From assembly GCA_945787465.1 (NCBI GenBank), contig CALZIZ010000018.1:1-54311 (forward strand): a stretch of 54,311 bases of DNA, read 5' to 3'. Shown piece after piece: positions 1 through 54,311 of this stretch. Made by a program: the position numbers and the translations under genes. The notes beneath the pieces were generated by a model, which saw nothing but the letters and a program-made list of their open reading frames with translations, was not told the DNA's origin and searched no databases. Numbering within the stretch: the stretch's first letter is position 1; the number at the start of each line of letters is the position of its first letter. Origin of the DNA: an uncultured Desulfuromonadales bacterium (lineage in GTDB: Bacteria; Desulfobacterota; Desulfuromonadia; Desulfuromonadales; Trichloromonadaceae).

Positions 1-177
1 ACCCTGGCGCTCTTTGTGCTCGGCGCGGTGCGCGAGGTGCTCGGCTCGGGCAGCATCCTCGGGCTTTCGCTCTTCGGCGCCGGCTACCAGCCCTTCTTGT
101 TGATGATCCTGCCTCCCGGGGCCTTTATCGCCATGGGGCTGCTGCTGGCGGTGATGAACCGGTGTGAGAAGGGGTAA
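1..177 (+). CDS. rnfE: RnfE, electron transport complex subunit E, C-terminal part
   Basis: The frame is open from the first base of the window and ends at TAA 175-177, so the start lies outside. The 58 visible residues carry [11 protein letters not shown], then a hydrophobic stretch containing [15 protein letters not shown], and a short basic tail. This matches the end of RnfE/RsxE, an integral membrane subunit of the Rnf complex, which couples electron transfer between reduced ferredoxin and NAD to ion movement across the inner membrane. The ferredoxin gene 169 bases downstream fits this role. RnfE and RnfA are paralogues; the REVLGSG and LPPGAF pattern favours RnfE. Confidence 0.82.
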
Positions 178-345
178 GAGGAAGGGGGTTTTTCTTCTGA
201 TCAATGCCCTGGGAAAAGTTTTCCTTGACCTGACCGGCAAGTCTGAAGAAAATACCGACGTATTTATTTGCAAGAGCAAACAGCAAGGAAGGAACGGTAA
301 TCCTGCCTCCCCCTTCCTGACCAACACCCAAAAGGAGAGAACAAG

Positions 346-504
346 ATGAAAATCACTGAAGAATGCATTGCCTGTGGTGCCTGTGTTGACACCTGCCCCG
401 TCGTTGCCATTGTAGAAGACGCTGACAAGTACAAAATCACCGAAGATTGCACCGAGTGCGGCGCCTGTGTTGACTCCTGCCCGGTTGCGGCAATTGTCGA
501 GTAA
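346..504 (+). CDS. 2[4Fe-4S] ferredoxin, clostridial type
   Basis: A 52-residue protein starting MKITEECIACGAC. It carries two CxxCxxCxxxCP motifs, at cysteines 7, 10, 13, 17 and 35, 38, 41, 45, in two near-identical halves, the internal duplication typical of 2[4Fe-4S] bacterial ferredoxins. The length of about 55 residues is usual. The start has a good ribosome binding site (AAAGGAGA, 8 bases upstream). It is a soluble low-potential electron carrier. Lying next to rnfE and followed directly by a strong terminator, it is probably the ferredoxin partner of the Rnf complex, although it may also serve other ferredoxin-linked enzymes. Confidence 0.95.
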   Translation: MKITEECIACGACVDTCPVVAIVEDADKYKITEDCTECGACVDSCPVAAIVE

Positions 505-510
505 GTTGTG

Positions 511-540
511 AAAAAGGCGCCGCTTGCGGCGCCTTTTTTC
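511..540 (+). terminator. Rho-independent terminator after the ferredoxin gene
   Basis: The arms GGCGCC and GGCGCC form a GC-rich hairpin closed by GCTTGC and followed by a run of six T. It starts 6 bases after the ferredoxin stop codon. Confidence 0.92.
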
Positions 541-848
541 TCTAGCACGGCTTGCCCTCCCTCCCTCCAAAATGTTTTTTCTGGCCATCGAATAAAGCTC
601 TTCACCCCCCTCATACCCACCTTTTTCAATGCCCCTGGATGGCCAAAAAAGCCCAACAAGAACGCGTTCAGTGGCAGGAAACTCCCGATAAAATCAGCAG
701 CACCGCCTCTCCGACAGACGCTTTTCAGCGGACCTGCACCAACCACATCAATGTCCATTAAACGGCCGGCCAAAAAGAGTTTGAGCACAATTCATCCGGC
801 GCAGGCATGGCATATCAAGGGCGATAAATTGGATGCTCCGCCAGAACA
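541..848. other. Intergenic stretch, no supported gene
   Basis: Open frames here are short, lack ribosome binding sites and resemble nothing known. A weak GG-N10-GC match (ATGGCATATCAAGGGCG, 807-823) is a poor sigma-54 candidate because its -12 part is GGGC. The promoter at 849-876 is a better explanation for expression of the next gene. Confidence 0.5.
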
Positions 849-876
849 TTGCTAAAGTACCGCAGGGCTATATACT
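849..876 (+). promoter_or_regulatory. Candidate sigma-70 promoter for the first alcohol dehydrogenase operon
   Basis: TTGCTA (849-854) and TATACT (871-876) are separated by 16 bases, each close to the -35 and -10 consensus. Transcription would begin near 883. A promoter here excludes a translation start at the TTG at 849 and supports the ATG at 930. Confidence 0.55.
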
Positions 877-929
877 TTTTAAAAAGGATCGGCTTTTCAC
901 TGGCGGGACGAAAAACAACGAGGTCAACA

Positions 930-2090
930 ATGGCGAATGAGGGAGAACTGCGTAAATTCGTTGCTCCTGAATATATTTTTGGCGTGGGAGCTCGACTCCT
1001 GGCGGGCCGTTACGCAAAAAATCTTGGCGGGCGAAAAGTCATGGTTGTTTCGGACCCCGGAGTGGTTGCCGCAGGATGGACCGGGGACGTCACACAGAGC
1101 CTTGATGAGGCCGGAATTGCTTATGTCCTTTTTACGGGCGTATCCCCCAACCCGCGGGCCGAAGAAGTCATGGCCGGGGCCCGGCTCTACAACGCCGAGA
1201 GATGCAATGCCCTGGTTGCCGTGGGCGGTGGAAGCCCCATGGACTGCGCCAAGGGAATCGGTATTGTCAGTTCCAACAACAGCCACATCCTGACCTTCAA
1301 TGGTGTCGACAAGGTGCAGATTCCGATGCCGCCGCTGATCTGCGTACCGACCACAGGAGGAACCTCCGCCGACGTTTCCCAGTTTGCCATCATCACCAAC
1401 CCGCTGGAAAAAATAAAGTTTGCCATCATCAGCAAATCGGTCGTTCCCGATCTTGCCTTGATCGACCCGCTGACCCTGACCACCATGGACCCCTATCAGA
1501 CCGCCTGCACCGGCCTTGACGCCCTGACTCACGGCATCGAGGCCTTTGTCTCCAATGCAAGCTCCCCCATGACCGACCTGAATGCACTGGAGGCGATTCG
1601 CCTGGTCTCTACACACTTGATCGACTCGATCAAAAACCCTCAAGACCTCGAGCTGCGCGCCAAGATCATGGAGGGCAGCCTGCTGGCAGGCCTGGCTTTT
1701 TCCAACGCCATCCTGGGAGCCAACCACGCCATGGCGCACAGCCTCGGTGGCGAGCTCGATCTGGCTCACGGCGAGTGCAATGCCATTTTGCTCGACCATG
1801 TGATTGAATTCAATCTGCCATCCTGCCCTGAGCGCTTCGAGCGCATCGCTCAGGCCATGGGGCTCGACCTTCGCGGGACAACCACCAAAGAGCAGAAAGC
1901 GGCGCTGCTGGGACAGGTCAGAAAGATAAAAAAAGCAGCAAATGTCGACCGGCGTCTTGAGAATCTTGGGGTCAACCGAAGCGATTTGCCAGACCTCAGT
2001 GAAAAGGCCTTGAAAGACCCCTGCATGATGACCAACCCGCGCCGGGTAAACCTGAGAGACATCGAGGTGATTTATGAGGAATCCCTCTGA
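930..2090 (+). CDS. Iron-containing alcohol dehydrogenase, ErcA-like (copy 1)
   Basis: A 386-residue group III (iron-dependent) alcohol dehydrogenase. The nucleotide-binding loop GGGSPMD is present, and so are the metal-ligand segments DALTHGIEAF and NHAMAHSLGG followed by HG. The segments PTTGGTSADVSQFAI and the C-terminal NPR...DIEVIYEESL are like ErcA, a dehydrogenase-family protein of pseudomonads needed for control of ethanol oxidation. An in-frame TTG at 849 would add 27 residues but lies in the promoter; ATG 930 with GAGG upstream is preferred. The gene overlaps the following PAS-phosphatase gene by 17 bases, so a signalling role is as plausible as bulk alcohol oxidation. It is a paralogue of the genes at 11664 and, more distantly, 27676. 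Confidence 0.9.
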   Translation: MANEGELRKFVAPEYIFGVGARLLAGRYAKNLGGRKVMVVSDPGVVAAGWTGDVTQSLDEAGIAYVLFTGVSPNPRAEEVMAGARLYNAERCNALVAVGGGSPMDCAKGIGIVSSNNSHILTFNGVDKVQIPMPPLICVPTTGGTSADVSQFAIITNPLEKIKFAIISKSVVPDLALIDPLTLTTMDPYQTACTGLDALTHGIEAFVSNASSPMTDLNALEAIRLVSTHLIDSIKNPQDLELRAKIMEGSLLAGLAFSNAILGANHAMAHSLGGELDLAHGECNAILLDHVIEFNLPSCPERFERIAQAMGLDLRGTTTKEQKAALLGQVRKIKKAANVDRRLENLGVNRSDLPDLSEKALKDPCMMTNPRRVNLRDIEVIYEESL

Positions 2091-3300
2091 TCCCCCCGAA
2101 AACGGGGAAACACTGAGGGATCAGCTGATAGGCCTTGGGGAAGATTCCCACCGAAAGAGCTATTATCCCGAGCTTCAAAAACGCCTGGCGCAACTGGAAC
2201 GCTTCAAAACCTTTCTGGATCACAGCAACGACGCCATTTTTCTCATCGAGGTACCTACCGCAAACATCGTTGATCTCAATGACTCCGCCTGCCGCCAATT
2301 GGGCCGGCAGCGTGAAGAGTTGCTGAAATTGTCGATATTTGAGGTTTCCGACCTGGGCAGCAAGAAGCAGCTGCAGAACCTCATTTGCGATACCAGTGAA
2401 TGTGCCAAGCCCCGGGCCCTGGTCGAAGCATCGCTACGAAGGCGGGATGGGGGCCTGATCGCCGTAGAAATGACTCTCAGCCGCAGGTTTTTTCAGGAAT
2501 CTGCCTATGTGATTGCTGTCGCCCGGGACATTACCAAGCGCAAGCGGGCGGAAGAAGCCCTGCGGCAAAGCGAAATACGCCGCTACAAGCTGCAAACCCA
2601 ACTGGAGGTGGCTGCCGAGGTCCAGAAAAAGCTGCTTCCAGAGAAAGCCCCCAGTGTGCCTGGGTTCGAGTTCGCCGCCAGCTGCCTGCCGGCCTATCAT
2701 GTCGGCGGCGATTTCTACGATTGGCAGCAGACCGCCCCGGGCCTTTTAACCCTGACCCTGGGGGATGTCATGGGCAAGGGCATGCCGGCGGCCATGGTCA
2801 TGGCGACGGTAAGGGCAGCTTTGCGGTCCGTTTCACAGGCAAATTCGCCGGCAATGGCCTTAACACTGGCGGAACAGGCTCTGCATCAGGATCTGGACAA
2901 TTCCGACAGCTTTGTGACCCTGTTCCATGCTCAACTCAACGTCCACTCACGCCAGCTCACCTATGTGGACTGCGGTCACGGCTTTGTTTTCCTGCGGCGG
3001 TCCAGTGGCAGAGTGATGGAGCTTTACCCACGGGGTCTGCCATTTGGCATCCCCTTTCATAAAGATTACCAGGAGGGGTCTTTTACCTTCGAGAAGGGTG
3101 ACGCCCTGGTTCTTTTTAGCGATGGTTTGATTGATGCCTTACCCGAACTTGAAATCGACAACGAGTATCTGGCCGAAACGCTGACCGGTGCTGATGGCGC
3201 AAAAGATATGGTGGGGAGCCTGACCGCGTTGGTCCCTCGGGACACAGCACAACCGGACGATTTGACAGTACTGGTTGGGTTATGCACGATGAATGGATAA
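2074..3300 (+). CDS. PAS domain-containing PP2C-type (SpoIIE/RsbU) serine phosphatase
   Basis: A 408-residue cytoplasmic protein. A PAS domain covers about residues 43-155 and ends in the typical ARDITKRKRAEEAL linker. A helical linker follows, then a SpoIIE/RsbU-type PP2C domain from about 180 with HVGGDFYDW, GDVMGKGMPAAM and LFSDGLIDA, which hold the metal-binding aspartates. Such enzymes dephosphorylate anti-sigma-factor antagonists or similar proteins in response to the PAS input. No antagonist or anti-sigma gene is adjacent, so the target is unknown. The start lies inside the end of the dehydrogenase gene (17-base overlap), which implies translational coupling, and the pairing suggests that the PAS domain reads alcohol metabolism or redox state. 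No transmembrane segment is visible. Confidence 0.88.
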   Translation: MRNPSDPPENGETLRDQLIGLGEDSHRKSYYPELQKRLAQLERFKTFLDHSNDAIFLIEVPTANIVDLNDSACRQLGRQREELLKLSIFEVSDLGSKKQLQNLICDTSECAKPRALVEASLRRRDGGLIAVEMTLSRRFFQESAYVIAVARDITKRKRAEEALRQSEIRRYKLQTQLEVAAEVQKKLLPEKAPSVPGFEFAASCLPAYHVGGDFYDWQQTAPGLLTLTLGDVMGKGMPAAMVMATVRAALRSVSQANSPAMALTLAEQALHQDLDNSDSFVTLFHAQLNVHSRQLTYVDCGHGFVFLRRSSGRVMELYPRGLPFGIPFHKDYQEGSFTFEKGDALVLFSDGLIDALPELEIDNEYLAETLTGADGAKDMVGSLTALVPRDTAQPDDLTVLVGLCTMNG

Positions 3301-3357
3301 GTTGAAATAAAATTTTCCCGCTCAAAAATGACCAGTAAAAAACAATGGAGAACCGAG

Positions 3358-4167
3358 ATGTTTACCGATGAGCAGATCGAGCGATACTCTCGCCACATCG
3401 CCTTGCGGGAGGTCGGGGGCAAAGGGCAGAGAAAACTTCTTGCTGGCAAAGTCCTGATCATCGGCGCAGGTGGGCTCGGCTCCCCCATCGCTCTTTACCT
3501 GGCCGCGGCGGGGGTGGGGGTCATCGGCATTGCCGATGCCGATCTGGTCGACCTCTCGAACCTGCAGCGGCAGATCATTCACCATACCAGTGACATAGGC
3601 AAACCCAAGGTCCTCTCGGCCAAGGAAAAAATAGAGGCCATCAACCCCGATGTCAGGGTGAATCTCCATCAGACCCGGGTAAACGCCTCCAACGTTCTGG
3701 ATCTCATAAGGGACTACGATTTCGTCATCGAAGGCACGGACAATTTCGCCGCCAAATTTCTTATTAATGACGCCTGCGTACTGGCGGGCAAGCCCTACTC
3801 TCATGGCGGGATTCTTCAGTTTGTAGGTCAGACCCTCACCGTTAAACCAGGGGAGTCGACCTGCTATCGCTGCCTTTTCCCAACTCCCCCCCCCAGCAAC
3901 TCCACCCCCACCTGTGCCCAGGCCGGCGTCATCGGCGTGCTGCCAGGTGTGATTGGCAGCATCCAGGCAACAGAAGCGATCAAATATCTGCTCGGACTGG
4001 GAAATCTTTTAACCGGAAGACTTCTGACATACGACGCCGAAGAGATGGAATTTGCGACGGTTCCTGTTGCCAGAAACCCTGACTGCCCCATTTGCGGGGA
4101 GAATCCATCCATTACCGCATTGAGGGACGAGACCGAGGCAGAGAACATTTGCCAAGCAAACAACTAA
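3358..4167 (+). CDS. HesA/MoeB/ThiF family adenylyltransferase (E1-like)
   Basis: A 269-residue protein starting MFTDEQIERYSRHI, the usual opening of MoeB/ThiF proteins. The ATP-binding loop GAGGLGS is at 36-42, a conserved NLQRQI segment at 68-73, and paired zinc cysteines at C169/C172 and C243/C246. C186, in TCAQAGVIGVLPGVIGS, sits where the family has a reactive cysteine. These enzymes adenylate the C-terminal glycine of a small sulfur carrier (MoaD, ThiS or similar). An in-frame ATG at 3328 is possible, but 3358 has GGAG seven bases upstream. It lies 12 bases before a siroheme-type reductase and near a TusA-like gene, so a role in sulfur mobilisation is likely. No MoaD/ThiS-like carrier gene is adjacent. 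Confidence 0.88.
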   Translation: MFTDEQIERYSRHIALREVGGKGQRKLLAGKVLIIGAGGLGSPIALYLAAAGVGVIGIADADLVDLSNLQRQIIHHTSDIGKPKVLSAKEKIEAINPDVRVNLHQTRVNASNVLDLIRDYDFVIEGTDNFAAKFLINDACVLAGKPYSHGGILQFVGQTLTVKPGESTCYRCLFPTPPPSNSTPTCAQAGVIGVLPGVIGSIQATEAIKYLLGLGNLLTGRLLTYDAEEMEFATVPVARNPDCPICGENPSITALRDETEAENICQANN

Positions 4168-4179
4168 AGGGATCAAAAC

Positions 4180-5142
4180 ATGGAGACAAAGGGACAAAAG
4201 GGTGGGCTTGATCTGGGCAATCTAAAAGCCGGCGGATTTATCAAGGAGCGCGAAAGGGATTTGTTTACGGTTCGACTGCGGGTCCCCGGCGGGCGGCTTT
4301 CGGTTGGGAAACTCAAAAAAATCGCCGAAGTCGCCGAAAAACACGGCGGTGACTATGTTCACCTTTCCGTTCGCCAATCAATCGAGCTGATCCATATCAA
4401 TTACCGGGATTTTGATGCGGTCGTAGCGGAGTTGGGGGAAGCCGACCAGAAAGTGGCGTCCTGCGGGGCGCGGGTGCGGGTGCCGGTGGCCTGCGGGGGG
4501 TGTGAATACAACCCCAACGGCCTCATGGATACCCAGCAGGCGGCGCTGGAGGTCGACCGGAACATTTTTGGCATCGCCACCGAGCATCACAAATTCAAGG
4601 TCGGGTTTTCCGGATGCCCCTTCGATTGTCCCAAAGCGCCCATCAACGACGTCGGATTCGTCGCCGCGGTGGAACCGGAGATTAACCTGAAAGAGTGTAT
4701 TGCGTGCGGCCTCTGCGCCCAATCCTGCCCCAGCGGTGCCGTGCACCCGGGAGATGATCAAAAGCCGGTGTTCGCCAAAGAGAACTGCCTCTACTGTGGG
4801 GATTGCATCAAGGTCTGCCCCAGCGGATCCTGGCAGGTTCGCCAATTGGGGTACATGGTATTTGCGGGGGGAAAATGGGGCAGACGCCCCCTGATCGGAA
4901 CCCAGGTCGCCTCCTTTCTTCCCGCCGGCCAGGTTGTGGATTTTATAGGCGAAGTGCTGAACTGGTATCGCGAAGCAGCCAAAGAGATGGGCCGGATACG
5001 GCTTGGGGATGTTATTTTTGAAACAGGGAGCGATTCACTTCTGGACCACCTGCGAAAGCGGTTTCCGAACAATGTGGTGGACAAAGCCGCGGCACCCCAG
5101 GTGATCTTGACCCGTTTTCGCCCCTCCCCAACCACAAAGTAG
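4180..5142 (+). CDS. Siroheme/4Fe-4S sulfite (nitrite) reductase-like protein with ferredoxin domain
   Basis: A 320-residue protein of the compact anaerobic sulfite reductase C type. A ferrodoxin-like N-terminal half carries GGRLSVGKLKKIAEVAEKHG and the segment VHLSVRQSIEL. Cysteines at 105/108 and 146/150 are the likely siroheme-[4Fe-4S] ligands. A 2[4Fe-4S] ferredoxin insert follows (C173-C183 and C203-C213). The second ligand pair CPFDC is canonical (Cx3C), but the first is CGGC (Cx2C), not the usual Cx5C, so cofactor binding may differ. Being between an E1-like enzyme and a TusA-like protein, it probably reduces an inorganic sulfur compound in the cytoplasm. The substrate cannot be read from the sequence. 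Confidence 0.8.
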   Translation: METKGQKGGLDLGNLKAGGFIKERERDLFTVRLRVPGGRLSVGKLKKIAEVAEKHGGDYVHLSVRQSIELIHINYRDFDAVVAELGEADQKVASCGARVRVPVACGGCEYNPNGLMDTQQAALEVDRNIFGIATEHHKFKVGFSGCPFDCPKAPINDVGFVAAVEPEINLKECIACGLCAQSCPSGAVHPGDDQKPVFAKENCLYCGDCIKVCPSGSWQVRQLGYMVFAGGKWGRRPLIGTQVASFLPAGQVVDFIGEVLNWYREAAKEMGRIRLGDVIFETGSDSLLDHLRKRFPNNVVDKAAAPQVILTRFRPSPTTK

Positions 5143-5151
5143 AGAGTTGCT

Positions 5152-5376
5152 ATGGCAAGAATTGACTTACGGGGCGTATGCTGTCCGACCAATTTCGTCA
5201 AGGCCAAGCTGGAACTGGAGCTGGTCGAACCAGGAGTCGTGGTGGAATTCCTGCTGGATGAGGGCGAACCGATCAAGAATGTTCCGAAAAGCCTCAAGGC
5301 AGAAGGTCACAGACTGCTCAGCCTGGAAAAAGCCAACGGATACTATATCCTCATCCTTGAAAAAGGGTCTGAATGA
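5152..5376 (+). CDS. TusA/SirA-like sulfurtransferase
   Basis: A 74-residue protein beginning MARIDLRGVCCPTNFVKAK. TusA proteins carry a persulfide on the cysteine of an N-terminal CPxP motif; here C11 of CCPTN takes that place, and the second proline is replaced by asparagine. The length and the LDLRG-like opening fit the family. The gene follows the reductase by 9 bases and is the last of a three-gene operon. Its likely role is to relay sulfur between the reductase and the E1-like enzyme's acceptor, which is inferred from the neighbours. Confidence 0.85.
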   Translation: MARIDLRGVCCPTNFVKAKLELELVEPGVVVEFLLDEGEPIKNVPKSLKAEGHRLLSLEKANGYYILILEKGSE

Positions 5377-5480
5377 CCCCCAAACCATCTACCACCTTGC
5401 TTGTATAAAGGGCTTTTTGTTGGAACCACTTTTCTTGGGCCCCCAAGCCTCTTCATTCCGGTTCCACAGCCAGCCCAAAG

Positions 5481-6482
5481 CTATTTCCGATCAGGGAGGT
5501 CTATGATTCTGAGGTAGACCATGGTCTGGTTCAGCAACTGGTAGGCAATCTCGCCGAATGTGGTGGGCCCTGTGGGGCCGGCGGTCTTTTTTCCATCCAG
5601 CCCCAAATACAGGTAGTTCAAAATGCAGTTGCAGGAGAAAATTAGTTTCCCCCCCATGTCCACCGGCATCTGGGTCTTGAATTTTGCCAGGGAACCCTCG
5701 GCGGGCCTGGCATGTTTATATTGCAGGCCGCTGAATACCGGTGCGTAGAATTCGACCTTCTCCTGAAGTTCATCACCCTCGAGAAAGCTGGTATTGATCA
5801 TAACCCCGTAATAGTCAGCCACCAGGGGCAAGCGCTTATCGAGTTTTTTTTCAAAAACATATTCACCAAAATTCCTTTTTTGGCCGTTGACACAGGCCTC
5901 GGTGGCACTAAAACCATCCGAATAAAACGTGATGACATCGCCATCGCCCTGCTCAAAGATATTGACGATGCCGATATCCGCCACCTTGTTTTTCGGCAAT
6001 GCCACATGCATGACCACCGCTCCCTCTTCCAGGGATTCGGTAGTTCGACCATCAAACACCTTTGCCGTGACCGTGCCAAGGTCATCGAGGTGAAACCCGG
6101 AGATCCAGCCGATCAGGGGGCGCCAGGCGAAATGTTCATAGTTCGGGGCATTGAGAGCAAAGGAATAATGGGTTTTACAATTTGCCGGAATAATAATGAC
6201 GCTGAAACCATTATCGGGCGCATCCTGATAGACCCTGCTGACCGTCTCTTCGTCGTAGACCTGAATATCGATATCCAGAACATAAGCCGGCACCTCAGTC
6301 ACAAAGAGATTTTCCCTGGAACACACACCACCGCTCTCCGTCATGAAATAGGGGATGGTGCCACCGATCCAGTTTCCAGCCGGAAGCTGCCGCAAAAGGC
6401 GCTCATCGCCAGAGAGCAAAAGCGTTTTCCCTTGCGCTATCAGATCTGCTGCTTCGGCAACTGTGCATATCTCATGTCCCAT
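5481..6482 (-). CDS. Conserved DUF6976-type protein, function unknown
   Basis: A 333-residue soluble protein beginning MGHEICTVAEAADLIAQGKTL. I recognise it only as a conserved protein of Geobacter relatives (DUF6976, possibly FIST-like); no enzyme motif stands out. Notable segments are LPAGNWIGGTIPYFM near the N-terminus, GWISGFHLDDLG in the middle and FSCNCILNYLYLG near the C-terminus, which resembles the cysteine-containing end of FIST signalling domains. An earlier in-frame start at 6542 is possible, but ATG 6482 lies in the last codons of the upstream gene (11-base overlap), the usual sign of coupling. It is the third gene of an iclR-led minus-strand group. Confidence 0.65.
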   Translation of the reverse strand: MGHEICTVAEAADLIAQGKTLLLSGDERLLRQLPAGNWIGGTIPYFMTESGGVCSRENLFVTEVPAYVLDIDIQVYDEETVSRVYQDAPDNGFSVIIIPANCKTHYSFALNAPNYEHFAWRPLIGWISGFHLDDLGTVTAKVFDGRTTESLEEGAVVMHVALPKNKVADIGIVNIFEQGDGDVITFYSDGFSATEACVNGQKRNFGEYVFEKKLDKRLPLVADYYGVMINTSFLEGDELQEKVEFYAPVFSGLQYKHARPAEGSLAKFKTQMPVDMGGKLIFSCNCILNYLYLGLDGKKTAGPTGPTTFGEIAYQLLNQTMVYLRIIDLPDRK

Positions 6483-6720
6483 CAGATATCTCCTGGCCAA
6501 AGATTTTTTCCAGATCCTTTTTCGCTGAGGGCAGGTCCGCATTTTGCGCGAAAAGCTCCCTGAGTTCAGTGGCGCATTTCTCGAGAATCGAGGGGTCCTT
6601 TGCCAGTTTTCGCTTCAATGTACCCTGAAGAATCTTGGCCCCCAAAAATTCGAACTGGAATTGTTGTTTGCCGCAGACGATGTCGCGCCATATAGGATGA
6701 AAGATGGATGGGACTTCCAT
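6472..6720 (-). CDS. Small protein of unknown function in the IclR/DUF6976 group
   Basis: An 82-residue protein starting MEVPSIFHPIWRDIVCGK. It is rich in charged residues and predicted mostly helical (KRKLAKDPSILEKC, CATELRELFAQN). I do not recognise a family. ATG 6720 is preferred to ATG 6732 because GGAG lies six bases before it. The gene overlaps the following DUF6976-type gene by 11 bases, so the two products are probably made together and may interact. Confidence 0.7.
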   Translation of the reverse strand: MEVPSIFHPIWRDIVCGKQQFQFEFLGAKILQGTLKRKLAKDPSILEKCATELRELFAQNADLPSAKKDLEKIFGQEISDGT

Positions 6721-6865
6721 GGCTGTCTCCATAATGGTTACTTATTGTACAAACCTGTGGGGCAATTACAAGTCAATGGTCTGCACCCATGAATCAACCA
6801 TCAATGGTGAAGCCATGGGCTCTGCTGAGACTTTTCTGAAACACCTTCTCAAGTCCGACAGCCTC

Positions 6866-7621
6866 CTAGACCATCCGGGAGCCGAAATAGCCCAACTTGG
6901 AAGACACGACTTGCCCCGCCTCCTGTAACTCGGGGAATAATTCGCTTTTAATTCGCTCATCACTAAAGCGAAACTCCGGCCCCATTAAGCAGAGGCAGCC
7001 AGATAGGTCACTTTCGGCGTCAAGAAGGGGAACGGCCAGACTAACAACGCCGGCACCGAAGCCGCCGACCTCGACACATCCCCCCTGGTGCCTGATGAAA
7101 GCCTGGTCATGCCCGAAGAAGGTGAGAGACTCCTCTTTGCCGCCATCACCGTGAACTGAATCTGAGGCCAAAAAGACCCGACCCGCAGAAGTGCTGGCCA
7201 TGGGATAGCTGTTTCCGACTAAGGACTTGATTGCAACCTGATGTGACGTATCAACCATATCCAGCAGTAAGACCTCTTCCTCGCGACGGACGGCAAGATA
7301 TACAGCTTCGTCGCACTGGCGGGCCAGGCGTTCCATGATCGGCTTGGCCTTATTCAGTACGCTCATCCGGGAAAGAATCTTCCGCCCCATCTCGTAAGAC
7401 CACAGGCCAAGGCGGTACTTGCCCGACTTTCCAGACTTTTCGACATATCCCTTCTGCTCAAAAGTTGCCAACAGCCGAAATATAATAGACTTGTTCATTC
7501 CCAACCGCTCACTCAAGCGGGCGATCCGAACATCCCCATCCGTTTCCACCAAGGCTTCCAAGAGGTTTAAAGCATTTTCTACTGATTTAATCGAATAGGA
7601 CTTTTCTATTTCGCCGCGCAA
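6866..7621 (-). CDS. IclR family transcriptional regulator
   Basis: A 251-residue protein with the IclR layout. The winged helix-turn-helix is at about residues 8-75 (YSIKSVENALNLLEAL, LSERLGMNKSIIFRLLATF), and the C-terminal effector domain follows, with EAVYLAVRREEEVLLLDMVD and the ASTSAGRVFLA segment. It probably begins at a TTG with GGGAG seven bases upstream. IclR proteins bind small carbon compounds and control catabolic operons. The two genes downstream on the same strand are the natural targets. The 145-base spacer before them has TTGTAC-type sequence near 6744, but I cannot define an operator. Confidence 0.88.
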   Translation of the reverse strand: MRGEIEKSYSIKSVENALNLLEALVETDGDVRIARLSERLGMNKSIIFRLLATFEQKGYVEKSGKSGKYRLGLWSYEMGRKILSRMSVLNKAKPIMERLARQCDEAVYLAVRREEEVLLLDMVDTSHQVAIKSLVGNSYPMASTSAGRVFLASDSVHGDGGKEESLTFFGHDQAFIRHQGGCVEVGGFGAGVVSLAVPLLDAESDLSGCLCLMGPEFRFSDERIKSELFPELQEAGQVVSSKLGYFGSRMV

Positions 7622-7708
7622 GTTCCGACTCCCAGATGAAGAAACATTCTTAAAAGAATGGGGTTAAAGACCACAGGGCACTTGGAGATAACAGCCAGTC
7701 AATGCTGG

Positions 7709-7963
7709 TCATTTCTCGAGTCTTGAGCGACGTGGAGGAGCAGTCGTTTTTTTTACCGACTTCAGTCGCCCCATCGCAGGACTGGCACTCCTTGTCTTTG
7801 CAGCCCGGTCACGATTTTCCTGCAATAATGTAATTCCTTGACGTAACAAATCAGATTTATTGATTCCTGAATCTGTGGCCAGCTCTTGCAAACTTTGCAT
7901 CTCCTCGCGACTCACCCGACAGGAAACAATAACTGTCTTAGATCCCTTTTTGCTCTTGGCCAT
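7709..7963 (-). CDS. Ribbon-helix-helix (CopG-like) DNA-binding protein
   Basis: An 84-residue basic protein starting MAKSKKGSKTVIVSCRVSREE. The strand TVIVSCRVS followed by two helices (EEMQSLQELATDSG, NKSDLLRQGITLLQENR) is a ribbon-helix-helix fold, and a lysine/arginine-rich C-terminal tail follows. An in-frame ATG at 8020 would add 19 residues without family character. No toxin-like partner is visible on either side, so it may be a stand-alone repressor or an orphan antitoxin. Confidence 0.7.
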   Translation of the reverse strand: MAKSKKGSKTVIVSCRVSREEMQSLQELATDSGINKSDLLRQGITLLQENRDRAAKTRSASPAMGRLKSVKKTTAPPRRSRLEK

Positions 7964-8520
7964 CTCATGCCCCCATTCGAGCCCTGTGATTTTTGGTACC
8001 TTCTTCCGCACCTGAATCAACTACACCGTTTGTTTTTTACAGCATTTTGATCAACTTCCCCTGAGAACCTAGCAAAGGCCCTGCCATTTTTTACTTGAAA
8101 CATAGATTTAAACGTTTTTTCAATGATGGCTGTTCAAGGGATGGTAGTTTTGGTCGTTAATTCTGCCACCAAATAATGCCGAATCGAAGAGGATGACCAA
8201 ATTCGATCTTTTTGCCCCAGAGCGATGCACCCAGGACGCCTGAGTGGAGCCATTTGGACCACCCCGATGCTTTCAATTAATAACGATGTACGTGTTCTTT
8301 CCAAAAGGGCCCAGCGAATGAAACGCCATTTTCATCTCCCGACAGCACAAACCGTAGCAAAAACCTACAGTGTGGATTTTGTCTACAGCTCGATGGGGCC
8401 ATCAAAACCCTCTGCCTTCAGGACATGCTTCAAATTTCCACAACTCAGGCGGGTACCATTTTTCGCAAGGTTGGGCTCCATCTAACCAAACCTGCCGAAC
8501 TTCACTCGTTGCACAAAAAA
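7964..8520. other. Intergenic stretch, no supported gene
   Basis: About 550 bases between the ribbon-helix-helix gene and the terminator at 8521. Short open frames on the plus strand (for example 8225-8485) have no ribosome binding site and no family character. The AT-rich part just upstream of 8020 presumably carries the promoter of the ribbon-helix-helix gene. I see nothing else. Confidence 0.45.
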
Positions 8521-8522
8521 GG

Positions 8523-8552
8523 AAAAAAATTGGGGGAACAATTTGTTCCCCC
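8523..8552 (-). terminator. Rho-independent terminator for the minus-strand group ending at 8676
   Basis: On the minus strand the arms GGGGGAACAA and TTGTTCCCCC (8532-8552) form a perfect 10-base-pair hairpin followed by AATTTTTTT. It lies about 125 bases beyond the stop of the membrane protein gene. Confidence 0.8.
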
Positions 8553-8675
8553 ATATCAGGAGAGAGTGACGCAGGAGGCGTCGTGTAGCCCCGCTCCCCC
8601 GGTTGCTTTTCTACAGGGGATAGCGGGGTTTGGGATCGGGCCGGAGATTACATCCCCACCCGCTAAACCATTGTA

Positions 8676-9203
8676 CTAAAAGGGCAATTGACCTGAGGCC
8701 ATGAGCATGAAGGACGGAATCCAAAGCCCGAAGGGCACCCACAGGATAAGGGACCAGGCGACAGTGCTGGCTTTCAGCTTGCCATATGCATTCAGCCACA
8801 CCTGGAGGGTGAGAACCGTGTATCCCAGGCAGGCAAAGGCAAAGTAATTGCTCTTGGCGACCAGAACCGTACCATCGGCGCCTGCGCCACCGGTGTAAAA
8901 AAGAACCGTGTAGATCGCCGAGATCACTGCTACCGCCAGACTGACGTTGCCGACCGAGCGCATGTCTTCCAGCCCTGCCAGCAGAGCATAGGCGACCGTG
9001 CAGTACAACAGACCGTGAGCAAAGAGAAGGCCACCGGTAAAGGCGTCCTTAAAAACCGCCGTTTGAAGAAAAGCTCCAAAAACCACGACCAGGCCCACAA
9101 AGGCGGTGATCGCGCCGGTTCCCTTGGCCTCGCCTTTGCCGAGAAACAAAATCGCTACCGAAATCCACATCAGGCTGATCGCTACCAGAATCGCTAAAGT
9201 CAC
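8676..9203 (-). CDS. AmiS/UreI-type six-helix membrane protein
   Basis: A 175-residue, almost entirely hydrophobic protein with about six membrane helices (residues 1-20, 30-48, 60-77, 85-104, 118-138 and 148-168). The pattern, length and segments such as AYALLAGLEDMRSVGN and WVPFGLWIPSFMLM recall the AmiS/UreI family of small amide, urea or short-chain acid channels. No urease or amidase gene is near, so acetate or another small solute is possible. It follows the DUF4242 gene by 65 bases on the same strand and ends at the terminator 8523-8552. The family assignment is by pattern only. Confidence 0.6.
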   Translation of the reverse strand: MTLAILVAISLMWISVAILFLGKGEAKGTGAITAFVGLVVVFGAFLQTAVFKDAFTGGLLFAHGLLYCTVAYALLAGLEDMRSVGNVSLAVAVISAIYTVLFYTGGAGADGTVLVAKSNYFAFACLGYTVLTLQVWLNAYGKLKASTVAWSLILWVPFGLWIPSFMLMASGQLPF

Positions 9204-9230
9204 TGTCCTTCTCCTTCACCCTTGATAAAG

Positions 9231-9259
9231 TCCCCCCCCGACCTCATTGTCAGGGGGGA
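9231..9259. other. G/C-tract hairpin between two minus-strand genes
   Basis: A run of C (9232-9239) faces a run of G (9253-9258) across a 13-base loop. It lies in the spacer between the DUF4242 gene and the membrane protein gene and may stabilise or attenuate the transcript. Confidence 0.4.
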
Positions 9260-9267
9260 GGAATTAT

Positions 9268-9543
9268 TTATGCCTCGGAAGTTGTGGGATCGATGATGGT
9301 TTTCACCTCGGAAACCCGATTTGCCGGAAATCCCCCCTTCTCGGCATGTTCGCGCACCAGCTCTTGGCTCGGGGCGATATAAACACAATAGATTTTGTCA
9401 TCCGTAACATAGCTTTGAACCCACTGAATCTTGGAACCCAGCTGGTTCAGAACGCCACAGGATTTCTGTGAGATGGCCTGAAGTTCTTGGGCCGATAGCT
9501 TTCCTGCGCCCGGGATGTCTCTTTCGATCATGTATTTCGGCAT
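9268..9543 (-). CDS. DUF4242 family protein
   Basis: A 91-residue soluble protein starting MPKYMIERDIPGAGKLSAQEL. The opening strand (KYMIERDIPG), the VQSYVTDDKIYCVYIAPS strand pair and the AEKGGFPANRVSEVKTIIDP end are typical of DUF4242, a ferredoxin-like fold family with a few members reported to bind nickel. The function is unknown. The ribosome binding site AAAGGAG is 7-8 bases upstream. It sits between a small lipoprotein gene and a membrane protein gene on the same strand. Confidence 0.8.
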   Translation of the reverse strand: MPKYMIERDIPGAGKLSAQELQAISQKSCGVLNQLGSKIQWVQSYVTDDKIYCVYIAPSQELVREHAEKGGFPANRVSEVKTIIDPTTSEA

Positions 9544-9573
9544 AACATCGCTCCTTTCAAAGGTTCCAAATTT

Positions 9574-9714
9574 TTAAGGATTATAGATATAATCAAGTCC
9601 CTCATACCCGCAGGCCGGGCACTTGAGCTTCTGTCTCTTTTGGTCCTTGATGGCACAGGCGCCCAGTGACAAGGCCAGTATCGCCACTATTAATAAAGAG
9701 ATCAGCTTTTTCAT
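9574..9714 (-). CDS. Small lipoprotein with C-terminal CPxCG knuckle
   Basis: A 46-residue protein. It has a lysine-containing signal peptide (MKKLISLLIVAILALSLGAC) with a good lipobox LGAC (lipidation cysteine C20), then a short charged linker and KCPACGYEGLDYIYNP. The CPACG pair looks like half of a zinc ribbon or rubredoxin knuckle, so metal binding may need a dimer or partner. It begins 30 bases upstream of the DUF4242 gene start, in the same orientation. A ribosome binding site is weak (GGACC). I know no named family. The signal peptide and lipobox are the reason to call it a real gene. Confidence 0.7.
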   Translation of the reverse strand: MKKLISLLIVAILALSLGACAIKDQKRQKLKCPACGYEGLDYIYNP

Positions 9715-9813
9715 CGTTTTTGGTCCTTTCACTTAAGAATGATTGCCTTTTTGTCTCTTCCTCTCTTGAGAAAGGAAACACACAAACAGGCTTCGTGGCG
9801 AAGAGTTTTATGC

Positions 9814-11007
9814 TCAGAAGTTGATTATACCGCCCAGGGCAATGGTGTTGGTTTCCTCTTCGGGGCTGCCAATAGATATTGTATTGACGTTGTATTCGGC
9901 AACCACCTTGAGGTTGTCATTGATGCTGTAGAAAGCAGCCCCGGTAGCAGTCTCATTTTCCCACTTCGTGCTGGCCTCGAGCTCGCTCTCCCCGTAAGAA
10001 CCCACAACTCTGACCGGGCCGTAAGTGTAGGAAGCCTGCAGCAGGTATCCGTTGCTGTCGACTTCATCCCCCGCCTCAATGATCGGAAGACCAAGGGTCG
10101 TGTCGGGGCCGGGACCGAGCAGAAAGCCAACCCCCTTAGCGTCATAACCTGAAGCATGGAAGCTCAATCCGGCGTATCGTGCCCGGATACCGTAGGAGAC
10201 ACCTTCAGACGTGACGTCCTCTTGTGTTGCTAAGTCGCTATTGGTTTCGGATTTCTGGAAAAGAAAACCGGCCCAGGCGGTAACGTCGCCCTTTTCAAAA
10301 CTGTGGTTGTAGGTCAGTTCGCCTTCAAACCGAGGCGTTTTCTCTTCGCCCTTTATTGTAATGAATTCATCCGGGGCGATTTCTTCAACGCTGTCAGTGG
10401 TTCTAGATGGGTCAATCGCGCCAATCGCCAGCTTGAACCCATACATTTCGGGCGTACGGTAGGTAATCTGTGCAGAGGGGAACGGATAGGTGTAGCCTGT
10501 GCCGATATTTCCGAAAGAGACACCAGTGCCATCAATAAGGGCCAAGGTGTCGCTAACATTGCCGTAGCCGAGCAGGATCTCGTCCAGAAAAATGTTGGAG
10601 CGGTTAAACAGGGTAAAGTCTTTGCCGATCAGCACTTGACCCCAGTCAGCATCCACAGTGCCGTAGAACTGACGAACATCGATGCCTGTCTCGGTGAGAT
10701 TGTTGTCGCTGTCATTGATGGTCACCCAGAATGAAGAGCGGCCACCCAGCTTCAGATCACCGACCTGCTTGCTGAAATTAAAACCGACCCAATTGGGCAG
10801 AAAGCCCATTTTCACCCGGGATTGATCACGATCAACTCCTGAAATCTCATTATCAGTGGAACTATAGACATAAAAAGTGTTGAACGACCCATCTACGCTG
10901 AACGAAGTCCCTTCGGTGTCATAGAGGGTTATCGCGGCCTGAGCTGTACCGGCTGCAAACGTTACAAAAAACAGCAATGTTGCAACCTTCATAAGACTTT
11001 TCCTCAT
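9814..11007 (-). CDS. Outer-membrane porin
   Basis: A 397-residue protein with a signal peptide (MRKSLMKVATLLFFVTFAAGTAQA, cleavage after AQA at about residue 24). The mature part is rich in alternating aromatic and polar residues, as in a beta-barrel, for example VDGSFNTFYVYSS, YGIRARYAGLSFHASGYDA and a final NTIALGGIINF. The terminal phenylalanine is the outer-membrane assembly signal. It resembles general trimeric porins of Proteobacteria. ATG 11007 is chosen because GAGGAGG lies 6 bases upstream and the signal peptide begins there; longer in-frame starts would add nonsense. A perfect hairpin lies just before the ribosome binding site. The solute is unknown. Confidence 0.85.
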   Translation of the reverse strand: MRKSLMKVATLLFFVTFAAGTAQAAITLYDTEGTSFSVDGSFNTFYVYSSTDNEISGVDRDQSRVKMGFLPNWVGFNFSKQVGDLKLGGRSSFWVTINDSDNNLTETGIDVRQFYGTVDADWGQVLIGKDFTLFNRSNIFLDEILLGYGNVSDTLALIDGTGVSFGNIGTGYTYPFPSAQITYRTPEMYGFKLAIGAIDPSRTTDSVEEIAPDEFITIKGEEKTPRFEGELTYNHSFEKGDVTAWAGFLFQKSETNSDLATQEDVTSEGVSYGIRARYAGLSFHASGYDAKGVGFLLGPGPDTTLGLPIIEAGDEVDSNGYLLQASYTYGPVRVVGSYGESELEASTKWENETATGAAFYSINDNLKVVAEYNVNTISIGSPEEETNTIALGGIINF

Positions 11008-11028
11008 TCTGTTCCTCCTCGATGTATC

Positions 11029-11045
11029 GTGGCTTCTCAAGCCAC
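11029..11045 (-). promoter_or_regulatory. Hairpin in the porin leader
   Basis: GTGGCTT-GAG-AAGCCAC (minus strand) is a perfect 7-base-pair stem with a 3-base loop. It ends about 10 bases before the GAGGAGG ribosome binding site of the porin gene, so it could affect message stability or translation. Confidence 0.45.
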
Positions 11046-11562
11046 CTGGTTGATATTGCACTGTGCATCATCCTGCTCCTTGAATGGTGCGACCTGGAAT
11101 CCGGAGTCCAGAACCGCCATCCGTGGCCGAGCGCCAAGCTCGGGTGGTCTCAGGCCATGCTCTTGAACATGCCCCCAGCGGGGCACGGTGTAGCCCATCT
11201 GCAAAGCCGATGCCACCGCGTAAAACGGCGGTATACTGCCCAAGCAGCCCCCAATGCACGCTTTGCCATTGTTGCCCGGTTGCCTCAAGTGGGGAGAAAT
11301 GGGATAATGTTTTACTGTTATCGGGGGGCGAGGGGGGAGAATCCGTCGGTCTCCCGGTTTGGAGAGAACCGCCCATCGGGGAGGGGAAAGTCACTATCTA
11401 TCCGGGTCCTTTCCTTGTCTGGCCAGGGGCAGACCGGAGCGGGACGACCGCTTCAGGGGCCCTGTGGGGAGCCCTTCCACAGCGTGGAGTATTTTCCCAA
11501 CGGGGTGGCTGCCCTGTGGTTTACTTGCGTGGTTTTTTCATTTTCAAACTCTGTTTGACGTT
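11046..11562. other. Intergenic stretch upstream of the second alcohol dehydrogenase operon
   Basis: No open frame here has family character or a ribosome binding site. It contains the dyad CTGTGG-N9-CCACAG (11462-11482), about 100 bases upstream of the sigma-54-type promoter. That spacing suits an enhancer site for an NtrC-type activator. The site was found by eye and its role is a guess. Confidence 0.35.
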
Positions 11563-11579
11563 TGGGTATGGGAATTGCT
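11563..11579 (+). promoter_or_regulatory. Candidate sigma-54 (-24/-12) promoter for the dehydrogenase-kinase-regulator operon
   Basis: TGGGTATGGGAATTGCT has the invariant GG and GC ten bases apart and a perfect TTGCT at -12. Transcription would start near 11590, leaving about 75 bases of leader. The operon it serves encodes an NtrC-type activator, so autoregulation is likely. A very similar site (TGGGTAT-N4-TTGC) precedes the dehydrogenase at 27676. Confidence 0.65.
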
Positions 11580-11663
11580 AATATCAAAACTGTCGATTAT
11601 CCGGGCATTTTCAGAGTTTTCAGCCTGACGCCGCCCTCTCCTGCCCCGCCGATAGGGAAATAA

Positions 11664-12830
11664 ATGATGATTAAACAGCAAAACGCATTTTCCCACTGCA
11701 AATTTGAAGTCCCTGAAATTATTTTTGGCCGGGGGTTGCTGAGCCAGGTCGGCTCCTGCGCCCGCCGCCTGGGCGGGAAAAAAATATTCCTGGTCAGCGA
11801 CCAGGGGCTATTTAAAGCAGGATGGGTGGATCAGGTCATGCAAAGCCTGCTCGATTCGGGCCTGAGATTTGCCTATTACGATCAGGTCACCCCAAACCCC
11901 AAAGACTGGGAAGTCGAACAGGGGGCCAAGGAATACATCCGCCACGAAGCCGATGTGATCGTGGGCCTTGGCGGCGGCAGCGCCATGGATGCCGCCAAAG
12001 GAATCGCCATTCTGGCCTCCAACGGTGGCCGCATAAGAGACTTTGAAGGCTCCAACAATATCAACCGTCCCCTGCCGCCCCTGGTCCTTTGCCCCACCAC
12101 CTGCGGGACGGGATCGGACGTGTCCCAGTTTGCCGTCATCAACGACACCCAACGGCGTTGCAAATTGACCATCATGAGCCGTTGCGTGGCCCCGGATATC
12201 AGCCTGACCGACCCGAACACCCTGCAGACCCTGCCGGGAGAATATATCGGCACCACCGCCACCGATGCCCTCAGTCATGCGATGGAGGCCTTTTTATCGG
12301 TGGCTGCCTCCTCCCTGACCGATGTCAATGCCATCAGGGCCCTGCGACTTATTTCCAAAAGCATGGAAAAAGCGGTCAAAGAGCATTCCCCCGAAGACCT
12401 GGAAAACCTTGCCCGGGCCAGCCTGCATGCGGGAATGGCCTTCTCCAACTCGCTGCTCGGCATCGTCCACGCCCTGGCCCACCCCATTGGTGGCCTCTAT
12501 GATGCCAACCATGGCAGCGTCAACGCCGTACTGCTGCAGGAAGTCTTAAGCTATGACCTTCCGGCAGTTGAGGATAAATTGCCCGAACTGGCCTTCGGCA
12601 TGGGCTATCGCACCGGTGGAGACACAACATCCGCTGCTGAAATGGTGCAGGAATCCCTGAACAGACTGCTCGATGCAAGCGGAGCCCCGCGCAGCCTTAG
12701 AAGCCTCGGGGTTGCTGAAGAAGACCTGCCCGCCCTGGCCAAGCAGGCGAAACAGGACATCTGCATTCTCACCTCGCCCAGGCAAGCCGAGGAGGACGAT
12801 CTGCTGGCCATTCTCAAGAGGGCCTACTGA
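11664..12830 (+). CDS. Iron-containing alcohol dehydrogenase, ErcA-like (copy 2)
   Basis: A 388-residue group III alcohol dehydrogenase, clearly a paralogue of the gene at 930. It carries GLGGGSAMDAAKG (nucleotide loop), PTTCGTGSDVSQFAV, the ligand segments TDALSHAMEAF and VHALAHPIGGLYDANHG, and the C-terminal TSPRQAEEDDLLAILKRAY. A ribosome binding site (AGGGA) lies 5 bases before ATG 11664; ATG 11667 is an equal alternative. Its stop overlaps the start of a histidine kinase by one base (TGATG). This matches the dehydrogenase-kinase association known for ErcA/ErcS in pseudomonads. It may therefore act as a sensor of alcohol or aldehyde as well as, or instead of, a metabolic enzyme. Confidence 0.9.
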   Translation: MMIKQQNAFSHCKFEVPEIIFGRGLLSQVGSCARRLGGKKIFLVSDQGLFKAGWVDQVMQSLLDSGLRFAYYDQVTPNPKDWEVEQGAKEYIRHEADVIVGLGGGSAMDAAKGIAILASNGGRIRDFEGSNNINRPLPPLVLCPTTCGTGSDVSQFAVINDTQRRCKLTIMSRCVAPDISLTDPNTLQTLPGEYIGTTATDALSHAMEAFLSVAASSLTDVNAIRALRLISKSMEKAVKEHSPEDLENLARASLHAGMAFSNSLLGIVHALAHPIGGLYDANHGSVNAVLLQEVLSYDLPAVEDKLPELAFGMGYRTGGDTTSAAEMVQESLNRLLDASGAPRSLRSLGVAEEDLPALAKQAKQDICILTSPRQAEEDDLLAILKRAY

Positions 12831-14041
12831 TGGAAGAAGTCAAACGCACCAAAATCGACGAGGGTATCCTCGATAGCCTGTTGGGGCTCGACAGCTCCAA
12901 GATCGGCTTTTATTCCGAAGTCAAACAGAAAATCCAGGAGCTTGAAGCGGCCAACCTCAGCCTGCGCATCAAAAAGAGCGAACTTCAGGCCATATTCGAT
13001 TCCATCAGCGACGGGGTTGTCATCTACAACGACAAAGGCCATGTGCAGCAACGCAACCATATCTGCCCCCGGCTCTTCCCCCAGGAGACCATGGTCGGCA
13101 AGTCCTGCCGGGAACTCTTTCACCCCGAACGCGATCAGCACCCGGAATACTGCCCTGTAGAAAGGGCGCTTCGGGGGGAAAGTGCCCAGCTTTCCATTAC
13201 CTCGACCAGTGACGGAACCGGCACCCGATATTTCGACGTTACCGCAACCCCCATCGAGGACCCCTCCGAACAGACCCGGGCGCTGTTGTTTTTGCGCGAC
13301 GTCAGCCACAGACGGGTCCAGGAGCTGCAACTTTTGCAGGCTGAAAAAATGTCCAGCATCGGCGTGCTTGCCGCGGGGGTGGCCCATGAGATCAACAACC
13401 CCCTGACCTCGGTGGCGGGTTATGCCGAGGCCCTGATACGGCGGCTTCGAGACGAACCCGGCTTGGCTGAAGATCCGCGCCTGGAGGTGTTTTCCCAATA
13501 CCTGGACACCATCATTCGCGAGTCATATCGATGCAAGGGGATTATCGATAACCTGTTGAGCTTCAGTCGTAAATCCGATGGCGCCTTCGGCAGGGTGGAT
13601 CTCAACCAGATTCTGCGTGAAATCCTTGAGCTGGTGCGCCATGGAGCCCGCTACGAAAATGTCGACATCCAGGACCATCTGTCCCCCGAGCTCCCCCCGA
13701 TCAACGGTGACCCCTCGAGCCTGCGCCAGGTCTTTATGAACCTGACAATGAACGCGATTCAGGCGATCAAAGGATCCGGGACTGTGCAAATCTCAACCAG
13801 CCACCACGGCTCAACGGTGACTGCCGAAGTGAAGGACACGGGCACCGGCATCCCCCTTGATGTCATCGGCCAGATCTGGGAACCCTTTTTCACGACCAAA
13901 ACGGTCGGTCAGGGCCTCGGGTTGGGCCTCGCCCTGAGTTATAACATCGTGCAAAAACACCGAGGAGAGATACAGGTGGAAAGCCAGCCTGGTCAGGGAT
14001 CCACATTCATGGTGAGGCTGCCGGCATTTCAGGAGAACTAA
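12830..14041 (+). CDS. Cysteine-containing PAS sensor histidine kinase (copy 1)
   Basis: A 403-residue soluble kinase with no membrane segment. A coiled N-terminus (1-50) is followed by a PAS domain (about 51-160) with C79, C93 and C108 in NHICPRLF, GKSCRELFHPE and YCPVERAL. The HisKA domain has the phosphorylated His186 in [12 protein letters not shown]. The ATPase domain has the N box (VFMNLTMNAI, 301-310), DTGTG (336-340), FFTT and GLGLGLA (362-368). C93 and C108 are kept in the paralogue at 32301. The PAS cysteines suggest a metal cluster, heme or thiol redox switch. Start and stop each overlap a neighbour by one base, so dehydrogenase, kinase and regulator are made together. Confidence 0.9.
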   Translation: MEEVKRTKIDEGILDSLLGLDSSKIGFYSEVKQKIQELEAANLSLRIKKSELQAIFDSISDGVVIYNDKGHVQQRNHICPRLFPQETMVGKSCRELFHPERDQHPEYCPVERALRGESAQLSITSTSDGTGTRYFDVTATPIEDPSEQTRALLFLRDVSHRRVQELQLLQAEKMSSIGVLAAGVAHEINNPLTSVAGYAEALIRRLRDEPGLAEDPRLEVFSQYLDTIIRESYRCKGIIDNLLSFSRKSDGAFGRVDLNQILREILELVRHGARYENVDIQDHLSPELPPINGDPSSLRQVFMNLTMNAIQAIKGSGTVQISTSHHGSTVTAEVKDTGTGIPLDVIGQIWEPFFTTKTVGQGLGLGLALSYNIVQKHRGEIQVESQPGQGSTFMVRLPAFQEN

Positions 14042-15399
14042 TGGCGACGAAAGCAAAGCTTCTTATCGTTGAAGACGAAAAACCGCTCAGGGAATTGCTC
14101 AAGACCGAATTGACCCGCAGCGGCTACAACGTGCAGACCGCCCCCGAGGGCAATGAAGGGCTTGCCAGATACCGCGAGGAAAGTTTCAACGTGGTGCTTC
14201 TGGACGTCAAGATGCCTGGAACCAACGGCGTGGATGTTTTGGCGCAGATGAAGGAGGAATCGAATCTGCCTGAGATCATCATGTTCACCGGTCACGGAGA
14301 TATCGAGACGGCCGTAAAATGCATCAAAGGAGGTGCCTACGACTACCTCACCAAGCCGGTCAAACTCGATGAGCTGGAACTGGTCATCGAAAAGGCCAAC
14401 GAAAAAAATCGCCTGAGACGGGAAAACATCAACCTCAAACTCGAAATCAACAAATTCGAAAACCACCAGATTGTCGGCAAAAGTCCGGCCATCCAAAAGG
14501 TTCTGGATATCGTCAAACGCTGGGGCGCCTGCGACGAGCACGTGCTGGTCTTCGGCGAGAGCGGCACCGGCAAAGAGCTCATAGCGCGCGCCGTCCACGA
14601 TGCAAGCGTGCGCAACGGAAAACCCTTTGTTACGGTCAACTGCGGCAGGCTCAACGTCAACACGGCCGAAAGCGAACTCTTCGGGCACATGCAGGGCGCC
14701 TTTACCAGTGCCTCGAAGGGGCGGGCCGGCCTCTTTGAACTGGCTGATAACGGCACCCTGTTCATGGACGAGATTTCGGAAATGCCCCTCGACGTCCAGG
14801 TCAAGCTGCTGCGCATTCTGGAGACCGGAACCTTCCGGCGCCTCGGCGGCAATCGGGATATCAACGTCGATGTCCGCTTCGTCTTCGCTTCGAACAAAAA
14901 GCTTCAGGAGTGTGTGGAACGGGGCGATTTCCGCGAGGACCTCTATCACCGGATCAACCTGCTGCTGATCAACCTGCCGCCGCTGCGGGAGAGGACCGAG
15001 GACATTCTGCCCCTGGCCTGGCATTTTCTTAAAAAATCCGTCGCCAACGGCCATGAAGAGTGGGAAATCACCGAAGAGGCCATGGCCTCCCTTTGTGCGC
15101 ACAATTGGACCGGCAATGTCAGGGAACTCTCCAACACCATTCGCCGGGCATGCATCCTGGCGACCGAACCGGTGATCACCCCGGACCTCTTTCCTTTTGC
15201 CCCCCCAAAGGGACAGATCCCCCCGCCGGGAAGCAGCCCGACGAGCTCGCCCACAGTCCCCCTGTGGGTCGTCGAGCGTGCCCACATTGAAAAAGTCCTT
15301 GAAGCGACCGAGGGCAACAAGAGCCAGGCAGCGCGCATTCTGGAAATCGACCGCAAGACCCTTTACACCAAACTCGAAAGGTACAACCTGGATGCTTAA
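14041..15399 (+). CDS. NtrC-family sigma-54-dependent response regulator
   Basis: A 452-residue three-domain activator. The receiver domain (1-125) has E11/D12, the phospho-accepting D55, T83 and K105. The AAA+ domain has Walker A GESGTGKE (172-179) and Walker B LFMDEI (239-244). A Fis-type helix-turn-helix (EATEGNKSQAARILEIDRKT) is at the C-terminus. The sigma-54-contacting loop reads GAFTSA (219-224), not GAFTGA, a change at the fifth position; the key Phe-Thr pair is kept. The cognate kinase is surely the gene just upstream (one-base overlap). Likely targets are the sigma-54-type promoters at 11563, 27591 and 39908, which is inference. Confidence 0.92.
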   Translation: MATKAKLLIVEDEKPLRELLKTELTRSGYNVQTAPEGNEGLARYREESFNVVLLDVKMPGTNGVDVLAQMKEESNLPEIIMFTGHGDIETAVKCIKGGAYDYLTKPVKLDELELVIEKANEKNRLRRENINLKLEINKFENHQIVGKSPAIQKVLDIVKRWGACDEHVLVFGESGTGKELIARAVHDASVRNGKPFVTVNCGRLNVNTAESELFGHMQGAFTSASKGRAGLFELADNGTLFMDEISEMPLDVQVKLLRILETGTFRRLGGNRDINVDVRFVFASNKKLQECVERGDFREDLYHRINLLLINLPPLRERTEDILPLAWHFLKKSVANGHEEWEITEEAMASLCAHNWTGNVRELSNTIRRACILATEPVITPDLFPFAPPKGQIPPPGSSPTSSPTVPLWVVERAHIEKVLEATEGNKSQAARILEIDRKTLYTKLERYNLDA

Positions 15400-15429
15400 C
15401 CCCTCATGAACCCATGAGGAGTGAGGAGT

Positions 15430-16416
15430 ATGGAGAACATGAAACTCATCGATTCCTACGGTCGAAAAATCAATTACATGCGCCTGGCGGTGACCGACAG
15501 ATGCAACCTGCGCTGCCGGTACTGCATGCCAGCGCAGGGGGTTCCCAAGGTCACCCCCCAGGAGATCCTCAGCTATGAGGAACTCTACCTGGTGGCCCGG
15601 ACCGCCGTCTCCATGGGCATCGAAAAGATTCGCGTTACCGGTGGCGAACCGCTGGTCCGCAAAGGGATTCTTGAGTTTTTGAATCGCCTCTCCTCCATCT
15701 CCGGGCTCAAGGAGCTGGTGCTGACCACCAATGGGCTCCTGCTCGAAGAGATGGCAGAAGATCTTGCCAGGGCCGGCGTGCAACGCCTGAATATCAGCCT
15801 CGATTCCTTCGATCAGCAGACCTTCAAAGAGATTACCCGCTGTGGCGACCTGAAAAAAGTTTCCGCCGGAATCGCTGCCGCCGAACAGGCCGGGATTCCG
15901 GTCAAAATAAACATGGTAGTCATGCGGGGGGTCAACGATGCCGAACTCCTCGACTTTGCCGCCCTGACCCTGAAAAAGCCCCACGCGGTCCGCTTTATCG
16001 AATACATGCCGACCATCAAGGAAGAGAACTGGCAGTCCCTGGTCGTCCCGGGGTCAGAAATACTCGAGCGTATCGCCCAAAAGTTTACCTACAAGAACCT
16101 TGACCACGCCGAGCTGGCCGGCCCTGCCCGCAACTATCACATCGAGGGAGCCAAGGGCAGCATCGGGGTCATCACCCCGCTCTCCGGCCATTTTTGCGGC
16201 GACTGCAACCGCATTCGCCTGACCGCGGCCGGCACGGTCCGAAGCTGCCTCTTTTCAGAGCGGGAATACGATTTAAAGCCCTTCTTGCGGGCCGGCGACG
16301 CTGCCGCCGTCAAGGTCGCCCTGCGCCGCATTGTTGGCGACAAGCCGGGCCAGCACCAGATCACCAGCACCGAAGCCGACCACCAGGCTTTCGCCATGTC
16401 CAGCATCGGAGGTTAA
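15430..16416 (+). CDS. moaA: GTP 3',8-cyclase MoaA
   Basis: A 328-residue radical SAM enzyme of molybdenum/tungsten cofactor synthesis. It converts GTP to 3',8-cyclo-7,8-dihydro-GTP. The N-terminal cluster motif is C25-x3-C29-x2-C32 (DRCNLRCRYCMP), with RVTGGEPLVR next. The C-terminal cluster segment FCGDCNRIRLTAAGTVRSCL and the terminal double glycine SSIGG are characteristic. ATG 15430 is used, with GAGGAG eight bases upstream; GTG 15421 and ATG 15439 are alternatives. A small inverted repeat (CTCATG/CATGAG, 15403-15418) lies by the ribosome binding site. It follows the response regulator by 30 bases and precedes a MOSC gene by 4, so it may belong to the sigma-54 operon and supply cofactor for an aldehyde oxidoreductase elsewhere. 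Confidence 0.95.
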   Translation: MENMKLIDSYGRKINYMRLAVTDRCNLRCRYCMPAQGVPKVTPQEILSYEELYLVARTAVSMGIEKIRVTGGEPLVRKGILEFLNRLSSISGLKELVLTTNGLLLEEMAEDLARAGVQRLNISLDSFDQQTFKEITRCGDLKKVSAGIAAAEQAGIPVKINMVVMRGVNDAELLDFAALTLKKPHAVRFIEYMPTIKEENWQSLVVPGSEILERIAQKFTYKNLDHAELAGPARNYHIEGAKGSIGVITPLSGHFCGDCNRIRLTAAGTVRSCLFSEREYDLKPFLRAGDAAAVKVALRRIVGDKPGQHQITSTEADHQAFAMSSIGG

Positions 16417-16420
16417 ACCC

Positions 16421-16858
16421 ATGTCTGCCCAGATTGTTGCGGTTTGTATCAGTGAAAATAAGGGAGAGCGCAAAACCCCCGTCGAATCGGCAGAGTTAAG
16501 CCCAAACCATGGAATTGTCGGCGATGGCCATGCCGGCACCTGGCATCGCCAGGTCAGCTTGCTCGCCCAGGAAAGCATCGACAAAATGCGCCAGATGGGA
16601 CTCGACGTGAAGGAGGGGGATTTCGCAGAAAACATTACCACCCTGGGCATCGACCTGCCTTCGTTGCCCGTGGGCACGCGGCTGGGTATCGGCCCTGCCA
16701 GGGTCGAGGTGACCCAGATCGGCAAGGAGTGCCATACCCGCTGCGCCATTTATCACCAGGCCGGCGATTGCGTGATGCCCAAAGAGGGGATTTTTGCCAA
16801 AGTACTGCAGGGCGGGGTCATAAAGGCCGGGGATAAGATCGAGGTTTTGCCTGATTGA
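16421..16858 (+). CDS. MOSC domain-containing protein
   Basis: A 145-residue single-domain MOSC protein starting MSAQIVAVCISENKGERK. The family signature is present: HGIVGDGHAGTWHRQVSLLAQESI, DFAENITTLGIDL and KECHTRCAIYHQAGDCVMPKEGIFAKV with the conserved cysteine. MOSC domains deliver sulfur to, or bind, molybdenum cofactor enzymes. GGAGG lies 8 bases before ATG 16421. The gene directly follows moaA and probably shares its transcript. Confidence 0.9.
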   Translation: MSAQIVAVCISENKGERKTPVESAELSPNHGIVGDGHAGTWHRQVSLLAQESIDKMRQMGLDVKEGDFAENITTLGIDLPSLPVGTRLGIGPARVEVTQIGKECHTRCAIYHQAGDCVMPKEGIFAKVLQGGVIKAGDKIEVLPD

Positions 16859-17166
16859 TGGCAGGGAGGATCTGTCCTGCAATGGGCGTGGGGTTTATCA
16901 ACAGTGCGGGGGTTTTCTCCACACCCTGGAACCCGCGATTCCGGCCGCCCAGGCGCAAGACGTCCGTTTTCTCCACACTTTCCGACCAGCCCCCCCCACC
17001 CCCTCCCCCTCCTAGGCCTGAAACCAAGTAAATTCAGCATCTTTCAGGCCTGGCATTTGAGTTGCAAAACAACTAAACAACACTTGTAAACTGCGACTCC
17101 TGCTCGGATTGATGGACCCTGTGGGGTTCTTGCGGGCAGCTTGCCGAAAAGCGGGAGATAGACTTT
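16859..17166. other. Intergenic stretch with two copies of TTTTCTCCACAC
   Basis: No gene. The string TTTTCTCCACAC occurs at about 16912-16923 and again at 16969-16980 in the same orientation, 57 bases apart. It could be a pair of regulator sites or chance. No clear promoter is seen for the radical SAM gene downstream. Confidence 0.3.
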
Positions 17167-18270
17167 ATGCCAGCATCTGAGACAGTAAAAGCTTTGCGTC
17201 AAAGCGGTTTGACCCCGCCCCAGACCCTGACCCTCGCAATTACCGGCGCCTGCAACCTCGAATGTCTGCATTGCTGGGTCGATGCGGGGCCGTCTTCCTC
17301 GGAGGCTCAGGTGCCAGTGGCCGCGCTGCGCCGGGTGATCGAAGAGTTTGCGGCACTTGGCGGCGAAGGGATTCGCTTTACCGGAGGGGAACCGCTCTGC
17401 CATCCCGACTGGCTCGAACTTATGCAACTGGCCAAGACCGCCGGCTTGCGCAGCGCTTTCCTGCAGACCAACGCCATGCTGCTCACAGACGAGGATGTGA
17501 CTGCCTTGCGGAGACTCGATTTTCCCGAACTCACCATTCAGATCAGCCTCGATGGGGCGACGGCGCCGACCCATGACCGGGTGCGGGGCGAAGGGGCCTA
17601 CCAGGGAGTCCTGGACGGCATCCGGCGTCTTGCAAATGGAGGCCTTGCCAAGAACATTTCGATCTTCTTTACCGAGATGCGCCACAATCTGCAGGAACTG
17701 CCGACCCTGCTTGAACTTGCCAACAGACTGGGCGTCGGTTCGGTCACCTCGGGCTCCCTTGTCCTTTGCGGCCGGGCCGCCGAGGACAACCCCGTCGCCC
17801 CTCCCGAAATCGATCAGTACATGCAACTGCTCAATCGCTTTGAGGCCGACCCTCGCTTCAGGGCCCTATATGAGAAGCTCGGCACCGTGGCGCCCCTGGA
17901 GTGGTTTGCAAAAGAAGCTCAACGTTCAAAATGCTGCAGTTTTGCCGAAAACCCCTACCTGACATCGACCGGCAAGCTCTACCCCTGCGTGCTCTGTCAT
18001 GTTGATGATTTTGCCGTGGCGGGGGTCTTCGAAAAAGGCCTGGCCGATGCCTTTGCCGAAGGCGCTTCGCTCTGGTCGTCTCTGCTGCAGACAAGCCGCC
18101 AAAGAGCCGAGACCATCCCCCAGTGCCAGGAGTGCCCGGAAGCTCAAACCTGCAACGCAGGCTGCATGGGCCGCGCATGGGGAAGCTGCGGCGACCTCAT
18201 GGCCGCCGATGACCGCTGCGATCTGAGGCGGAGCATCTACCAGCGAAAGAATCTCCGGTCCGTCGCCTGA
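17167..18270 (+). CDS. Radical SAM/SPASM domain protein
   Basis: A 367-residue protein. The radical SAM cluster motif is C29-x3-C33-x2-C36 (TGACNLECLHCW), followed by RFTGGEPLCHPDW and QISLDG. A SPASM-type C-terminus begins near residue 255 with KCCSFAENPYLTSTGKLYPC and ends with CQECPEAQTCNAGCMGRAWG, ligands for one or two auxiliary 4Fe-4S clusters. Enzymes of this build modify peptides or act in cofactor maturation. No precursor peptide gene is evident next to it. It stands alone between the moaA/MOSC pair and a patatin gene, so the substrate is unknown. Confidence 0.85.
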   Translation: MPASETVKALRQSGLTPPQTLTLAITGACNLECLHCWVDAGPSSSEAQVPVAALRRVIEEFAALGGEGIRFTGGEPLCHPDWLELMQLAKTAGLRSAFLQTNAMLLTDEDVTALRRLDFPELTIQISLDGATAPTHDRVRGEGAYQGVLDGIRRLANGGLAKNISIFFTEMRHNLQELPTLLELANRLGVGSVTSGSLVLCGRAAEDNPVAPPEIDQYMQLLNRFEADPRFRALYEKLGTVAPLEWFAKEAQRSKCCSFAENPYLTSTGKLYPCVLCHVDDFAVAGVFEKGLADAFAEGASLWSSLLQTSRQRAETIPQCQECPEAQTCNAGCMGRAWGSCGDLMAADDRCDLRRSIYQRKNLRSVA

Positions 18271-18542
18271 CCTCCCCCCCCCTTTATCGTCCCAAGGCTT
18301 GAAACACAGATGCCTTTCCATAAACGATCCGCCCCAATGATGTAAACTTATCAAGGTGAACATCTAACTTCTGCCCGATACTACTGACTCCTGAATACCC
18401 CACTCTCATTTCCCTGGTGACCTTTGGGGTTGTGGGAATTTGACAGAGTGAAAAGTTCAAATAGAGTATTCATGAGTTTGAGAGGGGTAAGTCTTCTGGG
18501 GCCGATAACGGGTCGCTAATGGCTAACAGGTAGAGGGTCGCT

Positions 18543-19727
18543 ATGGAAAAACTTCAAAAACCGGTTCGTGTAGCCATCGCCTGCCAAGGTGGCGGGGCCC
18601 ACACCGCCTTCACCGCAGGTGTCCTCAACAAGATCTTAGAACAAACCCGCCAGCCGTTCGAAATTGTGGCGCTCAGTGGCACCTCGGGCGGTGCCGTCTG
18701 CGCACTCTTCACCTGGTACGGGTTGAGCAAGAATGACCCTGAGATGGCCCGAAAATTGTTAAACGGGTTCTGGACGGACAACTCGGCTAACTCTTTTATG
18801 GAGAAGCTCTGGAACCTTTGGGCCCTCGGGGCGGTGAGGGCCCCCGTTGAGGCCAAAGTCAGCCCCTACTCCCCCGGGCTATCCTGGGCCCTCGATCAGG
18901 CCTTGCTTCAGGGCGATTTCATGCAGAAGATGCTCGGGTTCGGCGATGTCGGTGTTTTTTCAAGTTGGAGCGCGTTTGCGCGCTCAGAACTGGAGAAGTA
19001 TTCCTTGAGGGGCGAGTTCCTGGATTTAAAACGGCTCCTCGAAAAGCATATCGACTTCAGCTCTTTACCTCGATGCTTGAAGAAGCCGCGGTTGCTCGTT
19101 GGGGCTGTGGAGGTGCGCACCGGAGAGTTCAAAGCCTTTGATTCCAAGATTGAACCCATCCTTCCTGAGACGATTCTGGCTTCCGCGGCACTCCCCAACT
19201 TGTTTAAGGCGGTCCACATAGACAACGGAGTTTACTGGGACGGATTGTTTTCGCAGAACCCTCCCGTACGGGAGTTTGTAAAGGACGTTGACCTCGCGGA
19301 TAAGCCTGACCAAATCTGGGTAATCCAAATCAATCCCAGCAAGCGCGATACGGAGCCTACGACTGTGGAGGAGATCCTGGACCGGCGGAACGAACTCTCC
19401 GGAAACGTTTCTTTGGAGCAAGAGATCGACTTCATCAAGACGCTCAACAAGGTCGTCAAGGCAACCGATGAATTGTTCAAGGCCCACCCGGAGATTTCTG
19501 CCTCCCCCGCTGGTGATGCTCTCCGGAGGTACAAGACCGTAAAGATCTGCCGCATTGAGATTGACGAGCAAAGGCTCTTCTCCGATCGAGCCTCTGGGCT
19601 GGACTATGCCTCAAAGCTGGACCGGAGTCCCTCGTTCATCCAGCGCCTTGTGGAGCATGGCAAAAGCCAAGCAGAGTCTTTCCTGGATGGTTGGCCGGAA
19701 AGCGTCGATTACGAGATCTATCACTAG
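18543..19727 (+). CDS. Patatin-like phospholipase
   Basis: A 394-residue protein with the patatin catalytic set. The oxyanion loop is QGGGAHTAF (15-23), the nucleophile S48 lies in SGTSGG (45-50), and the dyad aspartate D233 in YWDG. Such enzymes hydrolyse acyl esters of lipids at the cytoplasmic side of membranes. No signal peptide is seen. GAGG lies a few bases before ATG 18543. The stop codon TAG falls inside the left arm of the inverted-repeat element 19724-19845, so that element may have replaced the original end of the gene. Confidence 0.88.
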   Translation: MEKLQKPVRVAIACQGGGAHTAFTAGVLNKILEQTRQPFEIVALSGTSGGAVCALFTWYGLSKNDPEMARKLLNGFWTDNSANSFMEKLWNLWALGAVRAPVEAKVSPYSPGLSWALDQALLQGDFMQKMLGFGDVGVFSSWSAFARSELEKYSLRGEFLDLKRLLEKHIDFSSLPRCLKKPRLLVGAVEVRTGEFKAFDSKIEPILPETILASAALPNLFKAVHIDNGVYWDGLFSQNPPVREFVKDVDLADKPDQIWVIQINPSKRDTEPTTVEEILDRRNELSGNVSLEQEIDFIKTLNKVVKATDELFKAHPEISASPAGDALRRYKTVKICRIEIDEQRLFSDRASGLDYASKLDRSPSFIQRLVEHGKSQAESFLDGWPESVDYEIYH

Positions 19728-19845
19728 TACAGACGGGCGAAAGTCCGTTGCTGGATTCGGTCGCCGCTGCATCCCGACCCGCTGCGTTGCTCGGCGGTTG
19801 AATATGGCTCAATATTCGCCCTAGACTTCCGCCCGGCTGTACTAG
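19724..19845. repeat. MITE-like element with terminal inverted repeats
   Basis: The left end CTAGTACAGACGGGCGAAAG and the right end (reverse complement CTAGTACAGCCGGGCGGAAG) agree at 18 of 20 positions over a 122-base unit. The inner part holds a second dyad GAATAT/ATATTC (19800-19817). There is no coding capacity. It overlaps the last codon of the patatin gene. Confidence 0.65.
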
Positions 19846-19876
19846 GAGGCTGTCGGACCCATATTCTGGAGGAGAG

Positions 19877-20686
19877 ATGCCCGAGAGAAAACTGCAATCG
19901 ACATACCCGTTGCGCCTGCGATTGCACCATATCATCTTTGAGGCGGATACCCCTGCGGGCAAGCTGTTCGATGTGGTGCTGATCTTCAGCATCATCCTCA
20001 GCGTCATCGTCGTGATGCTCGACAGCGTTGCTGTACTGCAGCAGGAGTATGGGCCTCTGTTCTATCTCTTCGAGTGGTTCTTCACCCTGCTGTTCACTGT
20101 CGAGTATCTGCTGCGTCTCAGTTGTGTCGGCCGGCCGTTGAAATACGCCGGAAGCTTTTTCGGCATCGTTGACCTGCTTTCCATCATCCCGACCTATCTC
20201 AGCCTGTTTATTCCGAGTGGAGAATATTTACTGGTGATCCGGGTTCTGCGTCTGCTGCGGGTGTTCCGGGTCTTGAAGCTGGTGCAGTACGTTGGCGAAG
20301 CCAACTATTTGATGCGGGCGTTGCGGGCCAGCCGACGTAAAGTGGCGGTCTTTTTGTTGTCGGTGCTGCTGATGATGGTGATTTTCGGCTCGGTGATGTA
20401 TATCGTCGAGGGGCCGGAGCACGGTTTTACCAGCATTCCCTACTGGGCGATTGTCACCATGACCACCGTTGGCTACGGCGATATCTCGCCGCAGACCGAT
20501 CTGGGTCAGGCGATCGCTTCGTTGGTGATGATTCTCGGCTACGCGATCATTGCTATCCCGACCGGAATCGTAACCGCTGAATTAACATTCTCGCAACAGA
20601 TCACCACCAAGAGCTGCCCGCAGTGCAGCGCCGAAGGGCACGCGCCGGACGCAATCTATTGCAAACGCTGCGGAGCCACCCTCTAA
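19877..20686 (+). CDS. Voltage-gated potassium-type ion channel with C-terminal zinc ribbon
   Basis: A 269-residue six-helix ion transporter. S1-S3 span about 30-110, and the S4 voltage sensor is IRVLRLLRVFRVLK (121-134). The pore helix is followed by the selectivity filter TTVGYGD (196-202) and S6 (about 210-232). The C-terminus holds a zinc-ribbon-like CPQC...YCKRC (about 246-264) in place of a large cytoplasmic domain. It acts in the inner membrane, most likely as a potassium channel. GGAGG lies just upstream. With the next gene it forms a 2.4-kb segment bounded by inverted copies of CTAGGAGGCTGTC. Confidence 0.9.
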   Translation: MPERKLQSTYPLRLRLHHIIFEADTPAGKLFDVVLIFSIILSVIVVMLDSVAVLQQEYGPLFYLFEWFFTLLFTVEYLLRLSCVGRPLKYAGSFFGIVDLLSIIPTYLSLFIPSGEYLLVIRVLRLLRVFRVLKLVQYVGEANYLMRALRASRRKVAVFLLSVLLMMVIFGSVMYIVEGPEHGFTSIPYWAIVTMTTVGYGDISPQTDLGQAIASLVMILGYAIIAIPTGIVTAELTFSQQITTKSCPQCSAEGHAPDAIYCKRCGATL

Positions 20687-20902
20687 GCCAATCGGTTATT
20701 CGAGCTGCTCATTGGGCAGCAGACAACCGCTCAGCTCTCTGCCGAGAGACTTTTAAAGCCGTTACCAGAGATGAAAAGGGTTCAGTCACTTCATAGCTCT
20801 ACGATACCAGCCGTCGGAGTTTTATCTGTGCCTCGTCATCGCGTACATCTTTGATAAAATTAATTTCATTCACATGCAGCCGCCAGAGACAGGGAGGACC
20901 AG

Positions 20903-21958
20903 ATGGCCGATCTCTCCACCACCTATATGGGTATGAGCCTGCGCAACCCAATCGTCGTTGCCAGTAGCAGCATGACCGGGAACCTCGCTGGGGTGCGCAA
21001 ATGTGCCGCCGCCGGAGCCGGAGCTATCGTACTGAAATCGCTCTTTGAAGAACAAATTGTCGCAGAGACCAACGAACTGGAGAAATATGCCGACTACTCC
21101 GGTCATGGCGAAGCCCACGATTACGTACAAGGCTACGGCATGGAACTCGGTCCCCAGGACTACCTGAAACTGGTCAGCGATGCCAAACACGAGGTCGAGG
21201 TGCCGATCATCGCCAGCCTCAACTGTATCTCAAGTGAGCGCTGGGCAAATTACGCCAACAAATTGGAACACGCCGGAGCTGATGCCATTGAGTTGAATGT
21301 CGGGATTATGCCGACCCACGCCAAACAGGAAGGCCTTAAGGTTCTTGAGCAGTATTTCAAGATTCTGCACGATGTGAAAACCCGGGTGAAGATCCCGGTG
21401 GCGATGAAGGTCGGTCCCTACTTCACCTCATTTGCCCATTTTGCCGACCGATTGACCCATGATCGGGCCGAAGCCCCGCCGTTTGCTGCAGGCCGACGGG
21501 GGATGACCCGCGAAGAAGGGAAGATCACCTGGCAGGGAGCGGACGGGCTGGTGCTGTTCAACCGCTTCTACATGTTCGACATCGATATCGACAAGCTGGA
21601 ACTGGTGCATGGCAACCCCTACAGCACCCCGGCAGAAATTCACTACAGCCTGCGCTGGCTTTCGCTGCTGGCCGGAAACGTTGGTTGCGACCTGGTCGGC
21701 AATACCGGTATTCACGATGGCCGAGATGCGATCAAGGCGCTCCTGGCAGGGGCCATGGTGGTGCAGATCTGTTCCACCCTGTTTTTGAACGGATTGGAGC
21801 AGATCGTAAAAATGCAGGAACAGATGCAGGCCTGGATGCGCGAACATGGCCACAACAAGCTCTGCGATTTCCGCGGTCTGCTCAGTCAGGCACGCAGCGA
21901 ACACCCGGAGCATCATGAACGACTGCAGTACATTAAACTGTTTGGCGGCATAGAGTAA
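20903..21958 (+). CDS. Dihydroorotate dehydrogenase-like flavoprotein
   Basis: A 351-residue TIM-barrel protein starting MADLSTTYMGMSLRNPIVVASS, the opening of PyrD-like FMN enzymes. Strand segments AGAGAIVLKSLFEEQI, PIIASLNCISSERW, AIELNVGIMP, PVAMKVGPYF and the FMN phosphate region NTGIHDGRDAIKALLAGA match the dihydroorotate dehydrogenase-like subfamily. This group is probably not the pyrimidine enzyme itself, since members occur beside true pyrD, and its substrate is unknown. GGGAGG is near the start. A terminator follows at 22021-22055. Confidence 0.85.
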   Translation: MADLSTTYMGMSLRNPIVVASSSMTGNLAGVRKCAAAGAGAIVLKSLFEEQIVAETNELEKYADYSGHGEAHDYVQGYGMELGPQDYLKLVSDAKHEVEVPIIASLNCISSERWANYANKLEHAGADAIELNVGIMPTHAKQEGLKVLEQYFKILHDVKTRVKIPVAMKVGPYFTSFAHFADRLTHDRAEAPPFAAGRRGMTREEGKITWQGADGLVLFNRFYMFDIDIDKLELVHGNPYSTPAEIHYSLRWLSLLAGNVGCDLVGNTGIHDGRDAIKALLAGAMVVQICSTLFLNGLEQIVKMQEQMQAWMREHGHNKLCDFRGLLSQARSEHPEHHERLQYIKLFGGIE

Positions 21959-22020
21959 GCTCGATATCAACAGACTCTTCCAACAAAAAAAGCTGGACGT
22001 CTGCGGACAAGACGTTTTCC

Positions 22021-22055
22021 AAACGCCTTGGGTTTGCGGGTCCGGCGTTTCTTTT
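22021..22055 (+). terminator. Rho-independent terminator after the dihydroorotate dehydrogenase-like gene
   Basis: AAACGCC (22021-22027) pairs with GGCGTTT (22044-22050), and CTTTT follows. It lies about 60 bases beyond the stop codon. Confidence 0.7.
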
Positions 22056-22122
22056 ACCTCAAGACAACGGGGGGGGAAGATATGTATTTCGCTGCAGGGA
22101 GAACTTTGATTGATGCCATATC

Positions 22123-22287
22123 AGGAGGCTGACCGATAATAGGGCCGAAGCGAAAATCCAGAAGTTTGAGAACAGATTTTGGGTCGTTTGAGAGCTCATA
22201 GCCGTAGCTATGAACCGAAAAGGAGCCGAAATATGGGCCAAACAGCTGGGTTTGCAGCCGGTCTCTAATTGTCGGACAGCCTCCTAG
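22123..22287. repeat. Long palindromic element (165 bases)
   Basis: The outer ends AGGAGGCTGACCGATAAT and (reverse complement) AGGAGGCTGTCCGACAAT match at 16 of 18 positions. The exact centre holds TCATAGC-CGTA-GCTATGA (22196-22213), so the whole unit folds on itself. It is non-coding and MITE-like. Its right end is also an inverted copy of CTAGGAGGCTGTCGGAC at 19842. A shorter remnant (CAGCCTCCTAG) lies at about 39434. Confidence 0.65.
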
Positions 22288-22382
22288 CTTGACGGTCGGC
22301 AATCTATGCGCTTTATTTATAGATACGCGCTTTATACGAGAGGCTGGGGGCTCCAGCAGGCCTTATGTGCCTGGGTTTCAAT

Positions 22383-22413
22383 ACTAAACACTTTCTCTCA
22401 GAAAGTGCTTAGT
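22383..22413. promoter_or_regulatory. Near-perfect palindrome upstream of the NuoE-like operon
   Basis: ACTAAACACTTTCT and the reverse complement of AGAAAGTGCTTAGT match at 13 of 14 positions around a 3-base centre. No T run follows, so an operator is likelier than a terminator. It lies about 300 bases before the next gene in an otherwise featureless 420-base gap (22288-22708). Confidence 0.45.
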
Positions 22414-22708
22414 CCCTGCTCTGATCAACCCCTGGGATAAGCACTTGGCCATAGGCTGCCCGGATATGCCGCTGCCAGGCACCGATCGAGACCTTTCACA
22501 CCTCAATCTCTCCCTTTTCGTGTCTCGATAGATAGAATCGAACGCTACTTCTGACGTTTAGTTTTGAAGATTGCTTATAAAAATCCGGTTCCTGCTCATG
22601 CTGAGGAATTGGCTGCTTTTTACGAGTCTCCGCTCCGCGGATGACCTCAACTAATATTCCCCATCACCACGCCTCCACCGGCACCAAACATGACAACGGA
22701 GGATATGC

Positions 22709-23197
22709 ATGTGCTCTACCGATCTTGATGTCGTGAATGAAATCGTCCGAACAAGGGGACATACAGCCGACCATGCGATCCCGATCCTTCAGGAGGTCCA
22801 GAAGCGATTTCGCTATGTTCCCCGGGAGGCCATTGTTCGGATCGCCAGCATCACCGAAATGACCGAGTCTCAGCTCTACGGAGTCGCCACCTTCTATTCT
22901 CAGTTTCGCCTCGAACCGGTGGGCGACACCATTATCAAGGTCTGCCATGGAACAGCCTGCCACGTCGGCGGTGCAAAAGGGTTGACCGAAGCCCTCGAGC
23001 ATAAACTGAGGGTGAAGTCCGGCGAGACCACATCGGACCGAAAATTCACCCTGACCTCGGTGGCCTGCGTGGGATGCTGCTCTCTGGCGCCGGTTCTCAT
23101 GGTGGCGGACGGCAACACCTATGGGCGGCTAGATCGGAAAAAGGCCGTAAACATCGTTGAAAGCCTTGAGGGAGTGAGCGGTGCAGAACCCAAATGA
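22709..23197 (+). CDS. NuoE-like [2Fe-2S] NADH dehydrogenase subunit
   Basis: A 162-residue thioredoxin-like ferredoxin subunit. The N-terminal helical part contains VPREAIVRIASI and GVATFYSQFRLEP, and the four cluster cysteines are C79, C84, C120 and C124 (CHGTACHVGG and ACVGCCSLAP). It is equivalent to NuoE or HndA and passes electrons between the flavin subunit and other clusters. It is the first gene of a three-gene operon and overlaps the NuoF-like gene by 17 bases. Confidence 0.93.
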   Translation: MCSTDLDVVNEIVRTRGHTADHAIPILQEVQKRFRYVPREAIVRIASITEMTESQLYGVATFYSQFRLEPVGDTIIKVCHGTACHVGGAKGLTEALEHKLRVKSGETTSDRKFTLTSVACVGCCSLAPVLMVADGNTYGRLDRKKAVNIVESLEGVSGAEPK

Positions 23198-24989
23198 ACA
23201 CAAACGCAAATCGATCGTGGTGGGAATGAGCACCTGCAACATCGCCTCGGGCTCTCAGGATGTCTACGAGTTCTGCCGGGGCGAGATCGAAACCAGGGGG
23301 CTTGATGTCAACCTGGGAAGCACCGGCTGCCTGGGCATGTGCTACAGCGAACCCCAGGTGCAGGTCATCGACGAGGACGGCACCAGGCACCTCTACGAGC
23401 GAGTGCAGCCCAGCGGCATGCTGCAGATCCTGGAGCAGCACGTGATCGGCGACCACCCCTGCCAGAAGTGGCTGGCGAAGCTGGACAAGGGGGAGGCCCA
23501 CGATTTTCGCAGCAAGCAGAGCCGGATCGTCCTGGCCAACTGCGGCCGCATCGACCCGGAGAGCATTGACGACTACCTGGCCGCCGACGGGTACCAGGCG
23601 CTGCAAAAGGTCCTGCAAAAAATGGATCAGGAAGGAGTGATCGACGGGATCACGGCTTCAGGGCTGCGGGGCCGTGGCGGCGCCGGCTTTTCGACGGGTG
23701 TGAAATGGAAGTTCGCGCACCAGGTGGCCGGTGACGAAAAGTACATTATCTGCAACGCGGACGAGGGTGACCCCGGCGCGTTCATGGACCGGACCCTGCT
23801 GGAGAGCGATCCCCACGCCGTGCTCGAGGGGATGGCCATCGGCGCCTTCGCTACCGGAGCCAACAAAGGTTACATCTACTGCCGGGCCGAGTATCCCCTG
23901 GCTGTCGCCAGGCTCCACAAGGCCATCGCCCAGGCCGAAGAAAGGGGATATCTGGGGAAAAACATCCTCGGCTCGGGCTTTGACCTCAGCCTCCAGGTCA
24001 AGGAGGGGGCCGGGGCGTTTGTGTGCGGCGAAGAAACCGCTCTGCTGGCCTCCATCGAAGGGCAGCGGGGCATGCCGAGGGTGAGGCCGCCGTTTCCGGC
24101 CCAATCCGGCCTGTTCGGCAAGCCGACGACCATCAACAACGTGGAGACCTGGGCCAACGTGCCCTGGATCATCCGCAACGGGGCGGAGGCCTTCGCCTCC
24201 CTGGGCACCGAGAAGAGCAAGGGCACCAAGGTGTTCGCCCTGGCCGGCAAGGTGAAGCGGGGCGGGCTTGTGGAAGTGCCCATGGGCACCACCCTGCTGG
24301 AGGTCATCCACGACATCGGCGGCGGCACGCCAAACGGCAGGGACGTGCTGGCGGTGCAGATGGGCGGCCCCTCGGGCGGGTGCGTACCATCGACCTGCCT
24401 CGACACCCGCATCGACTACGAGGAGGTCAGCCGCACCGGCGCCATCATGGGCTCGGGGGGAATGGTGGTGCTCGACGATACCTCCTGCATGGTGGAGGTG
24501 GCCCGCTACTTCATGGACTTCGTGCAGAACGAGTCCTGCGGCAAGTGCACCTTCTGCCGGGTGGGAACCAGGCGAATGCTCGAAATTCTGACCCGCATCT
24601 GCGAGGGGCAAGGCAAGGCCGACGACATCCCGCTCCTTGAAGAACTGGCTTACAAGACCAAGACCACCAGCCTGTGCGGGCTGGGACAGACGGCCCCCAA
24701 CCCCGTCCTCACCACTCTGCGCTATTTTCGCAATGCCTACCAGGAGCACATCGAGCACCATCGCTGCCGGGCCGGCCAGTGCCGCAACCTGTGCTCCTTC
24801 GAGATCACCGCCGACTGCACCGGTTGTCACTTATGCCTGGTGAACTGCCCCACGAACGCCATCGACGGGCAGAAGAAGGCCCGCCATGATATCAGACAGG
24901 ATGCCTGCATCCGCTGCGGCGTGTGCCGCGACGTTTGCCGGTTTAACGCGGTGGTCGTAGGGCCGCCTAAGGGGACTGCCAGTGCCTGA
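23181..24989 (+). CDS. NuoF-like NADH-binding flavin/Fe-S subunit with extra ferredoxin domains
   Basis: A 602-residue fusion like HndC/HydB. An N-terminal thioredoxin-like [2Fe-2S] domain carries C19, C32, C50 and C54. The FMN/NADH-binding core follows, with GLRGRGGAGFSTGVKW and NADEGDPGAFMDR. The SLBB region and the 4Fe-4S motif SCGKCTFCRVGTRRML come next, and the C-terminal 2[4Fe-4S] ferredoxin (CTGCHLCLVNCP, CIRCGVCRDVCR) ends the protein. Translation probably begins at GTG 23181 (AGGGAG upstream); ATG 23226 is less likely. Such subunits exchange electrons with NAD(H) in bifurcating hydrogenases and formate dehydrogenases. No hydrogenase or formate dehydrogenase gene is adjacent. Confidence 0.92.
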   Translation: MQNPNEHKRKSIVVGMSTCNIASGSQDVYEFCRGEIETRGLDVNLGSTGCLGMCYSEPQVQVIDEDGTRHLYERVQPSGMLQILEQHVIGDHPCQKWLAKLDKGEAHDFRSKQSRIVLANCGRIDPESIDDYLAADGYQALQKVLQKMDQEGVIDGITASGLRGRGGAGFSTGVKWKFAHQVAGDEKYIICNADEGDPGAFMDRTLLESDPHAVLEGMAIGAFATGANKGYIYCRAEYPLAVARLHKAIAQAEERGYLGKNILGSGFDLSLQVKEGAGAFVCGEETALLASIEGQRGMPRVRPPFPAQSGLFGKPTTINNVETWANVPWIIRNGAEAFASLGTEKSKGTKVFALAGKVKRGGLVEVPMGTTLLEVIHDIGGGTPNGRDVLAVQMGGPSGGCVPSTCLDTRIDYEEVSRTGAIMGSGGMVVLDDTSCMVEVARYFMDFVQNESCGKCTFCRVGTRRMLEILTRICEGQGKADDIPLLEELAYKTKTTSLCGLGQTAPNPVLTTLRYFRNAYQEHIEHHRCRAGQCRNLCSFEITADCTGCHLCLVNCPTNAIDGQKKARHDIRQDACIRCGVCRDVCRFNAVVVGPPKGTASA

Positions 24990-27117
24990 GATTACCTTCA
25001 TTCTGGACGGAGCAGAGGTCCGGGTCGAGCCGGGGACGACGATCCTGAAAGCCGCCTGGGACCGCGGAATTTTCATTCCGACCCTCTGCCATCACCAGCA
25101 GCTCAAACCCTTCGCCTCCTGCTTCATCTGCGTGGTGGAGCTCGAAGGTCGTCCCAACCTCGTCCCCGCCTGTTCGACTCTCGCCACCGAAGGGATCGTG
25201 GTTCACAGCGCCTCGGCGAAAGTGGAGGCGGCGCGGCGCACCTGCATCGAGCTGCTGCTTTCCGATCACCTGGGCGATTGCCAGGGGCCCTGCATGGCCG
25301 CCTGTCCGGCGGGCATCGATATCCCGGGGTTTCTTAAACACATCGCCGCTGGTGAAGACCGCAAGGCTCTCGAGCTGATCAAACGCAACATGCCGCTGCC
25401 GGGCGTGCTGGCGAGGGTCTGCCCCAGGCCCTGCGAAACCGCCTGCCGCAGATCCCTGGTGGATGAACCGATCGCCATCTGCCAGCTCAAGCGCCACCCG
25501 GCCGACACCGTATCGGACTCGGGGGATGAGTACATCCCCGAAACCGATCCGCCGACCGGCAAAAGGATAGCCATCGTGGGCGCCGGCCCTGCCGGGTTGA
25601 CTGCCGCCTACTACCTTCAGATCATGGGACATCAGAGTACCGTCTTCGAGGCCCACAGCGCAGCCGGCGGCATGATCCGCTACGGTATTCCCAGTTACCG
25701 TCTTCCCCGGGAGGTGATCGACCGCGAAGTGGCGGTGATCGAGAAAATGGGGGTCCATTTCCGCTTCAATACCCGGGTGGGCGACGACCTTACCCTCGAG
25801 CAGGTGCGTCGGGACTACGATGCCGTCTTCCTGGCCCTGGGCGCTCAGCGTGCCAGCTGGCTCGGGATTCCCGGCGAGGCCCTTGGGGGCGTGTTACACG
25901 GTATCGGCTTTCTGGGTAAAGTCTCCCGGAATGAGCAAACCCCCATCGGCAAGCGGGTGATGGTGGTGGGGGGCGGCAACGTCGCCCTCGATTCGGCCCG
26001 CAGCGCCGTGCGTCTGGGTGCCGAAGTGACCATCGTCTACCGAAGGACAGAAGAGGAAATGCCTTGCTGGAAGGAAGAGGTTGAGGACGCTCGTGAAGAA
26101 GGCATCCACATCGAATTTCTGAAAACTCCCACCAGAATCGATGAAGCCCCGGGGGGAGGGCTCTGCGTGACCTGTGTCCGCATGGAACTCGGGGAACCGG
26201 ACGATACCGGTCGCCGGCGTCCTGTGCCCGTGCCTGAAAGCGAGCACGTGCTTCAAGTGGACAACCTGATCGTGGCCATCGGGCAGCGGGTGGATATCCG
26301 CCCCGCCGAAGGGGTCGAACAATCCGTCTTTGGAACCATTTTGGCCGACGAGGACAACCTTCTGACCAACCTGCCAGGCGTGTTCTCCGGCGGGGATTGC
26401 GTCCTCGGCCCGGACATCGTGGTCAACCTGATCGGCATGGGCCGTCGGGCCGCGGTGGCCATCGACCAGTATCTTTCCGGAAACCTCGTCACTGGGGAAC
26501 CCGCCCTGCACAACCAGTCTATGGGTTCACTCGAGCAGGTGCCGGAGGCACTGGCCCGGGGGGTCGAACCCAAACCCAGGGAGAAGCCCCACCACATAGC
26601 GCCAGAAGCCCGCCGCCGCAGCTTTGCCGAGGTCGAAGCCGGGTTCACCCCCGAACAGGCCAGGGAAGAGGCCCGCCGTTGTCAAGAGTGCGGATGCCGG
26701 GCCGCTCCCGAATGCCGGCTGCGGGAATACGCCTCCCGGTACGGTGCCCAGCCCGAGCGCCTGGAAGGGGCCTGCCGTGAATTCGACCGCGACCTGTCCC
26801 ACCCGGAGATCGTCTATGAGGCCCACAAATGCATTCAATGCGGCATCTGCGTACGCCTGAGCGAAGAGGTGCTCGGGTCTTCGGCCCTGGGCTTTGTGGG
26901 GCGAGGATTTGCCGCCCGGGTCAAACCGGCCCTGGATCGCCCCCTCGGGGAGGTGAACCCCAAAGGCTTGAAACAGATCGTGGAAAGCTGTCCGGTCGGA
27001 GCATTTACCTACAAGGGAGACCCTGTCCACTGCCTGGATTCGGCGTTTCGACGGCCAGAGGCGACCGGGCCCACCTTATGCGAGCTGTCGGACCAGAACA
27101 GCGATGAGGATCCATAA
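24982..27117 (+). CDS. NuoG-type [2Fe-2S] domain fused to GltD-like FAD/NAD(P) oxidoreductase
   Basis: A 711-residue fusion. Residues 1-80 are a NuoG-type [2Fe-2S] domain (C36, C47, C50, C64). A GltD-type linker with two cluster motifs follows (CQGPCMAACPAGIDIPGF, CPRPCETACRR). The FAD site is GAGPAGLTAAYY (about 202), the pyridine nucleotide site VVGGGNVALDSAR (about 332), and the flavin-domain end is GVFSGGDCVLGP. The C-terminus has a further cluster set (CQECGCRAAPEC, CIQCGIC, SCPVGAF). The molybdopterin or H-cluster part seen in homologous NuoG-like proteins is absent. The three subunits may move electrons among NADH, NADPH and ferredoxin. The start is GTG, overlapping the previous gene by 8 bases. 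Confidence 0.88.
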   Translation: MPEITFILDGAEVRVEPGTTILKAAWDRGIFIPTLCHHQQLKPFASCFICVVELEGRPNLVPACSTLATEGIVVHSASAKVEAARRTCIELLLSDHLGDCQGPCMAACPAGIDIPGFLKHIAAGEDRKALELIKRNMPLPGVLARVCPRPCETACRRSLVDEPIAICQLKRHPADTVSDSGDEYIPETDPPTGKRIAIVGAGPAGLTAAYYLQIMGHQSTVFEAHSAAGGMIRYGIPSYRLPREVIDREVAVIEKMGVHFRFNTRVGDDLTLEQVRRDYDAVFLALGAQRASWLGIPGEALGGVLHGIGFLGKVSRNEQTPIGKRVMVVGGGNVALDSARSAVRLGAEVTIVYRRTEEEMPCWKEEVEDAREEGIHIEFLKTPTRIDEAPGGGLCVTCVRMELGEPDDTGRRRPVPVPESEHVLQVDNLIVAIGQRVDIRPAEGVEQSVFGTILADEDNLLTNLPGVFSGGDCVLGPDIVVNLIGMGRRAAVAIDQYLSGNLVTGEPALHNQSMGSLEQVPEALARGVEPKPREKPHHIAPEARRRSFAEVEAGFTPEQAREEARRCQECGCRAAPECRLREYASRYGAQPERLEGACREFDRDLSHPEIVYEAHKCIQCGICVRLSEEVLGSSALGFVGRGFAARVKPALDRPLGEVNPKGLKQIVESCPVGAFTYKGDPVHCLDSAFRRPEATGPTLCELSDQNSDEDP

Positions 27118-27590
27118 CGGGTTATGGAGAAGGGGGAAAGTCCAACACCTGCCCCCTTCTCTTGGGCACCCTTCCCCATTTGTTGCCAAAAAAACGCCGA
27201 TCAATTCAAAAATATCCAAGAAAATTTCCTTTTTTTTCGTTCGGTCTTTCACCTCTCTGCCCCTCCGCCCGGAAATGTCGGGGCGAAAATCCCCAGTGTG
27301 GACAAAATCCATAGCCCCAGGAAGGCACAAAGCACCCTTCATTCAGAAGAAGTGTTTCATTTTTCCCCGCACACCCAAGCTCGCATTCGCCCCCTGACTT
27401 CTCCCAACCCCCACAGATGGCGGCTTTAAACCAATGTTTTGATCTGGCATCAAGCTTGCTCTATAGAGAGAACAAATGCTCCACAAAACATCGCAAGGCC
27501 TTGAACTTGCGTTGCTTATCCGACAAAACAAATAGGCAAAACAAAGTTATAGGGAGGTGAGAAACGGTAAGCATACGACGTCAAAGCCCC
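27118..27590. other. Intergenic stretch before the third alcohol dehydrogenase
   Basis: No supported gene. At its left edge CCATAAC-GG-GTTATGG (27112-27127) is a perfect hairpin that includes the stop codon of the previous gene, without a T tract. CTCTATAGAG (27460-27469) is a short palindrome about 150 bases before the predicted transcript start. Nothing else is clear. Confidence 0.4.
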
Positions 27591-27607
27591 TGGGTATTCC
27601 ACTTGCC
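27591..27607 (+). promoter_or_regulatory. Candidate sigma-54 (-24/-12) promoter for the third alcohol dehydrogenase
   Basis: TGGGTATTCCACTTGCC has GG and GC separated by exactly ten bases and TTGC at -12. Its first seven bases are identical to those of the site at 11563. Transcription would begin near 27619, about 57 bases before the ATG. Confidence 0.65.
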
Positions 27608-27675
27608 CCAATAGAATCAACAAACATCTTGAAGCACCAGCAACAAACCACACACCCCAAGAGGAGGAAGTACAG

Positions 27676-28881
27676 ATGCCCCATTTCAGAGATGTAAAAC
27701 GCACCCTCTCGAACGAAAGACAAGAGTACCCGATCAAGATGCAGCACGCCTATCCTTCGGTCAACATCGGTTGGGGAGCCCATACCATGGTAGGTAATGA
27801 CGCCAGGGCCCTGGGCATGACCAACGCCCTGATCGTCACCACCGGCCTCAAGGGGACCGGCATCATCGAAACCATCCAGGGAGTTTTGAAGGCTGCCGAA
27901 GTCTCCTCGGAGGTCTTTGACAAAACGACTCCCAACCCCAAAGATTTCGAAGTCATGGAAGGCGCCAAGGCGCTCTCCGCCGGTGGTTTTGACGGTATTA
28001 TCAGCATCGGCGGCGGATCTACCACCGACGCCTGCAAGGCCATCAAGCTGGTTCACGCCCACGACGGCCAGGATGTGCGAAGCTTCGAAGGGGCCTTCAA
28101 GGCGACCAAGGCGAACAAGATTCCCCACCTCGCCATCAACACCACCTCGGGTACCGGCTCGGAGATCTCCTGCTTCTCGATCATCAATCACACCGAGAAG
28201 AAGTACAAGATGGCCTTGTTCGATCCCAACTGTACTCCCAGCAAGTCGGTGAACGACCCCCTGCTCCACCAGTGCATGCCCCAGGAGCTGGCTGCTTACA
28301 CCGGCATGGACGCCCTGACCCATGCGGTAGAAGCCATCTCATCCCGCCTCTGCGTGCAGTCCGCCTACGGCCCCGGCCTCTGGGCGATTACCGAGATTTT
28401 CAAAAACCTGCGCGAGTCGGCATGCAACCGAAATAACGACAAGGCCGTCGAGCAGATGGTCTGGGCCGAAATGTCCGCAGCCTACAGCTTCAACAGCGCG
28501 GGTCTGGGCATCGTTCACAGCATGGCCCACGCCATGGGCGGTCTCTACGACTCTCCCCACGGGCTGTGCAATGCCATCGCCCTGGTCGACGTCGCCCGTT
28601 TCAACCTGCCGGCATGTCCTGACCGTTTCGCCATGATGGCCCGCGCCGCCGGGATCAACACCGACGGCCTATCCGACATCAAGGCCGGTGAGTTGTTCAT
28701 CGACATGGTTCAGGAGCTCAAGGACGACCTGGAAATCGAGACCACCTTCGCTGACCTCGGCCTGAAGGATGCTGACCTCGACGGCCTTTCCAAGTTCGCC
28801 GCAGCCGATATCTGCTCCGAAGGCAATCCCAAGGATGTCGGGTTCGAAGAAATGCGCAAAGTCTTCAAGGGCTGCATGTAA
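27676..28881 (+). CDS. Iron-containing alcohol dehydrogenase, methanol dehydrogenase (MDO)-like (copy 3)
   Basis: A 401-residue group III dehydrogenase of a different branch from those at 930 and 11664. It has TTGLKGTGIIE, NPKDFEVMEGA, IISIGGGSTTDACKAIK, NTTSGTGSEIS, GMDALTHAVEA, GIVHSMAHAMGG and DSPHGLCNAIAL, including the Asp and three His metal ligands. From memory, TTGL+G+GIIE, SNPKD/NPKDF, HDG...FEG and DPLL resemble the nicotinoprotein methanol dehydrogenases of actinobacteria, which keep NAD tightly bound and need mycofactocin or an artificial acceptor. GAGGAGG lies 9 bases before the ATG. It has its own sigma-54-type promoter and terminator, which suggests strong single-gene expression. 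Ordinary NAD-dependent ethanol dehydrogenase remains possible. Confidence 0.9.
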   Translation: MPHFRDVKRTLSNERQEYPIKMQHAYPSVNIGWGAHTMVGNDARALGMTNALIVTTGLKGTGIIETIQGVLKAAEVSSEVFDKTTPNPKDFEVMEGAKALSAGGFDGIISIGGGSTTDACKAIKLVHAHDGQDVRSFEGAFKATKANKIPHLAINTTSGTGSEISCFSIINHTEKKYKMALFDPNCTPSKSVNDPLLHQCMPQELAAYTGMDALTHAVEAISSRLCVQSAYGPGLWAITEIFKNLRESACNRNNDKAVEQMVWAEMSAAYSFNSAGLGIVHSMAHAMGGLYDSPHGLCNAIALVDVARFNLPACPDRFAMMARAAGINTDGLSDIKAGELFIDMVQELKDDLEIETTFADLGLKDADLDGLSKFAAADICSEGNPKDVGFEEMRKVFKGCM

Positions 28882-28914
28882 GACCAAGTCTTCAAGGGCT
28901 GCATGTAAGACCAA
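28861..28914 (+). repeat. 27-base tandem duplication at the end of the third dehydrogenase gene
   Basis: GTCTTCAAGGGCTGCATGTA plus AGACCAA occurs twice in perfect tandem (28861-28887 and 28888-28914). The first copy holds the last codons and the stop; the second is outside the reading frame's end and non-coding. It looks like a recent slippage or duplication event. Confidence 0.9.
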
Positions 28915-28937
28915 AATTGATGTAGAATGAAAAGAAG

Positions 28938-28995
28938 GAGCCGCTGGTTTCTGGGAAGTTTCCACTCCTGGCGCCAGCGGCTCTTTGCTTTTTTT
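28938..28995 (+). terminator. Rho-independent terminator after the third dehydrogenase
   Basis: GAGCCGCTGG (28938-28947) pairs with CCAGCGGCTC (28974-28983), followed by TTTGCTTTTTTT. Confidence 0.9.
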
Positions 28996-29027
28996 CTGCC
29001 AGATGCCATCGACACGAGGTGCTCATG

Positions 29028-29924
29028 ATGACCGAACAAGATGTTAGTGAATTGCTCCGCTCGGGGGGCTATATCGCTGATGAAGCTATCGCGACAGCGG
29101 TTTTTCTTGCCCTGCGGATGGAGAAGCCGATCCTGATTGAAGGGCCGCCCGGTGTCGGTAAAACAGGTCTTGCCAAGACCCTCTCTGAGGTCATGGACCT
29201 GTCTCTGGTTCGGCTCCAGTGTTATGAGGGGATTGACGAAGGTAAGGCGCTCTACGACTGGGAATACGGTAAGCAGTTGCTCTACACCCAGATGCTGCGC
29301 ACCCAGCTCGACAACCAACTGAGCGGCGCCTCCGACCTGCGCGACGCCGTAGAGCGGTTGGCCAGCGAAGAGAGTCTGTTCTTCTCCGAGAACTTTTTGG
29401 TGCAACGGCCGGTACTGCGCAGCTTTCTCTCGGAAAAACGTTCGGTCTTGCTGATCGATGAAATTGACCGCTCCGACGATGAATTCGAGGCGCTGCTGCT
29501 CGAGTGCCTGAGCGATTTCCAGGTCTCCATCCCCGAGCTTGGCGTCCTTAAAGCCAAACAGAAGCCGCTGGCGATTCTCACCAGCAACGGCACGCGGATG
29601 ATCTCCGACGCGCTGCGCCGGCGCTGCCTGTATCTCTATATCGATTACCCGGAGTTGGAGCGTGAGGTGCAGATCGTGCGCGCCCGGTTCCCCGACATCT
29701 GTGATGAACTGGCCCATCAGATGGTCGGCTTTTTGCGCAAAGCCCGTGAACTCAACCTGCGCAAACCGCCGAGTGTTTCGGAAACCCTCGACTGGGCCGA
29801 AGTCCTGTCGATTCTGCATGTGACCAAATTGACCCCGGAGGTGGTGGCCAACACCGTCGGTGTTATTTCCAAGCACCAGGCTGATCTGTCGCAGGTGACA
29901 GAGCTGGCCATCAACGAATTGTAG
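29028..29924 (+). CDS. MoxR-family AAA+ ATPase
   Basis: A 298-residue AAA+ protein with Walker A GPPGVGKT (about 39-46), Walker B VLLIDEID, sensor 1 TSNGTR and arginines RRRC. It belongs to the MoxR/CoxD group, which acts as chaperones in assembly or metal insertion, usually with a VWA-domain partner. The next gene, 40 bases away, is such a partner. ATG 29028 has GAGGT seven bases upstream; GTG 29019 and ATG 29025 are in frame. The client enzyme is not evident; a neighbouring metal-dependent dehydrogenase is possible but unsupported. Confidence 0.88.
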   Translation: MTEQDVSELLRSGGYIADEAIATAVFLALRMEKPILIEGPPGVGKTGLAKTLSEVMDLSLVRLQCYEGIDEGKALYDWEYGKQLLYTQMLRTQLDNQLSGASDLRDAVERLASEESLFFSENFLVQRPVLRSFLSEKRSVLLIDEIDRSDDEFEALLLECLSDFQVSIPELGVLKAKQKPLAILTSNGTRMISDALRRRCLYLYIDYPELEREVQIVRARFPDICDELAHQMVGFLRKARELNLRKPPSVSETLDWAEVLSILHVTKLTPEVVANTVGVISKHQADLSQVTELAINEL

Positions 29925-29964
29925 GGGCGCGGCATGCCGTGCCCTGCAACCGGAAGGGTTGCAT

Positions 29965-31356
29965 ATGGAAACCATTATCACCAGATTTGTTGCCGACCTG
30001 AGAAAGGAAGGCTTACGTGTCTCCCCGGGAGAGAGCCTCGATGCCGTGTGCGCCCTGGCGCACGGCGGCGTTGAAGGGCGGGCCTCGGTGCATGCCCTGC
30101 TGCGCTTGACGCTGGTGAAAAATGTCCACGATATCCCGATCTTCGATCAGGTTTTTAACCGCTTCTTCAGGAGTTATCCGGAAGGGATGGGGGTTGCCCC
30201 TGCAGATCTGCTGCATGAAGCGATCATCGGCATGGAAGGGGAGCAGATGCTCGGCACCAACCCGGAAATGGTCAATGAGAACATGTCGTTGGCGATGGTC
30301 GAGTCGGGCCTGGATCTGGAAGACCTGAAAGATCTCGTGCGGCTAAGAGAGATCGACTTTGATGAGCTCGATGGATCAGAAACACAGGTGCAGATGAAAG
30401 GCTACCGCGGGTCGCTCGAAGCATCGAGGCCCTCGATGCGCATGCCGCAGAACCCGATCACCATGGCCTTTAAAGATCCTGCCGGACAAAAACGGGACCT
30501 GAGCTTTACCCCGCAGGAAGTCGACGAGATGGAGGATGCGGTCTCACGGATGCTCATGCGTCTGAAAAAAGATATCCGCCGGGTCAAGAACATGGAGAAC
30601 CGGGGCAAAATCCACGTTGTCCGCACCATTCAGAAAAACTATCGCAACGGCATGGTGCCGTTTCTGTTGGCACTGCGCCGCAAACGCAAGCAGAAACCGC
30701 GGCTGGTGGTGCTCTGTGACGTCAGCTTTTCCGTCAGCCACGCGTCACAGTTCATGCTGCTGCTGCTGCATACCCTGCACAACCGCTTAATGGATGTCCG
30801 CAGCTTCATCTTCAACGCCGAGTTGGCCGAAATTACCGAAATGCTTTCCAACGCACCGATCAACACCATGCTGGAGACCATCGACAGCGGTAAGATCGTA
30901 GACTTGGATGAAAACAGCAATTACGGAGAAGTCTTCCTGACTTTTAAGGATAAATTTCTGGAGAACCTGCGCGGCCGGCCGGCGGTGATTTTTTTAGGTG
31001 ATGCCCGCAACAATTACAATAAGGCGAACGACTGGGTGCTTGAGCAGGTGCGTGAGAAGGCCGGATATATGCTCTGGTTGACCCCCGAAGATCGTGAATT
31101 ATGGCAGCGGGGTGATTGCCTGATCGGTACCTATGGCGCCTACTGCGACAAGGTCGAGGTGGTCAAGAGTGTCGAAGAGTTGAACCTGATTGTTGAAGAT
31201 TTGTTCCGCAACATCTACCTTGAGGATGAGCATCGCTCCAAGCGGACGATTGACAAGGTCGAAGCGGACGAGGAATACGATTATCGCGATTATTACACCC
31301 GTGGCGGCAGTGGTGCGGCGCCGAAGTTCGATGGTCAGGGGCGTAGCCACTGGTAA
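29965..31356 (+). CDS. CoxE-like VWA domain-containing protein
   Basis: A 463-residue protein. The N-terminal half is helical and charged (FVADLRKEGLRVSPGESLDAV). The C-terminal half is a von Willebrand A domain with the MIDAS motif DVSFSVS. This is the usual arrangement of CoxE, the partner of MoxR/CoxD ATPases in maturing metalloenzymes. ATG 29965 is chosen (GGAAGGG upstream) over a TTG two codons earlier. It shares an operon with the ATPase gene. Confidence 0.85.
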   Translation: METIITRFVADLRKEGLRVSPGESLDAVCALAHGGVEGRASVHALLRLTLVKNVHDIPIFDQVFNRFFRSYPEGMGVAPADLLHEAIIGMEGEQMLGTNPEMVNENMSLAMVESGLDLEDLKDLVRLREIDFDELDGSETQVQMKGYRGSLEASRPSMRMPQNPITMAFKDPAGQKRDLSFTPQEVDEMEDAVSRMLMRLKKDIRRVKNMENRGKIHVVRTIQKNYRNGMVPFLLALRRKRKQKPRLVVLCDVSFSVSHASQFMLLLLHTLHNRLMDVRSFIFNAELAEITEMLSNAPINTMLETIDSGKIVDLDENSNYGEVFLTFKDKFLENLRGRPAVIFLGDARNNYNKANDWVLEQVREKAGYMLWLTPEDRELWQRGDCLIGTYGAYCDKVEVVKSVEELNLIVEDLFRNIYLEDEHRSKRTIDKVEADEEYDYRDYYTRGGSGAAPKFDGQGRSHW

Positions 31357-31397
31357 CAGCAAGCGCAAAGACAAATATTTCATACGAGGAGAAATAC

Positions 31398-31643
31398 ATG
31401 CCCTGTGATAGCAAAGACCACTCAAAGCATATGTGCGCCCTCAAGCAACAGGGGCTCGATGACTGTATCAAGAGCCTTTCGGATAATCCTACTGTCGAAT
31501 GCAAGCATTGTGGAGCCAAGGCGAACAGCATTAAGAGCATCTGCGCTGCTCATCTGGGCGATACGGCACCCAATATAGAAGGTGGCCACGGCTCGGTAAG
31601 CCTCGACGATGTCGGTAAGCCGCACGCGGGAAAAAAAGGTTAA
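31398..31643 (+). CDS. Small cysteine- and histidine-rich protein, function unknown
   Basis: An 81-residue protein starting MPCDSKDHSKHMCALKQQG. The cysteines include a CKHC knuckle (VECKHCGAKANS) and further C/H residues (HMC, DDC, SIC), so zinc or other metal binding is likely. The C-terminal third is glycine-rich and probably disordered. GAGGAGAA lies six bases upstream of the ATG. It sits between the VWA gene and tpx. I do not recognise a named family. Confidence 0.75.
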   Translation: MPCDSKDHSKHMCALKQQGLDDCIKSLSDNPTVECKHCGAKANSIKSICAAHLGDTAPNIEGGHGSVSLDDVGKPHAGKKG

Positions 31644-31713
31644 AGGGTTGAACGCAGCATTACTGGGGGGGGGTATTGACCACAGGTGAATCACCATAAA
31701 AAGGAGCCCGCCA

Positions 31714-32271
31714 ATGGAAGAAAGAACAGGTATCACCAGCTTCAAGGGCAATCCCGTTACCCTGATTGGCCCGCCTCTCAAGGTCGGCGACAAGGCCCCC
31801 GATTTTCGGGTGGTCGATACGGACCTGTCTCCGGTTGCGCTCGCCGACTTTTCGGGCAAGACCAAGATCATCTGTACCGTTCCTTCCCTCGATACGCCGG
31901 TCTGCGACACCGAGATCCGCAGGTTCAATAAGGAGGCGGCGCAGCTCTCCGATAACATCGTCGTTCTGACGGTCAGTCTGGATCTTCCCTTCGCCCAGAA
32001 GCGCTGGTGCGCCGCTGCGGGGATTGATCAGGTCAAAACCCTCTCCGATTACCAGGAACGCTCCTTTGCTCTCGCCTACGGGGTTCTGATTAAAGAGTTG
32101 GCGCTCCTTTCCCGCTCGATCTTCGTGGTCGATGCCGAGGATACTATCCGCTACATCCAACATGTCCCTGAAATAACCGAGGAACCGGACTACGCCGCCG
32201 TGCTTGAAGCTGCAAAAGGTGGCATCGTCACCAAGGAAGTCCCCGGCGATGGCTTCTGCGGAGCGTATTAA
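31714..32271 (+). CDS. tpx: Thiol peroxidase Tpx
   Basis: A 185-residue atypical 2-Cys peroxiredoxin. The peroxidatic cysteine C64 lies in PSLDTPVCDTE and the resolving cysteine C99 in QKRWCAA, the arrangement of Tpx. The opening GITSFKGNPVTLIG and the PEITEEPDY end fit too. It reduces hydrogen peroxide and lipid hydroperoxides with thioredoxin, in cytoplasm or periplasm; no signal peptide is seen. AAGGAG lies upstream. It is followed after 29 bases by a histidine kinase gene. Confidence 0.95.
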   Translation: MEERTGITSFKGNPVTLIGPPLKVGDKAPDFRVVDTDLSPVALADFSGKTKIICTVPSLDTPVCDTEIRRFNKEAAQLSDNIVVLTVSLDLPFAQKRWCAAAGIDQVKTLSDYQERSFALAYGVLIKELALLSRSIFVVDAEDTIRYIQHVPEITEEPDYAAVLEAAKGGIVTKEVPGDGFCGAY

Positions 32272-32300
32272 GGGACCGGGTCCATGCAGAGGATGACCTC

Positions 32301-34208
32301 GTGAAGAACCGACGTAATATTCCGGCCGAACAGGCCGCGCTGGAGGCGAAGGTCGAAGAGCTGCGCCGTTCCCGAGAGGAACTCGAGGCCTCGAGGAACA
32401 AGTACGCCCTCCTCTACGATTTCGCCCCGGTGGGGTATTTCACCCTCGACAGTGAGGGGGGTATCCGCTCGGTCAACCTGACGGGTGCACGCCTGTTGGG
32501 AGTCGATCGTGCCGACCTGGTCGGCCGGCGCTTCGAGCATTTCGTCGCTGACGATGAGAGCTTCGTCTTCGCCAGGTTCCTCCGGACGGTCTTTTCCGGC
32601 CAGGAAAAGCAGACCTGCAGGCTGCGCCTCGAAACGACAGAACCGCAGCCTCTGTATGTAAGGATCGAGGCCTTGGTGACCGAATCGGGGCAAGAATGCC
32701 TGGCCGTTCTTCTGGACATCACCGAGAAGAAACGGGCGGACCAGGCGCTGGCCGAGAGTGAATACAACCTGGCCAAGGCCCAGTCCATGACCCATGTGGG
32801 GTCGTGGAGTTTCCATCCCGCCAGCGGCGAGGTGCGGGCCTCGGCTGAGTTGCTGCGCATCATGCGCCTGCGCCCCGAAGAAACCACCCAGGAAGCGTTC
32901 GCCCGCGTGGTGCACCCCGAGGACCATGATACCGTCATGGAGCACCTGCGCCTGGGTGCTGACCACGGCAAAACCTATGAAATCGAACATCGCCTGCAGT
33001 TTGACGATGGCACTTTGCGGTGGGTCGATACGATCGTCGAGCCCTTGGTCAACAGTGCCGGCCAGGTTGTGAAACTCTACGGCACGACCCAGGACATCAC
33101 CCAACGCAAGCAGGCCGAAGTCGAACTGCGCAACAAAACCAACGAGCTGCAGACCATCTTCGACTCGATTGGAGACGGCATCACGGTTTATGATCATGAC
33201 GGGTTGATCCAGCACCACAATCTCATAAGCCCGCAGCTGTTTCCAGGGCAGGCCCTGCAGGGGAAGCCCTGCCGGGAGATCTTTCATCCGGAAACCTCCT
33301 TCCAGCCGCAGAACTGCCCCGTCGAAAGGGCACTGAAGGGCGAACGGGTCGACACCTCCCTGGCGTCGGTGGGGGACGGGCAGAAAACCCGCTATCTGGA
33401 CATTACCGCCACCCCCATCAAGGACGCCCTGGGAGAGAAGAACCGGGCACTGGTGTTTTTCAGGGATGTCTCGGAGAAGCGGCTGCAGGAAATGCACCTG
33501 ATCCAGACCGAAAAGATGTCGAGCATCGGCGTACTTGCCACCGGGATAGCTCATGAAATCAACAACCCGCTCACCTCGGTGGCCGGCTGCGCAGAGGGGC
33601 TGCTGCGCCGTTTCCGCGACGAACCGGCATTGAAAAAAGATGTCCGGCTGGATGCCTTTCCGCAGTACCTGGAAGTAATCGTCCGCGAGTCCTACCGTTG
33701 CAAGGGGATTATCGACAATTTGCTCAGCTTCGGCCGGAAATCAGACGGGACGGCCACCAAGGTCGATATGAACAGGGTCCTGCTGGAAATTCTCGAGCTG
33801 CTCAAATACCAGGCCGGCTACCAGCATATCGAGGTCGTCACTCACCTCAAACCGCACCTGCCCCGGGTCATCGGAGACCCCTCCGGACTGCGCCAGGTCT
33901 TCATGAACCTGCTGGTCAATGCCCACCAGGCCATCGAAGGTCGAGGCAGGGTGGAAGTGACGACGGACCAGGTAGATGATGCCACGGCCTCTATCGTGAT
34001 CCGCGATACCGGCTGTGGCATGTCCCAGGACATCATCGACCGGATCTGGGAGCCGTTCTTCACGACCAAAGATGCCGGCAAGGGGGTCGGCCTCGGCCTG
34101 GCCCTGACCTATAATATCGTCAAACGCCACGGAGGCGAGATCCGGCTGGAAAGCCGGGCTGGCGAGGGATCTCTGTTTACGGTGTTGCTGCCGATCTACC
34201 AGGGGTAA
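32301..34208 (+). CDS. Triple-PAS sensor histidine kinase with cysteine PAS (copy 2)
   Basis: A 635-residue soluble kinase. PAS1 spans about 31-140, PAS2 about 150-265, PAS3 about 282-391, then HisKA with His418 ([12 protein letters not shown]) and the HATPase domain ([33 protein letters not shown]). From PAS3 onward it is closely similar to the kinase at 12830, including C324 ([11 protein letters not shown]) and C339 (NCPVERAL) and the segment [16 protein letters not shown]. The first two PAS domains are additional. It starts at GTG with AGAGGA upstream. No response regulator is adjacent, so it may feed the regulator at 14041. Being just after tpx hints at redox input. Confidence 0.88.
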
Positions 34209-34281
34209 CCGACTGCCGCAGTCGAGCAGGATGTGCACTGGTGGATAATGCGTGGCCAGCGCCCAGATGAGGAGACGGCAA

Positions 34282-34833
34282 TTGAACAAGCATGTCAGAT
34301 TGCTCAGGGCTGTGACATTTGCTGCGGAGAAACACAAAGACCATCGTCGCAAGGATGTCAACGCGTCCCCTTACATCAACCATCTCACAGCTGTTGCCAG
34401 CGTTCTTGCCGAGGAGGGCGCCGTGACCGATGAAGATCTGATTTTGGCGGCGATCCTTCACGACTCGGTCGAGGACACGGAAACGACTTTCGAAGAACTT
34501 GAAGAGCATTTCGGCAAAACGGTTGCCGGCCTCGTTGGCGAGGTCACCGATGACAACACGCTGAAAAAAGAGGTCCGGAAACAACTCCAGGAAGAACGCG
34601 CCCCCCAAGCCTCACCCCGTGCCAAGCAACTCAAAATAGCCGACAAACTCTGCAATGTCCGGGACATCATGCATAACCCGCCTGCTGCCTGGTCCATCGA
34701 GCGGAAGCAGGAATACCTGCTGTGGACTCAAAGGGTGGTTGCGGGCTGCAGGGGTGTTAATGGACAGCTTGAAAAAGCCTATGACGAAGCGGTCAACCAG
34801 GCCCTCGGGTTCCTGCGGACAATACCGACCTGA
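34282..34833 (+). CDS. HD-domain hydrolase, MESH1/RelA-SpoT hydrolase-like
   Basis: A 183-residue protein with FAAEKHKDHRRKD, PYINHLTAVASVL, AAILHDSVEDTETT and KIADKLCNVRDI. These supply the H...HD...D metal-binding set of the HD hydrolase domain in RelA/SpoT and MESH1, which remove pyrophosphate from (p)ppGpp. It has no synthetase or TGS domain, so it would be a small alarmone hydrolase. A TTG at 34282 with GGAG seven bases upstream gives the usual family start; ATG 34267 and GTG 34252 are in frame. Confidence 0.82.
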   Translation: MNKHVRLLRAVTFAAEKHKDHRRKDVNASPYINHLTAVASVLAEEGAVTDEDLILAAILHDSVEDTETTFEELEEHFGKTVAGLVGEVTDDNTLKKEVRKQLQEERAPQASPRAKQLKIADKLCNVRDIMHNPPAAWSIERKQEYLLWTQRVVAGCRGVNGQLEKAYDEAVNQALGFLRTIPT

Positions 34834-34881
34834 TCTCTGCCGGCTGCAGGCTGCTTGGGAGCAATGGCGAGGAACAAACCT

Positions 34882-36102
34882 ATGCAACCCCAGAAGCAAA
34901 TTGCTGTTTTGGGTAGTTTCTTGACCAACACCAAATCGGTTGATTATCAAATGGCCGAAGAGCTGGGCTATCTGCTTGCCCAGAATGGTTTCAGAATAAT
35001 CTGCGGTGGACATGGCGGCATAGCCAAACCCCTCGCATCTGGTATCACCCGGGGCGGCGGGAGGATCCTTGGAATCTCTTTGCCGGAATCAAGATACCCG
35101 GCTCGAAACGCAAAAATTTCCCCCGACATCACTGAAACGCTTCAGGTCAATACCCTGTCAGAGCGCCTGGAGGCTTTGGCTGGGTCAAACGGCTATATCG
35201 TTTTCACCGGGGGCATTGGTACGCTCGCCGAATTCGCCTTCATTTGGCATTCTTTGCAAATAGAAGGAGACTTCGAAAGGCCGATCGTCTTTTTGTCGAG
35301 GTCGTGGAGGCGTTTTATTGCAAACTTCAAACATGAGCAGATGGCAAAGTTTAAATACTACAAACATGTTTTTATCTGCGAGACCGTTAAAGATGCCGTA
35401 GCCATTCTGACCCAAAACTATTCTTTGAAATACGATGATCCCCGGAAACTTTTTCGCAAAGAGTGTATCTTGTTTGACCTGGACGGGACCATCGTGGAGT
35501 CTCCAGAGGAGCTGTTCGTAAAATCATGTGAAAATATCGGCTACTTTTTCCGACTGCCCGATGTCGTTGAATCTGTAAAAAAATCAGGAAATGGCCCGGC
35601 AGAAAATAAAAATAAGCCTGGGATGTATCTCTGCATCCTGAAAAATCTCGGTTTATCGGCAAGCTCGGCAACCGAAATTGCCGAACATTTATGCGCAAAA
35701 CCAAGCCAACCCCCCGAACTATATGGCGATGCTGCCGAAATTCTGCATTATTTCAAGCAAAATGGCTTCTCCACCGGTGTCGTATCGTCGCGCCCTCCCC
35801 CACAAGTCAATGACATTCTGTCAGCCCACAACCTGTCGGACCTGGTCGACATCTGTTGCCCCCTGAATCATCAGGACATGCAACAGCTCTGCTCTACTCT
35901 GGAAGCCTCCGGTTGGCAAAAGGAGGAAGTTGTCTATGTCGGAGACAACCTTCAAGACGATTATCTTTCGGCCCGCGCGATAAACCTCGACGTCATCCTG
36001 CTGGATCGCCATCTCAGCTACCTTAACAATGATGACCCTTTCAAGGTTCGCTCCCTCAGGGAGTTGAAGTATCTCATCAAGCCGAGAGCCCTGTGCGGCT
36101 AA
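34882..36102 (+). CDS. Fusion of LOG-family nucleotide phosphoribohydrolase and HAD hydrolase
   Basis: A 406-residue two-domain protein. Residues 1-180 are a LOG/TIGR00730-like Rossmann domain with IICGGHGGIAKPLASG and the active-site-like FTGGIGTLAEF. Residues about 190-400 are a HAD phosphatase with motif I FDLDGTIVESPEEL, motif II VVSSR and motif IV YVGDNLQDDYLSA. LOG enzymes release the base from nucleoside monophosphates, and HAD enzymes remove phosphate, so a two-step salvage or clean-up enzyme is plausible. ATG 34882 with GAGG nine bases upstream is preferred to ATG 34864. It is 48 bases after the HD hydrolase gene, in keeping with nucleotide metabolism. Confidence 0.82.
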   Translation: MQPQKQIAVLGSFLTNTKSVDYQMAEELGYLLAQNGFRIICGGHGGIAKPLASGITRGGGRILGISLPESRYPARNAKISPDITETLQVNTLSERLEALAGSNGYIVFTGGIGTLAEFAFIWHSLQIEGDFERPIVFLSRSWRRFIANFKHEQMAKFKYYKHVFICETVKDAVAILTQNYSLKYDDPRKLFRKECILFDLDGTIVESPEELFVKSCENIGYFFRLPDVVESVKKSGNGPAENKNKPGMYLCILKNLGLSASSATEIAEHLCAKPSQPPELYGDAAEILHYFKQNGFSTGVVSSRPPPQVNDILSAHNLSDLVDICCPLNHQDMQQLCSTLEASGWQKEEVVYVGDNLQDDYLSARAINLDVILLDRHLSYLNNDDPFKVRSLRELKYLIKPRALCG

Positions 36103-36196
36103 TCCCGTCCTGTAATTCCGCCCGGATCAGCATAATTCTTGCCCCACGCAGGTGGCGCTACGAAACCTCAATTCGCAAAACTCCAACAGGGCCGGG

Positions 36197-36225
36197 TTGA
36201 CATTCGGCGGCGGGGTGCTTATCTT
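36197..36225 (+). promoter_or_regulatory. Candidate sigma-70 promoter for htpG
   Basis: A perfect TTGACA (36197-36202) and TATCTT (36220-36225) with 17 bases between. It lies about 45 bases before the htpG start. Confidence 0.55.
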
Positions 36226-36271
36226 CTCTGCCGTTACGAAAAATTCCCATTCCCACAGGAGGTATCAATCC

Positions 36272-38173
36272 ATGACCGCGGACAAACATCAATTCAAGGC
36301 CGAGGTAAATAAGATTCTCGACCTGATGATTCATTCTCTATATTCCCACAAAGAAATCTTCCTGCGCGAGTTGATCTCCAACGCCTCGGACGCCATCGAC
36401 AAGGCCCGCTACGAGTCGCTCACCGACCAGTCCCTGGCTGAAGGGGGCGAGGATTGGAAGGTCCAGCTCATTGCCGACAAGGAAGCCGGCACCCTGATGG
36501 TGCGCGACAATGGCATCGGCATGACCCGCGACGAGGCCGTCGAGGCCCTGGGCACCATCGCCCACTCGGGGACCAAGGAGTTCATGAAGCTGCTCGAAAG
36601 CCGCGAGGTCAAAGACAACCCCGAGCTGATCGGCCAGTTCGGGGTCGGCTTCTACTCGGGCTTCATGGTCGCCGACCAGGTGACCGTCATCACCCGCAAA
36701 GCCGGGGCCGACGCCGACCATGCCGTGGTCTGGACATCCGACGCCGACGGCACCTACACCCTCGAGGATACCGAGAAGGCGACCAAGGGGACCGACGTCA
36801 TCCTGACCCTCAAGGAGGACGCCAAAGAGTTCCTCGAAGAATATGAACTGCGCAAGGTCGTCAAGCAGTACTCCGACTTCATCGAGTACCCGGTGGTGAT
36901 GGACGTGACCCGCTCCAAGCCCGACCCCGAGGACGAGGAAAAGACCATCGAAGAAACCGTCGAGGAGACCCTCAACTCGCGCAAGGCGATCTGGCTCAAG
37001 GATAAATCGGAGATCAGCGAAGAGGAGTACAACGAGTTCTACAAGCACATCTCCCACGACTTCACCGACCCTGCACGGGTGGTCCATTACCGCGCCGAGG
37101 GAACCACCGAGTTTCAGGCTCTGCTCTACCTGCCCCAGAAACGCCCCTTCGACATTTTCTACCAGGACTACAAGGTCGGCCCGACCCTCTACGTGCGCCG
37201 GGTGCAGATCATGGACCACTGCGAGGCGATGCTCCCCTCCTACCTGCGCTTCGTCAAGGGCGTGGTGGAGTCGTCGGACCTGCCGCTGAACGTCAGCCGC
37301 GAGATCCTGCAGGACAACAAGACCGTCACGGTGATCAAAAAGAACCTCACCAAGAAGGTTCTCGACACCCTGGCCGAGATGAAGAAGAATGACGCCGAGG
37401 CTTACGGCACCTTCTACGAAGAGTTCGGCCGTATCCTCAAGGAAGGCATCCACCACGACTTCGAGCGCCGCGAGACCATCGCCGACCTGCTTCTGTTCGA
37501 GTCGACCAAGACCGAGCCGGGCAAGAAGATCACCCTGGCCGAGTACCTCGAGCGCATGCAGGCAGACCAGAAGGAGATCTACTACATCACCGGCAGCGAC
37601 CGCGCCAGCGCCGAGTCGTCGCCCTACCTCGAGGTTTTCAAGGAGAAGGACATCGAAGTTCTGATCATGACCGACGACTTCGACGACATCATCATCTCCG
37701 GCCTCGGCGCCTACAAGGAGAAAGAGTTCCAGTCGGCGATCAAGGGCGATCTCGACCTTGGCGAGGGCAACAAGGAGGAGCAGAAAAAGGAATTCGGCGA
37801 CCTGCTCGAGCTAATGAAAGAAGAGCTCAAGGACCTGGTCGGCGAGGTGCGTATCTCCGGGCGCCTCAAGGACTCGGCCGTCTGCCTGGTGGCCGGCGAG
37901 CACGATCTCGACCCGAAGATGGTCAAGATGTTCGAGGCCATGGGCCAGGAAGTCCCCCAGGGACAGCGCGTACTGGAGGTCAACCCCAACCACGAGCTGA
38001 TCTCCCGAATGAAGCAGCTCTTTGCCGCCGACCGTGAAAGCGGCCAGCTCAAAGAATACGTCGGCCTGCTCTACGACCAGGCCCTGCTCCTCGAAGGCGA
38101 CAAGCCCCGCGATTCGGTCGCCTTCGCCAAGGCGCTGTCGAAGCTGATGGCCGAAGGCGTCAGCGCCAGCTGA
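36272..38173 (+). CDS. htpG: Molecular chaperone HtpG (bacterial Hsp90)
   Basis: A 633-residue ATP-dependent chaperone starting MTADKHQFKAEVNKILDLM. The N-terminal ATPase domain has LRELISNASDAIDKARY, DNGIGM and IGQFGVGFYSGFMVAD. The middle domain follows from about 230, with YVRRVQIMDHCEAMLPSYLRF and SSDLPLNVSREILQDN. The C-terminal dimerisation domain is complete. The length is normal. ATG 36272 has GGAGG 9 bases upstream; the longer frame from 36152 overlaps the promoter. It is a single-gene unit with its own terminator. Confidence 0.98.
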   Translation: MTADKHQFKAEVNKILDLMIHSLYSHKEIFLRELISNASDAIDKARYESLTDQSLAEGGEDWKVQLIADKEAGTLMVRDNGIGMTRDEAVEALGTIAHSGTKEFMKLLESREVKDNPELIGQFGVGFYSGFMVADQVTVITRKAGADADHAVVWTSDADGTYTLEDTEKATKGTDVILTLKEDAKEFLEEYELRKVVKQYSDFIEYPVVMDVTRSKPDPEDEEKTIEETVEETLNSRKAIWLKDKSEISEEEYNEFYKHISHDFTDPARVVHYRAEGTTEFQALLYLPQKRPFDIFYQDYKVGPTLYVRRVQIMDHCEAMLPSYLRFVKGVVESSDLPLNVSREILQDNKTVTVIKKNLTKKVLDTLAEMKKNDAEAYGTFYEEFGRILKEGIHHDFERRETIADLLLFESTKTEPGKKITLAEYLERMQADQKEIYYITGSDRASAESSPYLEVFKEKDIEVLIMTDDFDDIIISGLGAYKEKEFQSAIKGDLDLGEGNKEEQKKEFGDLLELMKEELKDLVGEVRISGRLKDSAVCLVAGEHDLDPKMVKMFEAMGQEVPQGQRVLEVNPNHELISRMKQLFAADRESGQLKEYVGLLYDQALLLEGDKPRDSVAFAKALSKLMAEGVSAS

Positions 38174-38215
38174 GTCCGGGTGGCTCTACTTAGGTGCAGA
38201 TTGCATGTAATATGG

Positions 38216-38246
38216 ACGGGCCGGGGATTTTCCCGGCCCGTTTTTC
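38216..38246 (+). terminator. Rho-independent terminator after htpG
   Basis: ACGGGCCGGG (38216-38225) pairs with CCCGGCCCGT (38232-38241), and a T run follows. Confidence 0.93.
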
Positions 38247-38410
38247 TTGCGAAAAATATCGTATTTTTTTACGCGAAGACGGTATGCTCGGATAGAGGTG
38301 GCCAGCAATTCCTGTTTGAAAACCACCCTCGGTTCTGATAACAAAACCACCAGCTTTCCTGGCTCTTTTCGCCAGCCCCCCTGGGCACTGAACATTATGG
38401 AGGACGTACA

Positions 38411-38749
38411 ATGGAACCGGATTTGAACCTGCTGGAGTACCTGACCAGCGAAGGAGCGCACTATATCGAGGAGTCGGTCAGGGGGACCCAGTACCTGCCG
38501 AGAACAGCCCTCGGGGTCGCCACCTTTCTGCTCGACATGGAAGGGAACGTCGATCTGCTGACGGCCAAGCAGAAGGTGACCTACGAGAAATTCCTCAAGC
38601 CGCTGCTCTTTGACGTTCCCTGCCAGGGGTTCTCAGGGGCGAAAAGCTGTCGTGGCAACGGCCTGGTTGAGGCCGATATGCTCAGGAGGTGCTACATTGA
38701 GGGGCAGTTCCGGTGCCGCTCTTGTCGGGGCAAGAAGACCACCGGGTAG
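38411..38749 (+). CDS. Conserved small cysteine-rich protein, function unknown
   Basis: A 112-residue protein starting MEPDLNLLEYLTSEGAHYI. The first two thirds are helical and acidic; the end holds VPCQGF, SCRG and CYIEGQFRCRSCRGKK, which could form a zinc knuckle. I do not recognise a family. GGAGG lies 7 bases before the ATG, and it is a single-gene unit between two terminators. Confidence 0.72.
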   Translation: MEPDLNLLEYLTSEGAHYIEESVRGTQYLPRTALGVATFLLDMEGNVDLLTAKQKVTYEKFLKPLLFDVPCQGFSGAKSCRGNGLVEADMLRRCYIEGQFRCRSCRGKKTTG

Positions 38750-38772
38750 CAACCCCCAAAGTTTCCTCAAAT

Positions 38773-38813
38773 AAAAAGGGGCAGACGACTTTTTCGGTCG
38801 CCCGCCCCTTTTT
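38773..38813. terminator. Bidirectional terminator between convergent genes
   Basis: AAAAAGGGGC faces GCCCCTTTTT, with inner CGAC/GTCG pairing and a short T-rich loop. T runs exist on both strands, so it serves the gene ending at 38749 and the minus-strand gene ending at 38878. Confidence 0.85.
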
Positions 38814-38877
38814 GCGTGTCGGCAAAGGGGAAATAAAACAATGAACGGTCATGATTGAATCTGAGCCCCCCCTGCGT

Positions 38878-39381
38878 TCATCGTCTGCCTGCCGCTGCCT
38901 TTTGCGCAAAAAATCTCCTCACCACTTCGGTGTGCATCGAAAAACCCAGCTCTATCGGCTCCTCGATCAGAACGACCTCCTGAGTTTCGGCGGATGTGAA
39001 CGGCTTCAGGACACTGGCCGGCTGCTTCTCGGCCAGACCAAAGACCACCAGGGTATGATCAAGGCCGTTCATCACATCATAGAGGCTGATTGCGCTGCCG
39101 GCGATGTCGATTCCGGTCTCCTCCAGCAACTCTCTCCTCGCTCCCTCCTGCCAGGTTTCACCCAGGTCGATATAGCCGCCGGGAAGGGTGAGCGTCCCTT
39201 TTTGCGGCTCGATGTTCCTACGGATGACCACCAGACCGTCAGCGACCGGCAAAAGAACAACGGCCACCGGAATAGGATTCAGGTAGCTGGTATTGCCGCA
39301 GGCTGCGCATATTCTCGGCCATGGCCCTGCCTCAGAAAATCTGGTTCCGCAAAACGAGCAGTGGGAGTTCTTTTCCCGCAT
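38878..39381 (-). CDS. Nudix hydrolase with N-terminal zinc ribbon
   Basis: A 167-residue protein. The zinc ribbon is C8-x2-C11 and C25-x2-C28 (HCSFCGT, RICAACGN). The Nudix box GGYIDLGETWQEGARREL is followed by LEETGI, which completes the GX5EX7REUXEEXGU pattern. This domain pair occurs in NADH pyrophosphatase (NudC)-like and related nucleotide hydrolases; this one is shorter than NudC. The substrate is a nucleoside diphosphate derivative that cannot be specified. Confidence 0.9.
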   Translation of the reverse strand: MREKNSHCSFCGTRFSEAGPWPRICAACGNTSYLNPIPVAVVLLPVADGLVVIRRNIEPQKGTLTLPGGYIDLGETWQEGARRELLEETGIDIAGSAISLYDVMNGLDHTLVVFGLAEKQPASVLKPFTSAETQEVVLIEEPIELGFSMHTEVVRRFFAQKAAAGRR

Positions 39382-39533
39382 GGTCTTCCCTTTCTTCGGC
39401 GATAGATTTTACGGTCGCCATTGACCGTTTTCACAGCCTCCTAGAGACAATCGGCCCGCGTACCATAGCTGCCCTGACCAGCATGACACCTGAACCCTTC
39501 ATAGCAGTTATTTTTTCAGGACTCGCATCGAAC

Positions 39534-39628
39534 CGTCATTCCCGCAGAGTTTTTGGGCGGGAATCCAGTTTCTAAGCGTCTGAAATTCTGGATCCCCGAC
39601 AGAACCTCTCGGGGATGACAGGTACGGT
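39534..39628. repeat. Dispersed intergenic inverted repeat (GTCATTCCCGC type)
   Basis: CCGTCATTCCCGC...GGGCGGGAATCCAG at the left is mirrored by CTGGATCCCCGA...TCGGGGATGACAGG at the right. This is a common family of dispersed palindromic repeats in bacteria. It lies in the 600-base gap between the Nudix gene and mftA. Confidence 0.7.
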
Positions 39629-39742
39629 TATCCCCAAGGGCTTAAGATCGACCTGCATCAGGTTGTCCGTGGCAACCATTTTGCTTTTTTTATTTCCTTT
39701 TTTGCAAGAAGTTCCCGCAGAAGCTAAAACAAGGTTTCTAAT

Positions 39743-39780
39743 AGTGTAGACAAAGCCAACAATGTAGAAAAAAGCAACAG
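39743..39780 (+). promoter_or_regulatory. Direct repeats, possible enhancer for the mycofactocin promoter
   Basis: GTGTAGACAAAGCCAACA and ATGTAGAAAAAAGCAACA are adjacent, 18-base direct repeats with four differences. They lie about 155-190 bases upstream of the predicted start of the sigma-54-type promoter at 39908, the usual range for NtrC-type enhancers. The rest of the gap (39629-39907) holds nothing I can name. Confidence 0.4.
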
Positions 39781-39907
39781 CCGACGTTTCTTCTTGAGGG
39801 GCCATTTTTCTGCCAACTGCCCCTTTTCTCCCCATCCTGACGCGATCCTCCCCACCCCGCCCACCCTGAAAAGGCCACCAGACCTGCCATAAACCGATGT
39901 TTGTTTT

Positions 39908-39924
39908 ATGGCATCCCCATTGCA
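39908..39924 (+). promoter_or_regulatory. Candidate sigma-54 (-24/-12) promoter of the mycofactocin locus
   Basis: ATGGCATCCCCATTGCA is one base from TGGCAC-N5-TTGCA, the best sigma-54 match in the window. Transcription would begin near 39936, about 54 bases before mftA. Confidence 0.75.
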
Positions 39925-39989
39925 ATATACCAAAAACAACACGGTGCATCCCGAACAGGTGCCCTACACACATCAAAAGGAGAAGAATA

Positions 39990-40121
39990 ATGGAAAAGAA
40001 ACTGGCTAACAAAATGGACATTGAAAAGCACGAAACCGAAGCAAACACCGAGGAGCCCTGCGTCATGGAAGAGATCCAGGTTGAAGAACTCGCCATCGAC
40101 GGCATCTGCGGGGTTTACTAA
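39990..40121 (+). CDS. mftA: Mycofactocin precursor peptide MftA
   Basis: A 43-residue peptide, MEKKLANKMDIEKHETEA and onward, ending in IDGICGVY. The conserved C-terminus of MftA is IDGxCGVY, whose last Val-Tyr pair is decarboxylated and cross-linked by MftC and later released to give the redox core. The acidic leader (EEIQVEELA) fits leader binding by MftB. AAGGAGA lies upstream of the ATG. The stop is 1 base before the mftB start. It is too short for usual gene callers and is identified by its C-terminus and its neighbours mftB and mftC. Confidence 0.95.
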   Translation: MEKKLANKMDIEKHETEANTEEPCVMEEIQVEELAIDGICGVY

Positions 40122-40122
40122 G

Positions 40123-40365
40123 ATGGCTGCGGCAGGCATCAGGCTGCATCCCGCCTGCCGCGTGCGGCAGGAAAAGTTCGGCCTCCTGTTTTACGATTCA
40201 AGGGGGCCGCGCTTGCTCTTTGCCGAAACCGGCAGCCTTCTTTCTCCCGACTTCTTCAGGGGGGGGGATCTCAACGATCTCCAAGGCTCCCTGTCGCACG
40301 GGCAGAAAGAGCAGGTAGGCAAGTTCCTGGCACAGCTTGTTGAAAGGGGGTTTCTCCGTGAGTAA
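40123..40365 (+). CDS. mftB: Mycofactocin precursor-binding protein MftB
   Basis: An 80-residue protein with IRLHPACRVRQEKFGLLFYDSRGPRLLFAETGSLL, the opening of the RiPP recognition element of MftB. It binds the MftA leader and presents the peptide to MftC. Compared with actinobacterial MftB it is somewhat short. There is no strong ribosome binding site; the start lies one base after the mftA stop, so coupling is likely. It overlaps mftC by 8 bases. Confidence 0.88.
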   Translation: MAAAGIRLHPACRVRQEKFGLLFYDSRGPRLLFAETGSLLSPDFFRGGDLNDLQGSLSHGQKEQVGKFLAQLVERGFLRE

Positions 40366-41383
40366 CCGATTTGTTGAAATGGGGATGCGCTCCCCGGTGA
40401 ACCTGACCTGGGAAGTGACCCTCGCCTGCAACCTGCGCTGCCGGCATTGTCTGTCATCCTCGGCCGAACCGGCCGAGGGTGAGCTTTCCACCGCCGAGGC
40501 CCTGGCCCTGGTCGACCAGCTGCATGACGATGGGGTTTTTCAGGTCAACTTCGGCGGCGGGGAGCCGTTCATGCGTCCCGATTTCGGCGAGATTCTCGAT
40601 GCCTGCCACGAAAAGGGCATCATGACCTGCATCTCCGGCACGCTGATCACCCCTGAGCTGATCGAGAGGCTCTCCCGTAATCGCCTGGTCGCCATCCAGG
40701 TCAGCCTCGACGGGGCAAAAAAAGAGACCTGCGAGGCGATTCGCGGCGAAGGGACTTACGATGCGGCGATCAAGGCTCTCAAGCTGCTGGCTGCATCGCC
40801 CATCCCGACCAGCATCAACACGGTTCTCACCGTGAACAACGCCGACGAGATCCCGGCGCTGCACGATCTGGCCAACTCCCTCGGCGTCTCGTTGCGGGTC
40901 AGCCGCTTCCGTCCCTCGGGGCGCGGGGCGGACAACTGGGAGGAGCTGCGGCCCAACCCGTCCCAGCTGCTGGCCTTTTCGACCTGGCTCGAGGGCAGCG
41001 GCGATGTGCGCACCGGAGACAGTTTCTTCTCCCTTACCTCCCAGGAGCGCCAGGGGCTGGGGCTCAACCTCTGCGGGGCTGCCAAACTCACCTGCTGCGT
41101 TGGTCCTACCGGAAAAGTCTATCCCTGCGCCTTTATGCAGACCGACCGCTTCGAGGCGGGCGACCTGCGTAACAACACCTTCAAGGAGATCTGGGACAAT
41201 TCGGAGATCTTCGACTCCCTTCGCGGGCTGCGCATTCATTCTTGCGAAGACTGCAAGCGTTTCGACCAGTGTCATGGCGGCTGCCCGGCGGTAGCCTACC
41301 ATCTCAAGGACGATATCGAAGGCGGAGATCCCGAGTGTCTCGAGCGCTGTGTGACCTCGATTGCCGATGCGAATGTGGCGTAA
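40358..41383 (+). CDS. mftC: Mycofactocin radical SAM maturase MftC
   Basis: A 341-residue radical SAM/SPASM enzyme. The cluster motif is C24-x3-C28-x2-C31 (LACNLRCRHCLSSSAEP). QVNFGGGEPFMRPDF and VSLDGAKKETCEAIRG follow. The SPASM domain has LCGAAKLTCCVGPTGKVYPC and CEDCKRFDQCHGGCPAVAYH, ligands for auxiliary clusters. MftC decarboxylates the terminal tyrosine of MftA and forms the Val-Tyr cross-link. It begins at GTG 40358 with GGGGG upstream, inside the end of mftB. An intergenic inverted repeat follows it, so read-through to the next genes is uncertain. Confidence 0.93.
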   Translation: MSNRFVEMGMRSPVNLTWEVTLACNLRCRHCLSSSAEPAEGELSTAEALALVDQLHDDGVFQVNFGGGEPFMRPDFGEILDACHEKGIMTCISGTLITPELIERLSRNRLVAIQVSLDGAKKETCEAIRGEGTYDAAIKALKLLAASPIPTSINTVLTVNNADEIPALHDLANSLGVSLRVSRFRPSGRGADNWEELRPNPSQLLAFSTWLEGSGDVRTGDSFFSLTSQERQGLGLNLCGAAKLTCCVGPTGKVYPCAFMQTDRFEAGDLRNNTFKEIWDNSEIFDSLRGLRIHSCEDCKRFDQCHGGCPAVAYHLKDDIEGGDPECLERCVTSIADANVA

Positions 41384-41386
41384 TCC

Positions 41387-41465
41387 TGTAGGGGCGCCCC
41401 TTGTGGGTGCCCGGCTTTGAGGGGAACCACAAGAATCAAGGGCGACCACAAGGGTCGCCCCTACA
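41387..41465. repeat. Intergenic inverted repeat (TGTAGGGGCG type)
   Basis: TGTAGGGGCGCCCCTTGTGG at the left pairs with the end read in reverse, TGTAGGGGCGACCCTTGTGG. It is a dispersed repeat between mftC and the OYE gene and could form a strong hairpin in the transcript. Confidence 0.8.
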
Positions 41466-41533
41466 AAATCACCAGTCTGACAGGCTCCCTGCGCCTGTCG
41501 GTGGCAAATGGACAATCAACAGGAGTTACAACC

Positions 41534-43495
41534 ATGATGTTCCAGAATCTTTTTTCGCCTCAGAAGCTCGGCAAGGTGGAAGTGAAAAATCGCATTTCCT
41601 TTCAGCCGCATCTGACCAATTTCGCCGAGAAGTGCATGCCCAGCGAACGCCACATGTACTACTGGGGGGAGCGGGCCAAAGGGGGCGTGGGACTCATCAC
41701 GACTGAAGAGATGAGTGTCCATCCCACCGACACCGCCTACGAAAAGCTTGTCGAGGCGTTTCACCCCGAGGTCATTCCCGGCTTCCGCAAGATCACCGAT
41801 TATGTCCACCAGTACGACACCAAGATCTTCTGCCAGCTCAACCACAACGGCCAGCAGTGCGACGGCAGCATCTCACGCCTGCCGGTCTGGGCGCCGAGCC
41901 CGGTACCCGACGTGCTGTTCCGCGAAACGCCCAAGGCGATGGAATTTGAGGATATCGAAGAGGTCTGCCGCTTTTTCGCCATCAGCGCCGAGCATGTGCG
42001 CCAGGGTGGCTTCGACGGGGTCGAACTGCAGTTCGGCCACTCGAGCCTGGCCCGCCAGTTCCTTTCGCCGCTGACCAACCACCGCCAGGATGAATTCGGC
42101 GGCAGCCTCGAGAACCGCATGCGCGCCCCGCTGATGTTCATCGAAGCGGTGCGCAAGGCGGTCGGCAACGACTTTACCCTCGGCATCCGCATGTGCGCCG
42201 ACGAGATGATCCCCGGCGGGCTCGACCTGGCACAGGTGCAGGAGATCTGCGCGCTCTTCGAAGCAAGCGGCCTGATCGACTTCGTCGATCTGTCCATCGC
42301 CACCTTCTACAACCTCTACCTGGTCGAAGGTTCCATGCACACCCCGCTCGGCTACACCGTTCCGCTGGCAGCCGGCATTCGAGAGAAGGTCGATCTGCCG
42401 GTCTTCTGCACCGGGCGCATCAACGACCCGGTGATGGCCGAGAAGGTTCTTTCCGCAGGTCAGGCCGACATGATCGGCATGTGTCGGGCGCTGATCTGCG
42501 ACCCCTTCCTGCCGAAAAAGGCCGAAGAGGGACGGCTCGAGGATATCCGCTACTGCATCGCCTGCAACCAGGGCTGCATCGGCCGCATGGGCATCAACCG
42601 CAGCCTGGGCTGCGTGCAGAACCCCGCGGTCGGGCTGGAGAAGCAGTGGGGCGAAGGGACCCTCAAGCCGGCCCCGGTGAAGAAGAAGGTCATGGTGGTC
42701 GGCGGCGGCCCCGGCGGGATGTGGGCGGCCAAGATGGCCGGACGCCGCGGTCACGACGTCACCCTCTACGATGCCAACGACACCCTCGGCGGCCAGGTTC
42801 GCACCGCCATGAAGGCGGCCGGGCGCGACGAGTTCGGGGTCATCATCCGTAATGAAAAAGATCAGGTCGACAAGGCCGGGGTCAAGGTCGAACTCGAAAC
42901 CAAGGTCACGGCCGAGCAGGTGCTCGGTGCCGGGGCCGATACGGTCATTGTCGCTACGGGCAGCAAGCCCAAGTCCCACCCGGTAGGCGGCGCCGACGGT
43001 CCGGGGGTCTACAACGTCTGGCAGGTGCTCGACGGCCAGGCCGATCTGGGCGAGAAGGTCTGTTTGATCGACTACGACGGCCACCACCGGGCCACGGCCA
43101 CCGCCGAGTACCTCGCCGACCAGGGCAAGACCGTGCACATTATCTGCTCAAGCCTCTTTATCGGCGCCGAGCTCGGCCCGACCCAGGACCTTTACCTGAC
43201 CCGCCAGCGGCTGCTGACCAAGGGCGTGACCTTTACCCCCGACATTGCGGTCATGGAAGTCGGCGGAGAGGTGGGCGCCAAGACGGTCAAGGGCTTCAAC
43301 GTCTACTCCAACGCATGGGACGAGTGGGGCCCCTACGACAACCTGGTGCTCGCCATGGGCCAGGATGTGGACGACGACCTCTACTTCGCCCTCAAGGGCA
43401 AGGTCAAGGAGCTCCACCGGCTCGGTGACTGCGTGGCCCCCCGCAAGGTCGATATGGCCATCTGGGAAGGGCACAAGGTGGGGAGGGAGATCTGA
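41534..43495 (+). CDS. Old Yellow Enzyme/FadH-type oxidoreductase of the mycofactocin locus
   Basis: A 653-residue three-part protein. An FMN TIM barrel (1-330) contains GGFDGVELQFGHSSLARQF and FGGSLENRMRAP. A [4Fe-4S] site follows (C341, C344, C348, C360). The FAD/NAD(P) domain has VVGGGPGGMWAAKMAGRRG (about 388-406) and ends LHRLGDCVAPRKVDMAIWEG. It is the architecture of 2,4-dienoyl-CoA reductase, and OYE-like members are a recognised accessory of mycofactocin loci. AGGAG lies eight bases before ATG 41534. Its stop overlaps the etfA start (TGATG). It may pass electrons from reduced mycofactocin to the ETF; that is inference. Confidence 0.9.
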   Translation: MMFQNLFSPQKLGKVEVKNRISFQPHLTNFAEKCMPSERHMYYWGERAKGGVGLITTEEMSVHPTDTAYEKLVEAFHPEVIPGFRKITDYVHQYDTKIFCQLNHNGQQCDGSISRLPVWAPSPVPDVLFRETPKAMEFEDIEEVCRFFAISAEHVRQGGFDGVELQFGHSSLARQFLSPLTNHRQDEFGGSLENRMRAPLMFIEAVRKAVGNDFTLGIRMCADEMIPGGLDLAQVQEICALFEASGLIDFVDLSIATFYNLYLVEGSMHTPLGYTVPLAAGIREKVDLPVFCTGRINDPVMAEKVLSAGQADMIGMCRALICDPFLPKKAEEGRLEDIRYCIACNQGCIGRMGINRSLGCVQNPAVGLEKQWGEGTLKPAPVKKKVMVVGGGPGGMWAAKMAGRRGHDVTLYDANDTLGGQVRTAMKAAGRDEFGVIIRNEKDQVDKAGVKVELETKVTAEQVLGAGADTVIVATGSKPKSHPVGGADGPGVYNVWQVLDGQADLGEKVCLIDYDGHHRATATAEYLADQGKTVHIICSSLFIGAELGPTQDLYLTRQRLLTKGVTFTPDIAVMEVGGEVGAKTVKGFNVYSNAWDEWGPYDNLVLAMGQDVDDDLYFALKGKVKELHRLGDCVAPRKVDMAIWEGHKVGREI

Positions 43496-44523
43496 TGACT
43501 GCCAGCAATGCTCCACAAAAAAGTCCTCCGGCCAAGGTCCTGGTCTTTGTCGACCTGCCCGGAGGGGAACTGGACGATGCCGGCAAAGGCATCATCTCCG
43601 AGGCCTCCCGGCTGGCAAAAACCCTCGGCTGCGAATGGTCGGCTATCTCCCTTGCCGGTTCCGAGAATGAGGCGATCCAGGAGTTCGCCCCCTACGGCGT
43701 CCCCGGCGTCACCCTGATCGAGGCAGGTCCCGGCGCGACCGATTCCCTCGAGGCGCAAGGGCAGCTTCTGGCCCTTGCGGCTGCGGAACTCGGCGCCAGC
43801 GTGGTGCTGCTTCCGCACAACGACCTGGGCGGATCCCTGGCACCGCTGCTGGCTTCGCAGCTTCAGGCCGCTCTTTTCACCGAAGCGATCGGCTATGACT
43901 CTGAGGACGACGGCCTGAAGCTGATGCGCCAGATTCTCGGTGTACAGGTGGCCGAGTCGAAGCTCTGGGATCAGAGCGTTTCGCTGGTGCTCACCATGAA
44001 CCCGCGGGTGCTGAGCGCGGTGGTGCTGCCGACCATGCAGCGCAGCGAGCTCCAGATCAGTCCCTGGAGCTCGTCGACTGCGGTTGCGGCCGGACCGTCG
44101 CGGATCGTCGAGCGCATCCCCCCCGATCCCCAGACCGTCGATGTCACCGAGGCCGAGGTCATGGTCAGTGTCGGGCTCGGCTGCAACGAGCAGGGTTTTG
44201 AGCAGGTCAAGGAGCTGACCCGCCTGCTCAACGCTTCGCTCGGCGTCACCCGCCCGGTTTACGACCTCGGCTACGCCGAATTCGAGCGCATGGTCGGGCA
44301 GACCGGTAAAACCGTCGCCCCCCGCTTCTACCTGGCCCTGGGGATCTCGGGCTCGATGCACCATCTCGGCGGGATCAAGGACTCCAAGAAGGTCGTTTCG
44401 GTCAACATCGACTCCAAGGTGCCGATCTTCCCCAATTCGGACGAAGGCTTCGTCGCCGACCTGCGGGACGTCCTGCCGCTTCTGATCGAGCGGGTCAAAT
44501 CAGCTACGGGAGGTACCGCATGA
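43495..44523 (+). CDS. etfA: Electron transfer flavoprotein alpha subunit (FixB-like)
   Basis: A 342-residue protein. The N-terminal domain (KVLVFVDLPGGELDD) is followed by the FAD-binding domain with LALGISGSMHHLGGIKDSK and VNIDSKVPIFPNSDEGFVADLRDVLP, the ETF-alpha signature. It forms a heterodimer with ETF beta (gene at 46283) and carries electrons to the FixC-type flavoprotein. It overlaps the neighbours on both sides by 1-4 bases, so OYE, etfA, fixC and fixX are made from one transcript. Confidence 0.93.
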   Translation: MTASNAPQKSPPAKVLVFVDLPGGELDDAGKGIISEASRLAKTLGCEWSAISLAGSENEAIQEFAPYGVPGVTLIEAGPGATDSLEAQGQLLALAAAELGASVVLLPHNDLGGSLAPLLASQLQAALFTEAIGYDSEDDGLKLMRQILGVQVAESKLWDQSVSLVLTMNPRVLSAVVLPTMQRSELQISPWSSSTAVAAGPSRIVERIPPDPQTVDVTEAEVMVSVGLGCNEQGFEQVKELTRLLNASLGVTRPVYDLGYAEFERMVGQTGKTVAPRFYLALGISGSMHHLGGIKDSKKVVSVNIDSKVPIFPNSDEGFVADLRDVLPLLIERVKSATGGTA

Positions 44524-45818
44524 AACGCACATTTGACGCCATCGTCGTCGGCGCAGGCCCCGCCGGATCGTCGGCGGCCCTGACCATGGCCAAAGCCGGG
44601 CTCGACGTAGCTCTGCTCGAGCGGGGCGAGTTCCCCGGCGAGAAGAATATGTTCGGCGGAGTGCTGCACCGCCTGACCGCCCTCGAGGACGTCTTTCCCG
44701 ATTTCTGGAACCAGGCGCCCTTAGAGCGGCACATCGTCAAAAAGGCCCTGACCTTCATGACGGGCGATGCGAGCTTTAACGTCAACTTCGACACCGAGGA
44801 ATCGGATAAGCCCCCCTATAATGGCTACACCATCAGCCGTCCCAAGTTCGACCGCTGGCTGGCCGAAGAGGCCGTCAAGGCCGGGGCGACGCTGATGAAC
44901 CGCTCCACCGTCGACGACGTGATCCGCGAAGGAGGCAAAATCGTCGGGGTGACCCTGCTGCGCGACGGCGGCGAGCTGAGGGCGCCGGTGGTGATTGCCG
45001 CCGACGGCGTGCTCTCCTTTACCGCCAAGAAGGCGGGGCTGCGCCGTCCCCAGTTCGACCCGTCGCACCTGGCGGTGGGGGTCAAGGCGCTGATCGACAT
45101 GCCCAAGGAGGTCATCGACGACCGCTTCGGCCTGGTGCGCGACCAGGGGGCTTCTAACGAAATCGTCGGCTGCTCGCAAGGGGTGCGCGGCGGCGGCTTT
45201 CTCTACACCAACTATGACTCCCTCTCCATCGGGTTGGTGCTGCACTTAAGCAGCCTGAGCAAAAGCGGCAAGACCCCCTACGACCTGCTCAACGACTTCA
45301 TGCAGCAGCCGCAGATGGCCAAGCAGCTGCGGGGCGGACGCCTGCTCGAATACTCGGCGCACCTGGTCCCTGAAGGGGGCTACGACATGATCCCCGAGAT
45401 CATCGGCGACGGCATCATGGTGGCCGGCGACGCCGCGGCCATGTGCATCGTCACCGGGCTCAATCTCGAGGGGATCAACCTGGCGACCCAGTCCGGCGTG
45501 CTGGCCGGCAAGGCGGCCCTCGAGGCGCACCAGAACCGCGACTTCTCCAAGTCCGGCCTCGCCGTCTACCGGCGCCTGCTCGAGGAGAGCTATGTGCTCA
45601 AAGACCTCAAGCTCTATCGCCGCACCCCGGAGATGCTCCACAACGACCGCATCTACACCCAGTACCCCGAAATGCTGTGCGGCCTGATGGACGAGATCTA
45701 CCGCATCGACGGCACCCCCAAAGACACCATGACCAAGCTGCTGCTACGCACAGCCAAGCAAAAGATCGGCATCAAGAACCTGCTGGCCGATGTCTATCAG
45801 GGATGGAGAGCCTTATGA
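44520..45818 (+). CDS. fixC: FixC/ETF-quinone oxidoreductase-like flavoprotein
   Basis: A 432-residue FAD protein. The dinucleotide-binding site is VVGAGPAGSSAALTMAKAG (9-27). GYTISRPKFDRWLAEEA and IMVAGDAAAMCIVTGLNLEGINLA are family segments of the FixC/ETF-QO group. It accepts electrons from ETF and, together with FixX, passes them to membrane quinone; FixABCX complexes can also bifurcate electrons to ferredoxin or flavodoxin. Overlaps with etfA and fixX are ATGA-type (4 bases). Confidence 0.92.
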   Translation: MKRTFDAIVVGAGPAGSSAALTMAKAGLDVALLERGEFPGEKNMFGGVLHRLTALEDVFPDFWNQAPLERHIVKKALTFMTGDASFNVNFDTEESDKPPYNGYTISRPKFDRWLAEEAVKAGATLMNRSTVDDVIREGGKIVGVTLLRDGGELRAPVVIAADGVLSFTAKKAGLRRPQFDPSHLAVGVKALIDMPKEVIDDRFGLVRDQGASNEIVGCSQGVRGGGFLYTNYDSLSIGLVLHLSSLSKSGKTPYDLLNDFMQQPQMAKQLRGGRLLEYSAHLVPEGGYDMIPEIIGDGIMVAGDAAAMCIVTGLNLEGINLATQSGVLAGKAALEAHQNRDFSKSGLAVYRRLLEESYVLKDLKLYRRTPEMLHNDRIYTQYPEMLCGLMDEIYRIDGTPKDTMTKLLLRTAKQKIGIKNLLADVYQGWRAL

Positions 45819-46099
45819 GTATCAACCTCGACGAAATTTTCGACTATACGAGCTTCAATATCGACCGCGACGCCCACATCGTCCTCGACACCGAAATCTG
45901 CAAGAGTTGCGACCAGAGGGCCTGCGTCAACTGCTGCCCGGCGCGCTGCTATACCTGGAGCGAAGAGGACAAGAAGATGACCTTCGTCCACGACGGCTGT
46001 CTCGAGTGCGGCACCTGCTACGTGGTCTGCCAGAAAGAAGCCTTCACCCGCTGGCGTTATCCCAAGGGCGGGTTCGGGGTTTCTTTCCGGATGACCTGA
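45815..46099 (+). CDS. fixX: FixX-type ferredoxin
   Basis: A 94-residue ferredoxin-like protein, MSINLDEIFDYTSFNIDRD and onward. The N-terminal cysteines (C29, C32, C37, C40, C41, C45) and the cluster motif C62-x2-C65-x2-C68-x3-C72 (GCLECGTCYVVCQK) match FixX, which docks to FixC. It shares ATGA with the fixC stop. An inverted repeat separates it from etfB. Confidence 0.92.
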   Translation: MSINLDEIFDYTSFNIDRDAHIVLDTEICKSCDQRACVNCCPARCYTWSEEDKKMTFVHDGCLECGTCYVVCQKEAFTRWRYPKGGFGVSFRMT

Positions 46100-46127
46100 G
46101 AAAGCAGGTTCCAGGTTCGAAGTTACC

Positions 46128-46214
46128 GTAGGTTGGGTCAAGGAGAGAAGCGACGGACCCAACAAAGGTCGTTTGTTTATCAATCGTTGGGTTTCGTTCC
46201 TCAACCCAACCTAC
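46128..46214. repeat. Intergenic inverted repeat (GTAGGTTGGGT type), copy 1
   Basis: GTAGGTTGGGT at the left is mirrored by TCAACCCAACCTAC at the right, with inner GGACCCAAC/GTTGGGTTTC pairing. The same family occurs at 48618-48697, so the two copies bracket etfB and mftF. Confidence 0.85.
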
Positions 46215-46282
46215 TGTGGCACATGTGGGAGCGGCTTCAGCCGCGAAGGTTTCCGGTTCTATAGAGGAAATGGAGCAATAAA

Positions 46283-47179
46283 ATGCCAAACAAAACAATT
46301 CAGATAGTCGTGCTGCTGCGCGAGACCTGCGATCCCCGTCCGCCTGCGCGATTGACCGCCGACAGCTATTCGATCGGCGACCGCGGCCTGCGTCGCATCG
46401 CCAACCCGGCCGACCTCTGTGCCCTTGAGCAGGCCCTGCAACTGGCCGAATCGGTGGACGGCAGCGTGACAGCCGTCGCCGTAGGCCCCGACCGGCTCGA
46501 CGATCACCTGCGCCTGGCCCTTTCCATGGGCGCCGAGCGCCTGGTGCGCATCTGCAGCTCAGCCTTTCAGGGGGGCGACGCAACGACTGATGCGAAGGTG
46601 GTTCAAAGGGTCGTCGACATCCTCAAACCCGACCTGGTCTTTACCGGCAACCGCCTGCTCGATAAGGGCAACGATCCGGTCCCCGCCCTGGCGGCGGCCA
46701 ATCTCGGCATCCCCTATATCACCGGCGGAGTCTCCCTTGCCTGTGAGGATGACGAGGTGGAGGTGCTGCGCAAGAGCGACCGCGGCGCCCGCCAGCGGGT
46801 CGCTGCGACCATGCCCTGCGCGGTCTTTTTCGAGGACGGCTGCTGCGAGCCGCGCTATCCCGACCAGGACGCCCTGATGTGTTCGATAGGGGCGAAGGTC
46901 GAATGCTGGGGGCTGCCCGAGCTCGGCCTGGCCGTGTTCGAACTCGGGGGCTTCGGGGCCCTGCTTTCCAAAGAGAAGTGCAGCTTTCCCCGGCCGAACC
47001 CGGTGCGGGTGGTCACTCCCGATGCCGAACTCCCTGCATTTGACCGTATCCTGGCCCTGCTCTCGGGCGGCATCAAGCCGAGAGAGGGGAAGCTTCATAC
47101 AGAATCGGCCGAGAAAACCGCGGAGATGCTCTTCAACATCTTCAAGGACGAAGGATTGATCGGCGGGGGGAGCCCATGA
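46283..47179 (+). CDS. etfB: Electron transfer flavoprotein beta subunit (FixA-like)
   Basis: A 298-residue protein of the ETF-beta fold: IQIVVLLRETCDPRPP at the N-terminus, NPADLCALEQALQLAE, VTAVAVGP and LALSMGAERLVRI, then LVFTGNRLLDKGNDPVPALAAANLGIPY. It pairs with the alpha subunit at 43495, from which it is separated by fixC, fixX and a repeat. AGAGGAAATGG lies upstream. Its stop overlaps mftF (ATGA). Whether it carries the features of bifurcating ETF cannot be settled by eye. Confidence 0.88.
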   Translation: MPNKTIQIVVLLRETCDPRPPARLTADSYSIGDRGLRRIANPADLCALEQALQLAESVDGSVTAVAVGPDRLDDHLRLALSMGAERLVRICSSAFQGGDATTDAKVVQRVVDILKPDLVFTGNRLLDKGNDPVPALAAANLGIPYITGGVSLACEDDEVEVLRKSDRGARQRVAATMPCAVFFEDGCCEPRYPDQDALMCSIGAKVECWGLPELGLAVFELGGFGALLSKEKCSFPRPNPVRVVTPDAELPAFDRILALLSGGIKPREGKLHTESAEKTAEMLFNIFKDEGLIGGGSP

Positions 47180-48597
47180 TCTACCGCCTGGCAGAAGGGA
47201 TCGACATCCAGGAAGCCCCCGAGGGGGGATTCCTGGTCGCCTCAAGGCCGCTGCGCATGGTGCGCCTCAATGCGCCCCTGCTGACCCTGGCCCGACGCAT
47301 GGAGCAGGGCGGCGTCACTCCTTCATCGCAAGCCGAGACCAAAGCGCTCGAAACCCTCGCCAAAGGGGGCTTTGCCAAAAGGGAGTGGCAGCCGGTCACA
47401 GATGCGGAACTTCTGCCCACGGTAAGTATCGTCATCCCGGTCAAAGACCGCGCAGACGACCTGCGTAACTGCCTGGTCTCCCTGGCGGCTCTCGACTATC
47501 CCCAGGAAAAACTCGAAGTTATCGTGGTCGATGACGGCAGCACCGACGACACGCCGGATGTCGCCCGAAAGCTCGGCGCCCGCCTGGTCCCATCGGGCGC
47601 GGTCGGCGGCGGTCCCGCCGTGGCCCGCAATAAAGGTGCGTCCGTGGCCTCTGGGGAGATCCTCGCCTTTATCGATTCGGACTGCACCGCCTCAAATAAG
47701 TGGCTGATGGAGCTGCTGCCGGCCTTCACCGAAGAGAAGGTGGCGGCGGTCGGCGGCTGGGTCGACGGCATGCACCACGAATCCGCCCTCGACCGCTACG
47801 AAGCGGTCATGTCGAGTCTCAACCTCGGCCGAAGGGAGATGACCGGTGGGGCCGGGGGGGATACTTTCTATCTGCCGAGCTGCAACCTGCTGATCCGCAA
47901 GGAGGCCTTTGCCGCCGCAGGCGGCTTCCGCGCCGAACTGCATGTGGGAGAGGACGTCGATCTGACCTGGCGGCTGCGCGACGGCGGCTGGAAGATCGCC
48001 TACCTTCCTGTCGGTACCGTCTTTCATGCCCACCGCAGCCGGCTCTGGCCCTTTATGAAGCGGCGCTTCGACTACGGCACCTCCGAGGGGATGCTGCAGC
48101 AGCTGCACCCGGTGCGGGGCAAAAAGATGCTCGTCCCCCCGATGCTGGCGGTCATCCTGCTGCTGCTGGCAGGGGCCCTGGTCTTCCAGTCCCTGCTTCC
48201 CCTGCCGGTGGCGGCCATGCTGCTGCTCGGCGATGCCGCTCTTGCCACCAACAAAATGCGCAAACAGAAGCTGCCTCTTTCCTTCTTCAAGGTGCTCTCG
48301 GCGCGGGGACGTGCGGCAGGCAGCCTCGGCTACTACATCAGCTACCACCTGATGCGTTACTATCTCGTCCCCCTTCTCCTTGCCGTCCTTCTCTATCCCC
48401 CTGCCGGTCTGCTGGTTCTGGCCATCGTGGCCGGGGCAGGAGGGGTCGATTACCGGGTGCGAAAAGCGAATCTGTCGCCTGCCCTCTTTTACCTCTATTA
48501 CCTGCTGGAGCAGCTCTCCTACGGCAGCGGCGCTTTCTGGGGTTGTGTTCAGTCGAAAAGTTTTGCCAGTTACCGACTGGACCTTAAAGGGGCCTGA
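47176..48597 (+). CDS. mftF: Mycofactocin glycosyltransferase MftF
   Basis: A 473-residue family 2 glycosyltransferase. A PqqD/RRE-like N-terminal segment (about 18-75) includes LRMVRLNAPLLTLARRM. The GT-A domain begins VSIVIPVKDRADDLRNC, with VVDDGSTDDTPDVARK, the metal-binding IDSDC and GEDVDLTWRLRDGGW. Four or five membrane helices follow from about 315. In actinobacteria MftF adds a chain of beta-1,4-linked glucose units to premycofactocin. The length and layout agree with that family, and the shared ATGA overlap with etfB and the presence of mftABC support the assignment. Confidence 0.9.
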   Translation: MIYRLAEGIDIQEAPEGGFLVASRPLRMVRLNAPLLTLARRMEQGGVTPSSQAETKALETLAKGGFAKREWQPVTDAELLPTVSIVIPVKDRADDLRNCLVSLAALDYPQEKLEVIVVDDGSTDDTPDVARKLGARLVPSGAVGGGPAVARNKGASVASGEILAFIDSDCTASNKWLMELLPAFTEEKVAAVGGWVDGMHHESALDRYEAVMSSLNLGRREMTGGAGGDTFYLPSCNLLIRKEAFAAAGGFRAELHVGEDVDLTWRLRDGGWKIAYLPVGTVFHAHRSRLWPFMKRRFDYGTSEGMLQQLHPVRGKKMLVPPMLAVILLLLAGALVFQSLLPLPVAAMLLLGDAALATNKMRKQKLPLSFFKVLSARGRAAGSLGYYISYHLMRYYLVPLLLAVLLYPPAGLLVLAIVAGAGGVDYRVRKANLSPALFYLYYLLEQLSYGSGAFWGCVQSKSFASYRLDLKGA

Positions 48598-48617
48598 CTC
48601 TCCTTTCGCAAAGACCT

Positions 48618-48697
48618 GTAGGTTGGGTTGAGGAACGAAACCCAACGTTGTATTTCGACCGTCGGTGTGTTGGGTTTCCTTCGTCAACCCAACCTAC
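48618..48697. repeat. Intergenic inverted repeat (GTAGGTTGGGT type), copy 2
   Basis: GTAGGTTGGGTTGAGGAACG is mirrored by the end TCAACCCAACCTAC with GGGTTTC between. It is the same family as 46128-46214 and follows mftF directly. Confidence 0.88.
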
Positions 48698-48802
48698 GAG
48701 GGCTGGATCTGAAGGGGCCCTCCAGGGTGAACACTTTTGGCAGAGGGCCCACGTAAGGCAAGAGGGACAATAAAGAGCTTACCTCTTCTCCAGGGTTGGC
48801 CT

Positions 48803-49939
48803 ATGGACAACGCCCGAACAGTCAGGAAACTCTTTTTTAACGCGCTTCGCTATCGCCTGCTGAAGGCCACGGGCCGGCCCTGCCGGCTTGATGCGATCAG
48901 TCTCGAAATCACCCACCGCTGCATCTGCCGCTGCCGCATGTGCAATATCTGGCAGATTCCCCCCGAGGTTCCCGATCTGGCCCTCTCCGACTGGACCGAT
49001 CTGCTGTCTTCTCGAGAGCTTCGCGGCTTGCGCGAGCTGGATATCACCGGGGGCGAGCCCTTTTTGCGCAAGGACCTGGGGGACCTCCTCGAGTGGATCT
49101 CCAGCTCAAAACCCGAGTGTTTCCCCGAGTTGAAAACGGTGGCCATCACCACCAATGGAATTCTGACCGAAAGAGTTCTGGAGGTTATCGGTCAGATTGC
49201 CGGGCCGATGCAGGTGAGGGGAATCGACCTGGTTCTGGCCTGCGGCATGGACGCCGTCGGGGTTTTGCACGACGAGATCCGCAATCATAAAGGGGCCTGG
49301 CACAAACTCAGCGCCACGATTGCCGGGCTCAAAGAGCTGAGAAATTCCCACGCGAACCTGATTCTCGGCATCAAAACCACCATCGTCCCCTCCAATGTGC
49401 ACGAACTCGATCGGATCGTCTCCTTTGCCGGGGAGCATGATCTTTTCACCATCATTTCGCCATGCATTATCACCGCCAACAGGTTCGGCAACGTCGATCT
49501 CAAAGAAGATCTGCAGTTCAGCGCCGAAGACCTTCAAGCTCTCAGGCGCTTTTATGAAAGCCCGGTCTTTGCCTGGAGCGTCCACCGACAGTCCATGCTG
49601 CACTACCTAAAGACCGGGACGGCGCAGAAACCGTGCTCCGCGGGGTTCAACACGGTCTTCGTTCGCCATACCGGCGAGGTGTTCCCCTGCCCCCTGATCC
49701 CTGATTCCCTGGGCAATATCAAAGATTCCGGAATGCAACAGCTGCTGGCCAGCCCGCAGGCGACTCAGTTCCGTAAAGGGATTGGAGAGTTCCCCGAATG
49801 CAAACAGTGTACTGAGCCAGGCCTTGAACGCATCGCCTGGCCTTTTGAGGGTCTCACCTGCCTGCGCCGAATTGCCCGCATGGGCTTCGGCGATTTCGAT
49901 CGCCTGGCCAGGCATATGGGGCTGGATAAATACCTGTGA
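48803..49939 (+). CDS. Radical SAM/SPASM protein downstream of mftF
   Basis: A 378-residue enzyme. The cluster motif is C40-x3-C44-x2-C47 (THRCICRCRMCNIW), followed by LDITGGEPFLRKDL and AITTNGILTERVLEVIG. A C-terminal auxiliary cluster region has KPCSAGFNTVFVRHTGEVFPCPL and CKQCTEPG. ATG 48803 is preferred, as the 22 residues before it have no family character. It resembles radical SAM enzymes of cofactor and lipid modification. It starts 205 bases after mftF, beyond an inverted repeat, in the same direction. It may act on mycofactocin or be unrelated. Confidence 0.85.
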   Translation: MDNARTVRKLFFNALRYRLLKATGRPCRLDAISLEITHRCICRCRMCNIWQIPPEVPDLALSDWTDLLSSRELRGLRELDITGGEPFLRKDLGDLLEWISSSKPECFPELKTVAITTNGILTERVLEVIGQIAGPMQVRGIDLVLACGMDAVGVLHDEIRNHKGAWHKLSATIAGLKELRNSHANLILGIKTTIVPSNVHELDRIVSFAGEHDLFTIISPCIITANRFGNVDLKEDLQFSAEDLQALRRFYESPVFAWSVHRQSMLHYLKTGTAQKPCSAGFNTVFVRHTGEVFPCPLIPDSLGNIKDSGMQQLLASPQATQFRKGIGEFPECKQCTEPGLERIAWPFEGLTCLRRIARMGFGDFDRLARHMGLDKYL

Positions 49940-50013
49940 TAAACGGGGTCAAGCCAGGCATTTAAACTTTTTATCCACCCAGGTCTCGCGGATCTGGGGT
50001 AACATAAGCGGCT

Positions 50014-50874
50014 ATGGAAAGTTGGTATTTATTCAGTGTGGCCGCCCTGGTTCTTCTGGGGACTCAACGTTTTCTCTACAAGGTCGCGGCGGCAAAAGAC
50101 TGCAGTTCGGCGCTGACCACGGCAATTTTCATGGGGACCGTCACCCTGTTGAGCGGGGCGGTTTACTTCGGTTCAGGCGAAACCACCAGGGATTATGCCT
50201 CGCTGATCGTCTTGTCGCTGCTCAACAGCTCGTCCTTCGCCTTTGCCACCATCGCCCACATCGAAGCCCTCAAGCATTTGCCTGCCGGAATCACCTTTCC
50301 GCTGACCCGGCTGAGCCTGGTGGCGGTGATCCTCGCTTCGGTAATCTATTTCGGCGAACGCCTGGTACCGCTGCAGTGGCTCGGCATTCTGCTCGGTTTG
50401 GCCGTGGTCGCCGTGCTGGCAAAAGATTCCAGAGGCGCTGCCATGCCCAATGGCGACAGCCGCACGGGGCTCTTCTTTGTCGCTGCCTGCATCCTTTGCG
50501 GAGCGGTCGCGTCAATCTCCAGCAAGCTTGCGGCCGAATCCACCAGCAAGGCGGGGTTCATGGCCCTGTCGTATCTGCTGGGAACATTCTTCTCTCTGGC
50601 GATCGAGAAAAAGTGGGGCAAAGGGAGAAAAACAGGCCGAACAAAAGATGCGGTCATGATCGGGGTGTCGATGGGAGTCCTGAACTTCTTCGGTTTTTAC
50701 GCTTTTCTAACCGCCCTGGCAAGCGGACCGCTTTCGGCGATCGCCCTGATAACCGGGATGCATTTCGTCATCGCCATCGTGCTTTCGGTTCTGCTCTACC
50801 GTGAGCGCATGACGTTGCGCCGCAGCCTCGGCATCGGCCTGAGCCTGCTGGCGGTGTTGTTTCTCAAACAATAG
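50014..50874 (+). CDS. EamA/DMT-family transporter
   Basis: A 286-residue inner-membrane protein with about ten transmembrane helices in two EamA repeats (residues 1-133 and 150-285). Repeat ends FPLTRLSLVAVILASVIYFGE and ITGMHFVIAIVLSVLLYRE are characteristic. It probably exports a metabolite. It lies 74 bases after the radical SAM gene, so the two may form an operon. Confidence 0.88.
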   Translation: MESWYLFSVAALVLLGTQRFLYKVAAAKDCSSALTTAIFMGTVTLLSGAVYFGSGETTRDYASLIVLSLLNSSSFAFATIAHIEALKHLPAGITFPLTRLSLVAVILASVIYFGERLVPLQWLGILLGLAVVAVLAKDSRGAAMPNGDSRTGLFFVAACILCGAVASISSKLAAESTSKAGFMALSYLLGTFFSLAIEKKWGKGRKTGRTKDAVMIGVSMGVLNFFGFYAFLTALASGPLSAIALITGMHFVIAIVLSVLLYRERMTLRRSLGIGLSLLAVLFLKQ

Positions 50875-50948
50875 CCGTGTTGACCAGAAAACCGAGGTTA
50901 CCGAGAACATAGAGAAAACCTGGGGCCCATGGGCTAAAACCCCTTCGG

Positions 50949-51464
50949 CTACCAATGCTGGGTTCCTGGCGGGCCCTTGAACGGCCCCACCACCTCCCGG
51001 GTAATCCACCCGCCGTAGAAATGCCCGGGCTGAGGTTTAACCCTCTCACCATCCACGTAACATTCGACCCGACCGGGAAAAAACGAGAAGTAACCGGCAA
51101 TGCATGCAAAAGCATCCCTCGGTTGAGGATAGCTCCACCCGACAGCTGTTCCTGCCCCCTCCCCTGACTTCAGCGCCCAGTATTTGGCCACCCCTTTCCA
51201 CTCGCAGACAGACGAGCCAGAGCAGGGTACCAGGAGGTCCTGCCGCACATCCTCAGGCGGCAGGTAAAAGGTCGGAGGACTCGCCGTTTCAAGAACCCGA
51301 TAGGCCCGGCAGGTTTCGGCAATCCTCAACTCGCCCAGACAGACCCTGATCTTCCTGTGGTCGGGAATAAGTCGCGGCGGCCGTGGGTAATCCCACACCG
51401 ACTCCTGGCCCGTGGCGGGTTGTTCAGCGAAGGGCGGCCTGTTCTGGCCTCGGTATTCCCACAT
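50949..51464 (-). CDS. DUF427 family protein
   Basis: A 171-residue soluble protein. It has the DUF427 beta-fold pattern VCLGELRIAETCRAYRVLET, TFYLPPEDVRQDLL, CEWKGVAKYWALK and CIAGYFSFFPGRVECYVDGE. The function is not established. It stands alone and converges with the transporter gene. Confidence 0.85.
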   Translation of the reverse strand: MWEYRGQNRPPFAEQPATGQESVWDYPRPPRLIPDHRKIRVCLGELRIAETCRAYRVLETASPPTFYLPPEDVRQDLLVPCSGSSVCEWKGVAKYWALKSGEGAGTAVGWSYPQPRDAFACIAGYFSFFPGRVECYVDGERVKPQPGHFYGGWITREVVGPFKGPPGTQHW

Positions 51465-51734
51465 GGATGAACCTTTCCCTCTTCGGAAAAAATATCTGTC
51501 GTACTAAATCACCTCTTAGGTCAAAATCTTTTATCAAACATGATACATCGTATCCTTAACCTGTCACCCTGGCAGGGTAATCATATTAAAACCTTGATGG
51601 TCATGGAGACTAGAAGAGCTTATGAAATGGCTTTCCCGAGCTGGAAAAAGCACCTTCAGCCGCAATTTTTTCAGGGCGGGAAATTGCGGGTATAATTCTG
51701 TTAAAACCCCTAACCGGCATCAGAAAACTCCTCC

Positions 51735-52775
51735 ATGGCCAAACAACTAAAATTTATCCAATTCGGCATCGGGCCGATCGGTGAAACGGTGGCGAAATAC
51801 CTCCTTCAGCGAAAAAACGTCTCGCTGGAGGGAGCTATCGATATCGACCCCGAAAAAATCGGTCGCGATGTTGGTGATTTAATCGGCCTCGGAAAATCTT
51901 GCGGCGTGAAGGTCAGTGGGGACGCAGAAGGCACCCTCAAAGGCTGCGAAGCAAAGGTGGTGGTACTTACCACCGTTTCAAGCCTTGCCAGGCTCGAAGA
52001 ACAGATCCTGCTGTGCATCCGGTACGGCAAGAATGTGCTCTGCTCTTCCGAGGAACTGGCCTTTCCCTGGATTGAAAACCCGGCCCTGGCGCAAAAAATC
52101 GATCGTGAGGCCAGGGCTGCGGGGGTCACCGTTCTCGGTTCGGGGGTAAACCCGGGCTTTGCAATGGACGCACTACCGATCTTTTTGACCGGTATCTGCC
52201 GGCAAGTCGACTCACTGAAAATCGAAAGGCACCAGGACGCCTCCCTGCGCAGGCTGCCGTTCCAGCAAAAAATCGGGGCCGGCTTGTCCATGAGTGCATT
52301 CGGGCAAAAGGCCGCGGCAAGCAAGATCGGCCATCTTGGGTTTCCCGAATCGCTGCAGATGATCGCCCACAGCCTGGGCTGGCAGATCGAACGGACTGAA
52401 AATATTATCGAGCCGGTGGTCGCGCGGTGCGATGTGAAAAGCCAGTACCTGCACGTGGCCAAGGGCGAGGTTGCCGGCATTCAGCAAATCGGCCGCGCCT
52501 TCATGGGCGGCAGGGCCGTCATTACCCTGGATCTTCAGGCCTACCTGGGGCACCCGGCCCCCAGGGACTCGGTGCTTATCGAAGGAGAGCAAACGCTTTT
52601 TTCAGAGATCAAGGGCGGGATCAACGGGGACGCTGCGACTGCGGCCATTCTGGCCAATGGCGTCCCCAAGGTCCTCGAGGCCGCCCCCGGTCTGAAAACC
52701 ATGCCTGAGATCGGCCTGGTTTCGTGGTTTCAGGGCTTTCCATCGCCGAGGGGCGGAGGCTTCGGTGACTCATAA
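51735..52775 (+). CDS. DapB-like/2,4-diaminopentanoate dehydrogenase-like NAD(P)-dependent protein
   Basis: A 346-residue Rossmann protein starting MAKQLKFIQFGIGPIGETVAKYL, with GxGxxG at about 11-16. AIDIDPEKIGRDVGDLIGLG, NVLCSSEELAFPW and LGSGVNPGFAMDALPI match the dihydrodipicolinate reductase N-terminal family and amine dehydrogenases such as 2,4-diaminopentanoate dehydrogenase. The C-terminal domain is unlike DapB, so a role in lysine synthesis is not implied. The substrate is unknown. It stands alone, with TCC-rich sequence just before ATG 51735. Confidence 0.78.
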   Translation: MAKQLKFIQFGIGPIGETVAKYLLQRKNVSLEGAIDIDPEKIGRDVGDLIGLGKSCGVKVSGDAEGTLKGCEAKVVVLTTVSSLARLEEQILLCIRYGKNVLCSSEELAFPWIENPALAQKIDREARAAGVTVLGSGVNPGFAMDALPIFLTGICRQVDSLKIERHQDASLRRLPFQQKIGAGLSMSAFGQKAAASKIGHLGFPESLQMIAHSLGWQIERTENIIEPVVARCDVKSQYLHVAKGEVAGIQQIGRAFMGGRAVITLDLQAYLGHPAPRDSVLIEGEQTLFSEIKGGINGDAATAAILANGVPKVLEAAPGLKTMPEIGLVSWFQGFPSPRGGGFGDS

Positions 52776-53179
52776 AATGAAGCCACAACACTCCAAAATA
52801 CAGTTGACCTTGGAAGGGATCAGGTCAGTGGGATGGTAATTCGTGTCAATCCGGTAACGATGGATGGGACTAGCGCAGTCTTCATATGGGAAAAGAGCAA
52901 TTTCTTGCAAGGTCATGGATATCAAGGCCTTGCGAGGAGACGTACATCGTACGTCGCACAAGCAAGGCCGCAGATTGACGCCGAGATTGCGGAAAAAGGC
53001 CGTTTCCGGATGAAATTTAGTGGCCTGTTTGGTTAATCGTGTCAGTTAATTCTGAGTCATTTTGGTTGCTCTCAAGGCGCTGCCGACGCAGGCCTAGCCG
53101 TGCGCTAAGTCAAGGAGGCACAACGAAGACAGCGGCTAAAAGGGCCAGAATTATGGGACAGGATTAGCCGCACAGGGCA
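52776..53179. other. Intergenic stretch with a strong hairpin
   Basis: No supported gene. GGCCTTGC (52926-52933) pairs with GCAAGGCC (52962-52969), and inside it GACGTAC (52939-52945) pairs with GTACGTC (52949-52955) around ATC. This makes a 44-base REP-like hairpin with one internal loop. No T tract follows. Confidence 0.55.
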
Positions 53180-53956
53180 CTAGTTACGCCCAGCCATCAC
53201 CCCACCGTCCACATCCCAGACCACTCCGGTGACCCAACCGGCCTTGTCGGAGAGCAGGAAATCGATGGCATTGGCAATATCCTCGACCCGCCCGACGCGC
53301 CCGATCGGGTGAAAGGCGTCGAAGGAGTCGGTAAGGGTTTTCTCGATCTGGTCTTTTTCGATAAATGCGCCGTAAATGGGGGTCACCACAACGGCCGGCG
53401 AGACGGCGTTGACCCGGATCTTATACTCTGCAAGTTCCATCGCCAGGTGCTGGGTCAGGGAGTGCAGACCGGCTTTGGCCATCGAATAGGCAGAGGAAGG
53501 GGTTGCCTTGATCGCCTGTTTGCCCCACATGGAGCCGATGTTTACGATTGAGCCGCCGCCGTTGGCCTTCATGTTTTCGGCGACCGCCTGGGTAATGAAA
53601 AAGAAGCTTTTGTTGAGATCCAGGTATTTGTCGTAATCATCCCTGGTGTGCTCAAGAAAGGGCGTCGGTTTGAAGGTGCCGGCGGCGTTCACCAGGTATA
53701 TCAGGTGCCGGCTTTCGTCTCGGATGGCTTTGATGGCCTTATCGACATCGGCCTGGTCGTAGAGGTCTGCGACCCACAGGTCGATAACGCCCGAGCCCTG
53801 CCGGGACAACTCCTCTTTGGCCGATTCGAGACGCCCGGGGTTATGCGCCAGAAGAATCAGGTCCAAACCGCGAGCCCGCAGAAGGCTAGCCGTCTCTTTA
53901 CCCATGCCGCTTGATCCCCCGACGATCAAAGCTGCTCTGTTCGCTGAGGTTGTCAT
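53180..53956 (-). CDS. Short-chain dehydrogenase/reductase (SDR)
   Basis: A 258-residue classical SDR. The cofactor site is [18 protein letters not shown] (13-30). The catalytic set comprises the NAAG segment, S in NIGSMWGKQ and YSMAK. The C-terminal [16 protein letters not shown] is typical. It reduces or oxidises a keto/hydroxy substrate with NAD(P). It lacks the insertion seen in mycofactocin-coupled SDRs of actinobacteria, so a link with the mycofactocin locus is not supported. Confidence 0.9.
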
Positions 53957-54311
53957 GGACGTTTCCTTTCATTGCTGAAGTGAAGGAGAATTCGTCTATG
54001 ACCTAATTATGGACTATAAGGTCGCCCTGGTGAAGGCGGCAAAAAATGGTGAGGTAGAGACTTCCGGGTCTATATTGTCCAAATCAATGAAGAAATTCCA
54101 CCAAAACAGTTTCACCCGAACGCGCTGCCCGAATGGTGGAGACCATATTCGGCTGCAAATGGTCGCTAACGATGTTCCAACTGCTGGCGAATGGAAGAAA
54201 CCGACTGGGGGAGATGGAGGGGGGGAGGTTTGTAATGCGATGATGGCAGGCCCTCTCCCTCAAGAAAGGGCCTGCCACCCAATGGCGAATTATCGATGGG
54301 ATGCCTTATTC
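53957..54311. other. End of window, no supported gene; hairpin at 54244-54277
   Basis: TGGCAGGCCC (54244-54253) pairs with GGGCCTGCCA (54268-54277), a strong hairpin without a T run on either strand. A short minus-strand frame at 54084-54278 has no family character and is not accepted. Confidence 0.5.

What the first reader, a model, noticed from the sequence alone, without database searches (positions are those of the whole stretch)
39908..48597. Mycofactocin locus carrying a complete ETF-FixC-FixX electron-transfer set
The gene order is mftA, mftB, mftC, OYE-type oxidoreductase, etfA, fixC, fixX, etfB, mftF, tightly packed with one- to eight-base overlaps inside each block. Mycofactocin is best known from actinobacteria, where the route for reoxidising the reduced cofactor is incompletely defined. 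Here a dedicated path is written into the locus: cofactor to OYE protein, to ETF, to FixC/FixX and on to quinone, or with bifurcation to ferredoxin (Rnf and a ferredoxin are in the same window). The gene identities are read from motifs; the pathway is inference.
Basis: partly seen in the sequence, partly recalled or inferred. Interest (0 to 1): 0.92.

Follow-up and report, generated by a model that had tools for sequence, protein, structure and literature searches.

The report
Mycofactocin operon carrying OYE-ETF-FixCX genes
A bacterial operon for making the redox cofactor mycofactocin carries, in place of the usual enzyme for its last oxidation step, another oxidoreductase with its own electron-transfer chain, which may let the cofactor be made without oxygen.

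Summary
Genes and order are as described: mftA-B-C-OYE2-etfA-fixC-fixX-etfB-mftF. Of 40 other mft loci of the class sample, 27 show this order complete, 12 are cut by contig ends, a gap or a split fixX, and one lacks the block. The block also stands on Streptomyces and haloarchaeal plasmids, and NCBIfam already names the OYE and both ETF subunits.

New here: the block alternates with MftD, which oxidatively deaminates AHDP to premycofactocin. Of 62 mft-positive genomes, 58 have OYE2 without MftD, 2 MftD without OYE2, 1 both (the window's own, 6% contaminated), 1 neither. Twelve plasmid loci split 8 to 4. MftG passes its cut-off in 0 of 62, block or not.

OYE2 lacks the NAD(P)H motif, like ETF-linked amine dehydrogenases; the ETF looks non-bifurcating. 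Best reading (inference): OYE2-ETF-FixCX is a quinone-linked premycofactocin synthase. Reoxidation of reduced mycofactocin stays the main rival. The missing mftD beside TIGR03997 is in print for Saccharopolyspora (PMC11162802, passages), function called unknown.

The parts
39990..40121 (+). mftA, precursor peptide of 43 aa ending IDGICGVY
   Evidence: TIGR03969 and NF040489 over cut-off; Pfam MftA
40123..40365 (+). mftB, peptide chaperone
   Evidence: TIGR03967 over cut-off
40358..41383 (+). mftC, radical SAM/SPASM maturase
   Evidence: TIGR03962 335.8 bits, cut-off 265
41534..43495 (+). OYE2, FMN/4Fe-4S oxidoreductase of the FadH/TMADH architecture without NAD(P)H motif; proposed AHDP (amine) dehydrogenase
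   Evidence: TIGR03997 962.4 bits, cut-off 793; alignments with 6qkg, 1ps9, 1djn, 6de6; motif comparison
43495..44523 (+). etfA, ETF FAD-binding subunit
   Evidence: Pfam ETF_alpha and ETF; NF038209 below cut-off
44520..45818 (+). fixC, ETF:quinone oxidoreductase flavoprotein
   Evidence: 7koe_C 292 bits over the full length
45815..46099 (+). fixX, ferredoxin-like partner of FixC
   Evidence: PRK15449 FixX 63.6 bits, below cut-off
46283..47179 (+). etfB, ETF beta subunit, non-bifurcating by sequence
   Evidence: best PDB match 1o94_C, the ETF of the TMADH-ETF complex; diagnostic residues
47176..48597 (+). mftF, glycosyltransferase
   Evidence: TIGR03965 379 bits, cut-off 280
27676..31356 (+). 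Fe-alcohol dehydrogenase (27676-28881), MadB-like AAA ATPase (29019-29924) and MadC-like VWA protein (29959-31356): likely source of electrons for mycofactocin, conserved upstream of mft in other loci
   Evidence: homologues at the same side of mft in several loci

Best explanation
The locus is a mycofactocin biosynthesis operon of an MftD-less type. MftA-B-C make the cyclised Val-Tyr core and a peptidase releases it as AHDP. OYE2 then oxidises the primary amine of AHDP, as MftD does elsewhere, giving premycofactocin. OYE2 cannot use NAD(P)H; its electrons leave through the 4Fe-4S cluster to the co-encoded non-bifurcating ETF, then FixC/FixX, then menaquinone. No oxygen is needed, which suits an anaerobe. 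MftF glycosylates the product, which takes up electrons from iron alcohol dehydrogenases such as the one upstream. Shown here: gene content and order, the alternation with MftD, absence of MftG and of MftE over cut-off, loss of the NAD(P)H motif, lack of the bifurcation marks. Inferred: the substrate AHDP, the electron path, menaquinone as acceptor, oxygen independence.
For: (1) Whole-genome alternation: 62 mft-positive genomes, OYE2 without MftD 58 (55 over cut-off; G135 cut by a contig end, G090 interrupted by an N gap, G304 in fragments), MftD without OYE2 2 (G016, G574), both 1 (G000), neither 1 (G332). (2) Plasmid loci, 12 kb to each side: block without mftD in 8, mftD without block in 4 of 12. 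In Streptomyces the block starts right after mftC, where mftD stands in the other type. (3) At least 5 switches on the MftC tree; sister rows L010 (MftD) and L011 (block) group at 99 SH-aLRT; L005 (MftD) is elsewhere. (4) MftD is needed: the mftD deletion of M. smegmatis piles up AHDP and makes no mycofactocin, while mftE can be bypassed (PMC7491314, passages). So MftD-less producers need a substitute, and OYE2 is the catalytic oxidoreductase that replaces it. (5) Saccharopolyspora clusters lack mftD and carry TIGR03997, and S. erythraea is reported there to make methylated mycofactocin (PMC11162802, passages; the primary paper PMC9679996 is not held). (6) Among the best full-length PDB matches of OYE2 are TMADH and histamine dehydrogenase; all 68 mft-linked OYE sequences that reach the region lack GxGxxG, the FadH-like control L174 keeps it. 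(7) EtfB's best PDB match is the ETF of the TMADH-ETF complex.
Against: OYE2 scores higher against 2,4-dienoyl-CoA reductase (277.6 bits) and 6qkg NCR (332) than against TMADH (240) or histamine dehydrogenase (232). It lacks the cysteine of the covalent flavin and two TMADH active-site residues (C30 to L27, W264 to L261, D267 to V264; TMADH roles recalled, positions). The window's own genome has OYE2 and two MftD genes; it is 6.27% contaminated and the near relative G573 has no MftD, but contamination is not proven. G332 has neither. Loci are not independent: 4 of 4 independent pairs go the expected way but the sign test gives p 0.125. Plasmid hosts were not searched for mftD elsewhere. EtfA's best PDB match is the bifurcating CarE, not the TMADH partner (116.9 against 80.4 bits). 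No biochemistry exists for any protein of the block.
Confidence: 0.5

Rival explanations
1. One reading: OYE2 oxidises reduced mycofactocin and passes the electrons over ETF and FixC/FixX to menaquinone, replacing MftG.
For: MftG (TIGR03970) is over cut-off in 0 of 62 mft genomes and TIGR04542 in 0 of 195 and 0 of 22. About a quarter of MftC genomes lack MftG and the substitute is called an open question (PMC11778925, passages). Premycofactocin -255 mV (PMC7491314) against menaquinone -74 mV (PMC10734219) makes the flow downhill. OYE2 is tied to mft genomes.
Against: The two block-less mft genomes G016 and G574 lack MftG too, so something else reoxidises mycofactocin there. It leaves the 58 MftD-less genomes without an enzyme for the AHDP step. 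The block alternates with MftD, not with MftG: among the 4 MftD plasmid loci only 2 show mftG within 12 kb.
Confidence: 0.22
2. One complex for both: OYE2 oxidises AHDP once per molecule during biosynthesis and the reduced cofactor repeatedly afterwards, so that making and recycling share one quinone-linked chain.
For: Most class loci carry a single OYE gene, no MftD and no MftG. In genomes with two mft loci (G240, G469) only one locus carries the block, fitting action on a free small molecule. Streptomyces and several other loci carry two OYE genes, OYE1 and OYE2, which could split the two tasks.
Against: No direct evidence; the two block-less genomes recycle without it.
Confidence: 0.15
3. 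OYE2-ETF serves another substrate (an enoate, acyl-CoA or amine) and travels with mft for another reason, or runs as a reductase fed by the ETF.
For: OYE2 scores higher against ene and acyl-CoA reductases than against amine dehydrogenases.
Against: OYE2 over cut-off only in mft-positive genomes (0 of 154 others); alternation with MftD.
Confidence: 0.1
4. A bifurcating ETF couples mycofactocin oxidation to quinone and ferredoxin reduction.
For: FixC/FixX resemble the bifurcating EtfABCX of Thermotoga; EtfA keeps the arginine of the RPXFGG motif (window RQILGV; R in 61 of 65 aligned) and its best PDB match is a bifurcating ETF.
Against: EtfB: the Gly123 position (A. fermentans, invariant in bifurcating ETFs, PMC12630350 passages) is Lys128 in the window; of 48 distinct EtfB aligned it is Gly in 2, another small residue (A, C, S) in 10 and otherwise larger. 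The Arg of RXGV is Asp/Glu in 43 of 48, and GXXSPTXV is absent in the window protein (motifs from PMC10734219, passages). EtfB of Streptomyces and haloarchaea fell below the 60-bit limit and were not aligned. OYE2 offers no hydride site for NADH.
Confidence: 0.03

Closest known systems
Canonical mycofactocin operon mftABCDEF(G) of actinobacteria
   Same: mftA, mftB, mftC and mftF present and over cut-off
   Different: No mftD, mftE or mftG in the window; MftE and MftG over cut-off in 0 of 62 related mft genomes; an OYE2-ETF-FixCX block stands after mftC
mftD-less mycofactocin-like clusters of Saccharopolyspora with a TIGR03997 oxidoreductase (PMC11162802, passages seen)
   Same: mftD missing, TIGR03997 present
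   Different: The passages I saw call the oxidoreductase of unknown function and name no ETF or FixCX; here the alternation is counted across phyla with the electron chain
NCBIfam TIGR03997 (mycofact_OYE_2), NF038209 (mft_etfA), TIGR04503 (mft_etfB)
   Same: The OYE is over cut-off; ETF subunits hit these models first or second
   Different: The window's ETF subunits are below both cut-offs, so these models do not name them
Trimethylamine dehydrogenase / histamine dehydrogenase with their ETF
   Same: FMN plus 4Fe-4S plus degenerate nucleotide-binding domain; EtfB closest in the PDB to the TMADH partner
   Different: No covalent-flavin cysteine, other active-site residues; not a member of either
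FixABCX / EtfABCX (Thermotoga 7koe)
   Same: FixC and FixX, ETF pair
   Different: ETF lacks the bifurcation marks in EtfB; gene order differs
MftG, mycofactocin dehydrogenase of mycobacteria (PMC11778925)
   Same: Would deliver electrons from mycofactocin chemistry to the respiratory chain
   Different: Unrelated family; absent over cut-off in 0 of 62

Membership tests
Mycofactocin biosynthesis locus | MftA, MftB, MftC and MftF over curated cut-offs, adjacent | tested here: met
Mycofactocin biosynthesis locus | MftD (TIGR03966) in the locus | tested here: not met
   none in the window locus; two copies elsewhere in the own MAG
Mycofactocin biosynthesis locus | MftE (TIGR03964) over cut-off in the genome | tested here: not met
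   own genome best 112.9 of 172; 0 of 62
Mycofactocin biosynthesis locus | The organism makes mycofactocin | not testable with these tools
   needs LC-MS
TIGR03997 mycofactocin OYE 2 | score over cut-off | tested here: met
   962.4 of 793
NF038209 / TIGR04503 mycofactocin-associated ETF | score over cut-off | tested here: not met
   133 of 240; 92.7 of 200
TMADH / histamine dehydrogenase | no NAD(P)H-binding GxGxxG in the third domain | tested here: met
TMADH / histamine dehydrogenase | cysteine for 6-S-cysteinyl FMN | tested here: not met
   Leu27 in the window
TMADH / histamine dehydrogenase | four cysteines for the 4Fe-4S cluster | tested here: met
   C341, C344, C348, C360 in the window; position 344 is Asp in 26 of 72 relatives
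TMADH / histamine dehydrogenase | oxidises an amine and reduces ETF | not testable with these tools
   assay needed
Bifurcating ETF (group 2) | Gly at A. fermentans EtfB 123 | tested here: not met
   Lys128
Bifurcating ETF (group 2) | RXGV and GXXSPTXV motifs in EtfB | tested here: not met
   window has DRGL and no SPT
Bifurcating ETF (group 2) | RPXFGG motif in EtfA | tested here: not met
   RQILGV; the arginine itself is kept
FixC/FixX ETF:quinone oxidoreductase | FixC homology over the full length and adjacent FixX ferredoxin | tested here: met
FixC/FixX ETF:quinone oxidoreductase | reduces menaquinone | not testable with these tools
   assay needed

The most novel reading that the evidence does not exclude
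A second, oxygen-independent way to build mycofactocin: OYE2 with ETF and FixC/FixX is a respiratory premycofactocin synthase that also recycles the finished cofactor, so that making and recycling one and the same peptide cofactor are wired into the quinone pool; bacteria of several phyla and haloarchaea have swapped this module against MftD several times.
Probability: 0.3. Interest if true: 0.82.

Novelty: new variant of a known kind. Interest (0 to 1): 0.62.

Why it matters
If right, it names the missing enzyme for the redox-centre step in a whole class of mycofactocin producers, explains why so many anaerobes and some Streptomyces lack mftD, shows how a cofactor whose known route uses a different flavoenzyme can be finished by an anaerobe, and gives a concrete candidate for the open question how producers without MftG connect mycofactocin to respiration. 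Genome-mining rules that demand mftD would miss these clusters (PMC11162802 reports such a misclassification, passages seen). All steps can be tested with synthetic AHDP and premycofactocinol.

Tried and rejected
Bifurcation: rejected for the window ETF on EtfB motifs, with the caveats listed. Fold comparison of the EtfB model (mean pLDDT 68.5) did not separate canonical from bifurcating ETFs. The OYE2 model was too poor to use (mean pLDDT 48.8), so no fold search was run with it. TIGR04542 was first used for MftG; a paper showed that TIGR03970 is the main MftG model, so the 62 mft genomes were searched again. Papers on mycofactocin with ETF: none held; further searches on the combination: (most subscription journals are not in that library, so absence from print is not shown beyond it). 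Conserved AAA and VWA genes near the haloarchaeal plasmid loci are only annotated as such: the window's MadB- and MadC-like proteins did not hit them at E 1e-15. An Actinomycetota-wide genome count could not be made. Rows left out of counts: G332 has no type label on the tree; duplicate loci and identical sequences were counted once; EtfB hits under 60 bits were not aligned.
Full report
OBSERVATION. MftA, MftB, MftC, the OYE protein and MftF pass their curated NCBIfam cut-offs; the ETF subunits hit the mycofactocin-associated ETF models but stay below cut-off; Pfam and PDB matches settle their identity as ETF and FixC. The window's genome is a 5.45 Mb MAG in 555 contigs, 96.2% complete, 6.27% contaminated.

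HOW COMMON. MftC is over cut-off in 38 of 195 genomes of the class sample and OYE2 (TIGR03997) in 38 of 195; 35 genomes have both. The three with OYE2 only (G117, G130, G193) end their contigs inside mftC next to the block, which makes 41 mft genomes. The three with mftC but no OYE2 over cut-off are G135 (contig ends inside OYE2), G090 (a run of N inside OYE2) and G016 (no OYE2). So OYE2 is over cut-off in 0 of the 154 genomes without mft. Gene order in the 40 loci other than the window: complete in 27, cut short or interrupted in 12, and mftA-B-C-F without the block in one, G016.

ALTERNATION WITH MftD. MftD (TIGR03966) is over cut-off in 2 of 195 class genomes: the window's own, with two copies outside the window, and G016, the one without the block; the next best hit anywhere in the class is 123 bits against a cut-off of 471. 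A second block-less locus, L005, has an MftD gene about 1.4 kb upstream of mftA, and its genome G574 has no OYE2 (236 bits) while MftD reaches 667. In the phylum sample 18 of 395 genomes have mftC over cut-off, 13 of them outside the class. Of these 13 none has MftD over cut-off and 11 have OYE2 over cut-off; G304 has fragments and G332, where the contig ends behind mftC, has neither. Eight further named genomes (G573-G580; no contig length in common with the sample) give OYE2 only in seven and MftD only in G574. Sum of 62: OYE2 only 58, MftD only 2, both 1, neither 1. Fisher's test gives p 0.0047, but relatives are not independent. On a tree of 72 MftC rows the type changes at least 5 times; L010 (MftD; same stretch as G016) and L011 (block) are sisters at 99 SH-aLRT, and L005 lies elsewhere. 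Four independent pairs all go the expected way, sign test p 0.125, the least that four pairs can give.

OUTSIDE THE PHYLUM. Twelve PLSDB plasmids carry mftC. Within 12 kb, eight have OYE2-etfA-fixC-fixX-etfB and no mftD: six Streptomyces (one unannotated, typed by my own comparison; in SAT1 the OYE2 match is in two pieces and unannotated) and the haloarchaea Haloterrigena turkmenica and Halolamina. Four have mftD and no block: Thermomicrobium, Streptomyces NBC_00080, Tsukamurella, Mycolicibacterium chubuense. Their chromosomes were not searched. Within one genus, Streptomyces, both types occur.

MftG AND MftE. MftG is over cut-off in 0 of 62 mft genomes with TIGR03970 (best 245.7 bits of 387 in G020), and TIGR04542 in 0 of 195 and 0 of 22. 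MftE is over cut-off in 0 of 62, with weaker creatininase-like matches in 39. As MftG is missing also where the block is missing, the block does not stand in for MftG in a visible way; it does for MftD.

WHY A SUBSTITUTE IS NEEDED. In M. smegmatis the mftD deletion piles up AHDP and abolishes mycofactocin, whereas mftE can be bypassed (PMC7491314, passages). Saccharopolyspora clusters without mftD carry a TIGR03997 protein 'with unknown function', and the paper cites production of a methylated mycofactocin by S. erythraea (PMC11162802, passages). This is independent support and prior art for part of the finding.

WHAT OYE2 CAN DO. Best full-length PDB matches: 6qkg NCR 332 bits, 2,4-dienoyl-CoA reductase 278, TMADH 240, histamine dehydrogenases 232 and 227. 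In the third domain the FadH motif GCGGIG is DYDGHH in OYE2, and TMADH and histamine dehydrogenase are degenerate there too. Of 72 aligned sequences, 68 mft-linked ones reach this region and none has GxGxxG; 3 are truncated; the FadH-like control L174 keeps GGGAVG. Histamine dehydrogenase carries FMN, 4Fe-4S and ADP (PMC10180351, passages); that it deaminates a primary amine and that TMADH reduces an ETF is recalled, the latter also stated in PMC12630350 (passages). OYE2 is not a member of either: no covalent-flavin cysteine, and two TMADH active-site residues differ. His169 aligns with TMADH His172.

THE ETF. EtfB matches the ETF of the TMADH complex best by sequence and by profile (74.3 and 117.3 bits; next best 65.4 and 100.6). 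The residue that is glycine in bifurcating EtfB (PMC12630350) is Lys in the window; in 48 distinct relatives it is Arg in 32, Ala, Cys or Ser in 10, Gly in 2. The Arg of RXGV (PMC10734219) is acidic in 43 of 48. EtfA points the other way in overall score (CarE first). The foldseek comparison does not separate the kinds.

SOURCE OF ELECTRONS. An iron alcohol dehydrogenase, a MadB-like ATPase and a MadC-like VWA protein lie 9-12 kb upstream; homologues stand upstream of mft in many class loci, the block-less L010/L080 included. Haft tied iron alcohol dehydrogenases to mft in Geobacter uraniireducens (PMC3023750, abstract and passages), and Geobacter pickeringii has a methanol-oxidation cluster upstream of mft (PMC4358379, passage).

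VERDICT. Observation confirmed. The block is ordinary for this class and partly named in NCBIfam; what is new is its alternation with MftD and the reading that follows. I give 0.5 to the synthase reading, 0.22 to reoxidation alone, 0.15 to both, 0.1 to another substrate, 0.03 to bifurcation.

Noticed in passing
window 46125-46217 and 48618-48697: Hairpin-forming repeat elements bracket etfB-mftF; 30 nt of one (46185-46214) are the exact reverse complement of 48618-48647. They fill the gaps after fixX and after mftF.
   Followed up: partly
window 41534-43495 (residue 344 of OYE2) and relatives: One of the four 4Fe-4S cysteines is Asp in 26 of 72 aligned OYE sequences, including many single-OYE class loci; it may tune the cluster. 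The window protein has Cys.
   Followed up: partly
window 48803-49939: Radical SAM/SPASM protein behind mftF, over no NCBIfam cut-off; homologues lie close behind mftF in L004, L005, L017 and L065 and elsewhere in some other mft loci.
   Followed up: no
L176-L178, L182, L184; L097, L098, L105, L107: Many mft loci outside the class and on Streptomyces plasmids carry two OYE genes in tandem (OYE1, OYE2); OYE1-like rows have PES or AES in place of the active-site HSS.
   Followed up: partly
window 849-2090, 11664-12830, 27676-28881: Three iron alcohol dehydrogenase genes in one window; the first passes the cut-off of the regulatory protein family ErcA (615.5 of 550), the third is closest to NDMA-dependent methanol dehydrogenase but under its cut-off (297.5 of 625).
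   Followed up: no
L052 (G000:C264) and L053 (G000:C130): Two MftD genes of 94% DNA identity on different contigs of the window's MAG, one near an IS66 transposase gene; either strain mixture, contamination or a recent copy.
   Followed up: partly
L188 (G469:C56) and L183 (G240:C48): Second mft loci without the block in genomes that have the block elsewhere.
   Followed up: no
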